Assembly: GCF_000429645.1 (NCBI RefSeq)
Contig: NZ_AUCG01000023.1
Coordinates: 186,001-250,000, forward strand
DNA from: Niveispirillum irakense DSM 11586
Lineage (GTDB): Bacteria > Pseudomonadota > Alphaproteobacteria > Azospirillales > Azospirillaceae
Direction: 5' to 3'
DNA length: 64,000 bases
In this document: piece after piece, positions 1 through 64,000 of the stretch
Numbering within the stretch: position 1 is the first letter of the stretch
Layout of the letters: each line of letters starts with the position of its first letter
The notes under the pieces: model-generated
Databases searched by the model: none
Told to the model about the DNA's origin: nothing
Seen by the model: the letters and a program-made list of their open reading frames with translations, nothing else
Program-made: the position numbers and the translations under genes

Positions 1-646
1 CGATATTTTTCGGCGTGGGCAGGGTGCTTGCCACCTCGGAAGAGGAATGGACAAAGATTTCCACCCCCCGCAGGGCATGCGCGCGGGCGATCTCCGGATA
101 AAGAATTTCCTCTGACGCGATGGCCGCCAGCCGGCCGATTTCCGTTTCCGCCACCGGGAAAATGGCATCCGTCCCATAGATGCCGACATACCGGTCCCAG
201 ACATCATAGGGGCTGGGCGCGAACATGGAAATCAGCCGGCGATAGCGCAGCACAACCGCCCCATCCGGCGCCAGCACGAAACTGGCCTGGAAATACAGGC
301 CGGGGAAATGCGGGTCGCGTTCATAGGCATTGCCGGCGATGAAACAATCCGCCGCCCGCGCCATCTCCCCCAGCGCCTTATATTCCGGCCCGTCCAGATC
401 CAGCGCTGCCTTGTCCGCCCAAACGGCGGGGCCTTCCCCCATGGGGAAGCCGGTCAGGAAATATTCCGGCAGCACAACAAGCCGCACATCCGGTCCGATA
501 AACCGTTTGGAAGCAATCACCTGTTCGCGGATGCGGGCGATGCTGTCCGCCATACGCTGGCGTGCTGTAGCCCGGTCCAGGCAGCGGTTCACGGAATGAC
601 AGGTGACCTGAAGGGCCAGGGCCATGTAAGGGGTGACAGATGTCAT
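1..646 (-). CDS. Nitrilase-superfamily (carbon-nitrogen hydrolase) protein, C-terminus cut by window edge
   Basis: I translated this gene from an ATG at 646; it reads open to base 1, so only about 215 N-terminal residues are present. The nitrilase fold is recognisable: the Glu motif LPEYFLTGFP lies near residue 61 and the nucleophile-elbow region IASEEILYPEIAR near residues 175-187, followed by RGVEIFVHSSSE. Two of the three family catalytic positions are altered. Ser178 stands where the nucleophilic Cys is expected, six residues before the PE pair, and the usual Lys is replaced by Arg in LRYRRL. The protein may therefore be a non-canonical or non-hydrolytic member. It is transcribed away from the aldehyde dehydrogenase gene, with a 100-bp shared promoter region carrying a perfect inverted repeat. 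Family assignment is firm; function is not. Confidence 0.8.
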   Translation of the reverse strand, partial: MTSVTPYMALALQVTCHSVNRCLDRATARQRMADSIARIREQVIASKRFIGPDVRLVVLPEYFLTGFPMGEGPAVWADKAALDLDGPEYKALGEMARAADCFIAGNAYERDPHFPGLYFQASFVLAPDGAVVLRYRRLISMFAPSPYDVWDRYVGIYGTDAIFPVAETEIGRLAAIASEEILYPEIARAHALRGVEIFVHSSSEVASTLPTPKNI

Positions 647-707
647 CAGCATCTTCCTTCCAAATGGCGCGCAGAGGTTTGATGATATTTCTATCGTGAC
701 GTTACTG

Positions 708-733
708 TTATTGATATAACTTTATATCAATAA
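708..733. promoter_or_regulatory. Perfect 11-bp inverted repeat, candidate operator
   Basis: The arms are TTATTGATATA (708-718) and TATATCAATAA (723-733), separated by 4 bases. The repeat lies 13 bp before the ATG of the aldehyde dehydrogenase gene, in the divergent promoter shared with the nitrilase-like gene. A close relative of it sits at 2190-2211. No regulator gene lies beside it in the window. Confidence 0.7.
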
Positions 734-746
734 AGAGGAAGGCGTC

Positions 747-2159
747 ATGGAAATCCCCGTCCGCAATCCCCGCACCGGCTTGATTGATCATCATATCCAT
801 GCAGCTGACAGCGCGGCGGTGGCGGCAACCGCGCAGCACCTGCGTCGCGGGCTGGCCGGGTGGCGGGCGATGGGGCTGGCGGGAAGGGCGGCAGCGCTGG
901 AGGCTTTCAGCCAGGCCCTTGCCGCTCGGGCCGGGGAGATTACGAACGCGCTTGCCACCGATACAGGCCGCCAGCGCATCGCGGGGCTGGAACTGGACGG
1001 GGTGCGCGGTGCCATTGCCGGCTGGATTGCCGCCACGCCGGGCCTGCTGCCGGAAGGGTGGGTGGCCGGGCGCGGTAACCCTGCCATCAATCATGCGCCC
1101 CACTGGGTGCCCTATCATCTGGTGGGTGTGATCAGTCCCTGGAACTTCCCCCTGACCCTTTCCCTGATTGATGCCATTCCGGCCTTGCTGGCTGGTTGCG
1201 CCGTGATGATCAAACCATCGGAGGTGACCCCGCGTTTTGCCCGCCCGTTGGCCGATGCGGTGGCGGCGGCCGGCCTGTCGGATGTGCTGGCCATAGTTCA
1301 GGGCGATGGCAAAACCGGTCAGGCGCTGGTGGACGCAGTTGATTGTGTCTGTTTCACCGGATCGGTGGCGACCGGCCGCAAAGTGGCTGTCGCAGCAGCG
1401 CAAAGGCTGATCCCGGCTTTCCTGGAATTGGGGGGCAAAGACCCGCTGATCGTCCTGGAAGGGGCTGATCTGGACGCGGCTGTAACGGCGGCCCTGCGCG
1501 GATCGGTGCTGGCGACGGGCCAAGCCTGCCAATCCATCGAGCGTATTTATGTCGCCCGCCGCCTTTACGCGGATTTTGTGAGTCGGCTGGCGGCGGCGGC
1601 GGAAAAGGCCCGTTTGAACACACCGGACATATCCCAGGGCGAAATCGGGCCGATCATCTTTGATCGGCAGGCGGAGATATTACGACACCAGATTGAGGAT
1701 GCGGTGGCGCGGGGCGCCCGCATCGTGACGGGGGGTGTGGTTGAGGATCATGGCGGGCTTTGGCTGCGCCCGACTGTACTGGTTGATGTCACCCATGAGA
1801 TGGCGGTGATGCGGGAGGAAACATTCGGCCCCCTGCTGCCGGTCATGGTTTTTGATGATGTGGAACAGGCCATCATCCTGGCCAATGACAGCCAATATGG
1901 CCTGTCCGCCGCGGTTTTTGCCGCCGATACGGATCAGGCGGCGGCGGTGGGGCGGCGTCTGGTGGCCGGTGCCGTCAGCCTGAATGACGCTGCCTTGACC
2001 GCCCTTTTCCATGAGGCACCGAAGCAGAGCTTCCGTGACAGTGGTCTGGGACCGTCGCGGATGGGGCTGGATGGCTATACCCGTTTCTTCCGCCGTCAGG
2101 CGCTGATCGCCCAGACCGGGCATCCTCTGCCTTTGGCTGCTTTCGCCGAGGATGCTTGA
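747..2159 (+). CDS. NAD(P)-dependent aldehyde dehydrogenase
   Basis: This 470-residue aldehyde dehydrogenase oxidises an aldehyde to the acid in the cytoplasm. Family landmarks are in order: the coenzyme-binding SPWNFP at about residue 131, KPSE near 155, FTGS near 204, the general base Glu227 in LELGGKDP, the nucleophile Cys261 in GQACQSIER, and EETFGP near 355. The ATG at 747 follows AAAGAGGAAGG, a good ribosome binding site. Within the superfamily it resembles coniferyl/benzaldehyde-type enzymes, but the substrate cannot be read from the sequence. It heads a same-strand series with the LeuCD-like, CoA-transferase and lyase genes, so it probably supplies the acid that they process. The 98-bp gap to the next gene carries a second copy of the operator-like repeat, so that gene may have its own promoter. 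Confidence 0.9.
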   Translation: MEIPVRNPRTGLIDHHIHAADSAAVAATAQHLRRGLAGWRAMGLAGRAAALEAFSQALAARAGEITNALATDTGRQRIAGLELDGVRGAIAGWIAATPGLLPEGWVAGRGNPAINHAPHWVPYHLVGVISPWNFPLTLSLIDAIPALLAGCAVMIKPSEVTPRFARPLADAVAAAGLSDVLAIVQGDGKTGQALVDAVDCVCFTGSVATGRKVAVAAAQRLIPAFLELGGKDPLIVLEGADLDAAVTAALRGSVLATGQACQSIERIYVARRLYADFVSRLAAAAEKARLNTPDISQGEIGPIIFDRQAEILRHQIEDAVARGARIVTGGVVEDHGGLWLRPTVLVDVTHEMAVMREETFGPLLPVMVFDDVEQAIILANDSQYGLSAAVFAADTDQAAAVGRRLVAGAVSLNDAALTALFHEAPKQSFRDSGLGPSRMGLDGYTRFFRRQALIAQTGHPLPLAAFAEDA

Positions 2160-2189
2160 AGCGGCGTGACAAAGCGTCCATGTTGTACT

Positions 2190-2211
2190 AATGATCTAAC
2201 AATAGATCATT
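2190..2211. promoter_or_regulatory. Perfect 9-bp inverted repeat, candidate operator
   Basis: AATGATCTA (2190-2198) and TAGATCATT (2203-2211) flank a 4-base spacer. It shares the layout TGATNTA-AC-N2-TANATCA with the repeat at 708-733. The same repressor may therefore bind before both the aldehyde dehydrogenase gene and the LeuC-like gene. Because it lies just upstream of the ATG at 2216, it supports the downstream start at 2258. Confidence 0.65.
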
Positions 2212-2257
2212 TTAGATGGTCGCGATGGGGCGGCCATGGGTGTTGGGGGGACGAGGT

Positions 2258-3667
2258 ATGGGGCGATCACTGATCGAAAAATTGTGGGAACGGCATCGCG
2301 TCGCCGATCTGGGTGACGGGACGGACCTGCTTTATATCGATCGTGTGCTACTGCATGAGCGCACGGGCTCCATGGCCTTGAAAGGGTTGAAGGAGCAGGG
2401 GCGCGCCGTGCGCCATCCCGACCGGGCGTTCGTCTGCATGGACCATATTGTCGATACGTTCCCCGGCCGGGGGGATGAGACGACAATGCCCGGTGGCACC
2501 GCCTTCATTCGGGAAACGCGGGAGGCGGCGACGGAAGCCGGTATCCGCATCTTTGATATTGGCGATAATCGCCAGGGCATTGTGCATGTCGTGTCGCCGG
2601 AACAGGGCATCGCCCTGCCGGGTGCCACGCTGGTCTGCCCGGACAGCCATACCTGCACCCAGGGCGGGTTGGGCGCGCTGGCCTGGGGCATCGGCTCTAC
2701 CGAGGCGGCGCACGCGCTGGCCACCCAGACGCTGGTGGTGAAGCGGCCCCGCACCATGCGGGTGTGGTTTGACGGCGCGCTGCCGGCGGGCGTGGGGGCG
2801 AAGGACATGATCCTGCACCTGATCGCCAGCCATGGGGCCGGTGGTGGTTCCGGCTATGCCATTGAATTTGCCGGTCCGGCGGTGGAAGCCCTGTCGGTGG
2901 AAGCGCGCATGACCCTGTGCAACATGGCGGTGGAATTTGCCGCCTGGACCGGGCTGGTGGCGCCGGATGCCAAGACCATCGACTGGGTGAAGGGCCGGCC
3001 CTTCGCACCTGCGGGCGATTTGTGGGAACAGGCGGTAGCCGACTGGCAGAGCCTTACCAGTGACGCGGATGCCGTTTTCGACAAGGAAATCCGGGTCGAT
3101 TGCGCTGATATCGCGCCCACCGTCACCTGGGGCACCAGCCCGCAACATGCCGTGCCTGTGACGGGCCAGGTGCCGGACCCGGCAGGCATCGCCGATCCCG
3201 TGGCCGCCCAGGCCCAGCGCCGGGCGCTGGATTATATGGGCCTTGCCCCCGGTGACAGTCTGATCGGCCTGCCCATCGATGGCGCCTTTATCGGAAGCTG
3301 CACCAACAGCCGCCTGTCCGATCTGCGCGCCGCCGCCGCGATCCTGAAGGGTCGCAAGGTGGCCAAGGGCGTGCGCGCCATCTGCGTGCCCGGTTCCATG
3401 CAGGTGAAGGCGGCGGCAGAGGCCGAGGGCCTGCACCTGCTGTTCCAGGAAGCCGGGTTTGAATGGCGGGAGAGCGGCTGTTCCATGTGCTTCTTTGCTG
3501 GTGGGGAGCATTTCGGCAAGGGCGAACGGGTGGTCACATCCACCAACCGCAATTTCGAAAACCGGCAGGGGCCGGGGACCCGGTCGCATCTGGCCAGCCC
3601 CGTGACGGTGGCGGCATCCGCCATTGCTGGCCATATCGCTGATCCGCGTCGCCTGGGGGAGGCTTGA
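2258..3667 (+). CDS. Aconitase-family hydro-lyase, large subunit (LeuC-like, [4Fe-4S])
   Basis: This is the large subunit of a two-subunit hydro-lyase of the 3-isopropylmalate isomerase/homoaconitase/dimethylmaleate hydratase group. The cluster ligands are present: Cys348 in GSCTN and Cys408 and Cys411 in CSMC, almost exactly the E. coli LeuC spacing. Other landmarks are DSHTCTQGGLGALAWGIGST and TSTNRNFENRQG. Earlier in-frame ATGs exist (2216 onward), but 2258 gives 469 residues, the normal LeuC length, starts with the typical GRSLIEKLWERH, has a GGGGGGACGAGG ribosome binding site, and clears the inverted repeat at 2190-2211. The small subunit gene starts 3 bp downstream. The CoA transferase and lyase context argues for hydration of a catabolic C5/C6 diacid, such as citraconate to citramalate, rather than leucine synthesis. 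That role is inference. Confidence 0.85.
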   Translation: MGRSLIEKLWERHRVADLGDGTDLLYIDRVLLHERTGSMALKGLKEQGRAVRHPDRAFVCMDHIVDTFPGRGDETTMPGGTAFIRETREAATEAGIRIFDIGDNRQGIVHVVSPEQGIALPGATLVCPDSHTCTQGGLGALAWGIGSTEAAHALATQTLVVKRPRTMRVWFDGALPAGVGAKDMILHLIASHGAGGGSGYAIEFAGPAVEALSVEARMTLCNMAVEFAAWTGLVAPDAKTIDWVKGRPFAPAGDLWEQAVADWQSLTSDADAVFDKEIRVDCADIAPTVTWGTSPQHAVPVTGQVPDPAGIADPVAAQAQRRALDYMGLAPGDSLIGLPIDGAFIGSCTNSRLSDLRAAAAILKGRKVAKGVRAICVPGSMQVKAAAEAEGLHLLFQEAGFEWRESGCSMCFFAGGEHFGKGERVVTSTNRNFENRQGPGTRSHLASPVTVAASAIAGHIADPRRLGEA

Positions 3668-3670
3668 GCC

Positions 3671-4279
3671 ATGGAAAAATTCACCCGACTGACCGGCGTT
3701 GCCGCCCCCCTGTTCCGCGCCAATATCGACACCGACGCCATCATCCCCTCGCGGGAGATGAAGCGCGTGTCGAAGGAAGGGCTGGGGGAGGGCATGTTTG
3801 CCGACTGGCGCTACAGCGATGTGGCCGCCCGTGTGGAAAATCCGGATTTCGTGCTGAACCGCCAGCCCTACCGCAAGGCACCCATCCTGATGGGCGGGCC
3901 CAATTTCGGCTGCGGCTCCTCGCGTGAACATGCGGTCTGGGCTCTGCAGGATTATGGCGTGCGCTGCGTCATCGCCCCCAGCTTCGGCGCCATCTTCCAG
4001 GGTAATTGTGTGCGCAACGGCATCCTGCCGCTGGTCCTGCCGGAACCGTCGATCGTCGCATTGGTGGAACAAGCAGACCCGCAGATCCTGACCATTGATC
4101 TGGCTGCGCAGACCGTGCGCACGCCGGACGGGACGGAACTGCCCTTCACCATCCCGCCGGCCGACAAGGAAATGCTGCTGGAAGGGCTGGACGCCATCGG
4201 CGTCACCCTGAAGCGCCTGCCCACCATCCAGTCATTCGAAGGCGCCTATCGCGCGCGCCATCCGTGGCTTTTTTTCTGA
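3671..4279 (+). CDS. Aconitase-family hydro-lyase, small swivel subunit (LeuD-like)
   Basis: This 202-residue swivel subunit pairs with the preceding LeuC-like protein. It begins with the family start (TRLTGVAAPLFRANIDTDAIIPSR) and carries the hallmark GPNFGCGSSREHA near residue 79. FGAIFQGNCVRNGILPL, near residue 109, is typical of LeuD. The gene starts 3 bp after the large-subunit stop, so the two are almost certainly translated together. The family recognises the substrate side chain partly through this subunit. The region after IDTDAIIPSR reads EMKRVSKEGLGEGMFADWRY, which differs from the second LeuD-like protein in this window (PARFLTITEKKGLGRYAF), so the two pairs probably act on different diacids. 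Confidence 0.85.
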   Translation: MEKFTRLTGVAAPLFRANIDTDAIIPSREMKRVSKEGLGEGMFADWRYSDVAARVENPDFVLNRQPYRKAPILMGGPNFGCGSSREHAVWALQDYGVRCVIAPSFGAIFQGNCVRNGILPLVLPEPSIVALVEQADPQILTIDLAAQTVRTPDGTELPFTIPPADKEMLLEGLDAIGVTLKRLPTIQSFEGAYRARHPWLFF

Positions 4280-4304
4280 AACATCCGATTGCCGAGGTTG
4301 CGCC

Positions 4305-5513
4305 ATGTCGCAGAATGATAATGCCGCCCCCCTGCCGCTGGCCGGGCTGAAAGTCATTGAATTCACCCATATGGTGATGGGCCCCACGGTCGGCATGGTG
4401 CTGGGTGACCTGGGTGCCGATGTCATCAAGGTGGAACCGATCGGCGGCGACAATACCCGCCGCCTGCTGGGATCGGGCGCCGGCTATTTCCCCATGTATG
4501 GCCGCAACAAGCGCAGCCTGTCGATTGACCTGAAGTCGCCGGAAGGCAAGGCCATCGCCCTGGAACTGATCGATGAGGCAGATGTGCTGATCGAGAATTT
4601 CCGCCCCGGCGCCATGGAGGCCCTGGGCTTTGGCGAGGAAGCGCTGAAGGCGCGTAATCCCGGCCTGGTCTATTGCTCGGCCAAGGGTTTCCTGTCCGGC
4701 CCCTATGAACATCGCGCGGCCTTGGACGAGGTGGCGCAGATGATGGGCGGGCTTGCCTATATGACCGGCCCGCCGGGCCGCCCCTTGCGTGCCGGCGCGT
4801 CGGTGATCGACGTGATCGGCGGCCTGTTCGGTGTGATCGGCGTGCTGGCTGCCCTGATCCAGCGCGGCACGCTGGGCCGTGGCCAGACGGTCAAGTCGGC
4901 TTTGTTCGAGAATTGCGTGTTCCTGGTCGGCCAGCATATGGCCCAGTATGTGGTGACGGGCACGGCGGCCCGCCCCATGCCGGTGCGCATCTCCGCCTGG
5001 GCCATCTATGACCAGTTCCAGACCAAGGACGAGCAGACCGTCTTTGCCGGTGTCGTCACCGACGGTCAGTGGGTTGGTTTCTGCAAGGCGTTCGGCCTGG
5101 ATGATTTCGCCGCTGACGAGACGCTGGCCCGGAATAATGGCCGCGTGCAGGCCCGCGACCGCATCATTCCGCGCGTGCAGGAACTGTTCAAGACCTTCAC
5201 CAAGGAAGAGCTGCTGGCCAGGCTGGAGGAGATCGGACTGCCGTTCGCCCCCATCAACCGGCCGGAAGATCTGTTCGAAGACCCGCATCTGGCGGCATCC
5301 GGCGGCCTGCTGGATATGCACCTGCCGGGCGATGACCGCCCGATCCGCCTGCCGGCCCTGCCGGTGGAACTGGATGGCCAGCGTCCGGCCCTGGTGCGCG
5401 ATCTGGCCAAGCCGGGTGAACATTCAGCCGAAGTCCTGGCTGAGCTTGGTTATGGCAGCGACCGTATCGCCGACCTGACGGCGCGCGGCATCATCGTGCA
5501 GGCGGAGGCTTGA
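4305..5513 (+). CDS. Class III (CaiB/BaiF family) CoA transferase
   Basis: The 402-residue protein is a full-length family III CoA transferase, which moves CoA between carboxylic acids through an aspartyl-CoA intermediate. Typical elements are the start PLAGLKVIEFTHMVMGP, DLGADVIKVEP (about residues 35-45), the NKRSLSIDLKSPEG block, IENFRPG, and the catalytic Asp141 in LDEVAQMMGG, followed by GASVIDVIGGLFG. It begins 25 bp after the LeuD-like gene and is followed within 2 bp by an HMG-CoA-lyase-family gene. This pairing is seen in degradation of citramalate and related acids: the transferase makes the CoA ester and the lyase splits it. The likely donor is succinyl-CoA or acetyl-CoA. The acceptor is inferred only from context. 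Confidence 0.88.
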   Translation: MSQNDNAAPLPLAGLKVIEFTHMVMGPTVGMVLGDLGADVIKVEPIGGDNTRRLLGSGAGYFPMYGRNKRSLSIDLKSPEGKAIALELIDEADVLIENFRPGAMEALGFGEEALKARNPGLVYCSAKGFLSGPYEHRAALDEVAQMMGGLAYMTGPPGRPLRAGASVIDVIGGLFGVIGVLAALIQRGTLGRGQTVKSALFENCVFLVGQHMAQYVVTGTAARPMPVRISAWAIYDQFQTKDEQTVFAGVVTDGQWVGFCKAFGLDDFAADETLARNNGRVQARDRIIPRVQELFKTFTKEELLARLEEIGLPFAPINRPEDLFEDPHLAASGGLLDMHLPGDDRPIRLPALPVELDGQRPALVRDLAKPGEHSAEVLAELGYGSDRIADLTARGIIVQAEA

Positions 5514-5515
5514 TC

Positions 5516-6454
5516 ATGGCGGGCACATTCATCGAGATTTCCGAGGTCGGTCCCCGCGACGGACTGCAGAGCATCAGCCCCATCATGCCGACCGAAGCCA
5601 AGAAGGCCTGGATCGCGGCGGAAGCGGCTGCCGGAGTGCGGGAGATCGAGGTTGGTTCCTTCGTGCCGGCCAAGATCCTGCCGCAGCTTGCCGACACGGC
5701 GGAGATCGTGGCCTATGCCCGCACCATCCCCGGCCTGACCGTGGCGGTGCTGGTGCCCAACCTGCGCGGCGCGGAAGCTGCCGTCGCGGCTGGCGCCCAC
5801 AAGATCACCATCCCGCTGTCGGTGTCGGAAACCCACAGCCTGCGCAATGTGCGGCGCACGCACGCGCAGATGCTGGAGGAAACCGCCGCCATCGCGGCGC
5901 TGATCAAGGCCCAGCCGCCGGAGAACCGCGCGAAGTTCGAAGGCGGCCTGTCCACGGCTTTCGGCTGCACCCTGGAAGGGGTGGTGCCGGAGGCGAAGGT
6001 GCTGGAAATCGCCGAGGCGCTGATGAAGGCTGGCTGTGACGAGGTCGGCCTGTCCGACACCACCGGCTATGCCAACCCGGCGCAGGTAAAGCGCATGATC
6101 CGCGCCGTGCGCGGCGTGGTGGGCGATCATGCCTGTTCCGGCGTGCATCTGCATAATACGCGCGGCCTGGGGCTTGCCAATGCGCTGGCCGCCCTGGATG
6201 AAGGGATCACGACGCTGGACGCCTCCCTGGGCGGCATTGGCGGCTGCCCGTTCGCGCCGGGTGCGTCGGGCAATATCGTGACGGAAGATCTGGCCTTCAT
6301 GCTGGCCGCCATGGGCTATGACACCGGGATCGACCTGGAAAAGCTGCTGGCGGTGCGCGATGTGGTGAAGCAGGCCTTGCCGGATACGGAAATGTACGGC
6401 TTCACCCCCGATGCCGGCCTGCCCAAAGGGTTCAATGGCGCTTGGGGCGTGTGA
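5516..6454 (+). CDS. HMG-CoA lyase-family protein, candidate (R)-citramalyl-CoA-type lyase
   Basis: This DRE-TIM metallolyase-family protein has 312 residues and the HMG-CoA lyase signatures. EVGPRDGLQ lies near residue 8, the metal-binding GVHLHNTRGLGLAN near 208, and the catalytic-Cys loop GGCPFAPGASGN near 240. The start is the ATG at 5516; a TTG at 5510 is also in frame but overlaps the previous stop. Family members cleave 3-hydroxy-3-methylglutaryl-CoA, and an alphaproteobacterial branch is known to cleave (R)-citramalyl-CoA to acetyl-CoA and pyruvate. Clustering with a LeuCD-like hydratase and a CoA transferase favours the second type of reaction. The nearby aldehyde dehydrogenase and the lack of leucine/isovalerate genes (no acyl-CoA dehydrogenase or methylcrotonyl-CoA carboxylase) argue against a leucine role. 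Confidence 0.85.
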   Translation: MAGTFIEISEVGPRDGLQSISPIMPTEAKKAWIAAEAAAGVREIEVGSFVPAKILPQLADTAEIVAYARTIPGLTVAVLVPNLRGAEAAVAAGAHKITIPLSVSETHSLRNVRRTHAQMLEETAAIAALIKAQPPENRAKFEGGLSTAFGCTLEGVVPEAKVLEIAEALMKAGCDEVGLSDTTGYANPAQVKRMIRAVRGVVGDHACSGVHLHNTRGLGLANALAALDEGITTLDASLGGIGGCPFAPGASGNIVTEDLAFMLAAMGYDTGIDLEKLLAVRDVVKQALPDTEMYGFTPDAGLPKGFNGAWGV

Positions 6455-6572
6455 GGGCTCCGGCCTGATACATGGCAGGATGGGGCCGGGGTGATAAGGG
6501 CTTGACGGGGAAGGCACGAACGGTTTGGGTGCCATTACCTTTCTGTATGGTCACCTTGAACGAGGTTCCTTG

Positions 6573-9500
6573 ATGCCGCCCGGCCCCCGGCACCGTGGTC
6601 GCCCGCTTTCGGACGTCCGGCTTTTTGAGCCGGATGTCCGCGACGGTTTCGATCCGGCAACATTCCAGCGCGGTGATAATTACCAGCGCCGCGGCAAGGT
6701 GCTGGAAATGGTGCTGGAAGAGGCCGAAGACGGGCCGGAACTGCTGTCAGCCGTGGCAGGCAGCGGCGGTAATGTCTATGAAGTCGCCATTGAACTGACG
6801 CCGGTCGGGGGTGGGGCCGATTTCACCTGCTTCTGTTCCTGCCCGGTGGAGGTGGGCTGCAAACATGCCGCCGCCACTCTGCTCCATGCTATCAGGCAGG
6901 GTTGGTTCAACCCGGCGGGCATAACAACGGTCCGGCCTGGTAAGGGTTTGTCTGGAGCACTCACCCCCACCAAGGCGAAGGCAGTTGATCCGCTGGCGGG
7001 GCCGTTACGGGCATGGCTTGATCACCTGGAGATGAGCGCGGGCAATGTGCCGCCGCCAGCACAAGGCCAACCGGTAAAGAAAGCCCCGGCAGCGGAAGTG
7101 CTGCTTTATTGTTTCGACGTGAAATCCTACCCCAACGGGTCGGACAGCACCGTCCTGTCCCTGATCGCCACCAGACCGTTAAAAAATGGCGGCTGGGGGG
7201 CCGGGCGTCCTGTGGGCCTGGACACAGTGGCCAGCTCCACCGCCCGCCATGTCTCCGATGCTGATCGCGCCATTGCCCGTATTCTGACTGGCGATCATCG
7301 CCGGGACAATAACTGGCCCGTGAGCGGCAACCCGGAAATCCTGGAATGGGTGATGGAACGGATATTGGCGTCCGGCCGTGCCCATTGGCAATCCAAGGAT
7401 GGGGTGGGCATGTTCCGGGGGCCGGACCGCGCGGGTCGTCTGGGCTGGCGGCTTAACGCGCGGGCCAACCAGATCTTGGTGCTGGAACCGGAAGAGGGAA
7501 ACGGCATGGTCTTGCCCGGTCCCTGTCCCTGGGTTGTCGATCCCGAGACGGGGGCGTGTGGCAGGCTGGTTCTGCCGGTCCCGGCGGAAATGCTGGGTGC
7601 GCTGCTGACAGCGCCAGCCATTCCACCGGAGGCGGCGGCCCCCTTGGCGGCAGCGCTGCGGCAACGCTTTCCCGCTTTGCCCATCGCATCGCCCCGTTCC
7701 GATATCATGCTGGTCGCGGATGATAGTCCGCCCACGCCTGTCCTGCGCCTGACCAGCCAGCATGTGCCAGCCGATCCCTATTGGGGGCACAATAGCGCCG
7801 GGGCGGGGGACTGGGTGGATGGTGCCTGGCTGTCCTTTGATTACGGTATCGGGACCAACCTGACACCGACCAACCCGGCGACGGAGTTCCGGGAGGTGGA
7901 CGGGCCGCATGTCCGGGTCCGCAAACGCCGTCCTGATGTGGAAAAGGCGGCCATGGCCCGCCTGCTGGCGGCAGGATTGGCATCGCCCGACCCTTATGAC
8001 CGCCGCGTGGTCCAGGCCCTGAAGGATGGGGGGATGACCTTCCCCACGGTTCGCGATCCCAAGAATTATGGCCGGTTTCTGCCCGCCAACCCCTTTGCCT
8101 GGCCTGCCTTCATGATGGATGTGGTGCCCAAGCTTATCGCGGATATCTGGCGGGTGGAAATTGCTGAAGGGTTCCGCCACCGCACCATCCATGCCGATGG
8201 CGACTGGCAGGCGGAGATCGAAGATCGGGGCGGCTGGTGGTTCTCCCTGGATATCGGGATCGAGGTGGAGGGGGAGCGCGTGCCGCTGCTGCCGGTGCTG
8301 ATCGCGGCACTGGCCGGCCTGAAACCGGGCGCGTCGCTGGAAAGCCTGTCCCATGGCGGTATGTTGTACAGCCCCTTGCCGGACGGCCGCACCCTGGCCC
8401 TGCCCTTTGATCGTGTCCGCCGCCTTGTCGAAGTTCTGGTGGAATTGTTCGGTGACCGCCCACCGGGCGACGGCACATCCATCGACCTGTCATTGGCCCA
8501 GGCCGTGGGGCTGGAGGCGATTGCCGAGGCGACGCGCCTGCGCTGGGTGGGTGCCCCCCGGCTGCGCGATCTGGTGGATCAGTTGCGGCAAACCGGTATC
8601 GGCATGACCGACCGTTCCGTCCCGGCGCAGTTCCGCGCCCAGTTGCGCGACTATCAGCAGGTCGGCTTTGGCTGGATGCAATTCCTGGCGGAACAGGGGC
8701 TCGGGGGCGTGCTGGCCGATGATATGGGGCTGGGCAAGACGGTGCAGACCCTGGCCCATATGCTGGCGGAGAAGATGTCGGGGCGGATGCAGGGACCCTT
8801 CCTGGTTGTCTGCCCGACCAGCCTGGTCGCCACCTGGCGGGACGAGGCGGCGCGCTTCGCCCCCGACCTGGCGGTGCTGGTGATGCACGGACAGGGACGT
8901 GCGCGCGATGCCGACGCTTTTCAGGGAATGGATGTGGTGATCAGCACCTATCCACTTCTGATCCGGGATGATGACCTGCTGACCGGCGTGGACTGGCACG
9001 GTGTGGTGTTGGACGAGGCGCAGGCGATCAAGAATCCGGCGTCGCGCTGGACCCAGGTTGCTTGTCAGCTCAAGGCGAACCACCGGATTTGCCTGACCGG
9101 CACGCCGGTGGAAAACCATCTGGGGGAGGCATGGTCGCTGTTCGCCTTCCTGATGCCGGGCCTGCTGGGGGATAGCAAGAATTTCGCCAAACTTTTCCGC
9201 ACCCCGATTGAAAAGAAAAATGATGGGGAGCGGCGCCAACTCCTGTCCCGTCGTCTCAAACCCTTCCTGCTGCGCCGGACAAAGGCGGAAGTCGCAGCGG
9301 AACTGCCCCCCAAGACGGAGATGATCCGGTGGGTTGACCTTGCCGGTGGGCAGCGTGACCTTTACGAGACGCTGCGGCTGGCCATGGATAGCAAGGTGCG
9401 CGAAGCCATCGCCACCAAAGGGCTGGCCCGCAGTTCCATCATCATCCTGGATGCGTTGCTTAAATTGCGGCAAGCCTGCTGCGATCCAAGACTGGTGCGC

Positions 9501-10040
9501 CTTAAAGGGGCTGCCAAGACCAGCCCGGCATCGGCCAAGCTGGATCATCTGATGGAGTTTCTGCCAGCCCTGGTGGAGGAGGGGCGCCGTATCCTGCTTT
9601 TCTCCCAATTCACCAGCATGCTGGACTTGATCAAGCCGGAACTGAAGCGCGCCGACATTCCTTTTGTAGAGTTACGCGGGGATACGGTGGACCGCGAAGG
9701 CCCGGTCCGCGCCTTCCAGGCCGGCGAGGTGCCGTTGTTCCTGATCAGCCTGAAGGCCGGTGGCGTGGGCCTGACCCTGACCGCCGCTGACACGGTGATC
9801 CATTATGATCCCTGGTGGAACCCGGCGGTGGAAGATCAAGCCACCGACCGCGCCCACCGCATTGGCCAGGATAAGCCGGTTTTCGTCTATAAGCTGATCG
9901 CCACCGGCACGGTGGAAGAGCGGATGCTGGAATTGCAGGAGCGTAAGCGATCAGTTGCGACAGCCCTTTTCGACCCGGATGCCGCTGGTCCCCTGACCTT
10001 TACGGAAGAGGATCTGGCGGCCCTGTTCCAGCCAATCTGA
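6573..10040 (+). CDS. SNF2-family DNA-dependent ATPase with N-terminal SWIM zinc finger
   Basis: This large protein (1,155 residues from 6573) has a SWIM-type zinc finger near residues 86-98 (CFCSCPVEVGCKH), a long middle region, and a complete SNF2 motor in the C-terminal 470 residues. The motor shows DDMGLGKT with Lys722, the DEAQ box at residue 814, LTGTPVENHLGE, LLRRTK, FSQFTSMLD, and the C-terminal RAHRIGQ. Such bacterial Rad54/HepA-like proteins remodel protein-DNA complexes or RNA polymerase; their exact role is mostly unknown. The ATG at 6573 has a GAGG ribosome binding site at about 6562. An in-frame TTG at 6525 is less likely. It is 118 bp from the lyase operon and converges on the chemoreceptor gene with only 25 bp between them. 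Confidence 0.9.
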   Translation: MPPGPRHRGRPLSDVRLFEPDVRDGFDPATFQRGDNYQRRGKVLEMVLEEAEDGPELLSAVAGSGGNVYEVAIELTPVGGGADFTCFCSCPVEVGCKHAAATLLHAIRQGWFNPAGITTVRPGKGLSGALTPTKAKAVDPLAGPLRAWLDHLEMSAGNVPPPAQGQPVKKAPAAEVLLYCFDVKSYPNGSDSTVLSLIATRPLKNGGWGAGRPVGLDTVASSTARHVSDADRAIARILTGDHRRDNNWPVSGNPEILEWVMERILASGRAHWQSKDGVGMFRGPDRAGRLGWRLNARANQILVLEPEEGNGMVLPGPCPWVVDPETGACGRLVLPVPAEMLGALLTAPAIPPEAAAPLAAALRQRFPALPIASPRSDIMLVADDSPPTPVLRLTSQHVPADPYWGHNSAGAGDWVDGAWLSFDYGIGTNLTPTNPATEFREVDGPHVRVRKRRPDVEKAAMARLLAAGLASPDPYDRRVVQALKDGGMTFPTVRDPKNYGRFLPANPFAWPAFMMDVVPKLIADIWRVEIAEGFRHRTIHADGDWQAEIEDRGGWWFSLDIGIEVEGERVPLLPVLIAALAGLKPGASLESLSHGGMLYSPLPDGRTLALPFDRVRRLVEVLVELFGDRPPGDGTSIDLSLAQAVGLEAIAEATRLRWVGAPRLRDLVDQLRQTGIGMTDRSVPAQFRAQLRDYQQVGFGWMQFLAEQGLGGVLADDMGLGKTVQTLAHMLAEKMSGRMQGPFLVVCPTSLVATWRDEAARFAPDLAVLVMHGQGRARDADAFQGMDVVISTYPLLIRDDDLLTGVDWHGVVLDEAQAIKNPASRWTQVACQLKANHRICLTGTPVENHLGEAWSLFAFLMPGLLGDSKNFAKLFRTPIEKKNDGERRQLLSRRLKPFLLRRTKAEVAAELPPKTEMIRWVDLAGGQRDLYETLRLAMDSKVREAIATKGLARSSIIILDALLKLRQACCDPRLVRLKGAAKTSPASAKLDHLMEFLPALVEEGRRILLFSQFTSMLDLIKPELKRADIPFVELRGDTVDREGPVRAFQAGEVPLFLISLKAGGVGLTLTAADTVIHYDPWWNPAVEDQATDRAHRIGQDKPVFVYKLIATGTVEERMLELQERKRSVATALFDPDAAGPLTFTEEDLAALFQPI

Positions 10041-10065
10041 CGGGATCGGCTGAGGTCTGGCCGGG

Positions 10066-11616
10066 TCAGAAACCCGCGCCCGACTGCTGGGCGGGGGTGG
10101 GTTCACCCTGCAGTCGGTCCAATTGGGCAACGACCCGTTCCGACGCGGCTTCCACCAGGGCGATTTCTGCCATCGCACCATCCAGATCGCCGGCGTTGAA
10201 CAGTTTGACTGCCTGGATGCCATGTTCATGCACGGACCGGTGCGGCGCTTCCAGGGCGGCATAGGCGGGGTGGCTGCGCAGCGGCAGGGATGCAGGACCA
10301 TAATACCATTTGCCCAGGCGGCAGGCATCGTGGCGTGCCAACTCGTCCGCCTGCAATGTCTGCAGGCCGACAACCATATCGGCCAGCCGCTTCTTCCACA
10401 TAATATGGTCAACCTTGGCGATCTTGACGATCTTGTTGGGAATATCCTGATCCATCAGGTCGGCCAATTGCTTGCCCAGCAGCGCTTCAACCCCGCGTGT
10501 CGCTTCCACATTGCGCATGATGGCCTGGCTGTTGCTTGCGGCACGGCTGGCGATATCGGTTACACCATGCGCCACTTCCTGGGCTGCCGCCGTCTGTTGC
10601 TGCAAGATGGCGGCAATTTCCGCCATCCGCTCGGTTGTGGTGTCCACCCGCGTGGTGACATCGGCAATGCGTGTGGAGACGTCCCGCATCCGGTCCTGAC
10701 CTTCGGTCACCGCACGGGTACCTGCTTCCATTGAGCCGACAATGGTACGCATCTCGCTTTGCAGGTGGGCAAGCCGGGCGCGGATATCTTCCGTGGCCTG
10801 GGCGGTCTGATTGGCGAGGCTTTTCACCTCCGACGCGACAACGGCAAAGCCCTTGCCAGCTTCCCCCGCACGGGCCGCCTCAATCGTGGCATTGAGGGCC
10901 AGCAGGTTGGTCTGGGCGGCAATCGCCTCAATACTGCCCAGGATATCCTGGATACGGTCGGACGCCTCCGATAGCTCAGCCACCCGCGACGCGCTTTGCG
11001 TCACGGCACGGGCAATATCGTCCATGCCGCGCACAGCGTTGATCACGGCGTCGCGACCGCCGCTGGCCACATCATGGGCCTCCGCCGCCAGTCGGGCGAC
11101 ATCCTGGCTACGGGCGGAAATCTCATGCACGCCGGCCACCGTTTCCTCGGTCGCGGCGGCAATGGCCTGGGCCTGGCTGTCCACCGCCCGAAGCTGGCCG
11201 ACCATCTCTGCATTGGCGATAGAAGCATCGTTGATGGCGCTGGCGACATCGACCGTCCGGTCCATCAATCCCGCCATGAAGCTGGGCTGAACGGGGGTGC
11301 CTGTCGGCTCGCCCGTATTGTCGGCTGTCGCCGGGGTAAGCAGGGTGGATAGGGCGTCGCCCACAAGGTGCCCCAAGACTGCGACTGCTTTTGCCGCCGC
11401 CCCCGGTCGCCAGCGGAACGTGGAAATCAGGCTTGCTGATATATCAGCTTGCAAATTGGCAAAGGCTGCTGCGGCAACAGCCGGGGAATGGCCAGAGGCC
11501 TGATATGCCGCCACTATAGCGGCTTTTTTCCCGGATGGCAGGCTACCTTCTATCAGCGCGCGCAAGGTAGAGATATCAAGTGCAGCAATATTAAGGCAAT
11601 TGCGCAAGGTTTCCAA
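10066..11616 (-). CDS. Soluble methyl-accepting chemotaxis protein with C-terminal zinc-binding CZB domain
   Basis: The protein has no membrane segment. It consists of an alpha-helical N-terminal part of about 110 residues, a long coiled-coil signalling domain with the classic hairpin tip ([34 protein letters not shown]), and a C-terminal chemoreceptor zinc-binding domain. The CZB landmarks are [26 protein letters not shown] and HRSVHEHG, supplying the 3-His/1-Cys ligands. Cytoplasmic receptors of this type sense zinc or oxidants such as hypochlorous acid. The only start in the reading frame after an upstream stop is a TTG at 11616. A well-placed ATG at 11684 lies in another frame, so the N-terminus may be frameshifted or mis-called. 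No che genes are nearby. Confidence 0.88.
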
Positions 11617-11824
11617 AGCGACATCATATCCCTGCCAGTGGTTGCCAGCACATGACGGCTTTCATTATTTGTCGTGGAAACCATTTTATCCCTGATCTGA
11701 AGAAAAATCCTGGGATAGGGTTTATCAATTTTATAAAAGACTGCAAGTGGGCCTAACCTTCTGCACCAGTCGGGCGGATTACAGAGAATTCATCCTTCGG
11801 CGCATGGTGTCGCCGATGAATGTA

Positions 11825-11836
11825 ATGTTATATCGT
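11825..11836. promoter_or_regulatory. Candidate Zur half-site before the zinc ABC transporter operon
   Basis: ATGTTATATCGT matches 11 of the first 12 bases of the palindrome at 16608-16624 (ATGTTATAACGT...), but the second arm (TAACAT) is not conserved here. The rest of the 250-bp gap between the chemoreceptor and the ABC operon is moderately AT-rich and holds no other clear site. This is a weak but specific resemblance. Confidence 0.4.
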
Positions 11837-11867
11837 GCGTGAAATGGGAAACAGCAACCGGTCCGGT

Positions 11868-12533
11868 ATGATGCAAGCCCCCCTGTTAGACGTGAGCGAT
11901 GTCCGGCATACCGCCGGCGGACGGGTAATCCTGTCCGTGCCACGGTTGATATTATCTTCCTGTCAGCACGGATTGCTGCTGGGCCCCAGCGGCAGTGGCA
12001 AAACAACATTGCTGCATGCGATCGCCGGGCTGATGATGCCGGACCAGGGGCGCATCGCGCTGCTGGGCCAGAATCTCACAGCCCTTGGGCGGGCTGGGCG
12101 TGACAGGCTGCGGGCCCGGCATATCGGCATTATCTTCCAGCAACTGCATCTGATCGCAGCGGTGAGTGTCGCGGACAATCTGCGGCTGGCGGCCCGGCTG
12201 GCCGGTAATGTCCCGGATGAGGAGGCGATTGCGCAATTGCTGTCCCGTGTCGGGCTGGCCGACCGGGCCCGCGCGCTGCCCGATGAACTTTCCCAGGGGG
12301 AGCGCCAGCGGGTGGCCGTGGCGCGGGCGCTGGTCAACCAGCCCGCCCTGCTTTTGGCTGATGAACCTACCAGCGCGCTGGATGATGCCAATTGCGAGGC
12401 GGTTATCATGCTGCTGCTGGAACAGGCGGGGTTGAGCGGGGCCACCTTGCTGGTCGCCACCCATGATCAGCGGCTGACCTCGCGCCTGCCGGTGCTGCTG
12501 AACCTTGCCAAACCGATGGAGCAGGCAGCATGA
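11868..12533 (+). CDS. ABC transporter ATP-binding protein (LolD/MacB type), ZrgC-like
   Basis: This cytoplasmic ATPase of about 221 residues drives the adjacent FtsX-type permease. It has a Walker A GPSGSGKTT, a Q-loop IIFQQLHLI, the signature LSQGERQRVAVARAL, a Walker B LLLADEPTSALDD and a switch His in ATHD. I chose the ATG at 11868 because the family normally begins just before the first strand (LLDVSDVRH) and because a Zur-like half-site covers 11825-11836. GTG 11835, ATG 11844 and ATG 11871 are alternatives, and none has a strong ribosome binding site. The stop overlaps the permease start by 4 bp (ATGA). The pairing with a His-rich permease and a DUF3299 protein resembles the Vibrio cholerae zrg zinc-uptake locus. 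Confidence 0.82.
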   Translation: MMQAPLLDVSDVRHTAGGRVILSVPRLILSSCQHGLLLGPSGSGKTTLLHAIAGLMMPDQGRIALLGQNLTALGRAGRDRLRARHIGIIFQQLHLIAAVSVADNLRLAARLAGNVPDEEAIAQLLSRVGLADRARALPDELSQGERQRVAVARALVNQPALLLADEPTSALDDANCEAVIMLLLEQAGLSGATLLVATHDQRLTSRLPVLLNLAKPMEQAA

Positions 12534-13852
12534 CCATGCTGGGCTTGAGCCTTGCCTATCTGCGACGTCGCCCTTTGACGACGGCACTGAACCTGTTGCT
12601 GCTGGCCCTGGGCGTTGCGGTGATTGCCTTCCTGCTGCTGCTGGAGCGCGGGATGGAAAACCGGTTGGACCGTGATGTTGCCGGCATCGACATGGTGGTG
12701 GGCGCCAAGGGCAGTCCGCTGCAACTGGTGCTTTCCGCGGTGATGCAGGTGGATGTGCCCACCGGCAATGTGCCCCTTTCCGCCGTGGCTGAACTGCGGG
12801 CCAACCGTATGGTGCGCCAGGCCATTCCCGTTGCCACGGGCGATAGTTTCAGCGGTTTCCGCATTCTGGGTACCGAAGTCGCTTATATCAGCCACTATGG
12901 TGGGCACATGGCCTCGGGCCGTCTGTTCAACGCGCCGATGGAGGCAGTGCTCGGGGCTGAAGTTGCCGCACGCTCCGGCGTCACAGTAGGGGCGAAAATC
13001 ATCGGCAGCCATGGCTTGACCGGCAATGGCGAGGCGCATGCCGATATGCCCTATACCGTCACCGGCATCCTGACCCGAACCGGCACGGTGCTGGACCGGC
13101 TGGTGCTGACGCCGGTGGAAAGTGTCTGGGCCGTTCATGACCACCACCATCATGACCATGAGCATGGGGGAGAGGGAGCAGAGGAGGCAGATGGTCATGA
13201 TGACCATGGAGCCGCCGCGTTGCCGCAGGATGCCGCCCGCCCCGCCCATGACGATCATGATCACCACGATCATGACCATGTGGGAGAGGGCGAGGACCAT
13301 GGCGCCTCTCGCGAGGTAACGGCCATCCTGGTCCGCTATGCCACGCCGCTGGCCGCCGCCCGCCTGCCGCGTCAGATCAACAGCGACACGGACATGCAGG
13401 CGGCCAGCCCGGCAGCGGAGATGCTGCGCCTGCGATCCCTGATGGGGATCGGGCTGGATGCCATGCGGTTGCTGGGGCTGGTCCTGATCCTGGCAGCCGG
13501 TCTTTCCACCTTCGTGGCATTGGCCAATTCCCTGCAAGAGAGACGCTATGATCTGGCGGTGATGCAGGCATTGGGGGCAGGCCGGATGCGGGTGACCGGC
13601 CAGATCTTGACGGAATCATTGCTGGTGGGTTTGGGCGGCACCTTGTTGGGCGTAGGCTTGGCCCATGCCGGCATCGCGGGCATGGCGGCGTTCTCCGCCC
13701 GTGCCCGCGATCTTGGCCTGTCCGCCGGTATCTTTGTGGTTTCGGAACTCTGGCTGCTGGTTTTTGCTTTGCTTGTGGCCTTGGCGGCGGCACTTTTACC
13801 CTCTATCCAGGTGTACCGTGCTGATGTCAGCCGTCTTCTGGCCAAGGGGTAG
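12530..13852 (+). CDS. FtsX/MacB-type ABC permease with periplasmic His-rich segment, ZrgB-like
   Basis: This 440-residue permease has one N-terminal membrane helix (about residues 15-37), a large periplasmic domain, and three C-terminal helices (about 305-330, 360-385 and 405-430), the type VII ABC layout. Between about residues 202 and 260 the periplasmic part carries an exceptional His/Asp/Glu-rich insert (HDHHHHDHEH, HDDHDHHDHDH and more). Such stretches bind zinc or other divalent metals. The start overlaps the ATPase stop, so the two are coupled. Taken with the DUF3299 gene 4 bp downstream and the Zur-type site nearby, a zinc-handling role is likely. Whether it imports zinc or moves a metal-bearing lipoprotein cannot be decided here. 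Confidence 0.85.
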   Translation: MTMLGLSLAYLRRRPLTTALNLLLLALGVAVIAFLLLLERGMENRLDRDVAGIDMVVGAKGSPLQLVLSAVMQVDVPTGNVPLSAVAELRANRMVRQAIPVATGDSFSGFRILGTEVAYISHYGGHMASGRLFNAPMEAVLGAEVAARSGVTVGAKIIGSHGLTGNGEAHADMPYTVTGILTRTGTVLDRLVLTPVESVWAVHDHHHHDHEHGGEGAEEADGHDDHGAAALPQDAARPAHDDHDHHDHDHVGEGEDHGASREVTAILVRYATPLAAARLPRQINSDTDMQAASPAAEMLRLRSLMGIGLDAMRLLGLVLILAAGLSTFVALANSLQERRYDLAVMQALGAGRMRVTGQILTESLLVGLGGTLLGVGLAHAGIAGMAAFSARARDLGLSAGIFVVSELWLLVFALLVALAAALLPSIQVYRADVSRLLAKG

Positions 13853-13856
13853 GGTT

Positions 13857-14363
13857 ATGGCGCCGCTAAAAGCGCTGCTTGTTCCGGTGCTGCTGCTGCT
13901 GTACATGACCACGCCGGCATTGGCGTTCAAAGAGGTCAAGGACCCCGCGAAGGCTGCGCAGATCCATGATGATCCGCGTGCCGTGCCGCGTGCCACCTTA
14001 GGATGGGACAAGCTGGCCGGCACGACGGAGACGGAAAAGCGCATCCGTGATGTGGAGCGACCGGTTGCCGTCTTCACGCCGGATATCCAGGCCCTGGATG
14101 GTAAAACCTTTCTTGTCGCCGGCTTCTTCCTGCCACTGGATACGGGGGAGCGGAGCCGCAGCTTTCTGCTCTCCTCCCTGGCGCCGACCTGTCCTTTCTG
14201 CCCACCGCCGGGGCCAGCCGACCTGATCCAGGTCAGTGCAGCAGAACCGGTAACGGCGACGCTGGATCAGGTCCGGTTGCAAGGCACCCTGCGCCTGTCG
14301 GCTGAGGATGAAAACGGCATTTATTTCCACCTGGAGGACGCGCGTGTCGTGCCGAATTCCTGA
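13857..14363 (+). CDS. DUF3299 family exported protein, ZrgD-like
   Basis: The gene encodes 168 residues starting with a clear signal peptide (MAPLKALLVPVLLLLYM, cleavage after ALA). The ATG at 13857 lies 4 bp after the permease stop; in-frame upstream codons would run inside the permease gene and are ignored. The mature part has the DUF3299 traits, including FLVAGFFLPLD and the Cys pair in APTCPFCPPPGP, a possible metal or thiol site. The family is repeatedly found with FtsX/LolD-type transporters of zinc-regulated loci. The protein is most likely periplasmic and acts with the transporter. The biochemical role of DUF3299 is not established. Confidence 0.75.
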   Translation: MAPLKALLVPVLLLLYMTTPALAFKEVKDPAKAAQIHDDPRAVPRATLGWDKLAGTTETEKRIRDVERPVAVFTPDIQALDGKTFLVAGFFLPLDTGERSRSFLLSSLAPTCPFCPPPGPADLIQVSAAEPVTATLDQVRLQGTLRLSAEDENGIYFHLEDARVVPNS

Positions 14364-14685
14364 AGCAGCGCTTGCGGCCTTGCTGGTGCTGATGCCCACC
14401 CTGCCGGTGCAAGCCGGCGAGGATTATGGCTGCGGCAAGATTTACCAGAACCAGGATTGCGGCATCGCTGATTATCAGGCGATCCTGGACCAGCAGCAGG
14501 CAGCGGCAGCTGAAGCGGCAAAGGCATTGCCCCCGCCAGCGGACAATCCGGCGGGTGAGACGGCGCCCGCGTCCAACGACATGCGGCAGCGCGCGATAGA
14601 ACTGTACCGCGCCCGGGCGGCCGCCATGGCCAACACGATGCAATGTTGCCATCCGGGGGCCGATGGCACGCTCTGGTGTCACTAA
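14344..14685 (+). CDS. Small secreted Cys-containing protein of unknown function, last gene of the zinc operon
   Basis: From a GTG at 14344 the protein has 113 residues: a signal peptide (EAALAALLVLMPTLPVQAG) followed by a mature part with two Cys near its start (YGCGKIYQNQDCG) and a CCHP...WCH motif at the very end. The middle is Ala/Gln-rich and probably helical or disordered. The start overlaps the DUF3299 gene by 20 bp, so it belongs to the same transcript. The four Cys and C-terminal His residues could bind metal. I do not recognise the family. It could fill the place of the small extra subunit seen in Vibrio zrg loci, but I see no real similarity to cite. Confidence 0.6.
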   Translation: MSCRIPEAALAALLVLMPTLPVQAGEDYGCGKIYQNQDCGIADYQAILDQQQAAAAEAAKALPPPADNPAGETAPASNDMRQRAIELYRARAAAMANTMQCCHPGADGTLWCH

Positions 14686-14698
14686 TCCGGCCACCTCA

Positions 14699-15334
14699 TT
14701 ATGGCTGCCATAGCCGGGGCGACGCTTCCGATGGCAGGTTGAGGCACAGCACGGACCGCACCATGCCGGTGCCCTTGATGGGTGGGGACCGGTGTACGGC
14801 GCCCTGGCCGGGGCTGCCTCTGGCGCCCTTGAACAGGGCGACGGCCCCTTCCGGCACATCTTCCAGCGGGCCGCGATAGGCGCGTTGCTCCCGCAAGGCG
14901 GTCTCGGCCTGCTCGTCCGGTACAATCTGGGTGGCCGGGCCCCGATATGTCGCCAGCAGGCGCAGATGCACATGGTCGCGGTGGAACTTCCAGCACGCAT
15001 CATGGGCCAGCCGGTCCAGGCGGATATCCACCACATCCGTGCCAGCGATGACTGCAAATTCGCTCACAAGCGCCAAGATATCCGCATGCAAAGCTACCCC
15101 AAGCGGCGTGAGGCCGATGGGCGTTCCCGATAGCATTGCCGTCAGGGCGGCGGGAACGTCTGGCAGCCAGACAAGGGCGCGGCCCTGCGGCAGGTGAGCG
15201 GGGCAAAGCCGCGCCATTCCGTCCAGCAGGGCACGCGGGGGCTGACGCTCCCAGATGGCGAGCGTTGTAGTCGGCTCAAGTACCCGGGACAGCACCGCCT
15301 TATCCCTTGATCGCGCCAGACCAGGATGATCCAT
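14699..15334 (-). CDS. DUF1826 family protein
   Basis: This 211-residue protein begins MDHPGLARSRDKAVLS at 15334, 13 bp after the stop of the COG0523 GTPase gene, so the two form one operon. The C-terminal half has the DUF1826 look: DIRLDRLAHDACWKFHRDH, VHLRLLATYRGPATQIVP, and a final block with PEGAVALFKG, HRSPPIKGTG and VRSVLCLNL. Several conserved His, Cys and Asp residues in this half could bind metal. The family commonly neighbours COG0523 GTPases in zinc-regulated loci of Alphaproteobacteria. Its function is unknown. The gene ends 14 bp from the convergent end of the ABC-transporter operon. Confidence 0.75.
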   Translation of the reverse strand: MDHPGLARSRDKAVLSRVLEPTTTLAIWERQPPRALLDGMARLCPAHLPQGRALVWLPDVPAALTAMLSGTPIGLTPLGVALHADILALVSEFAVIAGTDVVDIRLDRLAHDACWKFHRDHVHLRLLATYRGPATQIVPDEQAETALREQRAYRGPLEDVPEGAVALFKGARGSPGQGAVHRSPPIKGTGMVRSVLCLNLPSEASPRLWQP

Positions 15335-15347
15335 GAGGGCTGTCACC

Positions 15348-16565
15348 TCACGCTTCTCCCTGCCGCTTCCAGCGGGGGAACGGATCAGGCAGGTTTTTCC
15401 ATTTGGCGAGCGGCATATCATGGGCCTCAGGATCGCCAACCAGGGCATCATCCAGCCGGTGCCGGATCGCCGCTTCATCCATGTCGATGCCGATGAAGAC
15501 CAGTTCCTGCCGACGGTCGCCATAGACGGGGTGCCATTTGCTCTTTATCGCCTGCTGATAGTCCGGCGCGTCGGGCCAGCGTTCGCGGGGGACATTGGCC
15601 CACCAGAAGCCTATGGCTTCATGCCGGACAAGAGCGCCCGCCTGGCTCAGTTCCCCCACCCATTCCGGCCGTGTGGCCAGCCAGAAATGGCCCTTGGCGC
15701 GGACGACACCGCGCCATTCCTCCTGAAAAAACTGGAACAGCTTTTCCGGATGGAACGGCCGACGCGCACGATAGACGAAGGAGGAAACGCCATATTCCTC
15801 CGTTTCCGGCTTGTGGTCCTTGAAGCCATGCAGTTCTTGGAACCAGAGCGGATGCTCCTGCGCCTTTTCATAATCGAAACGACCGGTATCCAGCACGCGC
15901 CCCAGATCGACCCGGCTTTGCGCGGTTTCGATCAGATCGGCACCTGGGTTCAGGGACCGGATGATCTTGCGGGCAAGGTCAGCCTGTTCCGGCGTGGCCG
16001 TATCCAGCTTGTTCAGAATGATGACATCGGCAAACTCAATCTGCTCAACCAGCAGATCCACCAGGGTCCGGTTATCGTCCTCCCCCAACGATTGCCCCCG
16101 GTCGCTGAGGAAATCGGTGGAGGCGTAGTCACGCAGCAGGTTCACGGCATCCACCACCGTGACCATCGTATCCAGCCGCGCGATATCGGACAGGCTGTCC
16201 CCGTTCTCGTCGCGGAAATCGAAAGTGGCGGCGATGGGCAGCGGCTCTGCGATGCCGGTGCTTTCAATCAGCAGGTAATCGAAGCGGCCTGTCGCCGCCA
16301 GTCGGCGTACCTCCAGCAACAGATCATCGCGCAGCGTGCAGCAGATGCAGCCATTGCTCATCTCCACTAGTTTTTCATCCGTGCGGGACAGGTCGCCACC
16401 GCCCGCGCGCACCAGATCGGCGTCGATATTCACCTCACTCATGTCATTGACGATGACAGCGACCCGGCGCCCTTCCCGGTTATTGAGGATATGGTTCAGC
16501 AGCGTGGTTTTTCCGGCGCCCAGAAAGCCGGAAAGAACGGTGACGGGAAGCAGGGGGTGGGACAT
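15348..16565 (-). CDS. COG0523 (CobW/ZigA-type) GTP-dependent zinc metallochaperone
   Basis: This 405-residue P-loop GTPase has Walker [10 protein letters not shown] near residue 13, the metal-binding GCICC (CxCC) near residue 74, the switch ESTGIAEP, and the guanine motif NKLD. A CobW C-terminal domain follows, with [10 protein letters not shown] and [18 protein letters not shown]. The zinc-regulated branch (ZigA, YeiR-like) delivers zinc to proteins when zinc is scarce. A near-perfect Zur-type palindrome lies 43-59 bp upstream of the start codon, supporting zinc repression and arguing against a cobalamin-linked CobW, since no cob genes are near. DUF1826 is co-transcribed downstream. Confidence 0.9.
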
Positions 16566-16607
16566 GAGTCAATCCTGACACGGCAAAAACTAAGACCTGT
16601 CACACAT

Positions 16608-16624
16608 ATGTTATAACGTAACAT
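16608..16624 (-). promoter_or_regulatory. Zur-box-like palindrome upstream of the COG0523 gene
   Basis: ATGTTA (16608-16613) and TAACAT (16619-16624) are perfect inverted arms around TAACG. This matches the known AT-rich GTTATA/TATAAC core of Zur operators in Proteobacteria. The position in the leader or promoter of a zinc-chaperone gene fits repression when zinc is sufficient. Confidence 0.72.
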
Positions 16625-16696
16625 TTATCAAGCAATGTCAGTGGGACGGTTCAGGCTGGCGGTTATGTGCCTTGGATAATTTTGTCGGAGACAGGG

Positions 16697-17113
16697 TCAG
16701 TCCGGTACAAAATCCAGGGCGATGCCGTTGATGCAGTAGCGCAGATAGGTTGGCGGGGGCCCGTCCTCAAATACATGGCCCAGATGGCTGCCACAGGTCG
16801 CGCAATGAACCTCAACCCGTACCATACCGAATTTGCGGTCAATGCTGGTGCCAACCGCACCGGGCAGGGGATCGTTGAAGCTGGGCCAGCCGGTGCCGCT
16901 TTCAAACTTTCCATTCGACTGGAAAAGCGCCTGGCCGCATCCGACACAGCAGAAACGGCCAGACCGTTTCTCACGCAAAAGGCCGCAGCTTCCTGGCGCT
17001 TCCGTGCCGTGGCGGCGCATGATCTGATATTGCGCGGGCGTAAGAAGACGTCGCCATTCCTCGTCAGTGCGTGTCACTGGGAACGGAGCTTTCATGTCAT
17101 CGTCTGCCGTCAT
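16697..17113 (-). CDS. msrB: Peptide-methionine (R)-S-oxide reductase MsrB
   Basis: This 138-residue enzyme reduces methionine-R-sulfoxide in proteins. The two zinc CxxC pairs are present (CVGCG near residue 56 and CATCG near 105), with the active-site motif RYCING near residue 125 and the family block SGTGWPSFNDP. The N-terminus carries WRRLLTPAQYQIMRRHGTE, the normal MsrB start. An internal Met at 17095 is a possible alternative start. The protein ends at DFVPD soon after the catalytic Cys, as usual. It is separated from the COG0523 gene by its own 130-bp gap and is probably a single gene. Confidence 0.93.
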   Translation of the reverse strand: MTADDDMKAPFPVTRTDEEWRRLLTPAQYQIMRRHGTEAPGSCGLLREKRSGRFCCVGCGQALFQSNGKFESGTGWPSFNDPLPGAVGTSIDRKFGMVRVEVHCATCGSHLGHVFEDGPPPTYLRYCINGIALDFVPD

Positions 17114-17705
17114 CCGATGTTTCCTTCTGATCCTGTTGTGACCACAGAAGCGATATAGGCTTTCTTGTCGAATGGATTATCCCTGATCCAGATGGGGTAG
17201 GGGCATCGTTTCCTCAAGCACCACCCCGATGCCCTCTGCCAGATCACACGCCTTCCGATAATGGGCGGAGGAGCAGGACGGCTATTATTCACGCTATAAA
17301 CCATGGGTTGCCTTCTTGGGTGCTTAAATAGGCAACTCCGCTGGATCCAGGGCAGGCTTTTGAAATTTTTCTTTAGGGAATTATTTTGATTATTTGTGGA
17401 TTTTTTATAAAAATACACCCCGTACTATCAAATATCATTCGAATTCAATGTTAAAACAAATCATAATATACGAAGCATTTTCAAGTTTTGGCCTCCGTAT
17501 GCTCGTTATTTATTTATTGTTAACATGTTTTTGTGACTGTTCCTCGTGAGGACGGGTCGCAAAATGCCCGGAAAATGAGCTTTTAGTTGAGCGTTTTGCT
17601 TGCGCTGGAGCGGCCTCACAGGCATTATGCAGCCGAATGAACTATTACTGAATGTAAACGCATTAATAGTAATTGGTTGGCGCCAAAGTGAAGGGTGGGG
17701 AAGAG
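17114..17705. other. 592-bp intergenic region with AT-rich core before the two-partner secretion operon
   Basis: No convincing gene is seen. About 17,340-17,540 is strikingly AT-rich compared with the rest of the window and probably holds the tps promoter and silencer-type binding sites. On the minus strand at about 17,281-17,177 a roughly 30-codon stretch (AHYRKACDLAEGIGVVLEE) looks like the end of a lost gene, with stop codons just upstream. Confidence 0.6.
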
Positions 17706-19454
17706 ATGAGCAATTTCGATCGGCAGGCACGGCTGCGTCGTGGAAACTCGCGGCGTGGAAAGCAGGGAAAAGCCTTGCTCGCCCTTGAGGCGGCTGCCGT
17801 GGTGATGACGCTTGCATCGGCCCCCCTTGCGCAGGCCCAGCAGGTTCAGCCGACATTGCCGCCGGGGGTTGAGCCTGGGCGCGAGCTGCCGCGCCCGGTC
17901 ATGCCCACCCCTTCCGCACCTGGGCAGGCCATTTCCGTGCCGCGCGGTTCCGCCGCTGAGGCGCCGCAGGGAGCGGAGACTTTCAAATTTACCCTTACCG
18001 AAGTGCGAATCGAAGGAAACACCGCCTTCGACAGCCAGGCATTGTCCCCCCTCTATGCCGGGCTGATTGGCAAGGAAGTAACGGTCCGCGATCTGTTCGT
18101 GGTCGCCAACGAGATTGAGCTGCGCTACCGCAGCGCCGGCTATGTCACTAGCCGCGTGATCGTGCCCGAGCAGACGATTGATGGTGGCGTCTTCCGCATC
18201 ACCATTGTGGAAGGCAGCGTTTCCGACATTATCTATGATGCCGATATCGGCCCGGCAAAAGCGGCGGTTGAACGGCTGCTGGAGCCGCTGCGTGGCGTGA
18301 AGCCGATCAATATCGCAACGATTGAGCGCCGGCTTTTGCTGGCGAATGATCTTTCCGGCCTGACCGTAAGGGGCAGCCTGGAGCCGTCCCCGGATGTGCT
18401 GGGCGGTTCGGTTATCGTGGTCAAAGCCGACCGTAAGCCGGTCGATGCCTTCCTGACCTATGACAACCGTAATTCGCCTTATCTGGGCAGTTCCCAACTC
18501 ACGGCGTCCCTGGTGATGAATTCGGTCGGGTCCAATGCCGACCGCATCGGCCTGACGGCGAAAATGTCGACGCCGGCCAAGCGGTCCTGGCTGGTGGCCG
18601 GTAATTATCAGGCGGTGGTGGGCAGTGACGGGCTGACCCTGGGGCTTGCCTCCTCCTACGCCAATTCCGCACCGGGGCGGGATCTGAGCGTGCTGGATAT
18701 TGCCAGCGAGGTGGTGGCCGAGGTTGCCACCGTCAGTTATCCGCTGATCCGGTCGCGTCTGGAGAATATGCGTCTGGTGGGCGAGTTCGAATATCGCAAC
18801 GTCAAGACCGATCTGGCGTCTTCGGCCTTCACCGAGGATAAGCTGCGCATCCTGCGGGCCGGTTTCTCCTATGATCTGAGCGATAGCTGGCAAGGCATCA
18901 CCGCCGCCCGCATCATGGTGCATCAGGGGCTGGATGTGCTGGGGGCCAGTGATCACGGGCGTCGTCTGGCGTCGCGCATTGCCGGGCATTCGGAATTCTT
19001 CAAGGTCACCACCGACCTGACCCGCGTTCAGCAATTGCCAGCAAATTTCAGCATTCTCGCCACGCTGACCAGCCAGTTCACCCGGACGCCGCTGTTGGCG
19101 TCAGAGGAAATCGCCCTGGGCGGGCCGAATTTCGGCCGTGCCTATAATGATGGCGAAATCTCTGGCGACAATGGCTGGGCCGGCTCGATCGAGCTGCGCT
19201 ATTCCCCCGTGTGGGAAGCCTTCCCGGAGGGGTCGCAATTCTACGTCTATTACGATGGCGGGCAGGTTTCGAGCCTGTCAAACACCCGTCCGCAGGGCAA
19301 CGTCACACTGGCCTCGGCCGGTGGTGGCGTCCGGGTCAATCTGCACAAAAATCTCTTCGGTACTTTTGAAGTCAATAAGCCGCTGAACCTGAATGTCGCG
19401 ACCGAGGAAGGCAAGCCGACCCGCGTCTTCTTCAGCCTGACCGCACATTATTGA
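17706..19454 (+). CDS. Two-partner secretion outer-membrane transporter TpsB (ShlB/FhaC family)
   Basis: This 582-residue Omp85-type pore exports the TpsA protein encoded next door. A long signal sequence (about residues 1-39, ending SAPLAQAQ) is followed by a Pro-rich linker, a POTRA domain (about 85-165: FKFTLTEVRIEGNTAF, YRSAGYVTSRVIVPEQ, FRITIVEGSV) and a 16-strand-type beta-barrel. LGGPNFGRAYNDGEISGD near residue 475 corresponds to the conserved loop-6 region, and the C-terminal Tyr fits barrel insertion. The start at 17706 has a GGGGAAGAG ribosome binding site; upstream in-frame codons lack one. The TpsA gene begins 4 bp after this stop, so they form one operon. Confidence 0.9.
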   Translation: MSNFDRQARLRRGNSRRGKQGKALLALEAAAVVMTLASAPLAQAQQVQPTLPPGVEPGRELPRPVMPTPSAPGQAISVPRGSAAEAPQGAETFKFTLTEVRIEGNTAFDSQALSPLYAGLIGKEVTVRDLFVVANEIELRYRSAGYVTSRVIVPEQTIDGGVFRITIVEGSVSDIIYDADIGPAKAAVERLLEPLRGVKPINIATIERRLLLANDLSGLTVRGSLEPSPDVLGGSVIVVKADRKPVDAFLTYDNRNSPYLGSSQLTASLVMNSVGSNADRIGLTAKMSTPAKRSWLVAGNYQAVVGSDGLTLGLASSYANSAPGRDLSVLDIASEVVAEVATVSYPLIRSRLENMRLVGEFEYRNVKTDLASSAFTEDKLRILRAGFSYDLSDSWQGITAARIMVHQGLDVLGASDHGRRLASRIAGHSEFFKVTTDLTRVQQLPANFSILATLTSQFTRTPLLASEEIALGGPNFGRAYNDGEISGDNGWAGSIELRYSPVWEAFPEGSQFYVYYDGGQVSSLSNTRPQGNVTLASAGGGVRVNLHKNLFGTFEVNKPLNLNVATEEGKPTRVFFSLTAHY

Positions 19455-19458
19455 GCGA

Positions 19459-22400
19459 ATGGATAAAATCATGACGAACCGCCGCGACATCCAGACCCCG
19501 TTCGCCAATAACCTGCCAGGCTTCCAGCGCCAGCGGCACAATCTGCGTGAAAACCTGCTCGCCTCGGCTTCGGCGATAATAGGGACGGGCGGGCGCAAGG
19601 GGCCGCGCGGTAACCGCCGCCAGCGCCGGGCCGGGCTTGTCGCCGCCATGGGCGGTTTCGTCTATGCTATTTCCTCGCTGTTCGCCCAGGCCGCTTGGGC
19701 AAACCCGACCGGCGGCACGGTCGTGGCCGGACAGGCCAGCATCATTGCCGCTACGCCCCAGACGCTGAATATCGTCCAGGGCAGCGACAAGGCGATCATC
19801 AACTGGCAGGGCTTCTCCATCGCCGCTGGCGAAACGGTGAATTTCCTGCAGCCCAACGCCCAGTCGGTAACGCTGAACCGGGTCGTCGGTAACGATCCCT
19901 CGGCTATTTTCGGTTCCATCACCGCCAATGGCACGGTGATGCTGGTCAACCCGAATGGGGTTTTCTTCGGGAAGGGCTCCCGGGTTGATGTGGGCGGTCT
20001 GGTTGCGACCACGGCCAATATTGCCGACAAGGATTTCCTGGCCGGCAACTATGCCTTTAACCAAGCATCGCCCAATCTGAATGCCGGTATTGTCAATGAA
20101 GGGCTGATTTCCATCAAGGATAGCGGCCTGGCCGCCCTGGTGGCGCCCTCCGTGCAGAATTCTGGCCTTATCCAGGCCAAGCTGGGTAAGGTTGCCCTGG
20201 GTGGCGCGCGCAGCTTTACCCTGGATTTCCAGGGTGACGGGCTGTTGAGCTTTGATGCCGGTTCGCTGGTGGCGTCCCTGCCTGAAGGGGCGGATGGCAA
20301 GGCTCAGGCCCTGGTGGTCAATTCCGGACAGATCTCGGCGGAAGGCGGCACGGTCGTTTTGTCCGCCCGTGCGGTCAAGGGTGTGATCGACAATGTGATC
20401 AACACCGATGGCGTGATCAGCGCCACCAGCATTTCCGGTTCCAACGGCAAGATCGTGCTGTCTGGCGGTGATGGCAAGGTCCAGGTGGCAGGCACGGTGG
20501 ACGCCAGCGGCACCCAGGCTGGCCAGACCGGCGGCACGGTCATTGTTGATGCCGCCAATATCGATGTCGCGGCCGGCACCCGGATCGATGCGTCGGGTGA
20601 CCAGGGCGGCGGTGTCATCGCCGTCGGCAGTGCGGGCAGCCGGGATGGCGCCTGGGCTGCTGGCCGGGTCCATGTCGCCGACGGCGCAACCATGGCGGCT
20701 GATGCCCTGACGCAGGGCAATGGCGGCACCATCACGGTCCTGTCGGAAAAGCGGACCGACTTTGCCGGTTCGATCAGCGCCAAGGGCGGCGCGCAGGGTG
20801 GTGATGGCGGCTTTGCCGAGGTTTCCAGCCGCGACGTGATCACCTTGACCGGTGATGTAGACATGTCGGCGGCCAAGGGCAAGACCGGTACCTTCCTGCT
20901 CGACCCCTCGACCCTGAAAATCGTGGCGGGTGCTGGTGGCTCCCTGAACAATAATGCCGTCGGCGGCAACCTGCCAGCCTCCACGGCTGACGCTGGCGCT
21001 AACACGGTCAGCGTCGCCGTTCTGTCGCTTCTGAACTCCACAGCCAATATCGTGCTGGAGGCCACGGGCCTCATCACTGTCGATACCAGCGTGGCGCTGC
21101 AAACGGGTATGGGCAACTCCTTCACCCTGCGTTCCACGGGTGCCAATGGCGGCATCACCTTCAGCGATGCCGCTTATGAGATTTCGACCCAGGGCGGCAA
21201 CATCACGCTGGACGCGTCGCTGGCTGGGTCCTCGCTGACGAATATCGGCAAGCTGACCAGCAATGGCGGCAATGTTACGCTGTTGGCCGGTGAAGGCATT
21301 ACCCTGGCCGGTGATATCAACACCGGCGGCGGGACCATCCGCCTGGAGACGGCGACGGGCAATATCGCCAATGTCACGGGCGCCACGCCGCTGCTGACCG
21401 CGCCCACCCTTATCGTGTCGGCGTTGGGTGGCCATATCGGTGCCACTGGCGCGGCTCTGAGCGCCAATACCGCCGCGCTGACGATCCGTGCAGGCGGCAA
21501 TTTCTACATCAGCAATCAGAATAATCTGAACAGCCTGACCATCTCCACCATCCACGGGGTTGAGAACAGCACCAATCAATATAGCCTCACCGCAGACGGG
21601 TTGACTTTCGCTGCCACGGATGGCGCGTCCGCCACGACGCTGACGACGGTGGAGTCTGCCAGCGACTTGGCCTTTGATTACACGTCCGACCGGGGGCTGG
21701 CCGTCGGTATCGTCGATGCCAAGGGTGGCAATGTCAGCCTGACAGCCAATGGCGGCGATATCACCGGTACCGGTAATAATCAGCTTATTACCGGCAATGC
21801 GCTGACCTTGGTTGCCAAGGGCACGACCGGAATCAACGGCGCGATCGGTGCCTCCGGCACCGCCTTGAACACCAATGTCAACAGCCTCAACAGCACGTCC
21901 GGTTCCGGTATCGTCAATATCGGGAACAATAAGGCCCTGGTGCTGACCAACGTCGCCAGCGGCGCCACTGTTCTGTCCACGATCCAGGCGGCCGGTGACA
22001 TCACCGTCGGCTCCATGTCCATTCAGGCGCTCAGCGGTTCCACTGGCAATTTCAAGCTGAGCAGCACCGGCGGGTCCATCCTGGATGATGGCAATGCCGC
22101 CACCCTGATCCGTACCAGCGGCGGTCTGGTTCTTGAGGCTGCCAACGCCATCGGCACCAGCGTCAATCCGATTTCGTCCGTCGGCTCCCGCAGCTTCGTG
22201 ACCTCCACCAACAATGGTGGCACTTACATCACCAATGCCGGGGTGGCGGATAATTCTGATACGACGTTCACGCAGGTTTATGGCCGCAATGGTGACATTG
22301 TTCTGAATGTGACGCGCGGCACCGCCTTGGTGAGTGATGTCTCCATCCTGGAGGGTAGCGGCAATATCACCATCTCCTCCGTCATAGGCATGGGTGTCGG

Positions 22401-25400
22401 TAAAATTTCCACTCCCAGCGGCAATGTATCCCTGACCCTGGGCAGCGGCAGGCTGAATACCGCCGGCGAGGGGGTCACGGCCAATAAGCTGACGGCCGTT
22501 TCCAACGGGGACGCCACCATCATGACCTTGATCACCAAGGTCAATACGCTGGAGGCCGTGGCAAATGGCGGTTCCATCACGGTCACCCAGACGGGTTCCG
22601 TGACACTGGATCGGTTGATTGCCAATACCATTGCCGTCACAGTTTCCGGGACGGGGGCCGAAACCACCGTCAACAACCTGACGAGCAGCACGGCTGGGGC
22701 GATCAATCTGACCACCTCCGGCAAGATCACCGGGGCCAGCGGCAACAAGGTGACGACTGGCGTCCTCACCATTAATGCCGGTGGCGATGTCGGCAGCAGC
22801 ACCAGCCATCTGAAAACAGAGACCAGCACCCTTTCCATTACCAATACGGGCGGGTTCTTTATTGATAACAGTCGGCACCTGACCAGCCTGACCATCAACA
22901 ACAAGCATTCGGGCACAACGCCGAACGGCTTCTTGTTGAACTCGATGAGCCAGACGTTTGACATCACGGATAATGGCACCACAGTAACGATCAGTGATCT
23001 GTCCAGTTCCTTCCTGACCAGCTTCAGCTTCACCAGTGATGTCAATCTGGTGCTGGGCCGGATGGACATAGCGAATGTGACTAGCGCCAATGTCACCACC
23101 ACCAATGGCTTTATCCAGGATGATGGCAACGCCAACACCTTCCTGACCGCCAAGGCCATCAAGCTGACAGGAACGGAAGGGATTGAGGCCAAAAACGGCG
23201 TTTCCCTTGGTATCAATACAGCCGATCTAACCGTCACGACGACGGGCAATCTGATGATTGCGAACCAGTCTCATTTCAACACATTGGTAATTACCAGCAC
23301 GCACAAGGACAGCACGGCTGATTATCAATTCAGCATCACCGGTCGCCATCTTGACCTCAAGCTGACGGACAGCGGGGCTGGTTATAATTTCGAACGGCTG
23401 ATTGATAGCGGTTACGGTATTGGGCTTGGGGGCCTGAACACGTTCAGCTTCACCGGTGACCGCGACATTACGTTGGGGCAGGTGAATACCGGCAGTTTTG
23501 TATATACCTATACACCTTCCGGCGGCGGGTCCGCCACGTCCACCGGCAACTCCCTGCTGTTCAACAGCACCAAGGGCGCCATCAAGGATGATGGCGACGA
23601 CAGTACTCGGGTGCTGGCCTCCTTTATCGCTTTCAAGGCCGCTGGCGGTGTCGGCGGTTCGGCCACCGGTCAGGATATGGATATCACGGCGCGGGGCGTC
23701 AGTGTTACCGCCGGCACCGGCAGCAACCTGACCAGCGGTTCGGCCGGCATTTATCTCTCGGTCGATAGAGCGGTAAACCCGTCCGACACCACCAACACAT
23801 TCCTGCTTGGTGAGGGGGATCGCTATGGCACGGGCGTTGCCACGTCGACCGGCGATGTCGTGGTGAAGCTGGGGGCCGGTGATCTCAATGTGAAATACAC
23901 CAGTGGCACACAAGACGGTAAAGTCAGCATCGAGGCAACGGCTGGCTCCCTTACCACGGATAGTAGTGTCTACATTAACGCCACCGATGTACTGACGCTG
24001 AAAGCCTCGCAGAATATCGGTTCCAGCACTGCTGGTTTCAACTTCCGGGCCCCCTCTGTTGTTGTACAAGCCAGCAGCGGCCTGATCAATATTGCCACTA
24101 ATTCCAGCAACAGCACCACGATCACTAGTGCCCGGGCTGGCGACACGATCACGCTGAGCGGCAGCAACAGCCTGGTGCTGGGTGCCATCGACGCCAATAA
24201 AGGCGCCTCAGCCGTGACCGTGACCTCCGGCACCACCATTCTGAATGATGAAGATGACACCAACCGGATTTACGGCAGTGAAATCACCTTCAAGGCTGGT
24301 GGCGCGATTGGCAGCAGCAGCAAGAGCTTGGATGTCGATACGGTTACGCTGTCTGTTGAAAATAATTCCAGCGTTTATCTGAGCAACAGCTCAAATATCC
24401 GGTCCTTGAATATCGTCCGCACCAGCAATGCCAGCGGTACCGTTTCCATTGCGGCTACAGGGCAAACCATCGGCATCAGCAGCAGCAGCGGCAATCACAC
24501 GGTCAATACGCTGACCAGTGACAGCGATATGGATGTCTCGCTATCTGCAACGGGCAGCGCCGGGACGATCAGCATCGGCAAGGGCGATATCCAGGGTGGC
24601 AATCTGAAAATTGTCAGCACGGGCGCCATCACCTCCACCGGCACCGGCTCCATGACTGCATGGACGGTCAACCTGACGGCGGGTGATCTCTATTCCATCG
24701 GCACCGACGCCACCAATGTTAAGGTGAATAGCGGCAGGCTGACCCTTCAGTCTGGCCGTAATATTTATGTCAGCAGCGATGTCGCGCTGACCCATCTGGC
24801 GATTACCAGCACCAACAGCACGACCGCCAGCAACACCGCGTCTCTTTTTGGGATTAAAGGTGCCAGTGGATCGGCCATCTCGATCACTGACGACGGTACG
24901 ACGGTTGGCCCTATTGATGTCAGCGGTGCCACGAACAGCATCGTCGATTTCAGCTTCACCGGTAAGAAGAATATCACCATCAACGAGATCGTTGCCTCCG
25001 GTGCGGTCAGGCTGGTGACGGAGGGTGGCGGCGCCAACTCCAACATCACCCTTGGCGGCAGTGGTGGCGGTTCTATTGCGGGCAGCAGCGTCACGCTGAT
25101 TGCCAAGGGCTCCGTCACCGGCGCAGGTTCCATCGGCACGTCTACCCAAGCCATGAGGACCACGACGGCCTCCCTGACCATCGAGAATAACGGCGATATT
25201 TATATCGATAACAGCAATACCGCCCTGACCAAGCTGGCGATCACCAGCACGCATAAGACATCGGCCACGACCACTGCGAACACATACAGCTTCACCAATG
25301 TCGGCTCTGGCCGCTCTGTAACGATTTCCACCAGCAGTGGTGTGCAGACCGTGGGCATGGCCAGCGGCTCCGGCACCATGGATTTCAGCTATAGCGTTGA

Positions 25401-28400
25401 CCGCGCCATTCTTACGGGCACGATTGATGCGGGCACCAGCAGCACGGGGAAGGTCAGCCTGACCTCGACAGGCGGCGCAACCGGTGTATCCGGCACCATC
25501 AACAGGGCCAGCGGTTCAATCACCGCTGGGGAATTGATTCTCTCCGCCAAAGCTTCAAATGGCGGTGTCGGCAACTCTGCCACACTCTCAACGACGACGC
25601 AGAAACTCACCGTTGCCACCAGTGGTGACATGAGCGTCAGCAATAGCGCGACACTGACCGATCTGACGCTGGATGTGGATTTCCGGAAAAACACTACCAG
25701 CTACACGCATTCCCTCTCCTCCACCGGCCTGACCTTCACGGCAGATGAAGTCGTGCCGACCACGTCAGTCACCGCCTTCAAGCTGACCAATATTTCCCAA
25801 TCCGGCCTCAACCTGTCGGTCACCTCCACCAAGAGCATTCAGGTGGAAAATGTCAGTGTCGGGACAGGCACGGTCAAGCTGACAGCGGCTGCCAGCGGCT
25901 CAAAGCAAAGTGTCGTGGGCACCAAGACCAGCAGCGTCATCACGGCGGGCCGGCTGGAAATTGATGCTTCCGGCGTGGGTAATTCGGTAACCGGGCAATC
26001 AACCTTCTATGGCACCGTTGGCCAGTTGAAGATCAATGCCAACAGCACAGTTAATTACCAGAATGCCGGCAATTTGGCGGTTGATGAAATCAGCAACCGC
26101 AGCACGTCACCCGTTACCACCAATTCGACAACCTTGAAGGTTACCAGCGGGGCGCTGACCCAGCTTAATGGCGGCAAGGGCATATCGACCAATGACCTGA
26201 CATTGACTGTCGAAGGCGGGGATATTGGCACATCCGGCAATTCGCTGCAGATTGAAACGGAATCCCTGACCCTGACCACGGGGGCCAGCGCCTATATTGC
26301 CAATCAGGCTGATCTGTCCAAGTTCACCTGGACGGCGAAAAACGCGGCCACCCGTACATACAGCATCTCCGGTCAAAATCTCGATCTCTCGATCCTGACC
26401 AATGGCTCCACGACCCAGATTACCAAGCTTGTCGATACGACCGGGTTGGACTTTGACCTGACGACGGACAATTTCCTGGAACTGGGGCTTATCAACGTAC
26501 AGAAGGGCCGCACCCTCAGCCTGTCCACAACGGGCACGGTGACCAATATCAGCCGCGTGGCCAGCGGCACGAATATGTTGACGGCGGGCAAGATCACCCT
26601 GAAGGCGACCGGTGCCATCCTTCGGAACGGCAACAACCAATCGATCGAAACCGATACGGAAGCGCTGTTCATCGAAACCCTGAACGATGTTTATATCAAT
26701 AATAGCGCTGCCGACCTGCAGACCCTTTCCATCAAGAACACCAGAACGTCGAGTGATGGTGCGGCGACCTATGGCCTGACGTCCAAGAATGCGACGATCA
26801 GCATCACGGGTAGCAGTTCCTATGCAGTGAGCCTCAGCGACACGACGGGTCTTGATTTTATCTTTGATACCAAGATCTCGCAGATTGCCGGCATTATTGA
26901 CCTGACCAAGTCTGGGGCGCTGACGCTCAAGACCGAGGCGTCGATTTTTGGTGGTGCCAACAGCAGCCTTTCCCGGATCACGGCGGCGTCCGTTAACATC
27001 CAGGCCATAAATCTTGGCAGCAGTGGCAACCGTCTCTATCTTGACGCGCCCTTGGTAACGTTGCAGGGGCAAGGCGATGTATATGTCACCTCCAGCACCC
27101 ATATCGACACGCTGTCGCTGACCAATTCCAGCACAGGCAACACGGGCAACCGCACCTTCGACATTGTGAGTGCGGGGTTGGATGGTACGGCGGGTGCTGT
27201 TCAAATCAAGGCAACCCATACGGACGCCGGCGGCACCACCTTCAGCCAGATCCTTGATAAGTCAGGGATGGACTTCACTTTCACCAACGACCGCCTCATC
27301 ATCGTGGATAAGGTTGAGATCGGCGCCTCCAACAGCCTGAAGCTGGTGGCCGGTGACGGCATCCGTGAACTTGACGGCACGTCCTACATCAAGGCCGGTA
27401 CTGTCCAGTTGAGCTCCTCTAGCGGGATGGTTGGCCAGACGGCGGGCACCGGCGGCGGGCTGCTGGACATCACCACGGGTTATCTGCAGGTTGTCGCCAA
27501 TAATGGTGCCCATGTCGATCTGAAGCAGAATACGTGGGTCGATACTTTCATCGTTGGGGGGACCAGCACCATTCAGGCCAATGGGGATTTGAACCTCAGT
27601 GGCGAGGGCCCGTCCCTGAACGGTGCGGCGGCAACCATTACGGTCACGAACGGTTCCATCCTGGGCGGTGGCAAGATCACGGGTGCGGGGGCCTTGACCC
27701 TGACGGCCTCCGGCTCCATTGGCACTGCGGGCAATGCCCTCACGACCACTGCGAACAACAGTGGCACCACGACGCTGACCGCAACGGCGTCCGGCGGCGG
27801 CATCTATCTTCAGGAAACCAACGCCCTGACAATCAACGGCCTGACGGCTGCTGGCGATGTCGTGGTTTCCAACGGTAATGGCTCTGGTCAGAAAGACATG
27901 ACCATTGCCGGCGCCATCACGGCGACGGGCAACAAGGTTACGCTGACCGCCACCAACGCGACGATCAAGTCCAACACCGCGTCCAGCATTGATGCGGCGG
28001 AACTGGTGCTGACAGCAACCGGTGGCAACAGTGCAGGTGCCGGCGGCATCGGCGCCGGCACGAACGCCAATACCCGGGTGAAGACCACCGCCACGAAGCT
28101 GACCATCAATACGGGTGGCGACATTTATGTCGGTGCCGGGGATCTGACCGATCTGACCATTAACCGTGCAACGGCGGTCAGCAATACCGCTTCCACGGGC
28201 ACCTTGTCAGTCACCGGCACCAATCTGACCTTCACGGCATCGGATAATGGCAACACCACAACGCTGACCAATATCAGCGATACGACGGGGCTGAACCTGA
28301 CCATCTCGGCCAAGGGCAGCATTGCCGTCGGCACAATCTCGGTAGGGTCGGGCAGCGTCAATCTCAACACGGCGGCTGTCACGTCAACCACCACGGCAAC

Positions 28401-31400
28401 CAGCATCACCGCGATCAATGGCAGCAGCCTGATCACGGCTGGCAGCCTGTCCCTGGCATCCAATACCCTGGCCGCTGCCGCGATTGGCAGCAGCAGCCAG
28501 GCATTGAAGACGAATGTGGGCAGCCTGACGCTGACCACCGGTGCCGGCGGTGCCTATATTTCCAACGCGGGCACGCTCAGCACGGGCGTTTTGACGAGCG
28601 GCGCCGCCTTGTCTGTCACCACAACGGCGGGTGACCTGACCCTGAATGGCGCCACGACCTGGGGCAACACCGCCGCCTTGACTCTGGATGCCGCCGGCAA
28701 GCTGGCCAGCAACGGCATCACCCTGGTCAGCGGTGGCAATACCGGCAGCATCACGTTGAAGGCGGGCACCGGTATCGGCAGCGTGGACAATATTTTCCGC
28801 GTCACCGCTTCCAATGATACCAACTTGACGACGGGTACGGCCATTTCGGCCACGGTAACGGGCAATGGCTCGCTCTATCTTGGCATCACCGGTGCCATGG
28901 CCGGTGGTTTGACTACTGCGGTCCAGAATGGCAGCACCAACGTAACGGTGGGCGGTGCGCTGACCATCACCAGCATGACCGTGACCCAGGATGCGTTTGG
29001 CAATGACATCCGGGTCACGGCCAGCGGCGACATCAATATCGGTAAAACCGGCACGGCCGGCACCGTCAGCGCCGGCATCAATAATGGTGCCGTGGTGCTG
29101 ACAACCACCGGGGCGATCCGGCAAGGCAACAGTGCCAGCAGCATCACCGGCGGCACCGTCACGCTGAGCGGCACGAGCTATGGTGCATCGCTTGCTGTGC
29201 TGGGGGTCCATAGCCGCAACCTGACGGCAATCACCACCGCCAGCGGTATTGGTGCCTATTTCAAGGCAACGGGCAACGAGTTGGGGCTGAGCAATGTCAC
29301 CACCAATGGCGGTGACATTGTGATCAACGGCGATAATACCACTCTGGTCCTGGGCAAGCTGATTTCCGGTGGCGGCAATATCTCCGTCGATACCGGTGGC
29401 ACCTCCAACCTGCGGGTCGGGGAGATCAACGCTGCCGGCCTGTCAGGCCGGGGCAATGTAACCCTGACGTCCAGCATCGGCAGCATCCTGGATGACGGGC
29501 TGACCAGCACGGTTGTGACCGGCAATACGGTCGTCTTCAGTGCCTTCAACGGCATCGGCAGCAGCAGCAATGCCATTGCCACCAACGCCAACGTCCTGAT
29601 GGGGAACAATAGCGGCAACGGTTCCATCTACATCAATGACAGCAACAGCGCCGGTGTCAGCCTGGGTGATGTCAATACCGCGCTTTCTGCCAATAATGGT
29701 TCCCTGAATGTGAAGGCCGCCGGCCCTGTCGCCGTCGTCAATGTCTTCCAGAAAACCGATGGGGCCGGCAATGACGTGGTGATTTCCACCACCACCGGCG
29801 ACATCACCATCACCAAGCTCTATGCGGGCACCGATTCAGGCACCGGGTCACCGTCGCAAAGCCTTGCCAATGTCAGCGCCGCCGGTTCGATCCTGGTCAG
29901 CGGCACGGATACCCACATTGTCGCCGGCAAATTGTCACTGACGGCGGGTAACGGTAATATCGGCGCCGTCACCAATCTGGCGACAGGTGCTGGCACCCCG
30001 GTGCTCGTCAAGGTGTCCACGATCAGCGGCTTGTCGGCTTCGAAGGATGGTTCTGTCGTTTCCGTTTCCAACAGCGGTACAGGCGCCTCCACGCTCGGCA
30101 ATGGTGCGCTGACCCTGGGCAACGGCTCGTCGGCCTATATCAAGACGGCAGGTGACCTTTCCATCGCTGGCTTGTCCCTCACCAGCGGCAATCTGCTGCT
30201 GGAAAGCGGCGGCACCCTGACCCTTCCGTCTTCCGGCAGCTTCAGCACCACTGGCGCTATCACGCTGAAGGGCACGACGGATATCGTCACTAGCGGCGGT
30301 GGCCGCACCCTGACCATCACTGCCTCTGAACTCACCTTCATCAGCGGCTCGGCCGGTGGCAACACCACGCTGACCACCACGACCGGCAAGCTGAATGCCA
30401 GCCTGACGGGCACGGGCAAGAACCTGACGGTTTCCAATACCGGCGCTTTGACGGGCCTGACCCTGGCGGCAACCGGCAATATCACCTTCACCAATAGCGT
30501 CGGTTTCACGGCTGACAGCGTGGTCGCGACCGGCGCCAGCCGCATCGTCACTCTGACGGCAACCACGGGCGATATGACGCTGAACACCGTCAATGCTGGT
30601 GGCACCGGCACGCTCAACCTGTCGGCAAGCGCGGGCAAGATCCTTTCGGCCACGGGCGGATCGACGCTGACCGGTGAAACGCTGAACATGACCACGGCGT
30701 CCGGTCTGGGAACGGCAACGGAAGCGTTCCAGACCAATTTCACCAAGGTCGGTGTCACGGTCACCGGGACGGGCGGCATCTATCTGTCCGGCACCAGCTT
30801 TATCCTGGGTGACTTGGTGACCAACGATGGTGATATCGTGGTTACGGCCACGGGCAATATCACCGACGGCAATGCCACCAAGAGCTTCAGCGCCGGCAGT
30901 GGCCGCGATCTGACACTCACCTCCACCGGCGGCAATGTCACCCTGGGCAAGAGCTACAGCTCAACGGGGACCAGCGGCAATTTCACGGTCGAAGGTAAGA
31001 ATATCAGCGTCCAGTCGGTCAGCACGGCAGGGGCGCAGAGCTTCAAGGGTGCCACCACGCTTGCCGGCAACCTGACCGGCAAGTCGGTCAGCATCGATGG
31101 CACGCTCTCCCTGTCGGGTAATATCAATATCAAGGCGATCAGTGGTGATATCGGTGTTACCGGCACGCTTACCGGCAACGGCAATGCGCTGACGCTGAAT
31201 GCCGGGACAAGCACCGTCACCCTTGGCGGTGTCGCTTCTGGCTTGAGCAGCCTTAACGTCACCGGCAGCAAGATTGCTGTGGCCAGTGTCAGCACCACGG
31301 GCTCTCAAGGCTATACCGGTGCCGCCACCCTGAATGGCAAGTATACTTCTAGCGGCAATGGCAACTTCATCGTTACCGATGCGGTGACCCTGGCCGGCGA

Positions 31401-34400
31401 CACGACGATCAGCGTCGGTACGGGCGATATCAGCCTGAGCAGCACCGTTGATGGTGCCCATTCCCTGTCGTTGAACAGCAGCGGCAGCACGTCCGTTGGC
31501 GGTGCCATCGGTGGCACCACGGCTTTGGCCAGCGTGACCACTGATGCCGGCGGGTCCAGCAGCTTCCGCTCCATCACCACGAACGGTGCGCAGACCTTCA
31601 ACGACACTGTGTCGCTGAATGGCAGCTACAAGACCAATAGCGGCGCCTTTACGACTGAAAAGGCCGTGACGCTGGCTGGCGACACGACGATTGATGCCAA
31701 TAAGGGGGCGGTCGGCTTCAAGGACACCGTCAATGGTGGCTTTGCACTGGTCGTCAATAGCAGCGGCGCGACCAGCTTTGCTGCCGCTGTGGGTGGGGTT
31801 ACGGCCCTGGCCAGCCTGACGACCGACGCCGGTGGCACGGTCACCGTCGGCAATGTCACCACCACGGGCGCCCAATCCTATGGCGAGGCGGCAACCATCG
31901 GCGGCACCTACACGTCCGGCAATGGCAATGTGTCCTTCGGTGGGGCCACAACCCTGACCGGCGCCACGACCATCAATGCCGGCAAGGGCGATATCAGCTT
32001 CGCCGGCACCGTCGATGGTGCCCAGGCCCTGACCCTTAATAATAGTGGCAAGACCAGTTTCTCCGGTGCCGTTGGTGGCACGACGGCGCTGGCCAGCCTG
32101 ACCACAGGGACAGGCGCAACCAGCCTGCGGTCGGTAACCACGACCGGCGCACAGTCTTACGGCGGTGCGGTGACGCTGAATGGCACGTTGAGCACGACGA
32201 ACAGTGGCATCACCTTCGGCAATCTGATTGTTCTGGACGGTGACAGCACGATCAGCACGGGCAAGGCCGATATTTCGGTCGCGGGTACCATCAACGGTGC
32301 CTATGCATTGACGCTGAACAGCAGCGGCACCACCAAACTGGCTGGCGCTGTGGGCGGGACCACAGCGCTGACAAGCCTGACCACCGATGCCGGTGGCAGC
32401 ACCAGCATCGTCGGCGTTAAAACCACCGGCACGCAGACCTACAATGATGCCGTTGTTCTGACGGCCGACACGATCATCGACAGCGGCAAGGGTAATGTGA
32501 CCTTCGCGTCCACCATCACGGGTCCGATGGCCTTGACGGTGAACAGCGCGGGTGTGACCAGCTTTGGTGGTGAGATCAGCGTGGCGTCGATTACGACGGA
32601 CGCGGCGGGCACGCTGTCCATCGCCGGTGGCAAGGTCACGACCACGGGCGCGCAGTCTTATGGTGATGCCGCGACGCTGACGGCGGATACGACCTTGACC
32701 GGCACAAGCGTCACCCTGGCGCAGGGCGCGCAAGGGGCCTACAGCCTGTCCGTCAAGGGTGACCTGACGATCGGGTCGGCCACGGGTGCCGGCAGCCTGA
32801 CAAGCCTCAGCGTGTCAGGGACCAGCGCCCTGAACGGCAATGTGACGACGACGGGTGCGCAGAACTACCAGGGTGCCTCCACGGTGACCGGCACGGTTGT
32901 GCTGACCTCCGGTGGCCGGGTTGATTTCGGCTCCACGGTGAGTGGTACGGGTGACCTGACCGTGAACAGCGGCGATGTCACCCGCTTTGGCGGCGCGGTG
33001 CAGCTTGGCTCGCTGGTCACGGATGCCGCCGGCACCGTGTCGCTGGCCGGCTCCGTTTCCACCAAGGGCGTGCAGACCTATGGCGAGCATGTGACGCTGG
33101 AAGGCAAGGCGCTGACCCTGACCGGCACCACCATCACCCTGGGTGCCGGTGCCGATGGCGCCGCCAGCCTGACTATCCTGGGCAATGCCGCGATCACAGG
33201 TAATGTCGGAGCCACTACAGCCCTGACCGGTCTGGATATCAACGGCACCACCAGCTTCAGCGGTGGCAATATCCGCACCACGGGCACGCAGACCTATGGT
33301 GGGGCGCTCACGCTGCTGAACAGCGCCAGCGTTGAAGGGACGAGTGTCACCCTTACCAGCGGTGCCAATGGGGCGGGCCTCACCGTCACCGGCAACGTCG
33401 TAGTGGGGGCAAACAGCACCTCCAGCTTGACCAGCTTGGCTGTCAGCGGTACGACGGCGCTGAATGGCGGGACCATCACCACCAGCGGGGCCCAAACCTA
33501 TAGCGGTGCCGTGACGCTGAATGGCGCACAGACGCTGTCCATCAGCGGCGTGCAGTTGATGTTGCTGCGCGCGGCGAACAACCAGATCTCCTTCGGCAGC
33601 ACCCTTGATGGTGCTTCGGATCTGACCATCAATGCTGGAGCTGCTGATGTGATCTTTGGCGGTGCTGTTGGCGGGACGACGGGCCTGGGTGCCCTGGTTG
33701 TCAATAGCAGCGGCCTGACCAATCTGGCGGCAGCGGGCATGAATGCGGCGTCCATCACGACGGACGCAGATGGCAGCCTGAACCTGAATGGTGGTTCCAT
33801 CACCACCAGCGGTGCGCAGACCTATGGCGAGCGTATCGACCTGACGGCGGACAGCATTCTGACCGGCTCGCTCGTCACCCTGGGTCAGGGTGCCAGCGGC
33901 GCCTGGGCGTTGACCATCAATGGCAATGCCGATCTTTCCGGCATTATCAGCCTGTCCTCGCTGTCTGTCAGCGGCAGCACGGCGCTGCGCAGCCAGACGG
34001 TAACCACCACAGGGACGCAGAACTTTGGTGGTTCACTGACCCTGCTGGGCAGCGAGGCGGTTCTGACCGGTTCGCTGGTTTCTGTGGCTGGTGCAACGGA
34101 TGGCAATGCCTCCCTTGATGTTCAGGGTAATGCCGTGTTTGGTGGCGCGGTCGGTAGCACCACGGCGCTGAAGAGTGTCAATGTCAGCGGCACAACGGCG
34201 CTGAATGGCGGCGGCGTCACCAGCAGCGGCGCGCAAACCTTCGGCGGGACTGTCACTCTGGGTGCCAATACGGTTCTGAATGGTGGTTCCGTCGCCTTTA
34301 AGGCCGGTATTGCCGGTCCGATGGCCTTGACGGTGAACAGCGCAGGTGTAACCAGCTTCGGTGGTGAGATCAGCGTGGCCTCCGTGACGACGGACGCGGC

Positions 34401-37400
34401 GGGCACGCTGTCCATTGGCAGCGGCAAGGTCACAACCACGGGTACGCAGTCCTATGGCGAGGCCGTGACGCTGACCGCGGATACGACCTTGACGGGCACC
34501 AGCATCACCCTGGCGCAGGGCGCGCAAGGGGCATATGGCCTGTCCGTCAAGGGTGACCTGTCGATCGGGTCGGCCACGGGTGCCAGCAGCTTGACAAGCC
34601 TCAGCGTGTCGGGGACCAGCGCCCTGAACGGTAATGTGACCACGACGGGTGCGCAGAACTACCAGGGTGCCTCCACGGTGACCGGCACAGTTGTGCTGAC
34701 CTCCGGCGGCCGGGTTGATTTCGGCTCCACGGTGAGCGGTACGGGCGATCTGACCGTGAACAGCAGCGATGTCACCCGCTTTGGTGGCGCGGTGCAGCTT
34801 GCTTCTCTGGTGACGGATGCCGCCGGCAGCCTGACCCTTGGCGGCAATGTCACGACCAGCGGCGCGCAGACCTTCGGGGAGCGGGCGATCCTGGCCGCCG
34901 ATGTGGCCCTGACCGGTTCAGCCGTCACCCTGTCGCAGGGTGCGGATGGTGCCTTCAAGCTGGCGATCACCGGTGGCACGCTGATCAATGGCGCGGTCGG
35001 CGCCAATACCGCGCTGACCAGCCTGGATATCAACGGCAAATCCACGCTGAATGCAGGCATCACGACCAGCGGCACCCAGACCTATGGTGGTGCTGTGACC
35101 CTGGGCAACAGCATCGGCCTGGCTGGCGGTGCGGTGCGGTTCACGGGTGCGGTTGATGGGGCACGTACCCTGTCGATCACGGGTCCGGTCAGCTTCGGTG
35201 CGGCGGTCGGTGCCAATACGGCCCTGGCCGGCCTGCATGCTATCGGAGCCAGCACGCTGAACGGCGGTACCGTCACTACAACGGGTAACCAGACCTATGC
35301 CGGTGCCGTGACCCTTGGGGCGGCCACGCTGCTGAGCGGCGGGGCGGTCGATCTGCAGGGCACGGTTACAGGCCCCGTGGCTTTGACGGTTAACAGTGCC
35401 GGCCTGACCCGCTTGGGCGGTAGCGTCAATGTTGCCAGCCTCACCACTGATGCTGCCGGCAGCCTGAACCTGACTGGCGGTGCCATCACCACCAGCGGCG
35501 CGCAGACCTATGGTGAGCGTGCAATGGTGGGGGCCGATACGGTCCTGACCGGTACGCTGGTCACCCTGTCTGGCGGTGCGGAAGGGGCACAGACCCTGAC
35601 GATCACCGGCAACGCGGCATTGGGCGGCACGGTCGCAGCGAAGAGCTTCACGGTCAGCGGAAATGCCGGGCTGAACGGGGATGTTGTCACCACCAATGGC
35701 CAATCCTATGGTTCTGTCAGCCTGAACAAGGCACTGGCTTTGACGGCGGGCGGTGATGTGCTGGTCAATGGTGCCGTGTCGGGTGCCCATGCCCTGACGG
35801 TGAACAGCGCCGGTCTGACCCGCTTTGGCGGCGCTGTAACTGTGGCCTCGCTGGTAACGGATGCTGTTGGCAAGGTAACGCTGGCCGGTTCGGTCACGAC
35901 CACGGGCGTGCAGACCTATGGCGACCATGTGACGCTGGAGGGCAAGGCGCTGACGCTGACCGGCTCTACCGTGACGTTGGGTGGCGGTGCCGATGGTGCC
36001 TCCAACCTGACGATCCAGGGCGTTGCGGCGATCTCTGGCGCGGTTGGCGCCACCACGGCGCTGATCAGCCTGGACGCCAAGGCCAGATCTGTCCTGACCG
36101 CGAATGTCACCACCAGCGGCACGCAGACTTACGGTGGTGCCGTGTCCCTGATCAAGGATGTGGCGTTGGCTGGAGGCGGCATCAGCTTTAACAACGCGGT
36201 CGATGGGGCACACACTCTTTCGATCACGGGCCCAGTCACCTTCAATGGCACCGTGGGCAACGGTACGGCATTGACCGGTTTGACGGTGGTTGGTGCCAGC
36301 ACGGTGAATGGTGGGACGATCGTCACCACGGGCGCACAAACCTATGCAGGTGCCGTGACCTTGGGAAGGACCACGCTGCTGAGTGGAGGTTCAGTTGATC
36401 TGCAAGGTGCCGTTACGGGCCCTGTGGCCCTGACAGTGAACAGCGCCGGGCAGACGCGGTTTGGCGGTAACGTGAATGTTACCAGCATCACGACCGATGC
36501 GGCCGGCAGCCTGAAACTCGATGGTGGTACCATTACTGCCAGCGAGTTCCAGAACTATCGCGATCGGGTAATCCTGGGGGCGGACACAGTCCTGACCAGC
36601 CGTCTAGTCGTGCTGAATGGTGGTGCGGAAGGGGCGCATGTCCTGACGATTGCCGGCGGGGCGCGGTTGAACGGCACGGTTGCAGTGAAGGACTTCACGG
36701 TTAGCCGCGCAACCGAGTTGAATAGTGATGTTGTCACCACGGGCAGCCAGTCCTACGGAAGTATCCTCCTGACCAAGGATGTGGTGTTGACGGCAGGTGG
36801 TGACGCCCTGTTCAACGGTGACATACAGGGAAGCCGTGCCCTGACGGTGAACAGCGCTGGGCTGACCCGGTTTGACGGCTCGGTCGGTTTGACTTCGCTG
36901 GTGACTGACGCCGCCGGCAGCCTGATCATCAGTGGGTCCATCTCGACCAGAGGTTCCCAGACCTATGGGGAGCGTCTGATACTGGCTGGCGATGTGTCTT
37001 TGTCCACGAATGGGGCCGCTCTCACCCTGTCGCAGGGCGTGGATGGTGCGTTCGGGCTTGGGCTGCTTGGCGACGTGCAGATTAATGGACCAGTTGGTGT
37101 CAATTCCACTCTGTCCAGCCTGTATATCCGGGATGATGATTTCACGCTGAATACGGACATCACCACCACCGGAAGGCAGATCTATGAAGGCGCTGTGACG
37201 CTGGCCAAAGATGTCGTGCTGACCGGTACCACTGTGAACATCACGGGTGCGGTTGAAGGGGCGCATGCCCTGACGATCAACGGTTCTGCCACTTTCGGCG
37301 GAGCGGTGGGTACCGTCGCGGCACTGACCAGCCTGAAGGTGAATGGGTCCACCGCGCTAAATGGTGGTGCCATCACCACCCGCGGCGCACAGGTCTATGG

Positions 37401-38979
37401 TGGTGCAGTCACCCTTAGGGAGTCCACCCTGGGCGCGGGTACCCTGCTGACCGGCGGTTCTGTCGATCTGCAAGGCGCCGTAACCAGTGCGGGTTCCTTG
37501 AGGGTTAACAGCGCCGGGCTGACCCGGTTTGGGGGGAATGTCACTGTTTCCAGCCTCACGACCGACGCGGCCGGTAGCTTGCACCTGAATGGCGGCTCTA
37601 TCACCACCACCGGCGCGCAGACCTACGGCGAGCGCGTCGTGCTAGGTGCAGACACGGTCCTGACCGGAACATCTATCACCTTGTCGCAGGGGGCGGATGG
37701 TCAGGTGGCCGGCGGTCAGTCACTGACCATTATTGGGGATAATACGGCGATTGCCGGTGGCCTTGGGGGGAATACGGCCCTGCGGTCGCTGAGCATCTCC
37801 GGCAGTGGCTTTGTTAATGGTGCGATGGTTACCCAGGGTGCCCAGTCTTACCTGGGCCCGGTCTTGCTGACGGGTGCCACCAGCATGACCAGCACAGGGG
37901 GGACACTGACCTTTGGCAGTACGGTTGACGCCACGGGCGGCGCTAACCTGACCTTGTCGGCACTCAATGGGGCCATCACAGCCCAGGGTGCCTTCGGCGT
38001 CAGCCGCCGTCTTGGTGATCTGTCTGTCACCGGTGCTTCCGTCACCTTCAATGGTGTCGTTAATGCCGCCAATCTGGCGGTGACCGGCAGCGGGGCGGCC
38101 TTGTTCCAGGGCGCCCTGAACCTGACCGGCACGAATGGCCTGCGGGTTGCCGGCAGCAACCTCACCTTCAATGGTGCGGTTACGACTGCGGGCGCGATCA
38201 ACCTGGCAAGCAACAGCACCACGGGCGTGATCAGCTTTGCTGAGAACGCCAATGTGCAGGCGGGGACCGGCTTTACCCAGACCGGCGGTGCCCGTGTCCT
38301 GTTGCCGGCAACAGTGGCGGTGACGGTTGGTGACATCACGTTCGCCGCACCGGCGGAACTGGTGGCTGGTACGGTGTCCATCACCGCCGGTGGCGATATC
38401 ACGATGCCGGGCCTGGTTGGTCTCAACACCAATCTCACCCTTTCGTCTGATACTGGCGCCCTGTTGATCGGCATCAGTGGTGGTTCGGCAGATCAGAGCC
38501 TTCAGGTGCTGACGCTGACCGTACCGAGGGCCACCCGCGCAACCATGTATGGTTCCATTGGCGGGATCGGTGGTGTCCGGACGGCTATGCGTGTCAACAG
38601 CCAGTTTGTTGGTGAGCCGTACTTCATCAACGATACGGCCTGGGGCCCGCTGGATCAGGTGACGCAGGTTGTCTCCTCTGTTGTGCCCCGCACGGCGGTG
38701 CCGAGCACGCCGACGGTGACATCCCTGTTCACCGGCACCGTGTCCAGCAACGCTGTTACCCCCGACGCTCTGTCGGCCTATCAGTCGCCGCAGGTTCTGA
38801 CGACGAGTGTCGGCGCACTGGGCGCCGATGGGTCGCCGTCGGTGTTGACGGCCCCGTCCAATAACAGTGTATCGGGTAATGCAGCTGGCAGCGGTGCCGC
38901 CGGGGGGAATGGATCTGTGGTCCCTTCCAGCACAGGCGGCACGACCCAGCCAGAAGAAGAGCCGCAGCCGGGTAACTGA
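19459..38979 (+). CDS. Giant TpsA exoprotein (filamentous haemagglutinin N-terminal domain), 6,506 residues
   Basis: This secreted adhesin-type protein is the partner of the preceding TpsB. It starts with an extended, Arg-rich signal sequence of about 80 residues whose hydrophobic core (GLVAAMGGFVYAISSLFAQAA) ends at AWA. The TPS haemagglutination domain follows (about residues 80-340), with NPNGVFFGKGSRVDVGGLVATT as hallmark. The rest is repetitive beta-helix: units of about 150-190 residues with IY(I/V)(S/D)N-type cores in the first two-thirds, then about thirty copies of a TTTGAQTYGG-like motif between about 31.0 and 37.9 kb. I find no cysteine anywhere, as usual for secreted TpsA proteins. 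The end (TTQPEEEPQPGN) shows no toxin, autotransporter or membrane-anchor domain. ATG 19471 is an alternative start. The likely function is attachment or aggregation; the ligand is unknown. Confidence 0.9.
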   Translation: MDKIMTNRRDIQTPFANNLPGFQRQRHNLRENLLASASAIIGTGGRKGPRGNRRQRRAGLVAAMGGFVYAISSLFAQAAWANPTGGTVVAGQASIIAATPQTLNIVQGSDKAIINWQGFSIAAGETVNFLQPNAQSVTLNRVVGNDPSAIFGSITANGTVMLVNPNGVFFGKGSRVDVGGLVATTANIADKDFLAGNYAFNQASPNLNAGIVNEGLISIKDSGLAALVAPSVQNSGLIQAKLGKVALGGARSFTLDFQGDGLLSFDAGSLVASLPEGADGKAQALVVNSGQISAEGGTVVLSARAVKGVIDNVINTDGVISATSISGSNGKIVLSGGDGKVQVAGTVDASGTQAGQTGGTVIVDAANIDVAAGTRIDASGDQGGGVIAVGSAGSRDGAWAAGRVHVADGATMAADALTQGNGGTITVLSEKRTDFAGSISAKGGAQGGDGGFAEVSSRDVITLTGDVDMSAAKGKTGTFLLDPSTLKIVAGAGGSLNNNAVGGNLPASTADAGANTVSVAVLSLLNSTANIVLEATGLITVDTSVALQTGMGNSFTLRSTGANGGITFSDAAYEISTQGGNITLDASLAGSSLTNIGKLTSNGGNVTLLAGEGITLAGDINTGGGTIRLETATGNIANVTGATPLLTAPTLIVSALGGHIGATGAALSANTAALTIRAGGNFYISNQNNLNSLTISTIHGVENSTNQYSLTADGLTFAATDGASATTLTTVESASDLAFDYTSDRGLAVGIVDAKGGNVSLTANGGDITGTGNNQLITGNALTLVAKGTTGINGAIGASGTALNTNVNSLNSTSGSGIVNIGNNKALVLTNVASGATVLSTIQAAGDITVGSMSIQALSGSTGNFKLSSTGGSILDDGNAATLIRTSGGLVLEAANAIGTSVNPISSVGSRSFVTSTNNGGTYITNAGVADNSDTTFTQVYGRNGDIVLNVTRGTALVSDVSILEGSGNITISSVIGMGVGKISTPSGNVSLTLGSGRLNTAGEGVTANKLTAVSNGDATIMTLITKVNTLEAVANGGSITVTQTGSVTLDRLIANTIAVTVSGTGAETTVNNLTSSTAGAINLTTSGKITGASGNKVTTGVLTINAGGDVGSSTSHLKTETSTLSITNTGGFFIDNSRHLTSLTINNKHSGTTPNGFLLNSMSQTFDITDNGTTVTISDLSSSFLTSFSFTSDVNLVLGRMDIANVTSANVTTTNGFIQDDGNANTFLTAKAIKLTGTEGIEAKNGVSLGINTADLTVTTTGNLMIANQSHFNTLVITSTHKDSTADYQFSITGRHLDLKLTDSGAGYNFERLIDSGYGIGLGGLNTFSFTGDRDITLGQVNTGSFVYTYTPSGGGSATSTGNSLLFNSTKGAIKDDGDDSTRVLASFIAFKAAGGVGGSATGQDMDITARGVSVTAGTGSNLTSGSAGIYLSVDRAVNPSDTTNTFLLGEGDRYGTGVATSTGDVVVKLGAGDLNVKYTSGTQDGKVSIEATAGSLTTDSSVYINATDVLTLKASQNIGSSTAGFNFRAPSVVVQASSGLINIATNSSNSTTITSARAGDTITLSGSNSLVLGAIDANKGASAVTVTSGTTILNDEDDTNRIYGSEITFKAGGAIGSSSKSLDVDTVTLSVENNSSVYLSNSSNIRSLNIVRTSNASGTVSIAATGQTIGISSSSGNHTVNTLTSDSDMDVSLSATGSAGTISIGKGDIQGGNLKIVSTGAITSTGTGSMTAWTVNLTAGDLYSIGTDATNVKVNSGRLTLQSGRNIYVSSDVALTHLAITSTNSTTASNTASLFGIKGASGSAISITDDGTTVGPIDVSGATNSIVDFSFTGKKNITINEIVASGAVRLVTEGGGANSNITLGGSGGGSIAGSSVTLIAKGSVTGAGSIGTSTQAMRTTTASLTIENNGDIYIDNSNTALTKLAITSTHKTSATTTANTYSFTNVGSGRSVTISTSSGVQTVGMASGSGTMDFSYSVDRAILTGTIDAGTSSTGKVSLTSTGGATGVSGTINRASGSITAGELILSAKASNGGVGNSATLSTTTQKLTVATSGDMSVSNSATLTDLTLDVDFRKNTTSYTHSLSSTGLTFTADEVVPTTSVTAFKLTNISQSGLNLSVTSTKSIQVENVSVGTGTVKLTAAASGSKQSVVGTKTSSVITAGRLEIDASGVGNSVTGQSTFYGTVGQLKINANSTVNYQNAGNLAVDEISNRSTSPVTTNSTTLKVTSGALTQLNGGKGISTNDLTLTVEGGDIGTSGNSLQIETESLTLTTGASAYIANQADLSKFTWTAKNAATRTYSISGQNLDLSILTNGSTTQITKLVDTTGLDFDLTTDNFLELGLINVQKGRTLSLSTTGTVTNISRVASGTNMLTAGKITLKATGAILRNGNNQSIETDTEALFIETLNDVYINNSAADLQTLSIKNTRTSSDGAATYGLTSKNATISITGSSSYAVSLSDTTGLDFIFDTKISQIAGIIDLTKSGALTLKTEASIFGGANSSLSRITAASVNIQAINLGSSGNRLYLDAPLVTLQGQGDVYVTSSTHIDTLSLTNSSTGNTGNRTFDIVSAGLDGTAGAVQIKATHTDAGGTTFSQILDKSGMDFTFTNDRLIIVDKVEIGASNSLKLVAGDGIRELDGTSYIKAGTVQLSSSSGMVGQTAGTGGGLLDITTGYLQVVANNGAHVDLKQNTWVDTFIVGGTSTIQANGDLNLSGEGPSLNGAAATITVTNGSILGGGKITGAGALTLTASGSIGTAGNALTTTANNSGTTTLTATASGGGIYLQETNALTINGLTAAGDVVVSNGNGSGQKDMTIAGAITATGNKVTLTATNATIKSNTASSIDAAELVLTATGGNSAGAGGIGAGTNANTRVKTTATKLTINTGGDIYVGAGDLTDLTINRATAVSNTASTGTLSVTGTNLTFTASDNGNTTTLTNISDTTGLNLTISAKGSIAVGTISVGSGSVNLNTAAVTSTTTATSITAINGSSLITAGSLSLASNTLAAAAIGSSSQALKTNVGSLTLTTGAGGAYISNAGTLSTGVLTSGAALSVTTTAGDLTLNGATTWGNTAALTLDAAGKLASNGITLVSGGNTGSITLKAGTGIGSVDNIFRVTASNDTNLTTGTAISATVTGNGSLYLGITGAMAGGLTTAVQNGSTNVTVGGALTITSMTVTQDAFGNDIRVTASGDINIGKTGTAGTVSAGINNGAVVLTTTGAIRQGNSASSITGGTVTLSGTSYGASLAVLGVHSRNLTAITTASGIGAYFKATGNELGLSNVTTNGGDIVINGDNTTLVLGKLISGGGNISVDTGGTSNLRVGEINAAGLSGRGNVTLTSSIGSILDDGLTSTVVTGNTVVFSAFNGIGSSSNAIATNANVLMGNNSGNGSIYINDSNSAGVSLGDVNTALSANNGSLNVKAAGPVAVVNVFQKTDGAGNDVVISTTTGDITITKLYAGTDSGTGSPSQSLANVSAAGSILVSGTDTHIVAGKLSLTAGNGNIGAVTNLATGAGTPVLVKVSTISGLSASKDGSVVSVSNSGTGASTLGNGALTLGNGSSAYIKTAGDLSIAGLSLTSGNLLLESGGTLTLPSSGSFSTTGAITLKGTTDIVTSGGGRTLTITASELTFISGSAGGNTTLTTTTGKLNASLTGTGKNLTVSNTGALTGLTLAATGNITFTNSVGFTADSVVATGASRIVTLTATTGDMTLNTVNAGGTGTLNLSASAGKILSATGGSTLTGETLNMTTASGLGTATEAFQTNFTKVGVTVTGTGGIYLSGTSFILGDLVTNDGDIVVTATGNITDGNATKSFSAGSGRDLTLTSTGGNVTLGKSYSSTGTSGNFTVEGKNISVQSVSTAGAQSFKGATTLAGNLTGKSVSIDGTLSLSGNINIKAISGDIGVTGTLTGNGNALTLNAGTSTVTLGGVASGLSSLNVTGSKIAVASVSTTGSQGYTGAATLNGKYTSSGNGNFIVTDAVTLAGDTTISVGTGDISLSSTVDGAHSLSLNSSGSTSVGGAIGGTTALASVTTDAGGSSSFRSITTNGAQTFNDTVSLNGSYKTNSGAFTTEKAVTLAGDTTIDANKGAVGFKDTVNGGFALVVNSSGATSFAAAVGGVTALASLTTDAGGTVTVGNVTTTGAQSYGEAATIGGTYTSGNGNVSFGGATTLTGATTINAGKGDISFAGTVDGAQALTLNNSGKTSFSGAVGGTTALASLTTGTGATSLRSVTTTGAQSYGGAVTLNGTLSTTNSGITFGNLIVLDGDSTISTGKADISVAGTINGAYALTLNSSGTTKLAGAVGGTTALTSLTTDAGGSTSIVGVKTTGTQTYNDAVVLTADTIIDSGKGNVTFASTITGPMALTVNSAGVTSFGGEISVASITTDAAGTLSIAGGKVTTTGAQSYGDAATLTADTTLTGTSVTLAQGAQGAYSLSVKGDLTIGSATGAGSLTSLSVSGTSALNGNVTTTGAQNYQGASTVTGTVVLTSGGRVDFGSTVSGTGDLTVNSGDVTRFGGAVQLGSLVTDAAGTVSLAGSVSTKGVQTYGEHVTLEGKALTLTGTTITLGAGADGAASLTILGNAAITGNVGATTALTGLDINGTTSFSGGNIRTTGTQTYGGALTLLNSASVEGTSVTLTSGANGAGLTVTGNVVVGANSTSSLTSLAVSGTTALNGGTITTSGAQTYSGAVTLNGAQTLSISGVQLMLLRAANNQISFGSTLDGASDLTINAGAADVIFGGAVGGTTGLGALVVNSSGLTNLAAAGMNAASITTDADGSLNLNGGSITTSGAQTYGERIDLTADSILTGSLVTLGQGASGAWALTINGNADLSGIISLSSLSVSGSTALRSQTVTTTGTQNFGGSLTLLGSEAVLTGSLVSVAGATDGNASLDVQGNAVFGGAVGSTTALKSVNVSGTTALNGGGVTSSGAQTFGGTVTLGANTVLNGGSVAFKAGIAGPMALTVNSAGVTSFGGEISVASVTTDAAGTLSIGSGKVTTTGTQSYGEAVTLTADTTLTGTSITLAQGAQGAYGLSVKGDLSIGSATGASSLTSLSVSGTSALNGNVTTTGAQNYQGASTVTGTVVLTSGGRVDFGSTVSGTGDLTVNSSDVTRFGGAVQLASLVTDAAGSLTLGGNVTTSGAQTFGERAILAADVALTGSAVTLSQGADGAFKLAITGGTLINGAVGANTALTSLDINGKSTLNAGITTSGTQTYGGAVTLGNSIGLAGGAVRFTGAVDGARTLSITGPVSFGAAVGANTALAGLHAIGASTLNGGTVTTTGNQTYAGAVTLGAATLLSGGAVDLQGTVTGPVALTVNSAGLTRLGGSVNVASLTTDAAGSLNLTGGAITTSGAQTYGERAMVGADTVLTGTLVTLSGGAEGAQTLTITGNAALGGTVAAKSFTVSGNAGLNGDVVTTNGQSYGSVSLNKALALTAGGDVLVNGAVSGAHALTVNSAGLTRFGGAVTVASLVTDAVGKVTLAGSVTTTGVQTYGDHVTLEGKALTLTGSTVTLGGGADGASNLTIQGVAAISGAVGATTALISLDAKARSVLTANVTTSGTQTYGGAVSLIKDVALAGGGISFNNAVDGAHTLSITGPVTFNGTVGNGTALTGLTVVGASTVNGGTIVTTGAQTYAGAVTLGRTTLLSGGSVDLQGAVTGPVALTVNSAGQTRFGGNVNVTSITTDAAGSLKLDGGTITASEFQNYRDRVILGADTVLTSRLVVLNGGAEGAHVLTIAGGARLNGTVAVKDFTVSRATELNSDVVTTGSQSYGSILLTKDVVLTAGGDALFNGDIQGSRALTVNSAGLTRFDGSVGLTSLVTDAAGSLIISGSISTRGSQTYGERLILAGDVSLSTNGAALTLSQGVDGAFGLGLLGDVQINGPVGVNSTLSSLYIRDDDFTLNTDITTTGRQIYEGAVTLAKDVVLTGTTVNITGAVEGAHALTINGSATFGGAVGTVAALTSLKVNGSTALNGGAITTRGAQVYGGAVTLRESTLGAGTLLTGGSVDLQGAVTSAGSLRVNSAGLTRFGGNVTVSSLTTDAAGSLHLNGGSITTTGAQTYGERVVLGADTVLTGTSITLSQGADGQVAGGQSLTIIGDNTAIAGGLGGNTALRSLSISGSGFVNGAMVTQGAQSYLGPVLLTGATSMTSTGGTLTFGSTVDATGGANLTLSALNGAITAQGAFGVSRRLGDLSVTGASVTFNGVVNAANLAVTGSGAALFQGALNLTGTNGLRVAGSNLTFNGAVTTAGAINLASNSTTGVISFAENANVQAGTGFTQTGGARVLLPATVAVTVGDITFAAPAELVAGTVSITAGGDITMPGLVGLNTNLTLSSDTGALLIGISGGSADQSLQVLTLTVPRATRATMYGSIGGIGGVRTAMRVNSQFVGEPYFINDTAWGPLDQVTQVVSSVVPRTAVPSTPTVTSLFTGTVSSNAVTPDALSAYQSPQVLTTSVGALGADGSPSVLTAPSNNSVSGNAAGSGAAGGNGSVVPSSTGGTTQPEEEPQPGN
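32521..33006 (+). repeat. Long near-identical internal repeat of TpsA, copy 1
   Basis: This 486-bp block encodes 162 residues from GPMALTVNSAGVTSFGG to TRFGGAVQL. It is repeated in frame at 34315-34800, 1,794 bp downstream. I count 11 amino-acid differences between the copies and no gaps. Confidence 0.9.
34315..34800 (+). repeat. Long near-identical internal repeat of TpsA, copy 2
   Basis: This is the second copy of the 162-codon block at 32521-33006. It is in the same frame and orientation, with 11 residue differences by my reading. The pair suggests a recent internal duplication or gene conversion and is a likely site of length change or assembly collapse. Confidence 0.9.
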
Positions 38980-39021
38980 ACCTCGACGTCCTGATTAGCC
39001 CTTACCCTTATTTATGACGAT

Positions 39022-39056
39022 GACGGGGCGGATGATGCAAACTCATCCACCCCGTC
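39022..39056 (+). terminator. 14-bp hairpin between tpsA and sapC
   Basis: GACGGGGCGGATGA (39022-39035) and TCATCCACCCCGTC (39043-39056) pair with a single mismatch around a 7-base loop. No T-run follows. It may be a partial terminator, a processing site or a stabiliser that sets the ratio between the giant tpsA message and sapC. Confidence 0.55.
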
Positions 39057-39082
39057 CTCCCTTCTCCTGAGAGCGTAAATCA

Positions 39083-39805
39083 ATGAGCAATTCTGAACTG
39101 CCCGTCCTGTATGTGCGCCCGCGTCCTGTTCTGGCTGACCGCGACAAGAACCTGTCGCTTGTGGCCAGCAATGATTTCAGTTTCGCCGCCAAGACCAATT
39201 CCGTGCCGGTGATCGCGACGGAATTCACGCTGGTCTGCAAGTTTTTCCCCATCCTGTTCGCTGATGCGGCTTTCCCGCAGCCGGTGGCGCTGCTGGGCCT
39301 GCGGGACGAAGAGAACCTGTTTGTCGGTGCCGACAAGCAGTGGGAACAGGATATCTATGTTCCCAGCTATGTCCGCCGTTATCCCTTCATCTTCCTGGAG
39401 GACAAGGAACGTGGTGAGTTCGTCCTGTGCGTGGACGAGGCCAGCCCGGCCCTGGTGGAAGATGACAGCAATCTGCTGTTCAAGGATGGCAAGCCGACCG
39501 AGTTGGCCGACCGTGCCCTGGAATTCTGCCGTCAGTTCCAGGCCCACCATGCCGCCACGGCAGAGTTCGTCCAGGCGCTGGTGGATAATGACCTGCTGGT
39601 GGAAAATCGCGCCGACATCACCTTGCTGAATGGCGACAAGTTGAGCCTGAACGGCTTCAAGGTGATTGACGAAGCCCGCTTCAACGCCCTGCCGGCGGAG
39701 GAGTTCCTGCGCTGGCGTGAGCGCGGGTGGCTGCATCTGGTTTATTGCCACTTCATTTCCGTCAGCAACTGGGCCGGTCTGATTGACCGGGTCGCCAAGC
39801 GCTGA
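39083..39805 (+). CDS. SapC family protein
   Basis: The protein has 240 residues and no signal peptide or membrane helix. The family look is clear: LPVLYVRPRPVLADRDKNLSL at the start, NSVPVIATEF, FPILFADA, PVALLGLRDEENLFV, YVPSYVRRYPFIF and FVLCVDEASP. SapC proteins were first noted beside S-layer genes of Campylobacter, and their role is unknown. Here the gene follows the giant TpsA gene by 103 bp on the same strand and ends at a strong terminator. It probably belongs to the same surface-protein locus and may help production or display of the exoprotein. The ATG at 39083 has an AGAGCG/AAATCA context with no strong ribosome binding site. Confidence 0.85.
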   Translation: MSNSELPVLYVRPRPVLADRDKNLSLVASNDFSFAAKTNSVPVIATEFTLVCKFFPILFADAAFPQPVALLGLRDEENLFVGADKQWEQDIYVPSYVRRYPFIFLEDKERGEFVLCVDEASPALVEDDSNLLFKDGKPTELADRALEFCRQFQAHHAATAEFVQALVDNDLLVENRADITLLNGDKLSLNGFKVIDEARFNALPAEEFLRWRERGWLHLVYCHFISVSNWAGLIDRVAKR

Positions 39806-39860
39806 TGGCTGATGTTTCAAACCCTGGCTAGCTCGGCCGGGGCTTGAACAAAGATACGGC

Positions 39861-39896
39861 AAAAAGGCCGCCTTCCATACGGGAGGCGGCCTTTTT
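39861..39896 (+). terminator. Strong bidirectional intrinsic terminator after sapC
   Basis: AAAAAGGCCGCCTTCC and GGGAGGCGGCCTTTTT form a 16-bp stem with one G-T pair around an ATAC loop. The T-run on either strand makes it a good terminator for the tps-sapC transcript. Confidence 0.9.
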
Positions 39897-40004
39897 CGTT
39901 TCAATGTCCACACAGCGCCATGCTGCAATGCAATATATCAGGATGTGAGCCGGGGTTGATCGCTCCATATATAGTGCGTTGCACAATCCTTGGAGTGGTA
40001 AGCC

Positions 40005-40205
40005 ATGTCCGGCGTCGCTTTCAATCACGCCACCTTTGATCAACCTTCCCATGGGGCAGAAGGCCCAGGCCTGATGCACCGTTTGTCGGCGCTGCTGACC
40101 CGCAATGCGGCTGCCAGTGCCGCGGCGATGACCGACCGCTATCTGAACCGCAACCCGGTTGGCGGCGGCATCAACTGGCTGAGCGATGGCACCCACCAGG
40201 GGTGA
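40005..40205 (+). CDS. Small hypothetical protein (66 aa)
   Basis: This short open frame is preceded by GGAGTGG, 8 bp before the ATG, and by a TTGCAC element at about 39,979, so it has the marks of a real gene with its own promoter after the strong terminator. The product (MSGVAFNHATFDQPSHGAEG..., ending NWLSDGTHQG) is mildly basic in the middle, with an Ala-rich helix (RLSALLTRNAAASAAAMTDRY), no signal peptide and no Cys. I do not recognise a family. It converges on the malonate carrier gene, whose stop is 26 bp away. Confidence 0.5.
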   Translation: MSGVAFNHATFDQPSHGAEGPGLMHRLSALLTRNAAASAAAMTDRYLNRNPVGGGINWLSDGTHQG

Positions 40206-40230
40206 GATGCCATCGCCCAGTCTCTGGTAA

Positions 40231-41598
40231 TCAGATCAGTACAAAGATCACCCACAGCACGACTGGCGCCACAATGGTGACAAGGGCGCCGTACTTCAGC
40301 AGCAGTTTGAAGAACTTGTCCTTGTCTACGCCCTGCGCGTTGGCCAGCACCAGCGCGCCATTGGTGGAGAAGGGGCTGACATCCACAATGGTGGATGCCA
40401 CGGCCATGGCGGCGATGAAGCCGACCGCATCCACACCCGTCCCGCTTTGCAGGAAGGGCACGGCCAGCGGGATCAGCGATCCCAGCACAGCCGTGGAGGA
40501 GGCAAACGCTGACACGACGGCCCCGATGAAGCAAAGCAGCAGGGCCGCCATCAGGGGCGAGGTGAGGTCCGCCACGCCAAGGCCCACCCAATCGATGGTG
40601 CCCATCTTTTCCAGCACTGCCACATAGGTGGAAACACCGGTGATCAGAAGAATTTCCGGCCAGGTGATCTGTCCGACGGCGCGCTTCTGACGGTTGGGTG
40701 ACAGCAGCGACAGGCCAAGACCAATGGTCAGCGCGATAAAGCCGATGTCCATGTTGAAGGCCAGGGTCAGCACGGCCAGCAACAGGATCCCAAGCACGGT
40801 CAGCCAGCGTTCCAGCGGCACATCGGGCAGATCGGGGGCCACAGCACTGCCGCCATTGCCCATCACTTTGCCGCCACCGCTGGCGGTGCGCCGCTCCTCC
40901 ATAAAGGATTCAGCCTCGCTGTCCCCATATTGGTGCGCATCGGCGTAGGCGGCGGATGGGCCCCCGACGACACCGTTCGCGGTGGCCCGCCGGCCAAACA
41001 GCTTGGTTCCCCCCAACACGAAGAACAGCAGCAGGGCCACGGCGAAGTTGACGCCCAGACTGGCACCGAAAGTTGCCAGCTCGTTTAATGGTAATCCTGC
41101 ATTTTCCACGACCCGGTTGGTGATGCCGCCATAGATGGAGATGGGGGAGAAACCGCCCGCCTGGGCGCCGTGGACGACCATAAGGCCCATCATCAATGGG
41201 CTGATATTATATTTGGCGGCAAAACCCAGGGCGATGGGCGCGATGATCGCGACTGCACCCGGGCTGACGGCACCAACCGAGGTCAGCAGTGCGGAGATGC
41301 CAAAAATGATCCAGGGAATGGCAACAATCCGTCCACGCACAGCCCGCACGGCCAGCCGGACCAGCCAGTCGATCGTGCCGTTATTCTGTGCAATCGCAAA
41401 CAGATAGGTAATACCGACCAGGGTCAGGAACAGGCTGCCGGGAAAGCCGGCGATGATCTGTTTTGTTGTCTGGTCCGCGACCAGCGTGCCGACCAGGAAG
41501 GCGCCGACAAAGGCCAGGATGCCCATATTGATGGGCAGAATGGTGGCCACCAGGAACATGGCGGCCAGACCATAGATCGAAATCATTTCGGGAGACAT
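40231..41598 (-). CDS. MatC-like malonate/dicarboxylate carrier (ion transporter superfamily)
   Basis: This polytopic inner-membrane protein has 455 residues and about 11-12 hydrophobic segments. It has the MatC start (SIYGLAAMFLVATILPINMGILAFVGAFLVG), followed by TLVGITYLFAIAQNNGTIDWLVRLAVRAVRG and the SVGAVSPGAVAIIAPIALGFAAKYNISPLMMGLMVVHGAQAGGFSPIS block. The ATG at 41598 has a strong AAGGAGGTG ribosome binding site; an upstream in-frame ATG at 41646 does not. A charged cytoplasmic loop (about residues 220-260) separates two halves, each with an SP-type hairpin. The gene diverges from the malonate decarboxylase operon, strongly supporting malonate as substrate. Confidence 0.87.
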   Translation of the reverse strand: MSPEMISIYGLAAMFLVATILPINMGILAFVGAFLVGTLVADQTTKQIIAGFPGSLFLTLVGITYLFAIAQNNGTIDWLVRLAVRAVRGRIVAIPWIIFGISALLTSVGAVSPGAVAIIAPIALGFAAKYNISPLMMGLMVVHGAQAGGFSPISIYGGITNRVVENAGLPLNELATFGASLGVNFAVALLLFFVLGGTKLFGRRATANGVVGGPSAAYADAHQYGDSEAESFMEERRTASGGGKVMGNGGSAVAPDLPDVPLERWLTVLGILLLAVLTLAFNMDIGFIALTIGLGLSLLSPNRQKRAVGQITWPEILLITGVSTYVAVLEKMGTIDWVGLGVADLTSPLMAALLLCFIGAVVSAFASSTAVLGSLIPLAVPFLQSGTGVDAVGFIAAMAVASTIVDVSPFSTNGALVLANAQGVDKDKFFKLLLKYGALVTIVAPVVLWVIFVLI

Positions 41599-42015
41599 CG
41601 CACCTCCTTGGCCGGCATGTCGCCGGGCGGGTCGGAAGATGGGCATGACCAGACCACCGATCCCACGGGGATCGGCAGTGACGAATGTCAGCCGCCGGGA
41701 AGCGCGATGAAAGAAATGGGATGCAGGGCGCGCAGATGCGCCTTTTCACGCACTCTCATCAGGGAATCCTCCGTCCGCGACGTTGGTTCAACGTCGTATG
41801 CGCCAGGTTGCCCCCGGTCGCTTCATGCATACGCAATGTGACGATATACCGCATTTTTGTATTTGCAAATCGTAAATTTGCCGAAATACTGTGGACAAGA
41901 AAGCGCGATGTCGGCCTTGCTGTCGGCAGCGATAAAGATGGGAGGGTGGCGGCGAAGCGATCTGACGACGCAGGCGCCGCCCGAAAATCAGCCCAACCGG
42001 GCAGGAAGGTGATGG
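41599..42015. promoter_or_regulatory. Divergent control region between the malonate carrier and mdc operon
   Basis: No gene is convincing in these 417 bp. The AT-rich centre carries nested palindromes: GTATTT (41859-41864) with AAATAC (41884-41889), and inside them GCAAAT (41865-41870) with ATTTGC (41876-41881). This is the best candidate operator for the GntR-type regulator encoded at 48024. A separate hairpin, CGACGTT with AACGTCG, lies at 41778-41796. Confidence 0.6.
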
Positions 42016-43659
42016 ATGCGCGACTGGGATACGACCACCCGCAACCGCGACCAGCGGCTTGCCCGTGCCGCCCCTTTAACCAGGGGAAAGGTCGTCCAGG
42101 CCGATGATGCCACGGCCCTGCTGGAGGCTGTGCTGGAGCCGGGCGACCGGGTTTGCCTGGAAGGCAATAACCAGAAGCAGGCCGATTTCCTGGCCAAGGT
42201 GCTGGCCGGTCTGGATCCGGCCCAGGTGCATGATCTGCACATGGTTCAGTCCGTATTGGCCCTGCCGGAACATCTGGATGTTTTTGAGAAGGGCATTGCC
42301 AGTAAGCTGGATTTCTCCTTTTCCGGTCCCCAGGCGGGGCGGCTGGCCAAGCTGCTGGCGGGTGGACAGCTTTCCATCGGCGCCATCCACACCTACCTGG
42401 AACTGTTCGGCCGCTATTTCACTGACCTGACGCCGCGCATCGCCCTGGTCGCGGCACAAGCGGCGGATGCCGCCGGCAACCTCTATACCGGTCCCAATAC
42501 CGAAGACACGCCCGTGATCGTGGAGGCGACCTGCTTCAAGCGCGGTATCGTGATCGCCCAGGTGAACGAACTGGTCGATCAGGTGCCGCGTGTCGACATT
42601 CCGGGCGGCTGGGTCGATTTCGTTATACAAAGCCCGAAGCCGCATTATATCGAGCCGCTTTTCACCCGCGACCCGGCCCAGATATCCGAAATCCAGGTGC
42701 TGATGGCCATGATGGTCATCAAGGGCATCTATGCCGAATATGAGGTGAATCGGCTGAACCATGGCATCGGCTTTGATACCGCCGCCATTGAGCTGCTTTT
42801 GCCGACCTATGCCGAGCGGTTGGGGTTGAGGGGGAAAATCTGTCGCCACTGGGCGCTGAACCCGCACCCGGCCTTGATCCCGGCGATTGAGGCGGGCTTT
42901 GTCCAATCCGTCCATTCCTTTGGATCGGAACTGGGCATGGAGGATTATATCCGTGCCCGACCGGATGTTTTCTTCACCGGGCCGGACGGGTCGATGCGGT
43001 CCAACCGGGCATTGTGTCAGGCGGCAGGACATTATGCCTGCGACCTGTTCATCGGCTCCACCTTGCAGATCGACCTTACCGGCAACAGCTCCACCGCCAC
43101 GCTGGGCCGCATTGCCGGCTTTGGCGGTGCCCCCAATATGGGGGCCGATGCGCGGGGTCGCCGCCATGCCAGCCCAACCTGGCTGAAGGCGGGGCGGGAG
43201 GCGCGCGATGGGTCGGGCCTGACGCCACGGGGCCAGAAGCTGGTGGTGCAGATGGTGGAAACCTTCCGCGAGCATATGCAGCCGGCCTTTGTTGAAAAGC
43301 TGGACGCCTGGGAACTGGCAGAGAATGCCGGCATGGACCTGCCGCCGGTCATGATCTATGGCGAGGATGTCAGCCATATCGTGACGGAGGAGGGCATCGC
43401 CAACCTGCTGCTCTGCCGGGGTGAGGAAGAGCGCGAACAGGCGATCCGCGGCGTTGCCGGCTATACGCCGGTGGGGCTGGCCCGCGACCGGCGGGCGGTG
43501 GAAAATCTGCGCGACCGGGGCATCATCCGCCGGCCCGAGGATCTGGGTATCGACAAGCGGGAGGCGACGCGCGACCTGCTGGCCGCCCGCACCGTGAAGG
43601 ATCTGGTGCGCGCGTCGGGCGGTCTCTACGACCCGCCCAAACGCTTCCGCAACTGGTAA
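42016..43659 (+). CDS. mdcA: Malonate decarboxylase alpha subunit (acetyl-S-ACP:malonate ACP transferase)
   Basis: This 547-residue subunit exchanges acetate for malonate on the acyl-carrier protein, the first step of biotin-independent malonate decarboxylation. It has the full MdcA length and typical segments: DWDTTTRNRDQRLARA at the start, GDRVCLEGNNQKQADFLA, VHDLHMVQSVLALPEHLD, the central GRYFTDLTPRIALVAAQAADAAGNLYTGPNTEDTPVI, and GFGGAPNMGADARGRRHASPTW near the C-terminal third. The start at 42016 follows GGAAGGTG; an out-of-frame ATG lies 4 bp upstream. It is the first gene of a complete mdcACDEGBH series. Confidence 0.95.
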   Translation: MRDWDTTTRNRDQRLARAAPLTRGKVVQADDATALLEAVLEPGDRVCLEGNNQKQADFLAKVLAGLDPAQVHDLHMVQSVLALPEHLDVFEKGIASKLDFSFSGPQAGRLAKLLAGGQLSIGAIHTYLELFGRYFTDLTPRIALVAAQAADAAGNLYTGPNTEDTPVIVEATCFKRGIVIAQVNELVDQVPRVDIPGGWVDFVIQSPKPHYIEPLFTRDPAQISEIQVLMAMMVIKGIYAEYEVNRLNHGIGFDTAAIELLLPTYAERLGLRGKICRHWALNPHPALIPAIEAGFVQSVHSFGSELGMEDYIRARPDVFFTGPDGSMRSNRALCQAAGHYACDLFIGSTLQIDLTGNSSTATLGRIAGFGGAPNMGADARGRRHASPTWLKAGREARDGSGLTPRGQKLVVQMVETFREHMQPAFVEKLDAWELAENAGMDLPPVMIYGEDVSHIVTEEGIANLLLCRGEEEREQAIRGVAGYTPVGLARDRRAVENLRDRGIIRRPEDLGIDKREATRDLLAARTVKDLVRASGGLYDPPKRFRNW

Positions 43660-43674
43660 GGGGAGGGCACGCCC

Positions 43675-43998
43675 ATGGAAACCCTGGTTTTCGATTATCG
43701 CGACGGCAAGCCCGTTCCCGCCAGCAACCGCCCGCCGGCCCTGGTGGGCGTTGTCGGCTCCGGCAATCTGGAAGTGCTGGTGGAAGCGCATGACCTGTCC
43801 GGGGCCGCGCGGGTGGAGGTGGTAACCGCCGCCACCGGCTTCCGGCCCATCTGGCAGGCTGTGCTGGACGATTTTTTTAATCGCCATGCCCCGTCCAACA
43901 TTCTGATTTCCATCAATGATGTGGGGGCCACGCCGGCTGTGGTTAGCCTGCGGCTGGATCAGGCAATGGAAGCCTTCAAGGCGGGAGGGGCAGCATGA
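43675..43998 (+). CDS. mdcC: Malonate decarboxylase acyl-carrier protein (delta subunit)
   Basis: This 107-residue carrier protein holds the 2'-(5''-phosphoribosyl)-3'-dephospho-CoA prosthetic group to which acetyl and malonyl are bound. The attachment serine is most likely Ser29 in VVGSGNLEVL, aligned with the Ser of VGSGDLEVL in characterised MdcC proteins. The start has a GGGGAGGG ribosome binding site and lies 15 bp after mdcA. Its stop overlaps the mdcD start (ATGA). Confidence 0.93.
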   Translation: METLVFDYRDGKPVPASNRPPALVGVVGSGNLEVLVEAHDLSGAARVEVVTAATGFRPIWQAVLDDFFNRHAPSNILISINDVGATPAVVSLRLDQAMEAFKAGGAA

Positions 43999-44876
43999 GC
44001 AGCTATTACGAGGCGAGCGCCCGCGAGCGGCTGCTGGGCCTGCTGGATGAAGGCAGTTTCCAGGAAATCCTGCCGCCATCGGCCCGCATTTCCAGCCCGC
44101 ATCTGCGCCAGTTGGACACACCCGCCGCGTTCGATGACGGGATCATCGTGGGCAAGGGCCTGCTGGATGGCAAGCCGGTGCTGGCTGCCGCCCAGGAAGG
44201 CGGCTTCATGGGCGGTGCGGTGGGGGAGGTGCATGGCGCCAAGCTGACCGGCCTGCTGGAACGCGCGCTGGATGAAAAGCCGGCTGCCGTACTGCTGCTG
44301 GTGGAAAGCGGTGGCGTGCGGCTGCATGAAGCCAATGCCGGGCTGATCGCGGTATCGGAGATCATGCGCGCCATCCTGGCCGTGCGTGCGGCGGGAATTC
44401 CTGTCTTTGTCCTGGATGGCGGGCAGTTCGGCTGTTTCGGCGGCATGGGCATTGCCAGCCGCCTGTGTGACGCCGTGGTGATGAGCGAGGAGGGCCGGCT
44501 GGGCCTTTCCGGGCCTGAAGTGATTGAAACCACCATGGGGGTGGAGGAGTTCGATAGCCGTGATCGTGCCCTGGTCTGGCGCACGCTGGGCGGCAAGCAT
44601 CGCTATCTGCTGGGGGAGGCGGCAGGCATCGTGCCCGATGCTATCGCCGCTTTCCGCGATGCGGCCATCGGCTTGCTGCGTCAGGCCCAGGCGCCCGACC
44701 TGTCGCTGGCGGCAATGCAGGCCGAACATAGGCGGCTGGCAAACAGGCTGGAACGGTTTGGGCAATGCCGGGACGCAATCGATATCTGGCGTTCGCTGGG
44801 GATTGAGGAGCCAGCCGGCCTGCCGCTGCTGGAAATCCCGGAATTCGTCGCCCGCACCCAGGACAGGAGGGCATGA
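43995..44876 (+). CDS. mdcD: Malonate decarboxylase beta subunit
   Basis: This 293-residue carboxyltransferase-fold subunit, together with MdcE, decarboxylates malonyl-S-ACP to acetyl-S-ACP. The start SYYEASARERLLGLLDEGSFQE and the oxyanion-type Gly-rich segments (AAQEGGFMGGAVGEVHGAKL; LDGGQFGCFGGMGIASRLCD) are typical. GPEVIETTMGVEEFDSRD marks the acyl-CoA-like binding region. It overlaps mdcC and mdcE by 4 bp each, so translation of the beta, gamma and delta subunits is probably coupled. Confidence 0.94.
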   Translation: MSSYYEASARERLLGLLDEGSFQEILPPSARISSPHLRQLDTPAAFDDGIIVGKGLLDGKPVLAAAQEGGFMGGAVGEVHGAKLTGLLERALDEKPAAVLLLVESGGVRLHEANAGLIAVSEIMRAILAVRAAGIPVFVLDGGQFGCFGGMGIASRLCDAVVMSEEGRLGLSGPEVIETTMGVEEFDSRDRALVWRTLGGKHRYLLGEAAGIVPDAIAAFRDAAIGLLRQAQAPDLSLAAMQAEHRRLANRLERFGQCRDAIDIWRSLGIEEPAGLPLLEIPEFVARTQDRRA

Positions 44877-45583
44877 GCATGGATGCCAATCACCTGATCA
44901 ACACCCTGTTTCCCCAGGGGGCCGAGATAGATTTTGACGGTGAGTTTTTCACCGGCACCGGTCAGGTCGGGGACAAGATTGTCGCTGTCCTCGGGACACA
45001 GGGCGGCGTTTATATTGGGGTGGAATTGGCGCACCGGATGGCCGGGATCGTGCTGGATACGGTGCGCAACCATCCTGGCCGCCCCATCCTGCTGCTGGTC
45101 GATACCAAGGGCCAGCGGCCCAGCCGGCGGGATGAACTGCTGGGCATCAACGGCTATATGGCACATCTGGCGAAATGCCTGGATCTGGCCCGTCGCCAGG
45201 GCCATCGCACCATCGGTCTGGTCTGGTCACAGGCAGTCAGCGGTGGTTTCCTGGCCTCCAGCCTGCTGGCGGATGAATGCTATGCCCTGCCGGATGCGGA
45301 GGTACGGGTGATGAACCTGCCGGCCATGTCGCGGGTCACCAAAATCCCGCTGGAACGGCTGGAGGCCCTTAGCCTGGATAATCCCGTTTTCGCGCCGGGG
45401 GTGGAGAATTATCGCCGCATGGGCGCAATCCGGGATTTCTGGCAGGGCGACCTTGCCGCCTGCCTTGCCACGGCGCTGGACAGCCCGACAGGACCGGATC
45501 GCCGCCGGGCGCATGGCCTGGAACGGGAAGGGCGCCTGATGGCCTATAAGGTGGCGGAACGGGTGCGCCATGATCCCGTCTGA
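44873..45583 (+). CDS. mdcE: Malonate decarboxylase gamma subunit
   Basis: This 236-residue crotonase-like partner of MdcD has characteristic parts LVDTKGQRPSRRDELLGINGYMAHLAKCLDLARR and LVWSQAVSGGFLASSLLADECYALPDAEVRVMNLPAMSRVTK. The 4-bp overlap with mdcD and a 14-bp overlap with mdcG support one polycistronic message. The length equals the usual single-domain MdcE. No frame disruption is seen. Confidence 0.94.
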   Translation: MSMDANHLINTLFPQGAEIDFDGEFFTGTGQVGDKIVAVLGTQGGVYIGVELAHRMAGIVLDTVRNHPGRPILLLVDTKGQRPSRRDELLGINGYMAHLAKCLDLARRQGHRTIGLVWSQAVSGGFLASSLLADECYALPDAEVRVMNLPAMSRVTKIPLERLEALSLDNPVFAPGVENYRRMGAIRDFWQGDLAACLATALDSPTGPDRRRAHGLEREGRLMAYKVAERVRHDPV

Positions 45584-46208
45584 CGCCCCGACCCGGCATG
45601 ATTTCGTCTGGCTGGGGCCGTCCTGGCGGGAGGGTCTGCTGGCTGGCTTGAGGGAGGAGGCGCTGGTCGCGCGCTGGGTCGGGGATGGTCACCCGCTGAT
45701 CGTGGCCCGATCCCAGCCGGGCGACGCGCCGGGTGCCCTGCGCCTGGGACTGGCGACGCCGGATAAGCGCCGTATCGCCCTCTATATCGAGCGTGACGCC
45801 ATTGTCCGCCATGCCCCCCCGCCCTTGCTGGCCGATCTGCCGGTGCCGCCTTCCTGGCGGCCAACGGTGGGGGGGGTGTCGGCCCTTGGCCATCCGGCAC
45901 GGGTCTATGGCTCCCTGGCCTGGGCGGGAATGACAGGGCTGGATTATGTGCGACCAGACCGGTCAGACCTGGACCTGCTTTTCACCCCGGCGGACGCCGC
46001 CGCGCTGCAGGGGCTGCTGGCGGGGCTGCGGCCCCTGGCTGTGCGGGCACAGCCCCGCCTGGATGGGGAAATCCTGCTGCCCGGCGGGCGCGCGGTGGCG
46101 TGGCGGGAATGGCTGGGCGGCGGGCAGGTGCTGGTCAAGGCGGCGGATCAGGTCTATCTGGCCGAAAGTGCCGCTTTGGAACGGGAAATGTGGGGGATGG
46201 CGGCATGA
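45570..46208 (+). CDS. mdcG: Phosphoribosyl-dephospho-CoA transferase
   Basis: This 212-residue holo-ACP synthase attaches the prosthetic group made by MdcB to the serine of MdcC. MdcG features include HDFVWLGPSWREGL at the start, ARSQPGD, WRPTVGGVSALGHPARVYGSLAWAGMTGLDYVRPDRSDLDLLF with the conserved DLDLL acidic motif, and the GEILLPGGRAVAWREWLGG region. The nucleotidyltransferase-type GSLAW...SDLDLLF resembles a GS...DxD site. The gene starts inside mdcE and ends over mdcB. Confidence 0.92.
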   Translation: MIPSDAPTRHDFVWLGPSWREGLLAGLREEALVARWVGDGHPLIVARSQPGDAPGALRLGLATPDKRRIALYIERDAIVRHAPPPLLADLPVPPSWRPTVGGVSALGHPARVYGSLAWAGMTGLDYVRPDRSDLDLLFTPADAAALQGLLAGLRPLAVRAQPRLDGEILLPGGRAVAWREWLGGGQVLVKAADQVYLAESAALEREMWGMAA

Positions 46209-47056
46209 TCCACCCGATCCAGCTTCGCCCCGACCGGTCGCATGATGCCTTGTCGGCGGAAATTGGCCGGTCGGCCATCTGGGCGCTTTATACGGAACTG
46301 TCCCTGGCGCCCAAACCGGGGCTGGTCAGCCCGCTGGACAATGGCAGCCACGTCGACATGGATATGGGCACCTTCATGCGCAGCCTGTCGGCCCTGCGGC
46401 CCTATTACCGGGAGATTGCGGCGGCCGGTGCCGCGGATGCACCCTTTGCCACCCTGGCACGGCTGGGTCAGGCGGCGGAACGACGGATGCTGGCCGCCAC
46501 CGGCGGTATCAATACCCATCGCGGGGCCGTGTTCTGCATCGGCCTGCTGGCCGCTGCTGCCGGTCTGCGGCGGGTAATGGGGCTTGATGTGCCGCTAGGC
46601 CGTATCGTGTCCGACCGCTGGGGACCGGAGATCATGGCCGCCGGCACTAAAGCCAGCCCCAGCCATGGCAGCCTTGCCGTGCGAGGCCATGGTGTGCGCG
46701 GCGCGCGGCAGGAAGCGGCAGAAGGTTTCCCCACCCTCTACCGGATCGTTCTGCCGGCACTGCATCAAGCACTGGCGGTCACGGGGTGCCGGGAAAGGGC
46801 GGGCATCCAGGCGCTTTTCGCCAGCATGGCCCATCTGGCCGATACCAATCTGCTGCATCGTGGCGGCAAGCCGGGACTGGACTTCATCCGGGAAAGGGCT
46901 GGCGCTTTCCTGGCCGGGGGCGGTGCCTTGCGGGCAGGATGGCGGGAGGAAGCGCTGGCCCTGCACCGGGACAGCGTGGCACGCTGGCTGTCACCGGGGG
47001 GCAGCGCCGATATGCTGGCCGCCGTCTGGTTCCTCTGGTCGCAGGGTGAAGGATAG
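46205..47056 (+). CDS. mdcB: Triphosphoribosyl-dephospho-CoA synthase
   Basis: This 283-residue CitG-family enzyme makes 2'-(5''-triphosphoribosyl)-3'-dephospho-CoA from ATP and dephospho-CoA. It shows the family core: ALYTELSLAPKPGLVSPLDNGSHVDMD, then GGINTHRGAVFCIGLLAAAAG and ADTNLLHRGGKPGLDFIR. I chose the ATG at 46205 (4-bp overlap with mdcG) over an in-frame start inside mdcG, because the protein then begins just before the conserved block. A segment of about 20 residues (WGPEIMAAGTKASPSHGSLA) precedes the GARQEAAEGFPTLY motif, as in other MdcB proteins. Confidence 0.92.
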   Translation: MIHPIQLRPDRSHDALSAEIGRSAIWALYTELSLAPKPGLVSPLDNGSHVDMDMGTFMRSLSALRPYYREIAAAGAADAPFATLARLGQAAERRMLAATGGINTHRGAVFCIGLLAAAAGLRRVMGLDVPLGRIVSDRWGPEIMAAGTKASPSHGSLAVRGHGVRGARQEAAEGFPTLYRIVLPALHQALAVTGCRERAGIQALFASMAHLADTNLLHRGGKPGLDFIRERAGAFLAGGGALRAGWREEALALHRDSVARWLSPGGSADMLAAVWFLWSQGEG

Positions 47057-47059
47057 GGC

Positions 47060-47974
47060 ATGGGATTGGGCATTCTCTGCCCCGGTCAGGGCGGGCAGCA
47101 TGCTTGCATGCTGGAGATTGTCGCCGGCATCGCGGCGGCGGAAAACGCTCTGGACCAAGCCACGCCCTTGCTGGGCCAGCATCCGCGCGACCTGCTGGCG
47201 GGTGACCCCGCCCGGATCACCCGCAATGCCGTGGCGCAACCTTTGTTATGCGCCACACAGGCTGCCATCTGGGCGGGTTTGCAGCCGCTTCTCCCCCGCC
47301 CCCAGGCCGTTGCCGGCTATAGTATCGGGGAGCTTTCCGCCTATCATGTCGCCGGCAGCCTGGACATTTCCACCTTGCTGGAATTGGCGGGCCGGCGGGC
47401 AAGCCTGATGGATGCGGCCATGGCGGCGGCAGGCGCTCTCGGTGCCATGCTGGGGGTACGGGGGGTGAGCCGGCAGCGGCTTGCCCAGACCGGCGCCCGG
47501 ATCGCCATCGCCAATGGGCCGGATCGCTTCGTCATTGGCGGGCGAGTGGCGGAGATTGATGCTTTGCGGGAGGGGCTGCTGACGGCTGGTGCCTCCCTCA
47601 CCGATATTGCCGTCGATGTCGCCTCCCATACCGATCTGATGCTGCCGGCGGTCGCCCCGTTTCTGGCGGCCTTGCAGCAGGTGCCCATGGCCGCGCCGGC
47701 CTTCCCTGTCATGGCTGGCATTGATGGCAGCCCGGTCTGGCGACCGGACCGGGGGCGGGAGGTGCTGGCGGCGCAACTGACCCGCACGGTGGAATGGGCA
47801 GCCTGTCTTGACGGGCTGTTGGAACGGGGCTGCACCCTGCTGCTGGAACTGGGGCCCGGGGACGCCCTGTCCCGCATCGCGCGGGAGAGATACCCCGATC
47901 TGCCGGTGCGGTCGGTGGCGGAATTCCAGAGCCTGCCCGGTGTTGCCGCTTGGGTGCGGCGTTATCTGGAATGA
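47060..47974 (+). CDS. mdcH: Malonyl-CoA:ACP transacylase of malonate decarboxylase
   Basis: This 304-residue FabD-like acyltransferase primes the acyl-carrier protein with malonate. It shows LCPGQGGQHACML near the start, the nucleophile motif AGYSIGELSAY (GxSxGE) near residue 92, and SHTDLMLPAV with the catalytic His near residue 190. The C-terminal LLERGCTLLLELGPGDALSRI is also typical. It starts 3 bp after mdcB and closes the structural operon, so all seven Mdc functions are encoded without gaps or rearrangement. Confidence 0.93.
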   Translation: MGLGILCPGQGGQHACMLEIVAGIAAAENALDQATPLLGQHPRDLLAGDPARITRNAVAQPLLCATQAAIWAGLQPLLPRPQAVAGYSIGELSAYHVAGSLDISTLLELAGRRASLMDAAMAAAGALGAMLGVRGVSRQRLAQTGARIAIANGPDRFVIGGRVAEIDALREGLLTAGASLTDIAVDVASHTDLMLPAVAPFLAALQQVPMAAPAFPVMAGIDGSPVWRPDRGREVLAAQLTRTVEWAACLDGLLERGCTLLLELGPGDALSRIARERYPDLPVRSVAEFQSLPGVAAWVRRYLE

Positions 47975-48023
47975 TCGGACCGCACCGGCTATCCTTCCCC
48001 TCCCTTGGCGCCAGGAATGGATC

Positions 48024-48725
48024 ATGACCAGCATCGACGTGGAACCCGAGATTTCAACCGACACGCCGAACGAGGAGCGGGCGCTGCTGTCCGACATGAT
48101 CCGGCAAACCCTGTCGGATGAAATCGCCACCGGTCGCCTGCGTCCCGGCCTGTCCCTGGATGAACAGCAACTGGCTGACCGGTTCGGCACCTCGCGCACC
48201 CCGGTGCGGGAGGCACTGCGCCAGCTTTCCGTCCATGGGATGGTAGAAATCCGCCCGCGGCGCGGGGTGTTCGTCGCCACCGTGACGCGCGAACAGATCA
48301 TGGATATGTTCGAGACGATGGCCGAACTGGAGGCAATGTGCGTGCGCCTTGCCACCTATCGCGTTACGGCAGCGGAACGCAGCACGCTGTATGACATGCA
48401 CCATGCTTCCACCCTGCTGGTGAAGAACCATGATGTGGATGCCTATGACGCCTTCAACCGTTCCTTCCATGAAACCATCTACAAGGCGACACGCAACCAG
48501 TTCATGGCCACTCAGACGGCAGCGGTACGGGGCAAGCTGGCCGCGTTCCGCCGCACCCAGCTAAGGCGTGGCGACCGGCTGGTGCAGTCCCATGCCGAAC
48601 ATGGGGAAATTCTGCACGCCATGGCGCGTGGCGACGGGGATGAAAGCGCCCGCTGCATGCGCGCCCATATGCTGAATGCCAGCCACGCCCTGATGACCTA
48701 CATCACCGAGCTTCATCTGGGCTGA
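48024..48725 (+). CDS. GntR-family (FCD domain) transcriptional regulator, probably of malonate use
   Basis: This 233-residue regulator has an N-terminal winged helix (LRPGLSLDEQQLADRFGTSRTPVREALRQLSVHGMVEIRPRRGVFVA, about residues 37-85). The C-terminal all-helical FCD ligand domain follows, with metal-binding-type residues (FNRSFHETIY; SHAEHGEIL; RCMRAHM). The gene follows mdcH by 49 bp on the same strand. MatR and MdcY, known malonate regulators, belong to the same family and respond to malonate or malonyl-CoA. The likely target is the palindromic centre of the carrier/mdc divergent promoter at 41859-41889. Role by context and family; the effector is not shown. Confidence 0.85.
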   Translation: MTSIDVEPEISTDTPNEERALLSDMIRQTLSDEIATGRLRPGLSLDEQQLADRFGTSRTPVREALRQLSVHGMVEIRPRRGVFVATVTREQIMDMFETMAELEAMCVRLATYRVTAAERSTLYDMHHASTLLVKNHDVDAYDAFNRSFHETIYKATRNQFMATQTAAVRGKLAAFRRTQLRRGDRLVQSHAEHGEILHAMARGDGDESARCMRAHMLNASHALMTYITELHLG

Positions 48726-48751
48726 AATCTGCCCACCCTGACCGGACCCGT

Positions 48752-49210
48752 TCACGGCGCCTTGGCGTCTGCGCGCCTTTGCGCAAACAGGTCCGCCAGC
48801 GCCTGGGATGCGGAAATCGCCTTGGGAAAGCCTGCGGGGACGGTGACCATATAGATGATCTCCTTCAGTTCATCCTCCGTCGCGCCGACATTCAGGGCGT
48901 AGCCGGCATGGGTTTTCATGAAGCCGGTTTCACCAATGGCGGCGAAGGCCGCCACCGCTGCCAGTTGCCGGGTGCGGGCATCCAGGCCGGGGCGTGACCA
49001 TACATCGCCCAGCGCATAGGCTTGGGTCGCGTCCGCGAGGAAGGGGAACTCCTGGCGCATGGCCTCTAATACGGGCTGGGGGCGTCCCTGGTTCAGGCTG
49101 CGGACGGTTTCATCCCCCTGTCGCAGCCGTTCGGCCATTGTCTGGGCATCGGCCGCCATTGGCAAAGCGGCAAGCAGGATCGCCAGAAAGAGACGGCAAG
49201 CGTTCATCAT
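48752..49210 (-). CDS. Exported carboxymuconolactone decarboxylase-family protein
   Basis: The protein (152 residues from 49210) begins with a signal peptide (MMNACRLFLAILLAALPMAADAQ) and continues as a CMD/AhpD-like all-helical domain. Recognisable parts are LDARTRQLAAVAAFAAIGETGFMKTHAGYALNVGATEDELKEIIYM and a C-terminal PAGFPKAISASQALADLF. The AhpD-type CxxC pair is missing, so peroxidase-reductant activity is unlikely. An exported form with a GETGFMKTHAGYA core is common in many Proteobacteria and has no fixed function. Upstream in-frame ATGs (49219, 49246) give a longer N-terminus without better signals. A perfect palindrome 32 bp upstream may control it. Confidence 0.8.
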   Translation of the reverse strand: MMNACRLFLAILLAALPMAADAQTMAERLRQGDETVRSLNQGRPQPVLEAMRQEFPFLADATQAYALGDVWSRPGLDARTRQLAAVAAFAAIGETGFMKTHAGYALNVGATEDELKEIIYMVTVPAGFPKAISASQALADLFAQRRADAKAP

Positions 49211-49241
49211 AATCTCCATCCATCGTCGGCATTTACTGAAA

Positions 49242-49260
49242 ATCATTGATAATCAATGAT
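49242..49260. promoter_or_regulatory. Perfect 9-bp palindrome with 1-bp centre, candidate operator
   Basis: ATCATTGAT (49242-49250) and ATCAATGAT (49252-49260) flank a single A. It lies upstream of the exported CMD-family gene on the minus strand, in an AT-rich pocket. It resembles Fur-like or TetR/LysR-type sites in general form only. No matching regulator is adjacent. Confidence 0.6.
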
Positions 49261-49565
49261 ATGGGGCGTGGACAGACGGTCAGGAAAAACAGGCAAGCAA
49301 AGGGGAAGGTCGGGCAACATGAAGAGGCGGACCTGCCTCCGCCGCATTCCTGACCAGAAAAATTCTCCGCTTGCCACGGGGACGGGCCACGGTTAATCAC
49401 TGGTTCAAAGCATCAAGAGTCGGGCCGACGCTCGACACCAACCTGCTCCCGGGCAAGGTGGTGCTCCCCGTCAAAGGGGAGGATGTGGCCGTACCGGCAA
49501 AAACGGGAAGCCCACGCGCGTCGTACCGACTCTCCAACTGAAAATTCAGCAATGGACTGTCGGAC
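49261..49565 (+). promoter_or_regulatory. Long GC-rich structured leader before the threonine aldolase gene
   Basis: No gene is evident in the 305 bp. Several stable hairpins can be read: GGCGGA with TCCGCC around 49,327-49,344; CTCCCC with GGGGAG around 49,463-49,485; and GGTGGTG, which could pair with upstream CACCAACC. The layout suggests a structured 5' leader or riboswitch-type element, but it fits no class I can recall. A 25-codon open frame starting at about 49,320 may be chance. Confidence 0.35.
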
Positions 49566-50624
49566 ATGCAGCAATTCATCCAACAATTCGCCAGTGACAA
49601 TTACGCCGGTATCTGTCCGGAAGCCTGGGCTGCGATGGAGCAGGCCAACCAGGGCCATGTCCCGGCCTATGGCGATGATGCCTGGACCAGCCGGGCGGCA
49701 GATGCGTTCCGCACCCTGTTCGGCACCGATTGCGAGGTGTTTTTCGCCTTCAACGGCACGGCAGCCAATTCCCTGGCGCTGGCGGCCTTGTGCCAGTCCT
49801 ATCACAGCGTCATCTGCTCCTCCTTCGCCCATGTGGAGACGGATGAATGCGGCGCGCCGGAGTTCTTCTCCAACGGATCGAAGCTGCTGGTGGCCCCCAC
49901 GCCGGATGGCAAGCTGACGCCCGACGCCGTGCGCGCCCTGGCAACCGGCCGGTCGGACATCCATTTTCCCAAGCCGCGCGCTGTCACCATCACCCAGCCG
50001 ACCGAAACGGGATTGGTTTATACGGTGGCGGAGATCAAGGCCCTGTCAGCGGTCTGCCGGGAGTTGGGCCTGCATCTGCATATGGATGGCGCCCGCTTCG
50101 CCAATGCCTGTGCGGCGCTGGGTTGTTCCCCTGCCGATATCACCTGGAAGGCCGGCGTGGATGTGCTGTGCTTTGGCGGCACCAAGAATGGCATGGCGGT
50201 GGGAGAGGCCATCCTGTTCTTCAACCATTCCCAGGCCGAAGATTTTGAATGGCGCTGCAAGCAGGCGGGGCAGCTTGCCTCCAAAATGCGCTTCCTGGCC
50301 GCCCCCTGGGTCGGCTTGCTGGAAAGCGGCGCGTGGCTTGCCAACGCCACCCACGCCAATGAATGCGCAGCCCGGCTTGGTGCCGCCGTGGTGGGACTTG
50401 AAGGGGTGGAACTGGCCTATCCGGTACAGGCCAATGCTGTGTTCCTGACCGCTTCGCCGGCCATCCTGGACGGTCTGCGGGCGAAGGGTTGGCGTTTTTA
50501 CACCTTCATCGGCGGTGCCGCGCGCTTCATGTTCGCCTGGGATGCTGATCCGGCGCGCGTGACGGCCTTGATCGACGATCTCCGCTCTGTCGCAACCCAG
50601 CCTGTCCTGGCCGTGGCGGTCTGA
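49566..50624 (+). CDS. Low-specificity L-threonine aldolase (PLP-dependent)
   Basis: This 352-residue fold-type I PLP enzyme cleaves L-threonine/allo-threonine to glycine and acetaldehyde. Landmarks are the start FASDNYAGICPEAWAAM, FAFNGTAANSLAL (cofactor phosphate region), HVETDECGAPEFFSNGSKLL, LHLHMDGARFANAC with the cofactor-stacking HMDGAR, and the PLP lysine in CFGGTKNGMAVGEA. This is the short bacterial threonine aldolase/beta-eliminating lyase architecture. A long structured leader precedes it, so its expression may be controlled after transcription starts. A terminator hairpin follows its stop. Confidence 0.9.
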   Translation: MQQFIQQFASDNYAGICPEAWAAMEQANQGHVPAYGDDAWTSRAADAFRTLFGTDCEVFFAFNGTAANSLALAALCQSYHSVICSSFAHVETDECGAPEFFSNGSKLLVAPTPDGKLTPDAVRALATGRSDIHFPKPRAVTITQPTETGLVYTVAEIKALSAVCRELGLHLHMDGARFANACAALGCSPADITWKAGVDVLCFGGTKNGMAVGEAILFFNHSQAEDFEWRCKQAGQLASKMRFLAAPWVGLLESGAWLANATHANECAARLGAAVVGLEGVELAYPVQANAVFLTASPAILDGLRAKGWRFYTFIGGAARFMFAWDADPARVTALIDDLRSVATQPVLAVAV

Positions 50625-50631
50625 CCAAAGG

Positions 50632-50660
50632 GCCACCCCCTGATGATGTCAGGGGGTGGC
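50632..50660. terminator. Bidirectional terminator-type hairpin between threonine aldolase and LysR genes
   Basis: GCCACCCCCTGA (50632-50643) and TCAGGGGGTGGC (50649-50660) are perfect 12-bp arms around a 5-base loop, between two convergent genes. The right arm overlaps the last codons of the LysR gene. No T-run is present. Confidence 0.75.
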
Positions 50661-51554
50661 GATCTGCCGGGCCACATCCCCGATCAACTCCCGCAGCCAG
50701 CGATGGGCCGGATCGTGGCGGTATCGGACATGCCATGCCATATCCACCGGGAAGGTGCCCAGATCGACAGGGGAGGGCACGATCTTCAGACGGGGGTCAT
50801 GCGCCAGCCGGCGGCAGATCAGCGTCGGCAGGGTGGAGCAGTAATCCGTTACCGCGATCAGTTCCGGAATGGCCAGGAAATGGGTGACGGAGACGGCAAC
50901 TTCCCGCCGGAGCGCCTGCCGTTCCAAGGCCTGAAACAGCCCCACCCGCAGCCGGCCGGGCGGCAGCATGTTGACATGTTTCAGCCGTTCATATTGTTCG
51001 CGGGAGATGGAGTTTCCGATCTCCGGATGGTCGGCGCGGACGATGCAGGCAAGCCCATCATCCATCAGATGCTGCACCACCAGATTATCGGGCGGATCGG
51101 GGATGCGGCCCATGACCAGCGCCGTGGTGCCGGAAATGACACCCGTTTCCGCCAGATCGGTGCCATAGGGCGTCAGGCGCAGCTTGATACCCGGCGCTTC
51201 CACCCGCAGCCGGGCCACTACCGCCGGCATCAGAACAAATTCGACAAAGCTGTTTGGGGCGATGGTGAAAAGCCGTTCAGCCCGTTTGGGGTCGAATTCC
51301 TGCTGGCCCAGGATCATGTCATCCAGGATCGCCAGGGTATCGGCGATCAGCGGTGCCAGTTCCTGCGCCTTGTCCGTTGGCTGCATGCCATACCGCTCCC
51401 GGATGAAAAGCGGATCGCGCAGCAGGATGCGCAGGCGCGCCAGCGCATTGGACAAGGCCGGCTGGGTGATGCCCAGCTTTTCCGCAGCACGGGTGACATT
51501 GCGCTCCTCCATCAGCGCCATGAAGGTCCGCAGCAGGTTCAGGTCGTATTTCAT
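50649..51554 (-). CDS. LysR-family transcriptional regulator (NodD/LinR-like)
   Basis: This 301-residue regulator has an N-terminal winged helix (LNLLRTFMALMEERNVTRAAEKLGITQPALSNALARLR) and a C-terminal periplasmic-binding-like effector domain. The segment RLRILLRDPLFIRERYGMQPTDKAQELAPLI is typical of the branch near NodD, LeuO and LinR. It diverges from the DJ-1-family gene with 100 bp between starts. The inverted repeat TTTCA-N9-TGAAA in that gap is the likely binding site, so it probably controls that gene and itself. The effector cannot be guessed. Confidence 0.9.
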   Translation of the reverse strand: MKYDLNLLRTFMALMEERNVTRAAEKLGITQPALSNALARLRILLRDPLFIRERYGMQPTDKAQELAPLIADTLAILDDMILGQQEFDPKRAERLFTIAPNSFVEFVLMPAVVARLRVEAPGIKLRLTPYGTDLAETGVISGTTALVMGRIPDPPDNLVVQHLMDDGLACIVRADHPEIGNSISREQYERLKHVNMLPPGRLRVGLFQALERQALRREVAVSVTHFLAIPELIAVTDYCSTLPTLICRRLAHDPRLKIVPSPVDLGTFPVDMAWHVRYRHDPAHRWLRELIGDVARQIATP

Positions 51555-51564
51555 ACAGTTATAG

Positions 51565-51583
51565 TTTCATATGATATCTGAAA
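51565..51583. promoter_or_regulatory. Candidate LysR-type binding site
   Basis: TTTCA (51565-51569) and TGAAA (51579-51583) are symmetric arms around 9 bases, in the AT-rich gap between lysR and the DJ-1-family gene. The site fits the T-N11-A pattern of LysR proteins and sits just upstream of the lysR start, as expected for autoregulation. Confidence 0.55.
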
Positions 51584-51654
51584 TTGGAAAGATAAATTTT
51601 TTAAATACATCTCGCGGATATAGGCTTGCGCCATCCAGACCAAGGAGCTGTCAC

Positions 51655-52311
51655 ATGTCCAAGATCCTGTTCATCCTCACCAGCCATGACCGCATGCTGA
51701 ATGGCGAGCCCACAGGCTTATGGGTGGAGGAGCATGCCGTTCCCTATAATGCCTTCACCAAGGCCGGGCATGAAGTGGTGGTCACTTCTGTCGCCGGTGG
51801 CAAGGTGCCGGTTGATCCGAAAAGCACGCCATCGGCCGAAGAGGCGGAGAAATGGGCTGATGCGATTGCCGTCCTGGCCGATACGCCCGCCTTTGACACG
51901 CTGGCCACGGATGGGTTCGATGCCGTCTATATGCCGGGCGGCCATGGCACGGTTTTCGATATGCCCTATAATAAGAAACTGCATGACCTGCTGTTTCACT
52001 TTGATGCTACCGGCCGGGTGATCGCCAGCGTCTGTCATGCGCCCGCAGTCTTTGCCGGGATGCGCCGGACGGACGGCACCCCCTTCATCGCCGGTCGCAC
52101 TATTGCCGCCTTTACCGATGCAGAAGAACGCGCGGTGGATGGGGTGGAGAAGGTGCCTTTCCTGCTGGAAAGCCGGCTGAAGGAACTGGGTGCCATTCAC
52201 CATGGCGCGGCTGACTGGTCGCCCAATGCCATCCAGGATGGCCGGCTGGTGACAGGGCAGAACCCGCAATCCTCCGCCGCAGTGGCAGAGCTGGTTCTGC
52301 GTCTGCTCTGA
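51655..52311 (+). CDS. DJ-1/PfpI (Hsp31-like) family protein, candidate glyoxalase III-type
   Basis: The 218-residue protein from the ATG at 51655 (AAGGAG ribosome binding site) has the class I glutamine-amidotransferase-like fold of Hsp31/YhbO relatives. Motifs seen are ILFILTSH at the first strand, LWVEEHAVPYNAFTKAGHEVVVTS, the Glu-containing SAEEAEKW, YMPGGHGTVFDM, and the nucleophile-elbow ASVCHAPAVF. The Cys in this elbow is the reactive thiol. Related proteins detoxify glyoxal and methylglyoxal or act as chaperones. It is divergent from a LysR gene and followed by an aldo/keto reductase, which may share an aldehyde-detoxification role. Confidence 0.86.
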   Translation: MSKILFILTSHDRMLNGEPTGLWVEEHAVPYNAFTKAGHEVVVTSVAGGKVPVDPKSTPSAEEAEKWADAIAVLADTPAFDTLATDGFDAVYMPGGHGTVFDMPYNKKLHDLLFHFDATGRVIASVCHAPAVFAGMRRTDGTPFIAGRTIAAFTDAEERAVDGVEKVPFLLESRLKELGAIHHGAADWSPNAIQDGRLVTGQNPQSSAAVAELVLRLL

Positions 52312-52346
52312 CGTCACGGCAAAACGCCTGGAACTTCCTATGAGAA

Positions 52347-52378
52347 CAGGTGGTTGACCTTGAAAGGGTAACCACCTG
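52347..52378. promoter_or_regulatory. 9-bp inverted repeat before the aldo/keto reductase gene
   Basis: CAGGTGGTT (52347-52355) and AACCACCTG (52370-52378) are perfect arms around 14 bases. A TTGACC element lies at 52354-52359 inside the repeat. This could be a MerR- or MarR-type operator over the promoter, or a terminator for the DJ-1-family gene. It ends 28 bp before the next start. Confidence 0.5.
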
Positions 52379-52406
52379 CTGTCCTCTTCACACAAGGATT
52401 GAGATC

Positions 52407-53420
52407 ATGGCCATCAAGGATATCCTGCCCAGCCGGCTTGGCTTTGGCGCCGCACCGCTTGGCAACATGTTCCGCGACATTCCGGAGGAGGAGGCCCAGG
52501 CGACAGTGAACGCCGCCTGGGATGACGGTATCCGCTATTTCGACAATGCGCCCTTCTATGGGGCTGGGCTGGCGGAAATCCGCATGGGCAAGGCGCTGGC
52601 CGGGCGCAACCGGGCCGACTACGTCATCAGCACCAAGGTCGGTCGTCTGATCCTGGACGAAACGGAAGATACCGCCAGCCGGGACCAGGGGGAGAAGAGT
52701 GGTGTCTTCCAGCACGGGCTACCCAACAAGGTCGTGAATGATTATTCCGCTGATGCGACGCTGCGCTCCATCGAGGACAGCCTGAAACGCCTGCAGACAG
52801 ACCATATCGAAATCGTCTGGGTCCATGATGTGGCCCAGGATTTCTATGGCGATGAATGGCTGGGCATGTTTGAAAGCGCACGCAAGGGCGCCTTCAAGGT
52901 ACTGGACCGGTTGCGGGACGAAGGCGTGATCAAGGCCTGGGGCCTGGGCGTTAACCGGGTGGAGCCGATTGAACTGCTGCTGCAGATGGAAGGTTACAAG
53001 CCGGACGGGTTCCTGCTGGCGGGCCGTTACACCCTTCTGGACCATGACCGCGCTTTACAGCGCGTGATGCCGATGGTGGCGGCGCGGGGCCTGGGGATTG
53101 TCGTTGGTGGCCCTTACAGTTCCGGGGCGCTGGTTGGCGGGCCAAATTTTGAATATGCGCCAGCGACGCCCGCCATCCTGGAAAAAGTGGCGCGGATCAA
53201 GGCCATTGCTGACCGCTATGGCGTCAGCATGAAGGCTGCCGGGCTGCAATTCTCCCTGGCGAACCCCGCGGTGGCAACGGTTATACCGGGAGCCAGCCGC
53301 CCCTCCCGCATTGCTGAGGATGGCGCGGCGTTGAGAGAAGTGATCCCCGCGGACTTCTGGCGGGAAATCCGGGCCGCCAAACTGGTTGATCCGGCGGCCC
53401 CGCTGCCGGTCACGGATTGA
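52407..53420 (+). CDS. Aldo/keto reductase
   Basis: This 337-residue TIM-barrel NAD(P)H oxidoreductase resembles pyridoxal 4-dehydrogenase and L-fucose/D-threo-aldose dehydrogenases. It has LPSRLGFGAAPLGNMF at the start, YFDNAPFYGAGLAEIRMGKAL with the catalytic Asp and Tyr, the catalytic Lys in ISTKVGR, and the active-site His in WVHDVAQ. A C-terminal VIPGASRPSRIAED is the NADP-binding end. The start at 52407 follows AAGGATTGAG; an upstream in-frame ATG at 52350 overlaps the inverted repeat. A convergent terminator follows. Confidence 0.88.
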   Translation: MAIKDILPSRLGFGAAPLGNMFRDIPEEEAQATVNAAWDDGIRYFDNAPFYGAGLAEIRMGKALAGRNRADYVISTKVGRLILDETEDTASRDQGEKSGVFQHGLPNKVVNDYSADATLRSIEDSLKRLQTDHIEIVWVHDVAQDFYGDEWLGMFESARKGAFKVLDRLRDEGVIKAWGLGVNRVEPIELLLQMEGYKPDGFLLAGRYTLLDHDRALQRVMPMVAARGLGIVVGGPYSSGALVGGPNFEYAPATPAILEKVARIKAIADRYGVSMKAAGLQFSLANPAVATVIPGASRPSRIAEDGAALREVIPADFWREIRAAKLVDPAAPLPVTD

Positions 53421-53427
53421 GCGGGCA

Positions 53428-53465
53428 ATGCCCCGCTATTGCGGCACGTAGCTATAGCGGGGCAT
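53428..53465. terminator. Bidirectional terminator-type hairpin between convergent genes
   Basis: ATGCCCCGCTAT (53428-53439) and ATAGCGGGGCAT (53454-53465) are perfect 12-bp arms with a 14-base loop, placed exactly between the convergent aldo/keto reductase and alcohol dehydrogenase genes. No T-run is present. Confidence 0.75.
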
Positions 53466-53477
53466 CAAGGTGACGGA

Positions 53478-54602
53478 TCAGCCCGGCAAGACCACCTGCC
53501 GGATCACCCGGCCGGCGGCCAGATCATCCATCAGGCGGTTAATCTCCGACAGGGGGGCAGTGCCCGACAGCAGCCGGTGAACGGGCAGGCGGCCCGCCCG
53601 CCACAGCCCGATATAGCGCGGCACGTCACGGGCAGGGATGGAAGAGCCCATATAGCTGCCCATCAGCGTCTTGCCTTCCGCCACCAGGGAGACAGCCGGG
53701 AAGCTCAACATCTCCGCCGGGTTGGGCAGGCCCACGGTGATGGTGCGCCCACCGCGCCGGGTGGATTTGTAGGCGGCGGCCAGCACGGCTGCCTTGCCCG
53801 CTGTTTCAATGGCGACATCGGCACCACCGCCCGTCAGGTCGGCAATGGCCTGGGCGGCATCGGCCGGGGCGACGGCGGCGGCGGCCCCCAGTTCCAGCGC
53901 CAGCTTGCGCTTTTCCTCCAGCGGGTCCACGGCGATGACGGGATTGGCCCCCGCGGCCACCGCACCCAGCAGGGAGGACAGGCCGACACCGCCCAGCCCG
54001 TAAACAACCACGCTTTCCCCCGGCCGGACAGTGGCCGTATTCATCACCGCTCCCACGCCGGTCAGGACGGCGCAGCCGAACAGGGCGGCGATTTCCGGTG
54101 CGATGTCGGACGGGATTTTCACGGCGGAGCGCTGGTCCACCACCGCATGGGTGGCAAAGGCGGACACACCCAGATGATGATGGATTTCCTGGCCCGGCAA
54201 TTCCATCAGCCGGCGGCCGCCGCGCAGCAAACGCCCCTCACCATTGGCGGTGGCGCCCGGCTGGCAGAGATAGCCCTCCCCCGCGCCACAGCAGGCGCAT
54301 TGGCCACAGGCGGGCAGGAAGGCCAGCACGACACGGTCACCGGGCTTGAACTCGCTGGCGGGATCGCCTGTCTCAATCACCGTTGCCGCTGCTTCATGGC
54401 CCAAAGCCATCGGCATGGGCCGGGGCCGGTCGCCATTGATCACCGACAGGTCGGAATGGCAAAGGCCGGCCGCGTCGATCCGCACCAGCAATTCACCCGG
54501 CCGGGGAGGGGCCAGTTCCACCTCTGCCAGCCGCAGGGGGCGGCTTTCGGCATAGGGGCCGGGCAGGCCGATCTGGTCCAGAATGGCAGCGGTGATACGC
54601 AT
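53478..54602 (-). CDS. Zinc-dependent class III-like alcohol dehydrogenase
   Basis: This 374-residue MDR alcohol dehydrogenase shows the catalytic zinc Cys in GLCHSDLSV, the structural zinc cysteines in PACGQCACCGAGEGYLC, GHEAAATVIETG, and the coenzyme-binding YGLGGVGLSSLLGA followed by AVDPLEEKR. The ATG at 54602 gives the usual start just before the first strand; an in-frame upstream ATG adds 13 unlikely residues. It is the last gene of the minus-strand series that runs from the FAD oxidase at 59226. It probably oxidises an alcohol intermediate of the same route or regenerates a cofactor. The substrate is unknown; benzyl- or aryl-alcohol and S-hydroxymethylglutathione enzymes share the fold. 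Confidence 0.9.
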   Translation of the reverse strand: MRITAAILDQIGLPGPYAESRPLRLAEVELAPPRPGELLVRIDAAGLCHSDLSVINGDRPRPMPMALGHEAAATVIETGDPASEFKPGDRVVLAFLPACGQCACCGAGEGYLCQPGATANGEGRLLRGGRRLMELPGQEIHHHLGVSAFATHAVVDQRSAVKIPSDIAPEIAALFGCAVLTGVGAVMNTATVRPGESVVVYGLGGVGLSSLLGAVAAGANPVIAVDPLEEKRKLALELGAAAAVAPADAAQAIADLTGGGADVAIETAGKAAVLAAAYKSTRRGGRTITVGLPNPAEMLSFPAVSLVAEGKTLMGSYMGSSIPARDVPRYIGLWRAGRLPVHRLLSGTAPLSEINRLMDDLAAGRVIRQVVLPG

Positions 54603-54656
54603 GGCGTGTCCTCTCAAGGCCTTTTTGCGATTGCCCGGCAACAGCGCGGGGAATGG

Positions 54657-56042
54657 TCAATCCGATGATGATGCCAGGTCCGACCGGGCCGCGGCCATGC
54701 CCGCCAGCCGGCCCAGCGTGAACGCAGTGCAGATGCCCATGGCGGGCAGATAACCCCAGCAGGATGGCCCGGAAACCGACCGCGCCGCGCCGCCGCAGGC
54801 AAACAGGTTGGGCAGGGTGCTGCCATCGGCGCGCAAGACCTGGCCCGTAGCGTCAATCGCCAGCCCGCCCTGGGTATGATAGAGCGCACCGCGCACGCGC
54901 AAGGCCCGCAAGTTCCCCTGCGGTGGCGTTTCCGCCCACAGGCGCCCCTGGCTGTCTGGCTTTCCACTGCGATGGGCGGCCCAGGCATCGGCCAAAGCAT
55001 TGTCGAGTGTGGCGGGATCGGCGCCGATGGCGGCAGCCAGTTCAGCACTGTCCGCAGCGCGGCGGGCGGCGTTCAACTCGCGAAGCTGGGCACTTTCATG
55101 GATATGGGCGCAAGCCGCTTCAATCCGCTCATCGAAGATGATCCAGGCTTTTCCCCCCGGCTGTGCCAGCACGGGATGCACAATGGCGGAAATGTCCGCA
55201 GTTTCATTGTCGAAGCGGGCGCCATGGGCATTAACCAGGAATCCCCCTTCCAGGATAAAGCCCGGCGGCAGGGTGACCCCTTGCGGGTTAGTCAGCATGC
55301 CGTAGCCCTGATAGGCCCCCATATCGGCCAGGGCACCGCCGACACCAGCCCCCAGCCGGATGCCCAGCCCATCGCTGCCCTCATGCCCGTGATAATGGGC
55401 ATCGGCCGCATCGGGGATATGGGTGCGGACCATATCATGATTGCCGGCAAAACCGCCGGTCGCCAGCACCAGGCTGTCACAGCCCAGACTTTCCCGTTCC
55501 CCGCCCGGCCGTTCAATGGTGATGCCGCGCACCCGACCGGTTTCGTCCTTCAGCAGATCGACCAGACGGGCCTGGTAGAGAATATCCACGCCCCTCTCGG
55601 CCATGCGCCGATGCAGGAACTGAAGCGTATCCGCGCCAGAATGGCCCGGCCAGCCATGGACCCGCAGGCGGCTATGCCCGAAGGCGGCCTTGAAGCGCTG
55701 GTCCAGCGTGTAGGGCAGGCCGTGTGCGCTCACCAGCCAGTCCAGTGCCGGGCCGGAGCCATAGGCCAGGGCGCGGGCCAGGACCGGATCGGTCTGGCCC
55801 CTGGTCTTTTCCATGATGTCAGCGAACAGACGCTCGCCATCATCATCGATCCCCGCCTGCTGCTGCGCCGCCGTACCGGCGGCACAGAGCAGGCCCTGAG
55901 ACATGGAGGTCGTGCCGTAAGGCGTTGCATCCTGTTCCAGCAGCAGCACATCGGCCCCGGCATCGCGGGCGGCCAGGGCGGCTACGGCACCCGCCGCCCC
56001 GCCACCCGCGATGACAACCGGAATAGAATAATCAAACGTCAC
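54657..56042 (-). CDS. FAD-dependent oxidoreductase (fumarate reductase/tricarballylate dehydrogenase/ketosteroid dehydrogenase type)
   Basis: This 461-residue flavoprotein has an N-terminal Rossmann FAD site (VVIAGGGAAGAVAALAARDAGADVLLLEQ), SMSQGLL near residue 47, LVLATGGFAGN near 195, FLVNAHGARFDNE near 270, and a C-terminal LYHTQGGLAIDATGQVL, ACGGAARSVSGPSCWGYLPAMGICTAF. It is of the FAD-binding-2 family, which adds or removes hydrogen next to a carbonyl or carboxyl group (fumarate, tricarballylate, 3-ketosteroid). The lack of a heme or Fe-S partner next door suggests a soluble dehydrogenase. It lies 14 bp after an unknown protein gene, within the catabolic minus-strand operon. A desaturation that makes the alkene needed by the divergent LeuCD-like hydratase is attractive but inferred. 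Confidence 0.88.
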   Translation of the reverse strand: MTFDYSIPVVIAGGGAAGAVAALAARDAGADVLLLEQDATPYGTTSMSQGLLCAAGTAAQQQAGIDDDGERLFADIMEKTRGQTDPVLARALAYGSGPALDWLVSAHGLPYTLDQRFKAAFGHSRLRVHGWPGHSGADTLQFLHRRMAERGVDILYQARLVDLLKDETGRVRGITIERPGGERESLGCDSLVLATGGFAGNHDMVRTHIPDAADAHYHGHEGSDGLGIRLGAGVGGALADMGAYQGYGMLTNPQGVTLPPGFILEGGFLVNAHGARFDNETADISAIVHPVLAQPGGKAWIIFDERIEAACAHIHESAQLRELNAARRAADSAELAAAIGADPATLDNALADAWAAHRSGKPDSQGRLWAETPPQGNLRALRVRGALYHTQGGLAIDATGQVLRADGSTLPNLFACGGAARSVSGPSCWGYLPAMGICTAFTLGRLAGMAAARSDLASSSD

Positions 56043-56056
56043 GGCACAGCTTCCGG

Positions 56057-56572
56057 TCAGTTGTTGGGGGCGGAATTGTCGCTGAAATTCTGCCAGTCCT
56101 TGGTGACGAACTTCTCGTCAATCAGGGTGCGCTGGAAGCAGCGGCCGGCCTTGTACCAATGCCAGGTACGGGACCGGAACTTGCCGCAGTCGGAGATCTG
56201 GATCATCTCATAGAGATACAGATCCGGCTCCCCCTTACGGGTCCAGTTCAGGCAGGTGGAGCGGTTGAAATCATCCGGCTTCATGGCGGCAGCCCAGCCG
56301 GTGATCAGGTCATTGTCCCACCAGATACGGCCGTCGGCGTAAGAGGCCGGGAAGTCACGCTCCTCGGTCCGGCCATCTTCCCAGAAATAGTGATTGGTCT
56401 GGTGATAGGGGAACTCCCCCTCTTCCCGGAAGCGGCAGATCAGGCGGGAGCGGTGCTGGTCGATCAGCTTGCCGGTCTCGGCGCTGTAATAACGATACCA
56501 GCCTTCCCAGACGCCCTCGTTGCGGGCCAGCAGCGGCATGTCGCGACGCAGATCGGCGAGATTGTTGCTCAT
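56057..56572 (-). CDS. Conserved-looking protein of unknown function (171 aa), DUF3598/calycin-like
   Basis: The product is rich in Trp, Tyr, Phe and Arg and has the alternating pattern of a small beta-barrel: NEGVWEGWYRYYSAETGKLIDQHRSRLICRF, NHYFWEDGRTEERDFPASY, IWWDNDLITGWA, and LYEMIQISDCGKFRSRTWHWYKAG. It has no signal peptide or membrane helix. The look recalls DUF3598 or other lipocalin-like folds that bind hydrophobic ligands, but I cannot confirm this. It lies between the MDR reductase and the flavoprotein gene with short gaps, so it is part of the same pathway. It could be an isomerase, lactonase or binding protein. Confidence 0.55.
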   Translation of the reverse strand: MSNNLADLRRDMPLLARNEGVWEGWYRYYSAETGKLIDQHRSRLICRFREEGEFPYHQTNHYFWEDGRTEERDFPASYADGRIWWDNDLITGWAAAMKPDDFNRSTCLNWTRKGEPDLYLYEMIQISDCGKFRSRTWHWYKAGRCFQRTLIDEKFVTKDWQNFSDNSAPNN

Positions 56573-56596
56573 TTCCGATATCCCTTTCTTGGAAGA

Positions 56597-57607
56597 TTAT
56601 GACCGCAGATCGACGATGACCTTGCCCATCGACCGGCCAGAAAGCAGATGTTCGACCGCGTCCGGCACCTGATCCAGACCGGAAAACACACCATCGTCGA
56701 ACGTCACGGCGATTTTGCCAGCCGCGTGCAGGGCGAACAGTTTTTCCCGCGCTTCTGGCCACAGGTCGGTCAAAAGCCCGTTCATGAAGCCGCGCACAGA
56801 CGCGCCCTTGTAATAGAGCTTATGGGCGATGCGCGGACCGGTAACGACTTCCGGCCGCCCATCCAGATCCTGTGCTGCACCGGCCACGACCACCCGGCCC
56901 AACGGGGCGACATTGTCCAGGAACGCATCGAAAATGCCGCCGCTGACCGTGTCGATGGCAAGGTTGAGCTTGTTCGGATATTCTGCTGCCAGGATGGCGG
57001 CCACATCTTCGCGCTTATAATCGATCACCCGGTCCGCCCCCAGGCTGTGGACGAAGGCAGCCTTGCGGTCACCGCCGCACACCGCGATGACATGGGCCCC
57101 GTGCAGCTTGGCAATCTGCACCAGGAAATGGCCCAAGCCCCCGGCTGCGGCGGAAATGGCGACCGTTTCCCCCTGCCTGATTCCACCCACATGTTCAATC
57201 GCCAGCAATGCCGAAACACCTGTAGAAGCCAGGGCCAGGATGTCACGGCTGCAGGACGGCACGCGGATGAATTGTCCGGCCGGCCCGATATTGGCTTCCC
57301 GATACCCGCCGGTGAAGCGGATCGTGGCGGCGGCATCGCCGACCTGGAAGCCGGTCACACCCTCACCAACTGCTTCTACCACGCCGATGGCTTCCACGCC
57401 GGTATAGGTGGGCAGCGGGATGCGGATATAATCCACGGCGTTGCGGGCAATCTGGGTATCAAAGATCCCGTTCACCCCGCACCATTGGTTTCGGACCCGG
57501 ATTTCACCAGGACCGGGGTCGCGCAGCGGTTCGGTCATGATGTCCGCCCCGGCGCGGAAACTCTCGGCAAAGCGGTTGAGCCGTATGGCCCGATAGGTTG
57601 CGGTCAT
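56597..57607 (-). CDS. MDR-superfamily NADPH-dependent oxidoreductase (quinone reductase/ZADH2-like)
   Basis: The 336-residue zinc-independent MDR protein shows PGPGEIRVRNQWCGVNGIFDTQ, YTGVEAIGVVEAVGEGV, the coenzyme-binding SAAAGGLGHFLVQIAKLHGA, GADRVIDYKRED and a C-terminal GRSMGKVIVDLRS. Zinc-binding cysteines of alcohol dehydrogenases are missing, as in quinone, enoyl and prostaglandin reductases. Such enzymes reduce activated C=C bonds. The start overlaps the stop of the FAD oxidase gene by 4 bp, so the two are coupled, and it may reduce the product of that oxidase. The substrate is not known. Confidence 0.88.
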   Translation of the reverse strand: MTATYRAIRLNRFAESFRAGADIMTEPLRDPGPGEIRVRNQWCGVNGIFDTQIARNAVDYIRIPLPTYTGVEAIGVVEAVGEGVTGFQVGDAAATIRFTGGYREANIGPAGQFIRVPSCSRDILALASTGVSALLAIEHVGGIRQGETVAISAAAGGLGHFLVQIAKLHGAHVIAVCGGDRKAAFVHSLGADRVIDYKREDVAAILAAEYPNKLNLAIDTVSGGIFDAFLDNVAPLGRVVVAGAAQDLDGRPEVVTGPRIAHKLYYKGASVRGFMNGLLTDLWPEAREKLFALHAAGKIAVTFDDGVFSGLDQVPDAVEHLLSGRSMGKVIVDLRS

Positions 57608-59226
57608 TCCCTGTTCTTTCCGTTCATGGCAAAGCCCAGCACGCCCGGATTCAATGACCGGGTTGGATCAACGGCATCCTTGATGGCATCAAGAAGGTCG
57701 CGACTGGCGGGGTCACGGCTGTCACGATACGAATATGTCCGGCCAATTTGCAAGTGACCGCATCCAAATTCACGGAATTTTGCAACCAATAGTTTCCTAA
57801 TGCTTGTAACAATGGCTGTTGCTTCGGGATTGGCGGGCAGCTCCGGCAACCGGGCCATGTGGCTGGGCTCCAAGGCTTCGTGATGTACGGGTAGTGTCTG
57901 TTCCGGCCAGTAAATCACCGGCTCCAGGATCAGGCCGTTGGTGGAAAGCGACGTGAACAGATAACCGGTGCTGATATCGAGGCGGGCCATATCCTCCGCG
58001 AACTGGGCGAAGATGGCCTCCAGCGCGTCGAACAACGCCGGCGCCTTGGAAAGCGACGTTACACCATGGATGGGAATCCAGCGCTGCGCGCGCGGCCCCA
58101 AGGCGCTGTTCAGCGGCGGGAACGGCATGGCGCGGATGACCTTGGCGATCGTGTTCTCGATCTCCTGCCCGCCATTTTCCGTCGCGATGCGTCGGGCCGT
58201 CGCCATGTCATGGGCGACCCCTTCAGCGGTGCGGCCTTCTGCGATCATATGCAGCGGATAGCTGTCCAGATCGACAAAATCACGGCCAGCCTTGGCGATG
58301 CGGAAGCCTTCCTTCAAACCCTTCAACAGTGATTTCTGTTTCGTAATGACAGCGCCAAGTGCCTTGACGTCGCCGGTCAAGGAAGCGCGCTGCATGCGAA
58401 CCTTGGTCAGACCGGGATCGAAGGCGCACATTTCCGCAGCGATACCCGCCCGTGCCATGGCGGCCATGGCACGCAACAGGTCGCCCCCGGTGCGGAAGGC
58501 GAATGATGCATAATCCTCGTGCTGGGGGGCCTGGATCAGCCGCAGCGTGATATGGGCCTTCACGCCGAAGCTGCCACAATCACCACAGAAAATACCGGTC
58601 AGATCGGGGCCGAAATGACGATAGAAAGGCGTATCGCCATCCGCCCCGCGCGCACCGGTGCGCAATACCTGCCCATCCGCCAGCACCATGGTCAATGCGA
58701 CGACGCTTTCGCTGGTGGTGCCGTAATGGCCGGCGCCCAGCATGGCGTTCAACTGCGACACGCCCCCGCCAATGGTGGAGGTCAGGCCCGACATCGGACC
58801 CCAGAAAGGGGTGCGCAAGCCGTGGGATGCCAGGGCTTTGTTCAGGTCGATCCAGGTGCAGCCGGCTTCCACCGTCACCACCATGTCGTCGGGCCGCAGG
58901 TCGATGATCCGGTTCATCCGCTTCATGTCCAGCGACACGGTGCCACCGACCGCCGGGATATAGCCGCTGGTATAGCTCATCCCCGCGCCGCGTGGCGCCA
59001 CGGTAGCGCCGGCCTGATGCAGCGCGGCCATCACCTGGGAAAGCTGATCCAGATCGGCGGGCGTGACGACCAGGGCCACCGGCTCGGCGCTCTCGCTCCA
59101 GATATCGCCGCTATGCAGGCGACGCGTGGTGTCATCGTCGCGGACATTGGCGGGCCCGACAATAGCTGCCAGCGCCTGCTTCAGCCCCTGGCTCCCATCC
59201 TGTTGTGAAACGCCCTGATCGGCCAT
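57604..59226 (-). CDS. FAD-binding oxidase/dehydrogenase (GlcD/vanillyl-alcohol-oxidase superfamily)
   Basis: The 540-residue flavoprotein has an N-terminal FAD-binding-4 domain: PVALVVTPADLDQLSQVMAALHQAGATVAPRGAGMSYTSGY, followed by LDMKRMNRIIDLRPDDMVVTVEAG and GGGVSQLNAMLGAGHYGTTSES. The C-terminal oxidase domain ends with FGCGHLQIGRTYSY and IKDAVDPTRSLNPGVLGF. The family oxidises 2-hydroxyacids, lactate or phenolic alcohols such as 4-cresol and vanillyl alcohol. The extra middle region favours a large-cap enzyme. I chose the ATG at 59226, preceded by GGGGAC; ATG 59238 and an upstream ATG at 59277 are alternatives. It heads the minus-strand operon and diverges from the second LeuCD-like operon, with a perfect inverted repeat between them. 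Confidence 0.85.
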   Translation of the reverse strand: MADQGVSQQDGSQGLKQALAAIVGPANVRDDDTTRRLHSGDIWSESAEPVALVVTPADLDQLSQVMAALHQAGATVAPRGAGMSYTSGYIPAVGGTVSLDMKRMNRIIDLRPDDMVVTVEAGCTWIDLNKALASHGLRTPFWGPMSGLTSTIGGGVSQLNAMLGAGHYGTTSESVVALTMVLADGQVLRTGARGADGDTPFYRHFGPDLTGIFCGDCGSFGVKAHITLRLIQAPQHEDYASFAFRTGGDLLRAMAAMARAGIAAEMCAFDPGLTKVRMQRASLTGDVKALGAVITKQKSLLKGLKEGFRIAKAGRDFVDLDSYPLHMIAEGRTAEGVAHDMATARRIATENGGQEIENTIAKVIRAMPFPPLNSALGPRAQRWIPIHGVTSLSKAPALFDALEAIFAQFAEDMARLDISTGYLFTSLSTNGLILEPVIYWPEQTLPVHHEALEPSHMARLPELPANPEATAIVTSIRKLLVAKFREFGCGHLQIGRTYSYRDSRDPASRDLLDAIKDAVDPTRSLNPGVLGFAMNGKNRE

Positions 59227-59361
59227 TGCCGTCCCCATATGATGCGAACTGATGGGGGACAACCTAACCGCCCGCACCGCGATCGGCGCGGGGCGGGCGG
59301 GGATGTGTCCACAAGACGGTCAAAACGCCGGTGCCCCATGGCGGGAATGGTGCCCGGCATG

Positions 59362-59384
59362 GTCTGTTCGGCAGCCGAACAGAC
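59362..59384. promoter_or_regulatory. Perfect 10-bp inverted repeat, candidate IclR-type operator
   Basis: GTCTGTTCGG (59362-59371) and CCGAACAGAC (59375-59384) flank CAG, in the 178-bp divergent promoter between the FAD oxidase and the second LeuC-like gene. GTTCG/CGAAC cores occur in operators of IclR-family aromatic-acid regulators, and an IclR gene ends this locus at 62459. It lies 21 bp before the ATG of the LeuC-like gene, a place suited to repression. Confidence 0.72.
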
Positions 59385-59404
59385 AGGTGGCCAGGGACCG
59401 GGTA

Positions 59405-60814
59405 ATGCCAGCAACCCTTTATGAGAAGCTTTGGAACAACCATGTGGTGGCGGAAGAGGAAGGCGGCATCAGCCTGCTTTATATCGACCGGCAGATGCTG
59501 CATGAGGTTTCCAGTCCGCAAGCCTTTGCCGGCTTGCGGGAAAAGGGGCTGCGGGTCCGCAATCCCGGCGCCCATCTGGCTGTTGCCGACCATTCCGTAC
59601 CCACCCGCAACCGCGACAAGCCGATTGCTGATCCGCAGGCCCGCGCCCAGGTGGAACTGCTCGCCCGCAATGCGCGGGAATTCGGCCTCGACATGATCGG
59701 GCTGGACGATCCGCGCCAGGGCATCGTCCATGTCACGGGGCCGGAACAGGGCTTTACCCTGCCGGGGTTGACGCTGGTTTGTGGCGACAGCCACACCGCC
59801 ACCCATGGTGCCTTCGGCGCGCTGGCTTTCGGCATTGGGTCGGGCGAGTGCGAGAGCGTGCTGGCGACCCAGACCCTGCGGATGACCAAGGCCAAGACGT
59901 TACGCGTCAATGTGCTGGGCGACCTGCCGCCCGGCACGGGGCCTAAGGATATCATCCTGGCTGTTGTCGCCAAGCTGGGCAGCAATGGCGCCATCGGTCA
60001 CGCCATTGAATATGCCGGCCCCGCTATCCGTGCCCTGTCCATGGAAGGGCGGATGACCCTGTGCAATATGAGCATCGAAGCCGGATCGCGTACCGGACTG
60101 GTCGCCCCCGACGAGGTGACCTTCGCCTGGCTGAAAGGGCGACCGCTGGCACCGCAAGGGGCGGATTGGGATGAGTCCGTGCGTTATTGGCGCACCCTGC
60201 CCACGGAAGCGGGAGCGAGTTTCGACCGGGAAATCGAGATCGACGCCACCAGGCTGGCGCCGCAGGTCAGTTGGGGGACCAGCCCGGATCAGGTGGTGCC
60301 GGTTACCGGTCGCGTGCCTGACCCCGCCGGTGCCACCGATCCGGAAGCCGCCGCCAAGATGACCAAGGCCCTGGCCTATATGGGGCTGACACCGGGTCTA
60401 CCGATCCAAGAGATCATTGTCGGCCATGTCTTTATCGGCTCTTGCACCAATGGCCGGATCGAGGATTTACGTGTCGCCGCCCGTGTGCTGAAGGGACGGC
60501 GCATCGCCGATGGCGTTTCTGCCCTGGCCGTGCCCGGCTCCCAGGCTGTGAAGAAGCAGGCGGAAGCCGAGGGGCTGGACGTGATCTTCCAGCAAGCCGG
60601 TTTTGAATGGCGGGAGCCGGGCTGCTCCCTCTGTGTGGCCATGAATGACGACCGTTTGCCGCCGGGCGCGCGTTGTGCCAGCACCTCCAACCGTAATTTC
60701 GAAGGCCGTCAGGGTCAGGGCGCGCGCACCCATCTGATGGGGCCGGCCATGGCGGCGGCATCGGCCGTTGCCGGGCATATCGCCGATCCGCGCGATTATC
60801 TGGGGGAGGCGTGA
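59405..60814 (+). CDS. Aconitase-family hydro-lyase, large subunit (second LeuC-like, dimethylmaleate hydratase-type)
   Basis: The ATG at 59405 gives 469 residues beginning with the typical [14 protein letters not shown]; an earlier in-frame start at 59252 would run through the operator region and is rejected. Cluster ligands are Cys347 in GSCTN and Cys407 and Cys410 in CSLC, exactly LeuC spacing. Other hallmarks are [34 protein letters not shown] and [20 protein letters not shown]. This protein is closer to canonical LeuC ([18 protein letters not shown]) than the first copy. The downstream gene is a lyase of the isocitrate lyase/PEP mutase family, not leucine genes. A hydratase forming a 2,3-dialkylmalate, as DmdA does in nicotinate fermentation, is a better fit than leucine synthesis. 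A housekeeping LeuC is still possible. Confidence 0.85.
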
Positions 60815-60817
60815 GCC

Positions 60818-61426
60818 ATGGAGCCCTTTATCCGCCTGTCATCCATTGCGGCCCCTTGGAACGAGGCCGATATTGATACGGATATCATCTATCCGGCCCG
60901 CTTCCTGACCATCACGGAAAAGAAAGGGTTGGGGCGTTACGCTTTCCATGACCGCCGGTTTGATGGTGAGGGCAGGGAGTTCGAGGATTTCATCCTTAAC
61001 CGTGCCCCCTGGCGGCAGGCCGGCATCCTGGTGGCGGGGCCGAATTTCGGCTGTGGCTCCTCGCGGGAGCAAGCCCCCTGGTCCATGCTGGATCTGGGCA
61101 TCCGCTGCATCATCGCCCCCAGCTTCGGTGAAATCTTCCGGGGAAATTGCTATCGCAACGGCATGCTGCCGGTGACGGTGGATGAGGCGACACATGCCAC
61201 CTTGCTGGCGGATGCAGCAGCCGGGGCTGTGCTGGATGTCGATCTGGAAGCCGGGACCATCACCCGCCCGGATGGCAGCAAGATTGCTATTATCATCGAC
61301 CCGCAGAAACGCGATGCGCTATTGAATGGCTGGGACGAGGTGATGACCATCCTGAACCGCCAGGGCGATGCCATCAACCGCTATGAAACCGAGCGCCGTC
61401 AGCGCTTCCCCTGGTTGGCCCGCTAA
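60818..61426 (+). CDS. Aconitase-family hydro-lyase, small subunit (second LeuD-like, dimethylmaleate hydratase-type)
   Basis: The 202-residue swivel subunit starts 3 bp after its partner. It has NEADIDTDIIYPARFL at the substrate-binding start, GPNFGCGSSREQAPWSMLDLGIRC near residue 70, and FGEIFRGNCYRNGMLPV. The C-terminal NRYETERRQRFPWL is typical for LeuD. The side-chain-recognition loop after IDTDIIYPARFLTITEKKGLGRYAF differs from that of the first LeuD-like protein (PSREMKRVSKEGLGEGMF), consistent with a different diacid. The next gene follows after 56 bp. Confidence 0.85.
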   Translation: MEPFIRLSSIAAPWNEADIDTDIIYPARFLTITEKKGLGRYAFHDRRFDGEGREFEDFILNRAPWRQAGILVAGPNFGCGSSREQAPWSMLDLGIRCIIAPSFGEIFRGNCYRNGMLPVTVDEATHATLLADAAAGAVLDVDLEAGTITRPDGSKIAIIIDPQKRDALLNGWDEVMTILNRQGDAINRYETERRQRFPWLAR

Positions 61427-61482
61427 ACGCAGCCGCTCGCCAGAACCTTCATCAAACCACCACCATCAGGCAGAGAGATACC

Positions 61483-62343
61483 ATGGCCAACCCCATCCTG
61501 CGCCAGAAACTGGCCGCCCGTCAGTTCGTGATCGCCCCCGGCATCCAGGACATGATCACCGCCGCCATCGCCAACAAGGTCGGTTTCGATATCGTCTATG
61601 GCACGGGCTATTGGATGGTTGCCTCCTCCCTGGGCTTGCCGGATGCCGGCCTCGCCTCCGTAACGCAGATGGTGGACCGCATGTCCACCCTGGTCCGCAC
61701 CTCCAACGCCGCTGTGATGGCCGATGCCGACACCGGTTTCGGCGGGTTGCTGAATGTGCATCACACCGTGCGCGCCTATGAACAGGCCGGTGTCACCGCC
61801 ATCCAGATCGAAGATCAGGAATTCCCCAAGAAGTGCGGCCACACGCCCGGCAAGCGCGTGATCCCGGCAGAGGATATGGCGGAGAAGATCCGGGTGGCCG
61901 TGGCGGCCCGCCAGGATGAGAACATGCTGATCATCGCCCGTACCGACGCCCGCCAGACCGAAGGGCTGGAGGGTGTGCTGCACCGGATGAAGCTTTATGC
62001 CGAAGCCGGTGCCGATATCCTGTTCCCCGAAGCGCTGACCTCTGACGAAGAGGCGCGCATCGTCACCGCCTCTCTCGACAAGCCCTTCATGGCCAATATG
62101 GCTGATGGCGGCCTGACCCCGATCCGTGATGCCAAGACCCTGGAAGGGCTGGGCTACTCACTGGCCATTTTCCCGTCCATGACCAGCCTCGTGGCCGCTG
62201 CGGCCATGGAGAAGTCCTTGACGCATCTGAAAAATACGGGGGAGAGCCAGACGGCCGACATCCCGATGTTCGACTTCAAGGAATTCTGCTCCCTGATCGG
62301 GTTCGAGGATGTCTGGGCCTTCGATAAGAAGTGGGCCCGCTGA
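61483..62343 (+). CDS. Isocitrate lyase/PEP mutase-family lyase (2,3-dimethylmalate lyase or methylisocitrate lyase type)
   Basis: This 286-residue TIM-barrel protein has the family traits IAPGIQDMITAAIANKVGFDIVYGTGYWM, MADADTGFGGLLNVHHTVRAYEQAGVTAIQIEDQEFPKKCGHTPGKRVI, and IIARTDARQTEGLEGV. The KKCGH stretch carries the reactive Cys of the lyase branch (KRCGH in isocitrate and methylisocitrate lyases), and DADTGFGG and EDQ supply the metal site. This argues for C-C cleavage of a malate derivative rather than a mutase. The immediate neighbours are a LeuCD-like hydratase, so the pair could turn a dialkylmaleate to a 2,3-dialkylmalate and split it to pyruvate (or glyoxylate) and a carboxylic acid, with no CoA step. 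prpC and prpD are absent, which argues against a methylcitrate cycle. Confidence 0.86.
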   Translation: MANPILRQKLAARQFVIAPGIQDMITAAIANKVGFDIVYGTGYWMVASSLGLPDAGLASVTQMVDRMSTLVRTSNAAVMADADTGFGGLLNVHHTVRAYEQAGVTAIQIEDQEFPKKCGHTPGKRVIPAEDMAEKIRVAVAARQDENMLIIARTDARQTEGLEGVLHRMKLYAEAGADILFPEALTSDEEARIVTASLDKPFMANMADGGLTPIRDAKTLEGLGYSLAIFPSMTSLVAAAAMEKSLTHLKNTGESQTADIPMFDFKEFCSLIGFEDVWAFDKKWAR

Positions 62344-62458
62344 TCTTTCCTGACCGTCTGTCCAGCAGGCGGATAGGGCAACATCGTTTCTGCGACCGGC
62401 ATCCCCCATCTTGGCACCATCCCTTTGTCATATCCGACTGTCGGGGAAGGGGCTGTAA

Positions 62459-63256
62459 ATGGAAAAAGGGGTGCCGATCCGGGCCATCAGTCGGGCGATT
62501 GCGGCGTTGAAAGCGATCAACCGCCAAGGCTCCCTGACCATGATGGAAATTGCGCGGGCGGCGGAGGTGCCATACCCCACTGCCTGTCGTCTGGTCCAGA
62601 CCCTGGTCTATGAAGGGCTGGTGGAGCAGGAGCCGGATCGCAAACGCTATCGCCCGACGGCTCTGGTGCAGTCCCTGGCCTATGGGTTCCAGGATGATGA
62701 CCGGCTGGTGGAGGTGGCGCGACCGCATATCATCTCCCTGACGCGGCGCATCGGCTGGCCCATCTCCATCGCATCACGGGTGGGGCGCAACATGATGTTG
62801 CGCGACAGTACCCATGCCAATACGGCCCTGACCTTCGAGCGTTACTATCCGGGCTTCACCCTGCCGGTGCTGGATAGCGCATCGGGCAAGCTCTCCATGG
62901 CCTACACGGCGGACGAGGAGCGGGAGACCCTGCTGCGCTGGATGAAAGTGTCACAGGAAGTGGACCCGGAATATCTGAAGGCTGCCCGCGCTGGATTGAA
63001 CGTGGAGCGTATCCGATCGCAAGGCTATGCGGTCCAGGGGCGCAATCACCATAACCTGACGCCGGGGAAGACGGCATCCGTTGCTGTGCCCATTTTCCTG
63101 AGCGGCCATTTCAAGGCGGCAATGACGATGATCTTCTTCGCCTCCGCCATGAATGTAGAAGCGGCATTGGATCGTTATCTTGACGACCTGAAAGGAACGG
63201 CAGAAACGATCAGTGCGGAGTTGACCCAGGTGGCGGCGCAGCGGCCAACCACCTGA
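62459..63256 (+). CDS. IclR-family transcriptional regulator (MhpR/PcaR-like)
   Basis: The 265-residue regulator has a winged helix (VPIRAISRAIAALKAINRQGSLTMMEIARAAEVPYPTACRLVQTLVYEGLVEQEPD, about residues 4-60) and an IclR effector domain (LTRRIGWPISIASRVGRNMMLRD, SGKLSMAYTADEERETLL, GKTASVAVPIFLSG). The form is close to regulators of aromatic-acid pathways such as MhpR and PcaR. It ends the divergent catabolic locus, and the GTTCGG/CCGAAC palindrome at 59362-59384 is the likely target. Aromatic or side-chain acid induction is plausible but not shown. Confidence 0.87.
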   Translation: MEKGVPIRAISRAIAALKAINRQGSLTMMEIARAAEVPYPTACRLVQTLVYEGLVEQEPDRKRYRPTALVQSLAYGFQDDDRLVEVARPHIISLTRRIGWPISIASRVGRNMMLRDSTHANTALTFERYYPGFTLPVLDSASGKLSMAYTADEERETLLRWMKVSQEVDPEYLKAARAGLNVERIRSQGYAVQGRNHHNLTPGKTASVAVPIFLSGHFKAAMTMIFFASAMNVEAALDRYLDDLKGTAETISAELTQVAAQRPTT

Positions 63257-63270
63257 ACCAACCGGTCCCG

Positions 63271-64000
63271 TTACCGGGCTTGCGCTGTCAGTTTCACCGG
63301 CTGTTTCAACCCGCCCAGCAGCAGGTTAGGCAGCCGGCTATTGTCCCAATCCACATCCTTGGGCGGGTTGGGGCCCATGCGCAGCACGATCAGGCCGGCG
63401 GCGCGGGAAATCTGCACCGTCTGGTTACCATTGCCATCGAACATGAACAGGTCTTTGTCCAGATAAGGCTGGCTGTGCAGCACCTGCGGTCCGGGAGCCC
63501 CCGGCGCCCCGAAACCGCGCCGGTCCTGATAGGGGCCGGCGACCCACAGGCCAAGACCGTAATGCGGATTCTGCGCCGTTGCCGTGGCCATTTCCTGAAC
63601 ATAACCCTCCGGCAGCAGGCGCTTGCCGTTGACTACGCCATCATCCAGCAGCAGCCGGGCCATATGCAGCCAGGACCGGGCCGGCAGCATCATGCAGCAG
63701 CCGGAATGGGCCAGCCCCTCGGGCCGGTTGATCCAGACTTCTCCACCCGGTGCCCCGACCGGGGACAGCAATTCAGTGCCGACAAACTCTGCATAGCGTC
63801 GGCCGGTCGCCCGTTCGATCACCACGGCGATCAGCTCCGATGTCGCGTTGGAATAGCCGTAGCGCGTCCCCGGCTCGTGGGTCAGCGGATAATCCTGGAT
63901 GATATAGGTACCGTGATCGCTGGAGAGATAGGCCAGGTTCCAGGGGCTTGCCGGGTCGGGACTGAAACCCTGCTCCAGGAAACCGGTACGCATATCCAGC
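63271..64000 (-). CDS. Beta-lactamase (class C)-family serine hydrolase, N-terminus cut by window edge
   Basis: The frame is open to base 64000, so this is the C-terminal 243 residues of a protein that normally has 400-450. The preserved part has the LDMRTGF start of the second half, the Tyr motif YGYSNATSEL (YxN), LLSPVGA and a Gly-rich C-terminal end. The catalytic SxxK lies beyond the edge. Family members include esterases, penicillin-binding-protein-like enzymes and 6-aminohexanoate-dimer hydrolases. A role as an esterase at the start of the neighbouring catabolic route is a guess. The stop lies 15 bp from the convergent IclR gene. Confidence 0.8.
   Translation of the reverse strand, partial: LDMRTGFLEQGFSPDPASPWNLAYLSSDHGTYIIQDYPLTHEPGTRYGYSNATSELIAVVIERATGRRYAEFVGTELLSPVGAPGGEVWINRPEGLAHSGCCMMLPARSWLHMARLLLDDGVVNGKRLLPEGYVQEMATATAQNPHYGLGLWVAGPYQDRRGFGAPGAPGPQVLHSQPYLDKDLFMFDGNGNQTVQISRAAGLIVLRMGPNPPKDVDWDNSRLPNLLLGGLKQPVKLTAQAR

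Follow-up and report, generated by a model that had tools for sequence, protein, structure and literature searches.

In the anaerobic fermentation of nicotinate by Eubacterium barkeri, dimethylmaleate hydratase (DmdAB) is followed by 2,3-dimethylmalate lyase, and in the degradation of cyclic imides an imidase is followed by a half-amidase. In Aspergillus nidulans, the HxnM and HxnN steps consist of a PuuE-related ring opener and then an amide hydrolase, with hydroxyglutarate as the product, and PuuE-type proteins are related to cyclic imidases (excerpts of PMC9304392). The catabolism of lignans and aromatic dimers in sphingomonads involves PinX, a protein with a DUF3237 domain; going by excerpts of PMC12607616 and PMC12997858, PinX resembles two decarboxylases, so that small DUF proteins can have a catabolic function.

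Here we describe a locus in a 64,000-nt stretch of the Niveispirillum irakense DSM 11586 genome (referred to as the window), in which Pfam and NCBIfam profiles and the open reading frames (ORFs) define a block of nine complete genes at 53478-63256, each on the strand given in Table 1. A preliminary description had counted ten genes; those that it named, with a minus-strand half diverging from LeuC, LeuD, lyase and IclR genes, were all found in place on the strands it gave. The enzymes belong to known superfamilies, and it is for their combination that we found no description in the open-access literature.

Table 1. Features of the window, with short names used in the text
Feature	Position	Strand	Basis or remark
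ADH, zinc-dependent MDR alcohol dehydrogenase	53478..54641	-	PF08240+PF00107
FRD, FAD_binding_2 flavoprotein, fumarate reductase/ketosteroid dehydrogenase superfamily	54657..56042	-	PF00890; solved relatives
DUF, 171-aa protein, DUF3598_N-like	56057..56572	-	PF12204 E 6e-4, just under cut-off
MDR-family reductase	56597..57607	-	Pfam/NCBIfam; best solved relatives prostaglandin reductase 3/ZADH2
FOX, VAO/GlcD-type FAD oxidase	57604..59226 (ORF to 59277; likely start ATG 59226)	-	PF01565
Perfect palindrome GTCTGTTCGGC-A-GCCGAACAGAC	59362..59384		two arms of 11 nt around one central nt; LeuC start 20 nt further on
LeuC-type aconitase-family large subunit, extra copy	59405..60814 (ORF from 59252)	+	PF00330; TIGR00170
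LeuD-type small subunit, extra copy	60818..61426	+	PF00694; TIGR00171
LYS, ICL/PEP-mutase-family lyase, KKCGH loop	61483..62343	+	PF13714; proposed alkylmalate lyase
IclR-family regulator	62459..63256	+	PF09339+PF01614
Beta-lactamase-family serine hydrolase, cut by window end	63271..64000, continues to G000:C7:250500	-	PF00144
Second module: ALDH 747-2159, LeuC2 2216-3667, LeuD2 3671-4279, CoA-transferase III 4305-5513, HMGL-type lyase 5510-6454	747..6454	+	Pfam

The minus-strand genes are separated by gaps of 15, 14, and 24 nt and one 4-nt overlap, and the plus-strand genes by gaps of 3, 56, and 115 nt. In the profile alignment the LeuC models start at residue 52 of the ORF, which corresponds to ATG 59405, and a plausible start for FOX is ATG 59226; the overlap of the FOX and LeuC ORFs is therefore a start-codon artefact. 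Aligned sequences of six congeners extend to these two starts or close to them, with 178 bp between the starts.

The loci that hold a relative of the 171-residue protein (DUF loci) are 80 of 154 relatives, 6 of them congener (Niveispirillum-type) loci and 74 outside the genus, and all counts of DUF loci below refer to this set. FOX, MDR, DUF, LeuC, LeuD, the lyase, and the flanking serine hydrolase occur together in all six congener loci with 71-88 % identity, while IclR and ADH are each present in 4/6 and FRD in 3/6. Because seven genes stay together in 6/6 loci, the arrangement is more than chance and, as judged from homology, the genus has conserved FOX-MDR-DUF and LeuC-LeuD-lyase as one unit, which bears out the earlier view of a co-inherited, catabolic-looking locus. 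That view would have been refuted if the two halves never occurred together in other genomes; within the genus they do occur together. Outside it, FOX-MDR-DUF and a lyase lie within about 20 kb of each other in only 1 of the 74 DUF loci (L019), which shows no LeuCD. FOX-MDR-DUF is found in 6/74 and the lyase (at least 55 % identity) in 4/74 of these loci, with that one locus common to both. Among 240 alphaproteobacterial genomes, 12 contain FOX (E<=1e-100), including seven of the eight DUF-positive genomes (hypergeometric 7e-10) or, without the genus, five of six (2e-7), both figures being computed over related genomes that are not independent.

We tentatively propose, with a probability of roughly 0.45, that the locus encodes the lower pathway and some of the feeding enzymes for the breakdown of a ring compound that probably contains nitrogen; in this pathway, hydration of a substituted maleate would be followed by its cleavage. 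Of this scheme, the end with hydration and cleavage has fair support. There, LeuCD would hydrate or isomerise a substituted (alkyl) maleate to an alkylmalate, and the lyase would cut the latter, giving pyruvate or glyoxylate as the 2-oxo acid along with a carboxylic acid. FOX, MDR, the 171-residue protein, and ADH may oxidise, reduce or rearrange a larger parent until the maleate piece is released, and IclR may sense an intermediate. In the family at large, a PuuE-like pair would open a cyclic imide and an isochorismatase-type enzyme would deamidate the product to the maleate; FRD would carry out the redox conversion of a ring that is a neutral imide or a ketone. The second module would make the final cut via a CoA ester, using its CoA-transferase and HMGL lyase. 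Against the lower-pathway reading it counts that LeuC and LeuD pass the ordinary leuC and leuD cut-offs, that FRD lacks some dicarboxylate residues, that FRD, ADH, and IclR are missing from some congener loci, and that FOX-MDR-DUF with the lyase is so rare outside the genus, as do, among the findings on related loci given below, the low identities of hydratases and lyases in imide-type loci, the lack of FOX and FRD beside the imide-type genes, the ISOCH matches in control loci, and the position of the PuuE-PuuE-ISOCH set of N. irakense away from the cluster. The proposal offers a lower pathway, open to test, for the degradation of substituted maleates and cyclic imides, as well as first working hypotheses for the 171-residue protein and the tandem PuuE-like pair.

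DmdAB and dimethylmalate lyase carry out the proposed reactions in the same order, a substituted maleate giving a malate and this an oxo acid and an acid, and both systems combine an aconitase-family hydratase with an ICL/PEPM-family lyase. Unlike the nicotinate system, the window has a hydratase of the LeuC/LeuD rather than the HacA/DmdA type, with oxidases alongside. The lyase matches the solved chains of petal death protein, methylisocitrate lyase, and 2,3-dimethylmalate lyase, and belongs to the ICL/PEPM enzymes with a Cys in the K-K/R-C-G-H loop. Its KKCGH aligns with KKCGH in petal death protein and with KRCGH in both the dimethylmalate lyase chain 3fa3 and the methylisocitrate lyase chain 3eoo. 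PrpB of the methylcitrate cycle is its best NCBIfam model (TIGR02317), although the score of 255 bits is below the cut-off of 354 and the loop differs from that of 3eoo (as it does from that of 3fa3), and we propose that it may be an alkylmalate lyase. The statement of the preliminary description that no known pathway fits is only partly right, since the hydration-plus-lyase end resembles the end of nicotinate fermentation and relatives of it are found repeatedly next to genes of the imidase and half-amidase kind. In the open-access literature we found, as had been anticipated, no description of the locus, nor of the combination of a LeuCD/DmdAB-type hydratase with a lyase (or a CoA-transferase with an HMGL lyase), linked in part of the family to a PuuE pair, an isochorismatase, FOX, and a DUF3598-like protein.

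A wider family of such clusters exists, and the locus is one variant of it. A search with a 60-residue piece of the isochorismatase (ISOCH) as the query gave 15 matches in 14 genomes, all of which were read. A tandem PuuE-like pair accompanies ISOCH in 12/12 of the stretches read first (some with lyase positions already known) and, with L115, L138 (G029), and L140 (G095) added, at 14/15 places, the exception being L140. A lyase relative is present at 10/15 of these places, a LeuC/DmdA-type gene at 7/15, and at least one of both at 12/15. In 13 control loci chosen for a lyase relative, the pair is present in 0/13 and ISOCH-family matches (33-39 %) in 4/13. The gene order in L134 is DmdA-DmdB-lyase-ISOCH-PuuE-PuuE-FRD, and L133 has FRD-lyase-ISOCH with PuuE-PuuE. 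In six imide-type loci, identity to the window LeuC is only 31-40 % for the hydratases, and the lyases share 36-47 % with that of the window. The PuuE-like pair in related loci scores 58 and 122 bits against the PuuE cut-off of 425, and is a candidate cyclic-imide opener. Where HxnM/HxnN and cyclic imide degradation have a ring opener followed by an amide hydrolase, these loci have PuuE-like genes paired with an isochorismatase; they differ in that a maleate-type hydratase stands nearby together with a lyase, and the PuuE/ISOCH set is outside the nine-gene block. In the N. irakense genome itself, PuuE-PuuE-ISOCH is located at C7:163511-166151, about 81 kb from the lyase, and near the window cluster there is one PuuE-like gene (C7:253218-254126) with no isochorismatase beside the cluster.

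ISOCH and the PuuE-like pair are present in 14 of the 80 DUF loci, and a hydratase with a lyase system in 25, of which 8 are of the LYS type and 17 of the CoA-transferase/HMGL type. None of the 14 contains FOX or FRD, and the link to a nitrogen-containing parent is therefore indirect; this lowers the support for the lower-pathway reading and for the tetrapyrrole reading below, and raises that for the nitrogen-free and two-operon explanations. The pair itself is likewise present in 0/9 FOX-centred stretches, being for L117 in the adjoining L115.

A less probable but quite possible explanation is a nitrogen-free ring parent (aromatic, enone or terpenoid), for which FOX, MDR, FRD, and ADH would carry out ring and side-chain redox steps and LeuCD and the lyase would process a branched diacid, the imide-type genes elsewhere belonging to other pathways that share only the lower steps. 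Besides the absence of FOX from the 14 DUF loci just mentioned, several features of the redox enzymes are consistent with this. The solved relatives of FOX include p-cresol methylhydroxylase chains, besides those of D-lactate dehydrogenase and glycolate oxidase, the best PDB matches covering about its N-terminal half. FOX has the FAD_binding_4 domain of VAO/PCMH flavoproteins (PF01565, 107 bits), the profile of a C-terminal substrate domain (PF02913) reaches 21.1 bits on it against a cut-off of 21.2, and its family alignment comprises 19 of 28 members. The solved relatives closest to MDR are prostaglandin/enone reductases, and FRD resembles ketosteroid dehydrogenases among others. In the seven aligned FRD sequences, the positions R402, H365, R544, and H504, which we take to be the dicarboxylate-binding Arg/His of fumarate-type enzymes, are I (7/7), Y (7/7), C/S/H/F with no Arg, and a conserved H (7/7), respectively, so FRD is without the full set. 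A neighbouring FAD monooxygenase of the aromatic-hydroxylase type would also suit a nitrogen-free parent. Against it stand the ISOCH and PuuE pair in 14/80 DUF loci, the FRD relatives in the imide-lyase loci L133 and L134, and FOX relatives beside imide-type genes: in L136 (38 %) and L138 (35 %) they occur close to ISOCH, a lyase, and the pair, and L115+L117 combine a FOX relative with LeuCD, DUF, ISOCH, and the pair. For FRD, the reading as a plain alkylsuccinate dehydrogenase of the TcuA type was abandoned after the residue check, and the tricarballylate dehydrogenase (TcuA) model scores 148 bits on it against a cut-off of 369. The nearest NCBIfam model for ADH is TIGR03989, below its cut-off.

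The 171-residue protein scores 20.6 bits against the PF12204 (DUF3598) gathering threshold of 22. Its alignment comprises 57 of 81 sequences (the window and 56 of the 80 loci), L051 and L055 being excluded because their matched frame contains a stop codon and the others mostly as near-duplicates; 31 columns are invariant, and 44 of the 57 members match PF12204 at E<=0.1 (best 3e-6). Against the PDB, the family profile found nothing significant, the match 2o62, presumably a DUF3598 protein, being at E 0.46, and DUF3237 has no match among the 57 members. The locus shares with sphingomonad lignan catabolism an alphaproteobacterial catabolic gene set with a small DUF protein, and differs in lacking DUF3237; pinoresinol/lignan catabolism was dropped as a candidate, the excerpted text of PMC12607616 and PMC12997858 containing no isopropylmalate or isopropylmalate dehydratase.

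As to the parent compound of the proposed lower pathway, tetrapyrrole fragments are a guess. It is unlikely, though conceivable, that the cluster family is a dedicated aerobic route for chlorophyll, haem or bilin maleimides (methyl-ethyl-maleimide, hematinic acid), with FOX, MDR, and the DUF3598-like protein acting on larger bilin-like precursors. The maleimides would be converted to maleamates and deamidated to 2-methyl-3-alkylmaleates, which after LeuCD/DmdAB-type hydration would yield, on cleavage, pyruvate together with either a fatty acid or a dicarboxylic acid. If this were true, microbes would have in this family a sink for ring fragments of chlorophyll and haem.

Improbable, too, is a role in central metabolism, in which the locus would supply leucine or propionate metabolism with an additional isopropylmalate isomerase and an enzyme like methylisocitrate lyase, next to an unrelated oxidation operon. 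The window pair is above the leucine cut-offs (LeuC 715 bits against 560 for TIGR00170, LeuD 182 against 116 for TIGR00171) and below those of the HacA/DmdA (333 against 386) and LEUD_arch (82 against 109) models, which the relatives L129 and L131 pass (475 bits for the former model and 173 for the latter), and prpB is the best model for the lyase. However, the genome holds four PF00330 and four PF00694 places, and the leucine models fit another leuC (G000:C2:706839-708377, 797 bits) and another leuD (beside leuB at C1, 249 bits) better; leuB (469 bits, cut-off 353) adjoins the latter and not the window pair, which by these scores is an extra copy. The lyase is under the prpB cut-off, and all six congeners keep the block together with FOX-MDR-DUF. 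If the tetrapyrrole reading were true, the label "leucine biosynthesis" on such extra LeuCD pairs would be wrong.

Least probable are two independent operons with separate substrates, back to back by chance, for which the mostly separate halves outside the genus and the non-conserved palindrome speak. Against them, both halves are kept in all six congeners, and L136 and L138 combine FOX and lyase relatives in another family. The palindrome, taken in the preliminary description as a shared operator, is real in the window, where its 17-base core occurs once at <=3 mismatches (chance expectation 0.5). In the matching intergenic stretch of the six congeners, no palindrome with at least 8/9 arm positions paired (spacer 0-7) is found, and only the FOX-proximal half (CCGAACAGACCATG-like) is partly conserved; the shared-operator reading is therefore not supported, nor is that of an IclR operator.

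The block boundaries first drawn were too narrow. In the congener loci L006, L009, L010, and L118 the cluster continues past ADH with a second FOX, two MFS, DUF1838, and a methyltransferase pair, a part that in N. irakense is on another contig (L116). Past IclR are genes for the serine hydrolase, a cytochrome c, a FAD monooxygenase of the aromatic-hydroxylase type, and Amdase-like and PuuE-like proteins. Genes of the related stretches were called by homology and their starts are rough, GC-frame calling having given the wrong strand for FRD and DUF. IclR relatives near DUF are present in L011, L023, and L025 (53-54 %) and in L031 (72 %). The second module is 55-71 % identical to the module beside the DUF gene in L047, and in related bacteria similar lower steps are often beside enzymes of the nitrogen-ring-opening kind.

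Nine complete genes occupy the region where the preliminary description had correctly recognized a divergent block, although it counted ten (see table). They are closely packed with a single 4-nt overlap, and, once the starts are corrected, a gap of 178 bp separates the VAO/GlcD-type FAD oxidase gene (FOX) from LeuC. This gap contains one perfect 23-bp palindrome, which had been taken as the centre of the locus, but in six congeners the matching stretch is not palindromic and one half is partly kept.

Features of the block, the window (G000:C7:186001-250000; G, genome; C, contig) and other loci (L). Plain coordinates count from the window start.
Feature	Location	Strand
FOX, VAO/GlcD-type FAD oxidase	within 53478-63256	-
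MDR, prostaglandin reductase 3 type reductase	within 53478-63256	-
DUF, 171 aa	within 53478-63256	-
FRD, FAD_binding_2 flavoprotein	within 53478-63256	-
Zinc ADH	within 53478-63256	-
LeuC	within 53478-63256	+
LeuD	within 53478-63256	+
Lyase, ICL/PEP-mutase family	within 53478-63256	+
IclR regulator	within 53478-63256	+
FOX/LeuC gap	59227-59404	
Carbon-nitrogen hydrolase	2-652	-
Second module	747-6454	
ShlB/FhaC-type transporter (PF03865)	17673-19454	
Repetitive 6506-aa ORF	19459-38979	
PuuE-PuuE-ISOCH	G000:C7:163511-166151 (L126 11511-14151)	
Further FOX	G000:C7:170293-171942	
Counterpart of congeners' genes past ADH	L116 10687-18366 (G000:C10)	
MFS to luciferase-like run	L085 11116-18800 (G000:C7:256116-263800)	-
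Methyltransferases beside ~120-aa partner	L087 2795-4366, 8780-10263; L047 347-1939	
DUF1838 proteins	L005 13323-14465; L029 15568-16590; L032 10569-11504	

The closest relatives of the 171-aa protein are found in Niveispirillum and similar records (87-88 % identity). Window proteins were compared by tblastn with 80 loci carrying a relative of it (80 of 154 relatives). FOX, MDR, DUF, LeuC, LeuD, the lyase, and a flanking serine hydrolase are present in all six Niveispirillum-type loci (L005-L010), ADH and IclR in four each, and FRD in three; the left-hand neighbors of the block (an aldo-keto reductase, and genes named by eye as DJ-1-like, LysR, and aldolase-like) gave no retained match in these six loci. 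Thus, the two halves do co-occur within the genus, as the preliminary description required, but among the other 74 loci FOX-MDR-DUF plus lyase are found together only in L019. Consecutive FOX-MDR-DUF genes occur in six of the 74 (L011, L014, L016, L019, L021, and L024) and the lyase at 55 % identity or more in four (L019, L023, L025, and L031), with L023 and L025 combining LeuC-LeuD-lyase with ADH, IclR, and DUF, without FOX. Among 240 alphaproteobacterial genomes, DUF is present in eight and FOX (E≤1e-100) in 12; seven have both, and G091 has DUF without FOX. This co-occurrence is far above chance, also with the genus removed, related genomes being non-independent. Lyase relatives of at least 60 % identity occur in four of the 240 genomes (G000, G175, G099, and G194), three of which contain DUF. 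The block is a real co-inherited catabolic unit, and we found no description of its gene combination in the open-access papers searched.

The hydration-and-cleavage end of the pathway, for which a substituted maleate is the proposed substrate, can be named with fair confidence. G000 has four large-subunit and four small-subunit aconitase-family places. The leuC model gives 797 bits for C2:706839-708377 vs. 715 for the block LeuC and 563 for LeuC2 of the second module, and the leuD model gives 249 bits for the leuD adjoining leuB on C1 vs. 182 for the block LeuD and 205 for LeuD2. Because they are outscored in this way, both window pairs are probably extra copies rather than the pair used for leucine biosynthesis; both also exceed the leuC and leuD cut-offs, and the catabolic claim therefore rests on context. 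The lyase carries a KKCGH loop, aligns with petal death protein, methylisocitrate lyase, and 2,3-dimethylmalate lyase, and scores below the methylisocitrate lyase cut-off. The chemistry of the ICL/PEP-mutase family includes cleavage of an alkylmalate to a 2-oxo acid and a carboxylate.

In FRD, we compared seven orthologues with flavocytochrome c fumarate reductase at the dicarboxylate-binding residues R402, H365, R544, and H504 of the latter. All seven have I at R402 and Y at H365; C, S, H, or F stands at R544, and H504 is retained. The best match, 1jrz, is a mutant with Y at 402. With these three residues replaced, a free dicarboxylate is an unlikely substrate, and a neutral imide or ketone ring would fit better. 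FRD relatives in L133 and L134 (45 and 43 % identical) have other residues at these positions; in L133, the R544 position holds R and the H365 position H. The 171-aa protein is a weak DUF3598_N relative (E≤0.1 in 44 of the 57 members) with 31 invariant alignment columns, many of them polar (including H40, C46, Y56, Q58, N60, R112, E122, R133, R135, and E153); such high conservation points to an enzymatic role more than to that of a carrier.

A 60-residue piece of an isochorismatase-family gene (ISOCH) matched 15 places in 14 of the 240 genomes, including six of the eight DUF genomes. On reading all 15, we found two tandem PuuE-like genes in 14 (exception, L140), a lyase relative in 10, a LeuC/DmdA-type gene in seven, one or both of the latter two in 12, and an FRD relative in two. 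L134 contains the full set, DmdA-DmdB-lyase-ISOCH-PuuE-PuuE-FRD, and L136 and L138 additionally have a FOX relative (38 and 35 %). At the start of L131 lies a 117-residue stretch that matches a FOX C-terminus at 54 % identity, without a Pfam match; DUF1838, a TonB-dependent receptor, ISOCH, two PuuE genes, lyase, and DmdBA follow. By model matches, the L129 and L131 hydratases are of HacA/DmdA and LeuD/DmdB type; those of six such loci are only 31-40 % identical to the window LeuC. The PuuE-like pair is absent from the 13 loci selected for a lyase relative, four of which have a weaker ISOCH-family match, and from nine FOX-centred stretches. G000 itself carries PuuE-PuuE-ISOCH genes, ~20 kb to the left of the window.

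The isochorismatase family includes N-carbamoylsarcosine amidohydrolase and maleamate amidohydrolase. PuuE-type proteins are described in PMC9304392 as related to cyclic imidases. Given these amidohydrolase and imidase relationships, the ISOCH/PuuE loci would convert an imide to a half-amide, a diacid, a hydroxy-diacid, and finally two acids. This scheme may carry over to the block, whose link to nitrogen is indirect.

The block also belongs to a larger, modular family. Past ADH, congeners have a second FOX, two MFS transporters, DUF1838, and a methyltransferase with a ~120-aa partner (L006, L009, L010, and L118); the G000 counterpart lies on a different contig, so that the cluster seems to be split relative to congeners, where these genes adjoin ADH. 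A further FOX lies left of the window. Past IclR are the serine hydrolase, a cytochrome c, an FAD monooxygenase, an arylmalonate decarboxylase/maleate isomerase-like protein, and a single PuuE-like protein. The second module, at the left end of the window, encodes ALDH, LeuC2, LeuD2, CoA-transferase III, and an HMGL-type lyase, and a carbon-nitrogen hydrolase gene lies upstream. Among the 80 DUF loci (80 of 154 relatives), a hydratase is accompanied by CoA-transferase and HMGL-type genes in 17, and ISOCH occurs with the PuuE-like pair in 14 (L046-L052, L059, L060, L062, L064, L065, L071, and L076), none of which has FOX or FRD. Congener G175 carries two PuuE genes, ISOCH, DUF, DUF1838, ALDH, LeuC, LeuD, CoA-transferase, HMGL, the methyltransferase pair, and FOX in a single uninterrupted region (L115 and L117). 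Among the clustered loci, the methyltransferase family was counted in 30 and that of the ~120-aa partner in 26; the methyltransferases tabulated have a long N-terminal region. The clusters repeatedly include DUF1838 proteins, which belong to several subfamilies; in the open-access literature searched, DUF1838 is mentioned in one paper.

Tetrapyrrole fragments are an attractive but unproven parent compound, since Niveispirillum species were isolated from cyanobacterial aggregates (PMC11089705) and the chlorophyll breakdown products reported from senescent leaves and lake sediments include maleimides and hematinic acid (PMC7318184). Alkylpyridines, prenylquinone fragments, and enone or terpenoid rings may also be considered.

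Elsewhere, a minus-strand run on the same contig encodes an MFS transporter, two alpha/beta hydrolases, two luciferase-like monooxygenases, and M24-family and APH-family proteins, possibly another heterocycle pathway. Within the window, a two-partner-secretion transporter gene is followed by the 6506-aa ORF, which by eye looks like its haemagglutinin-type partner.
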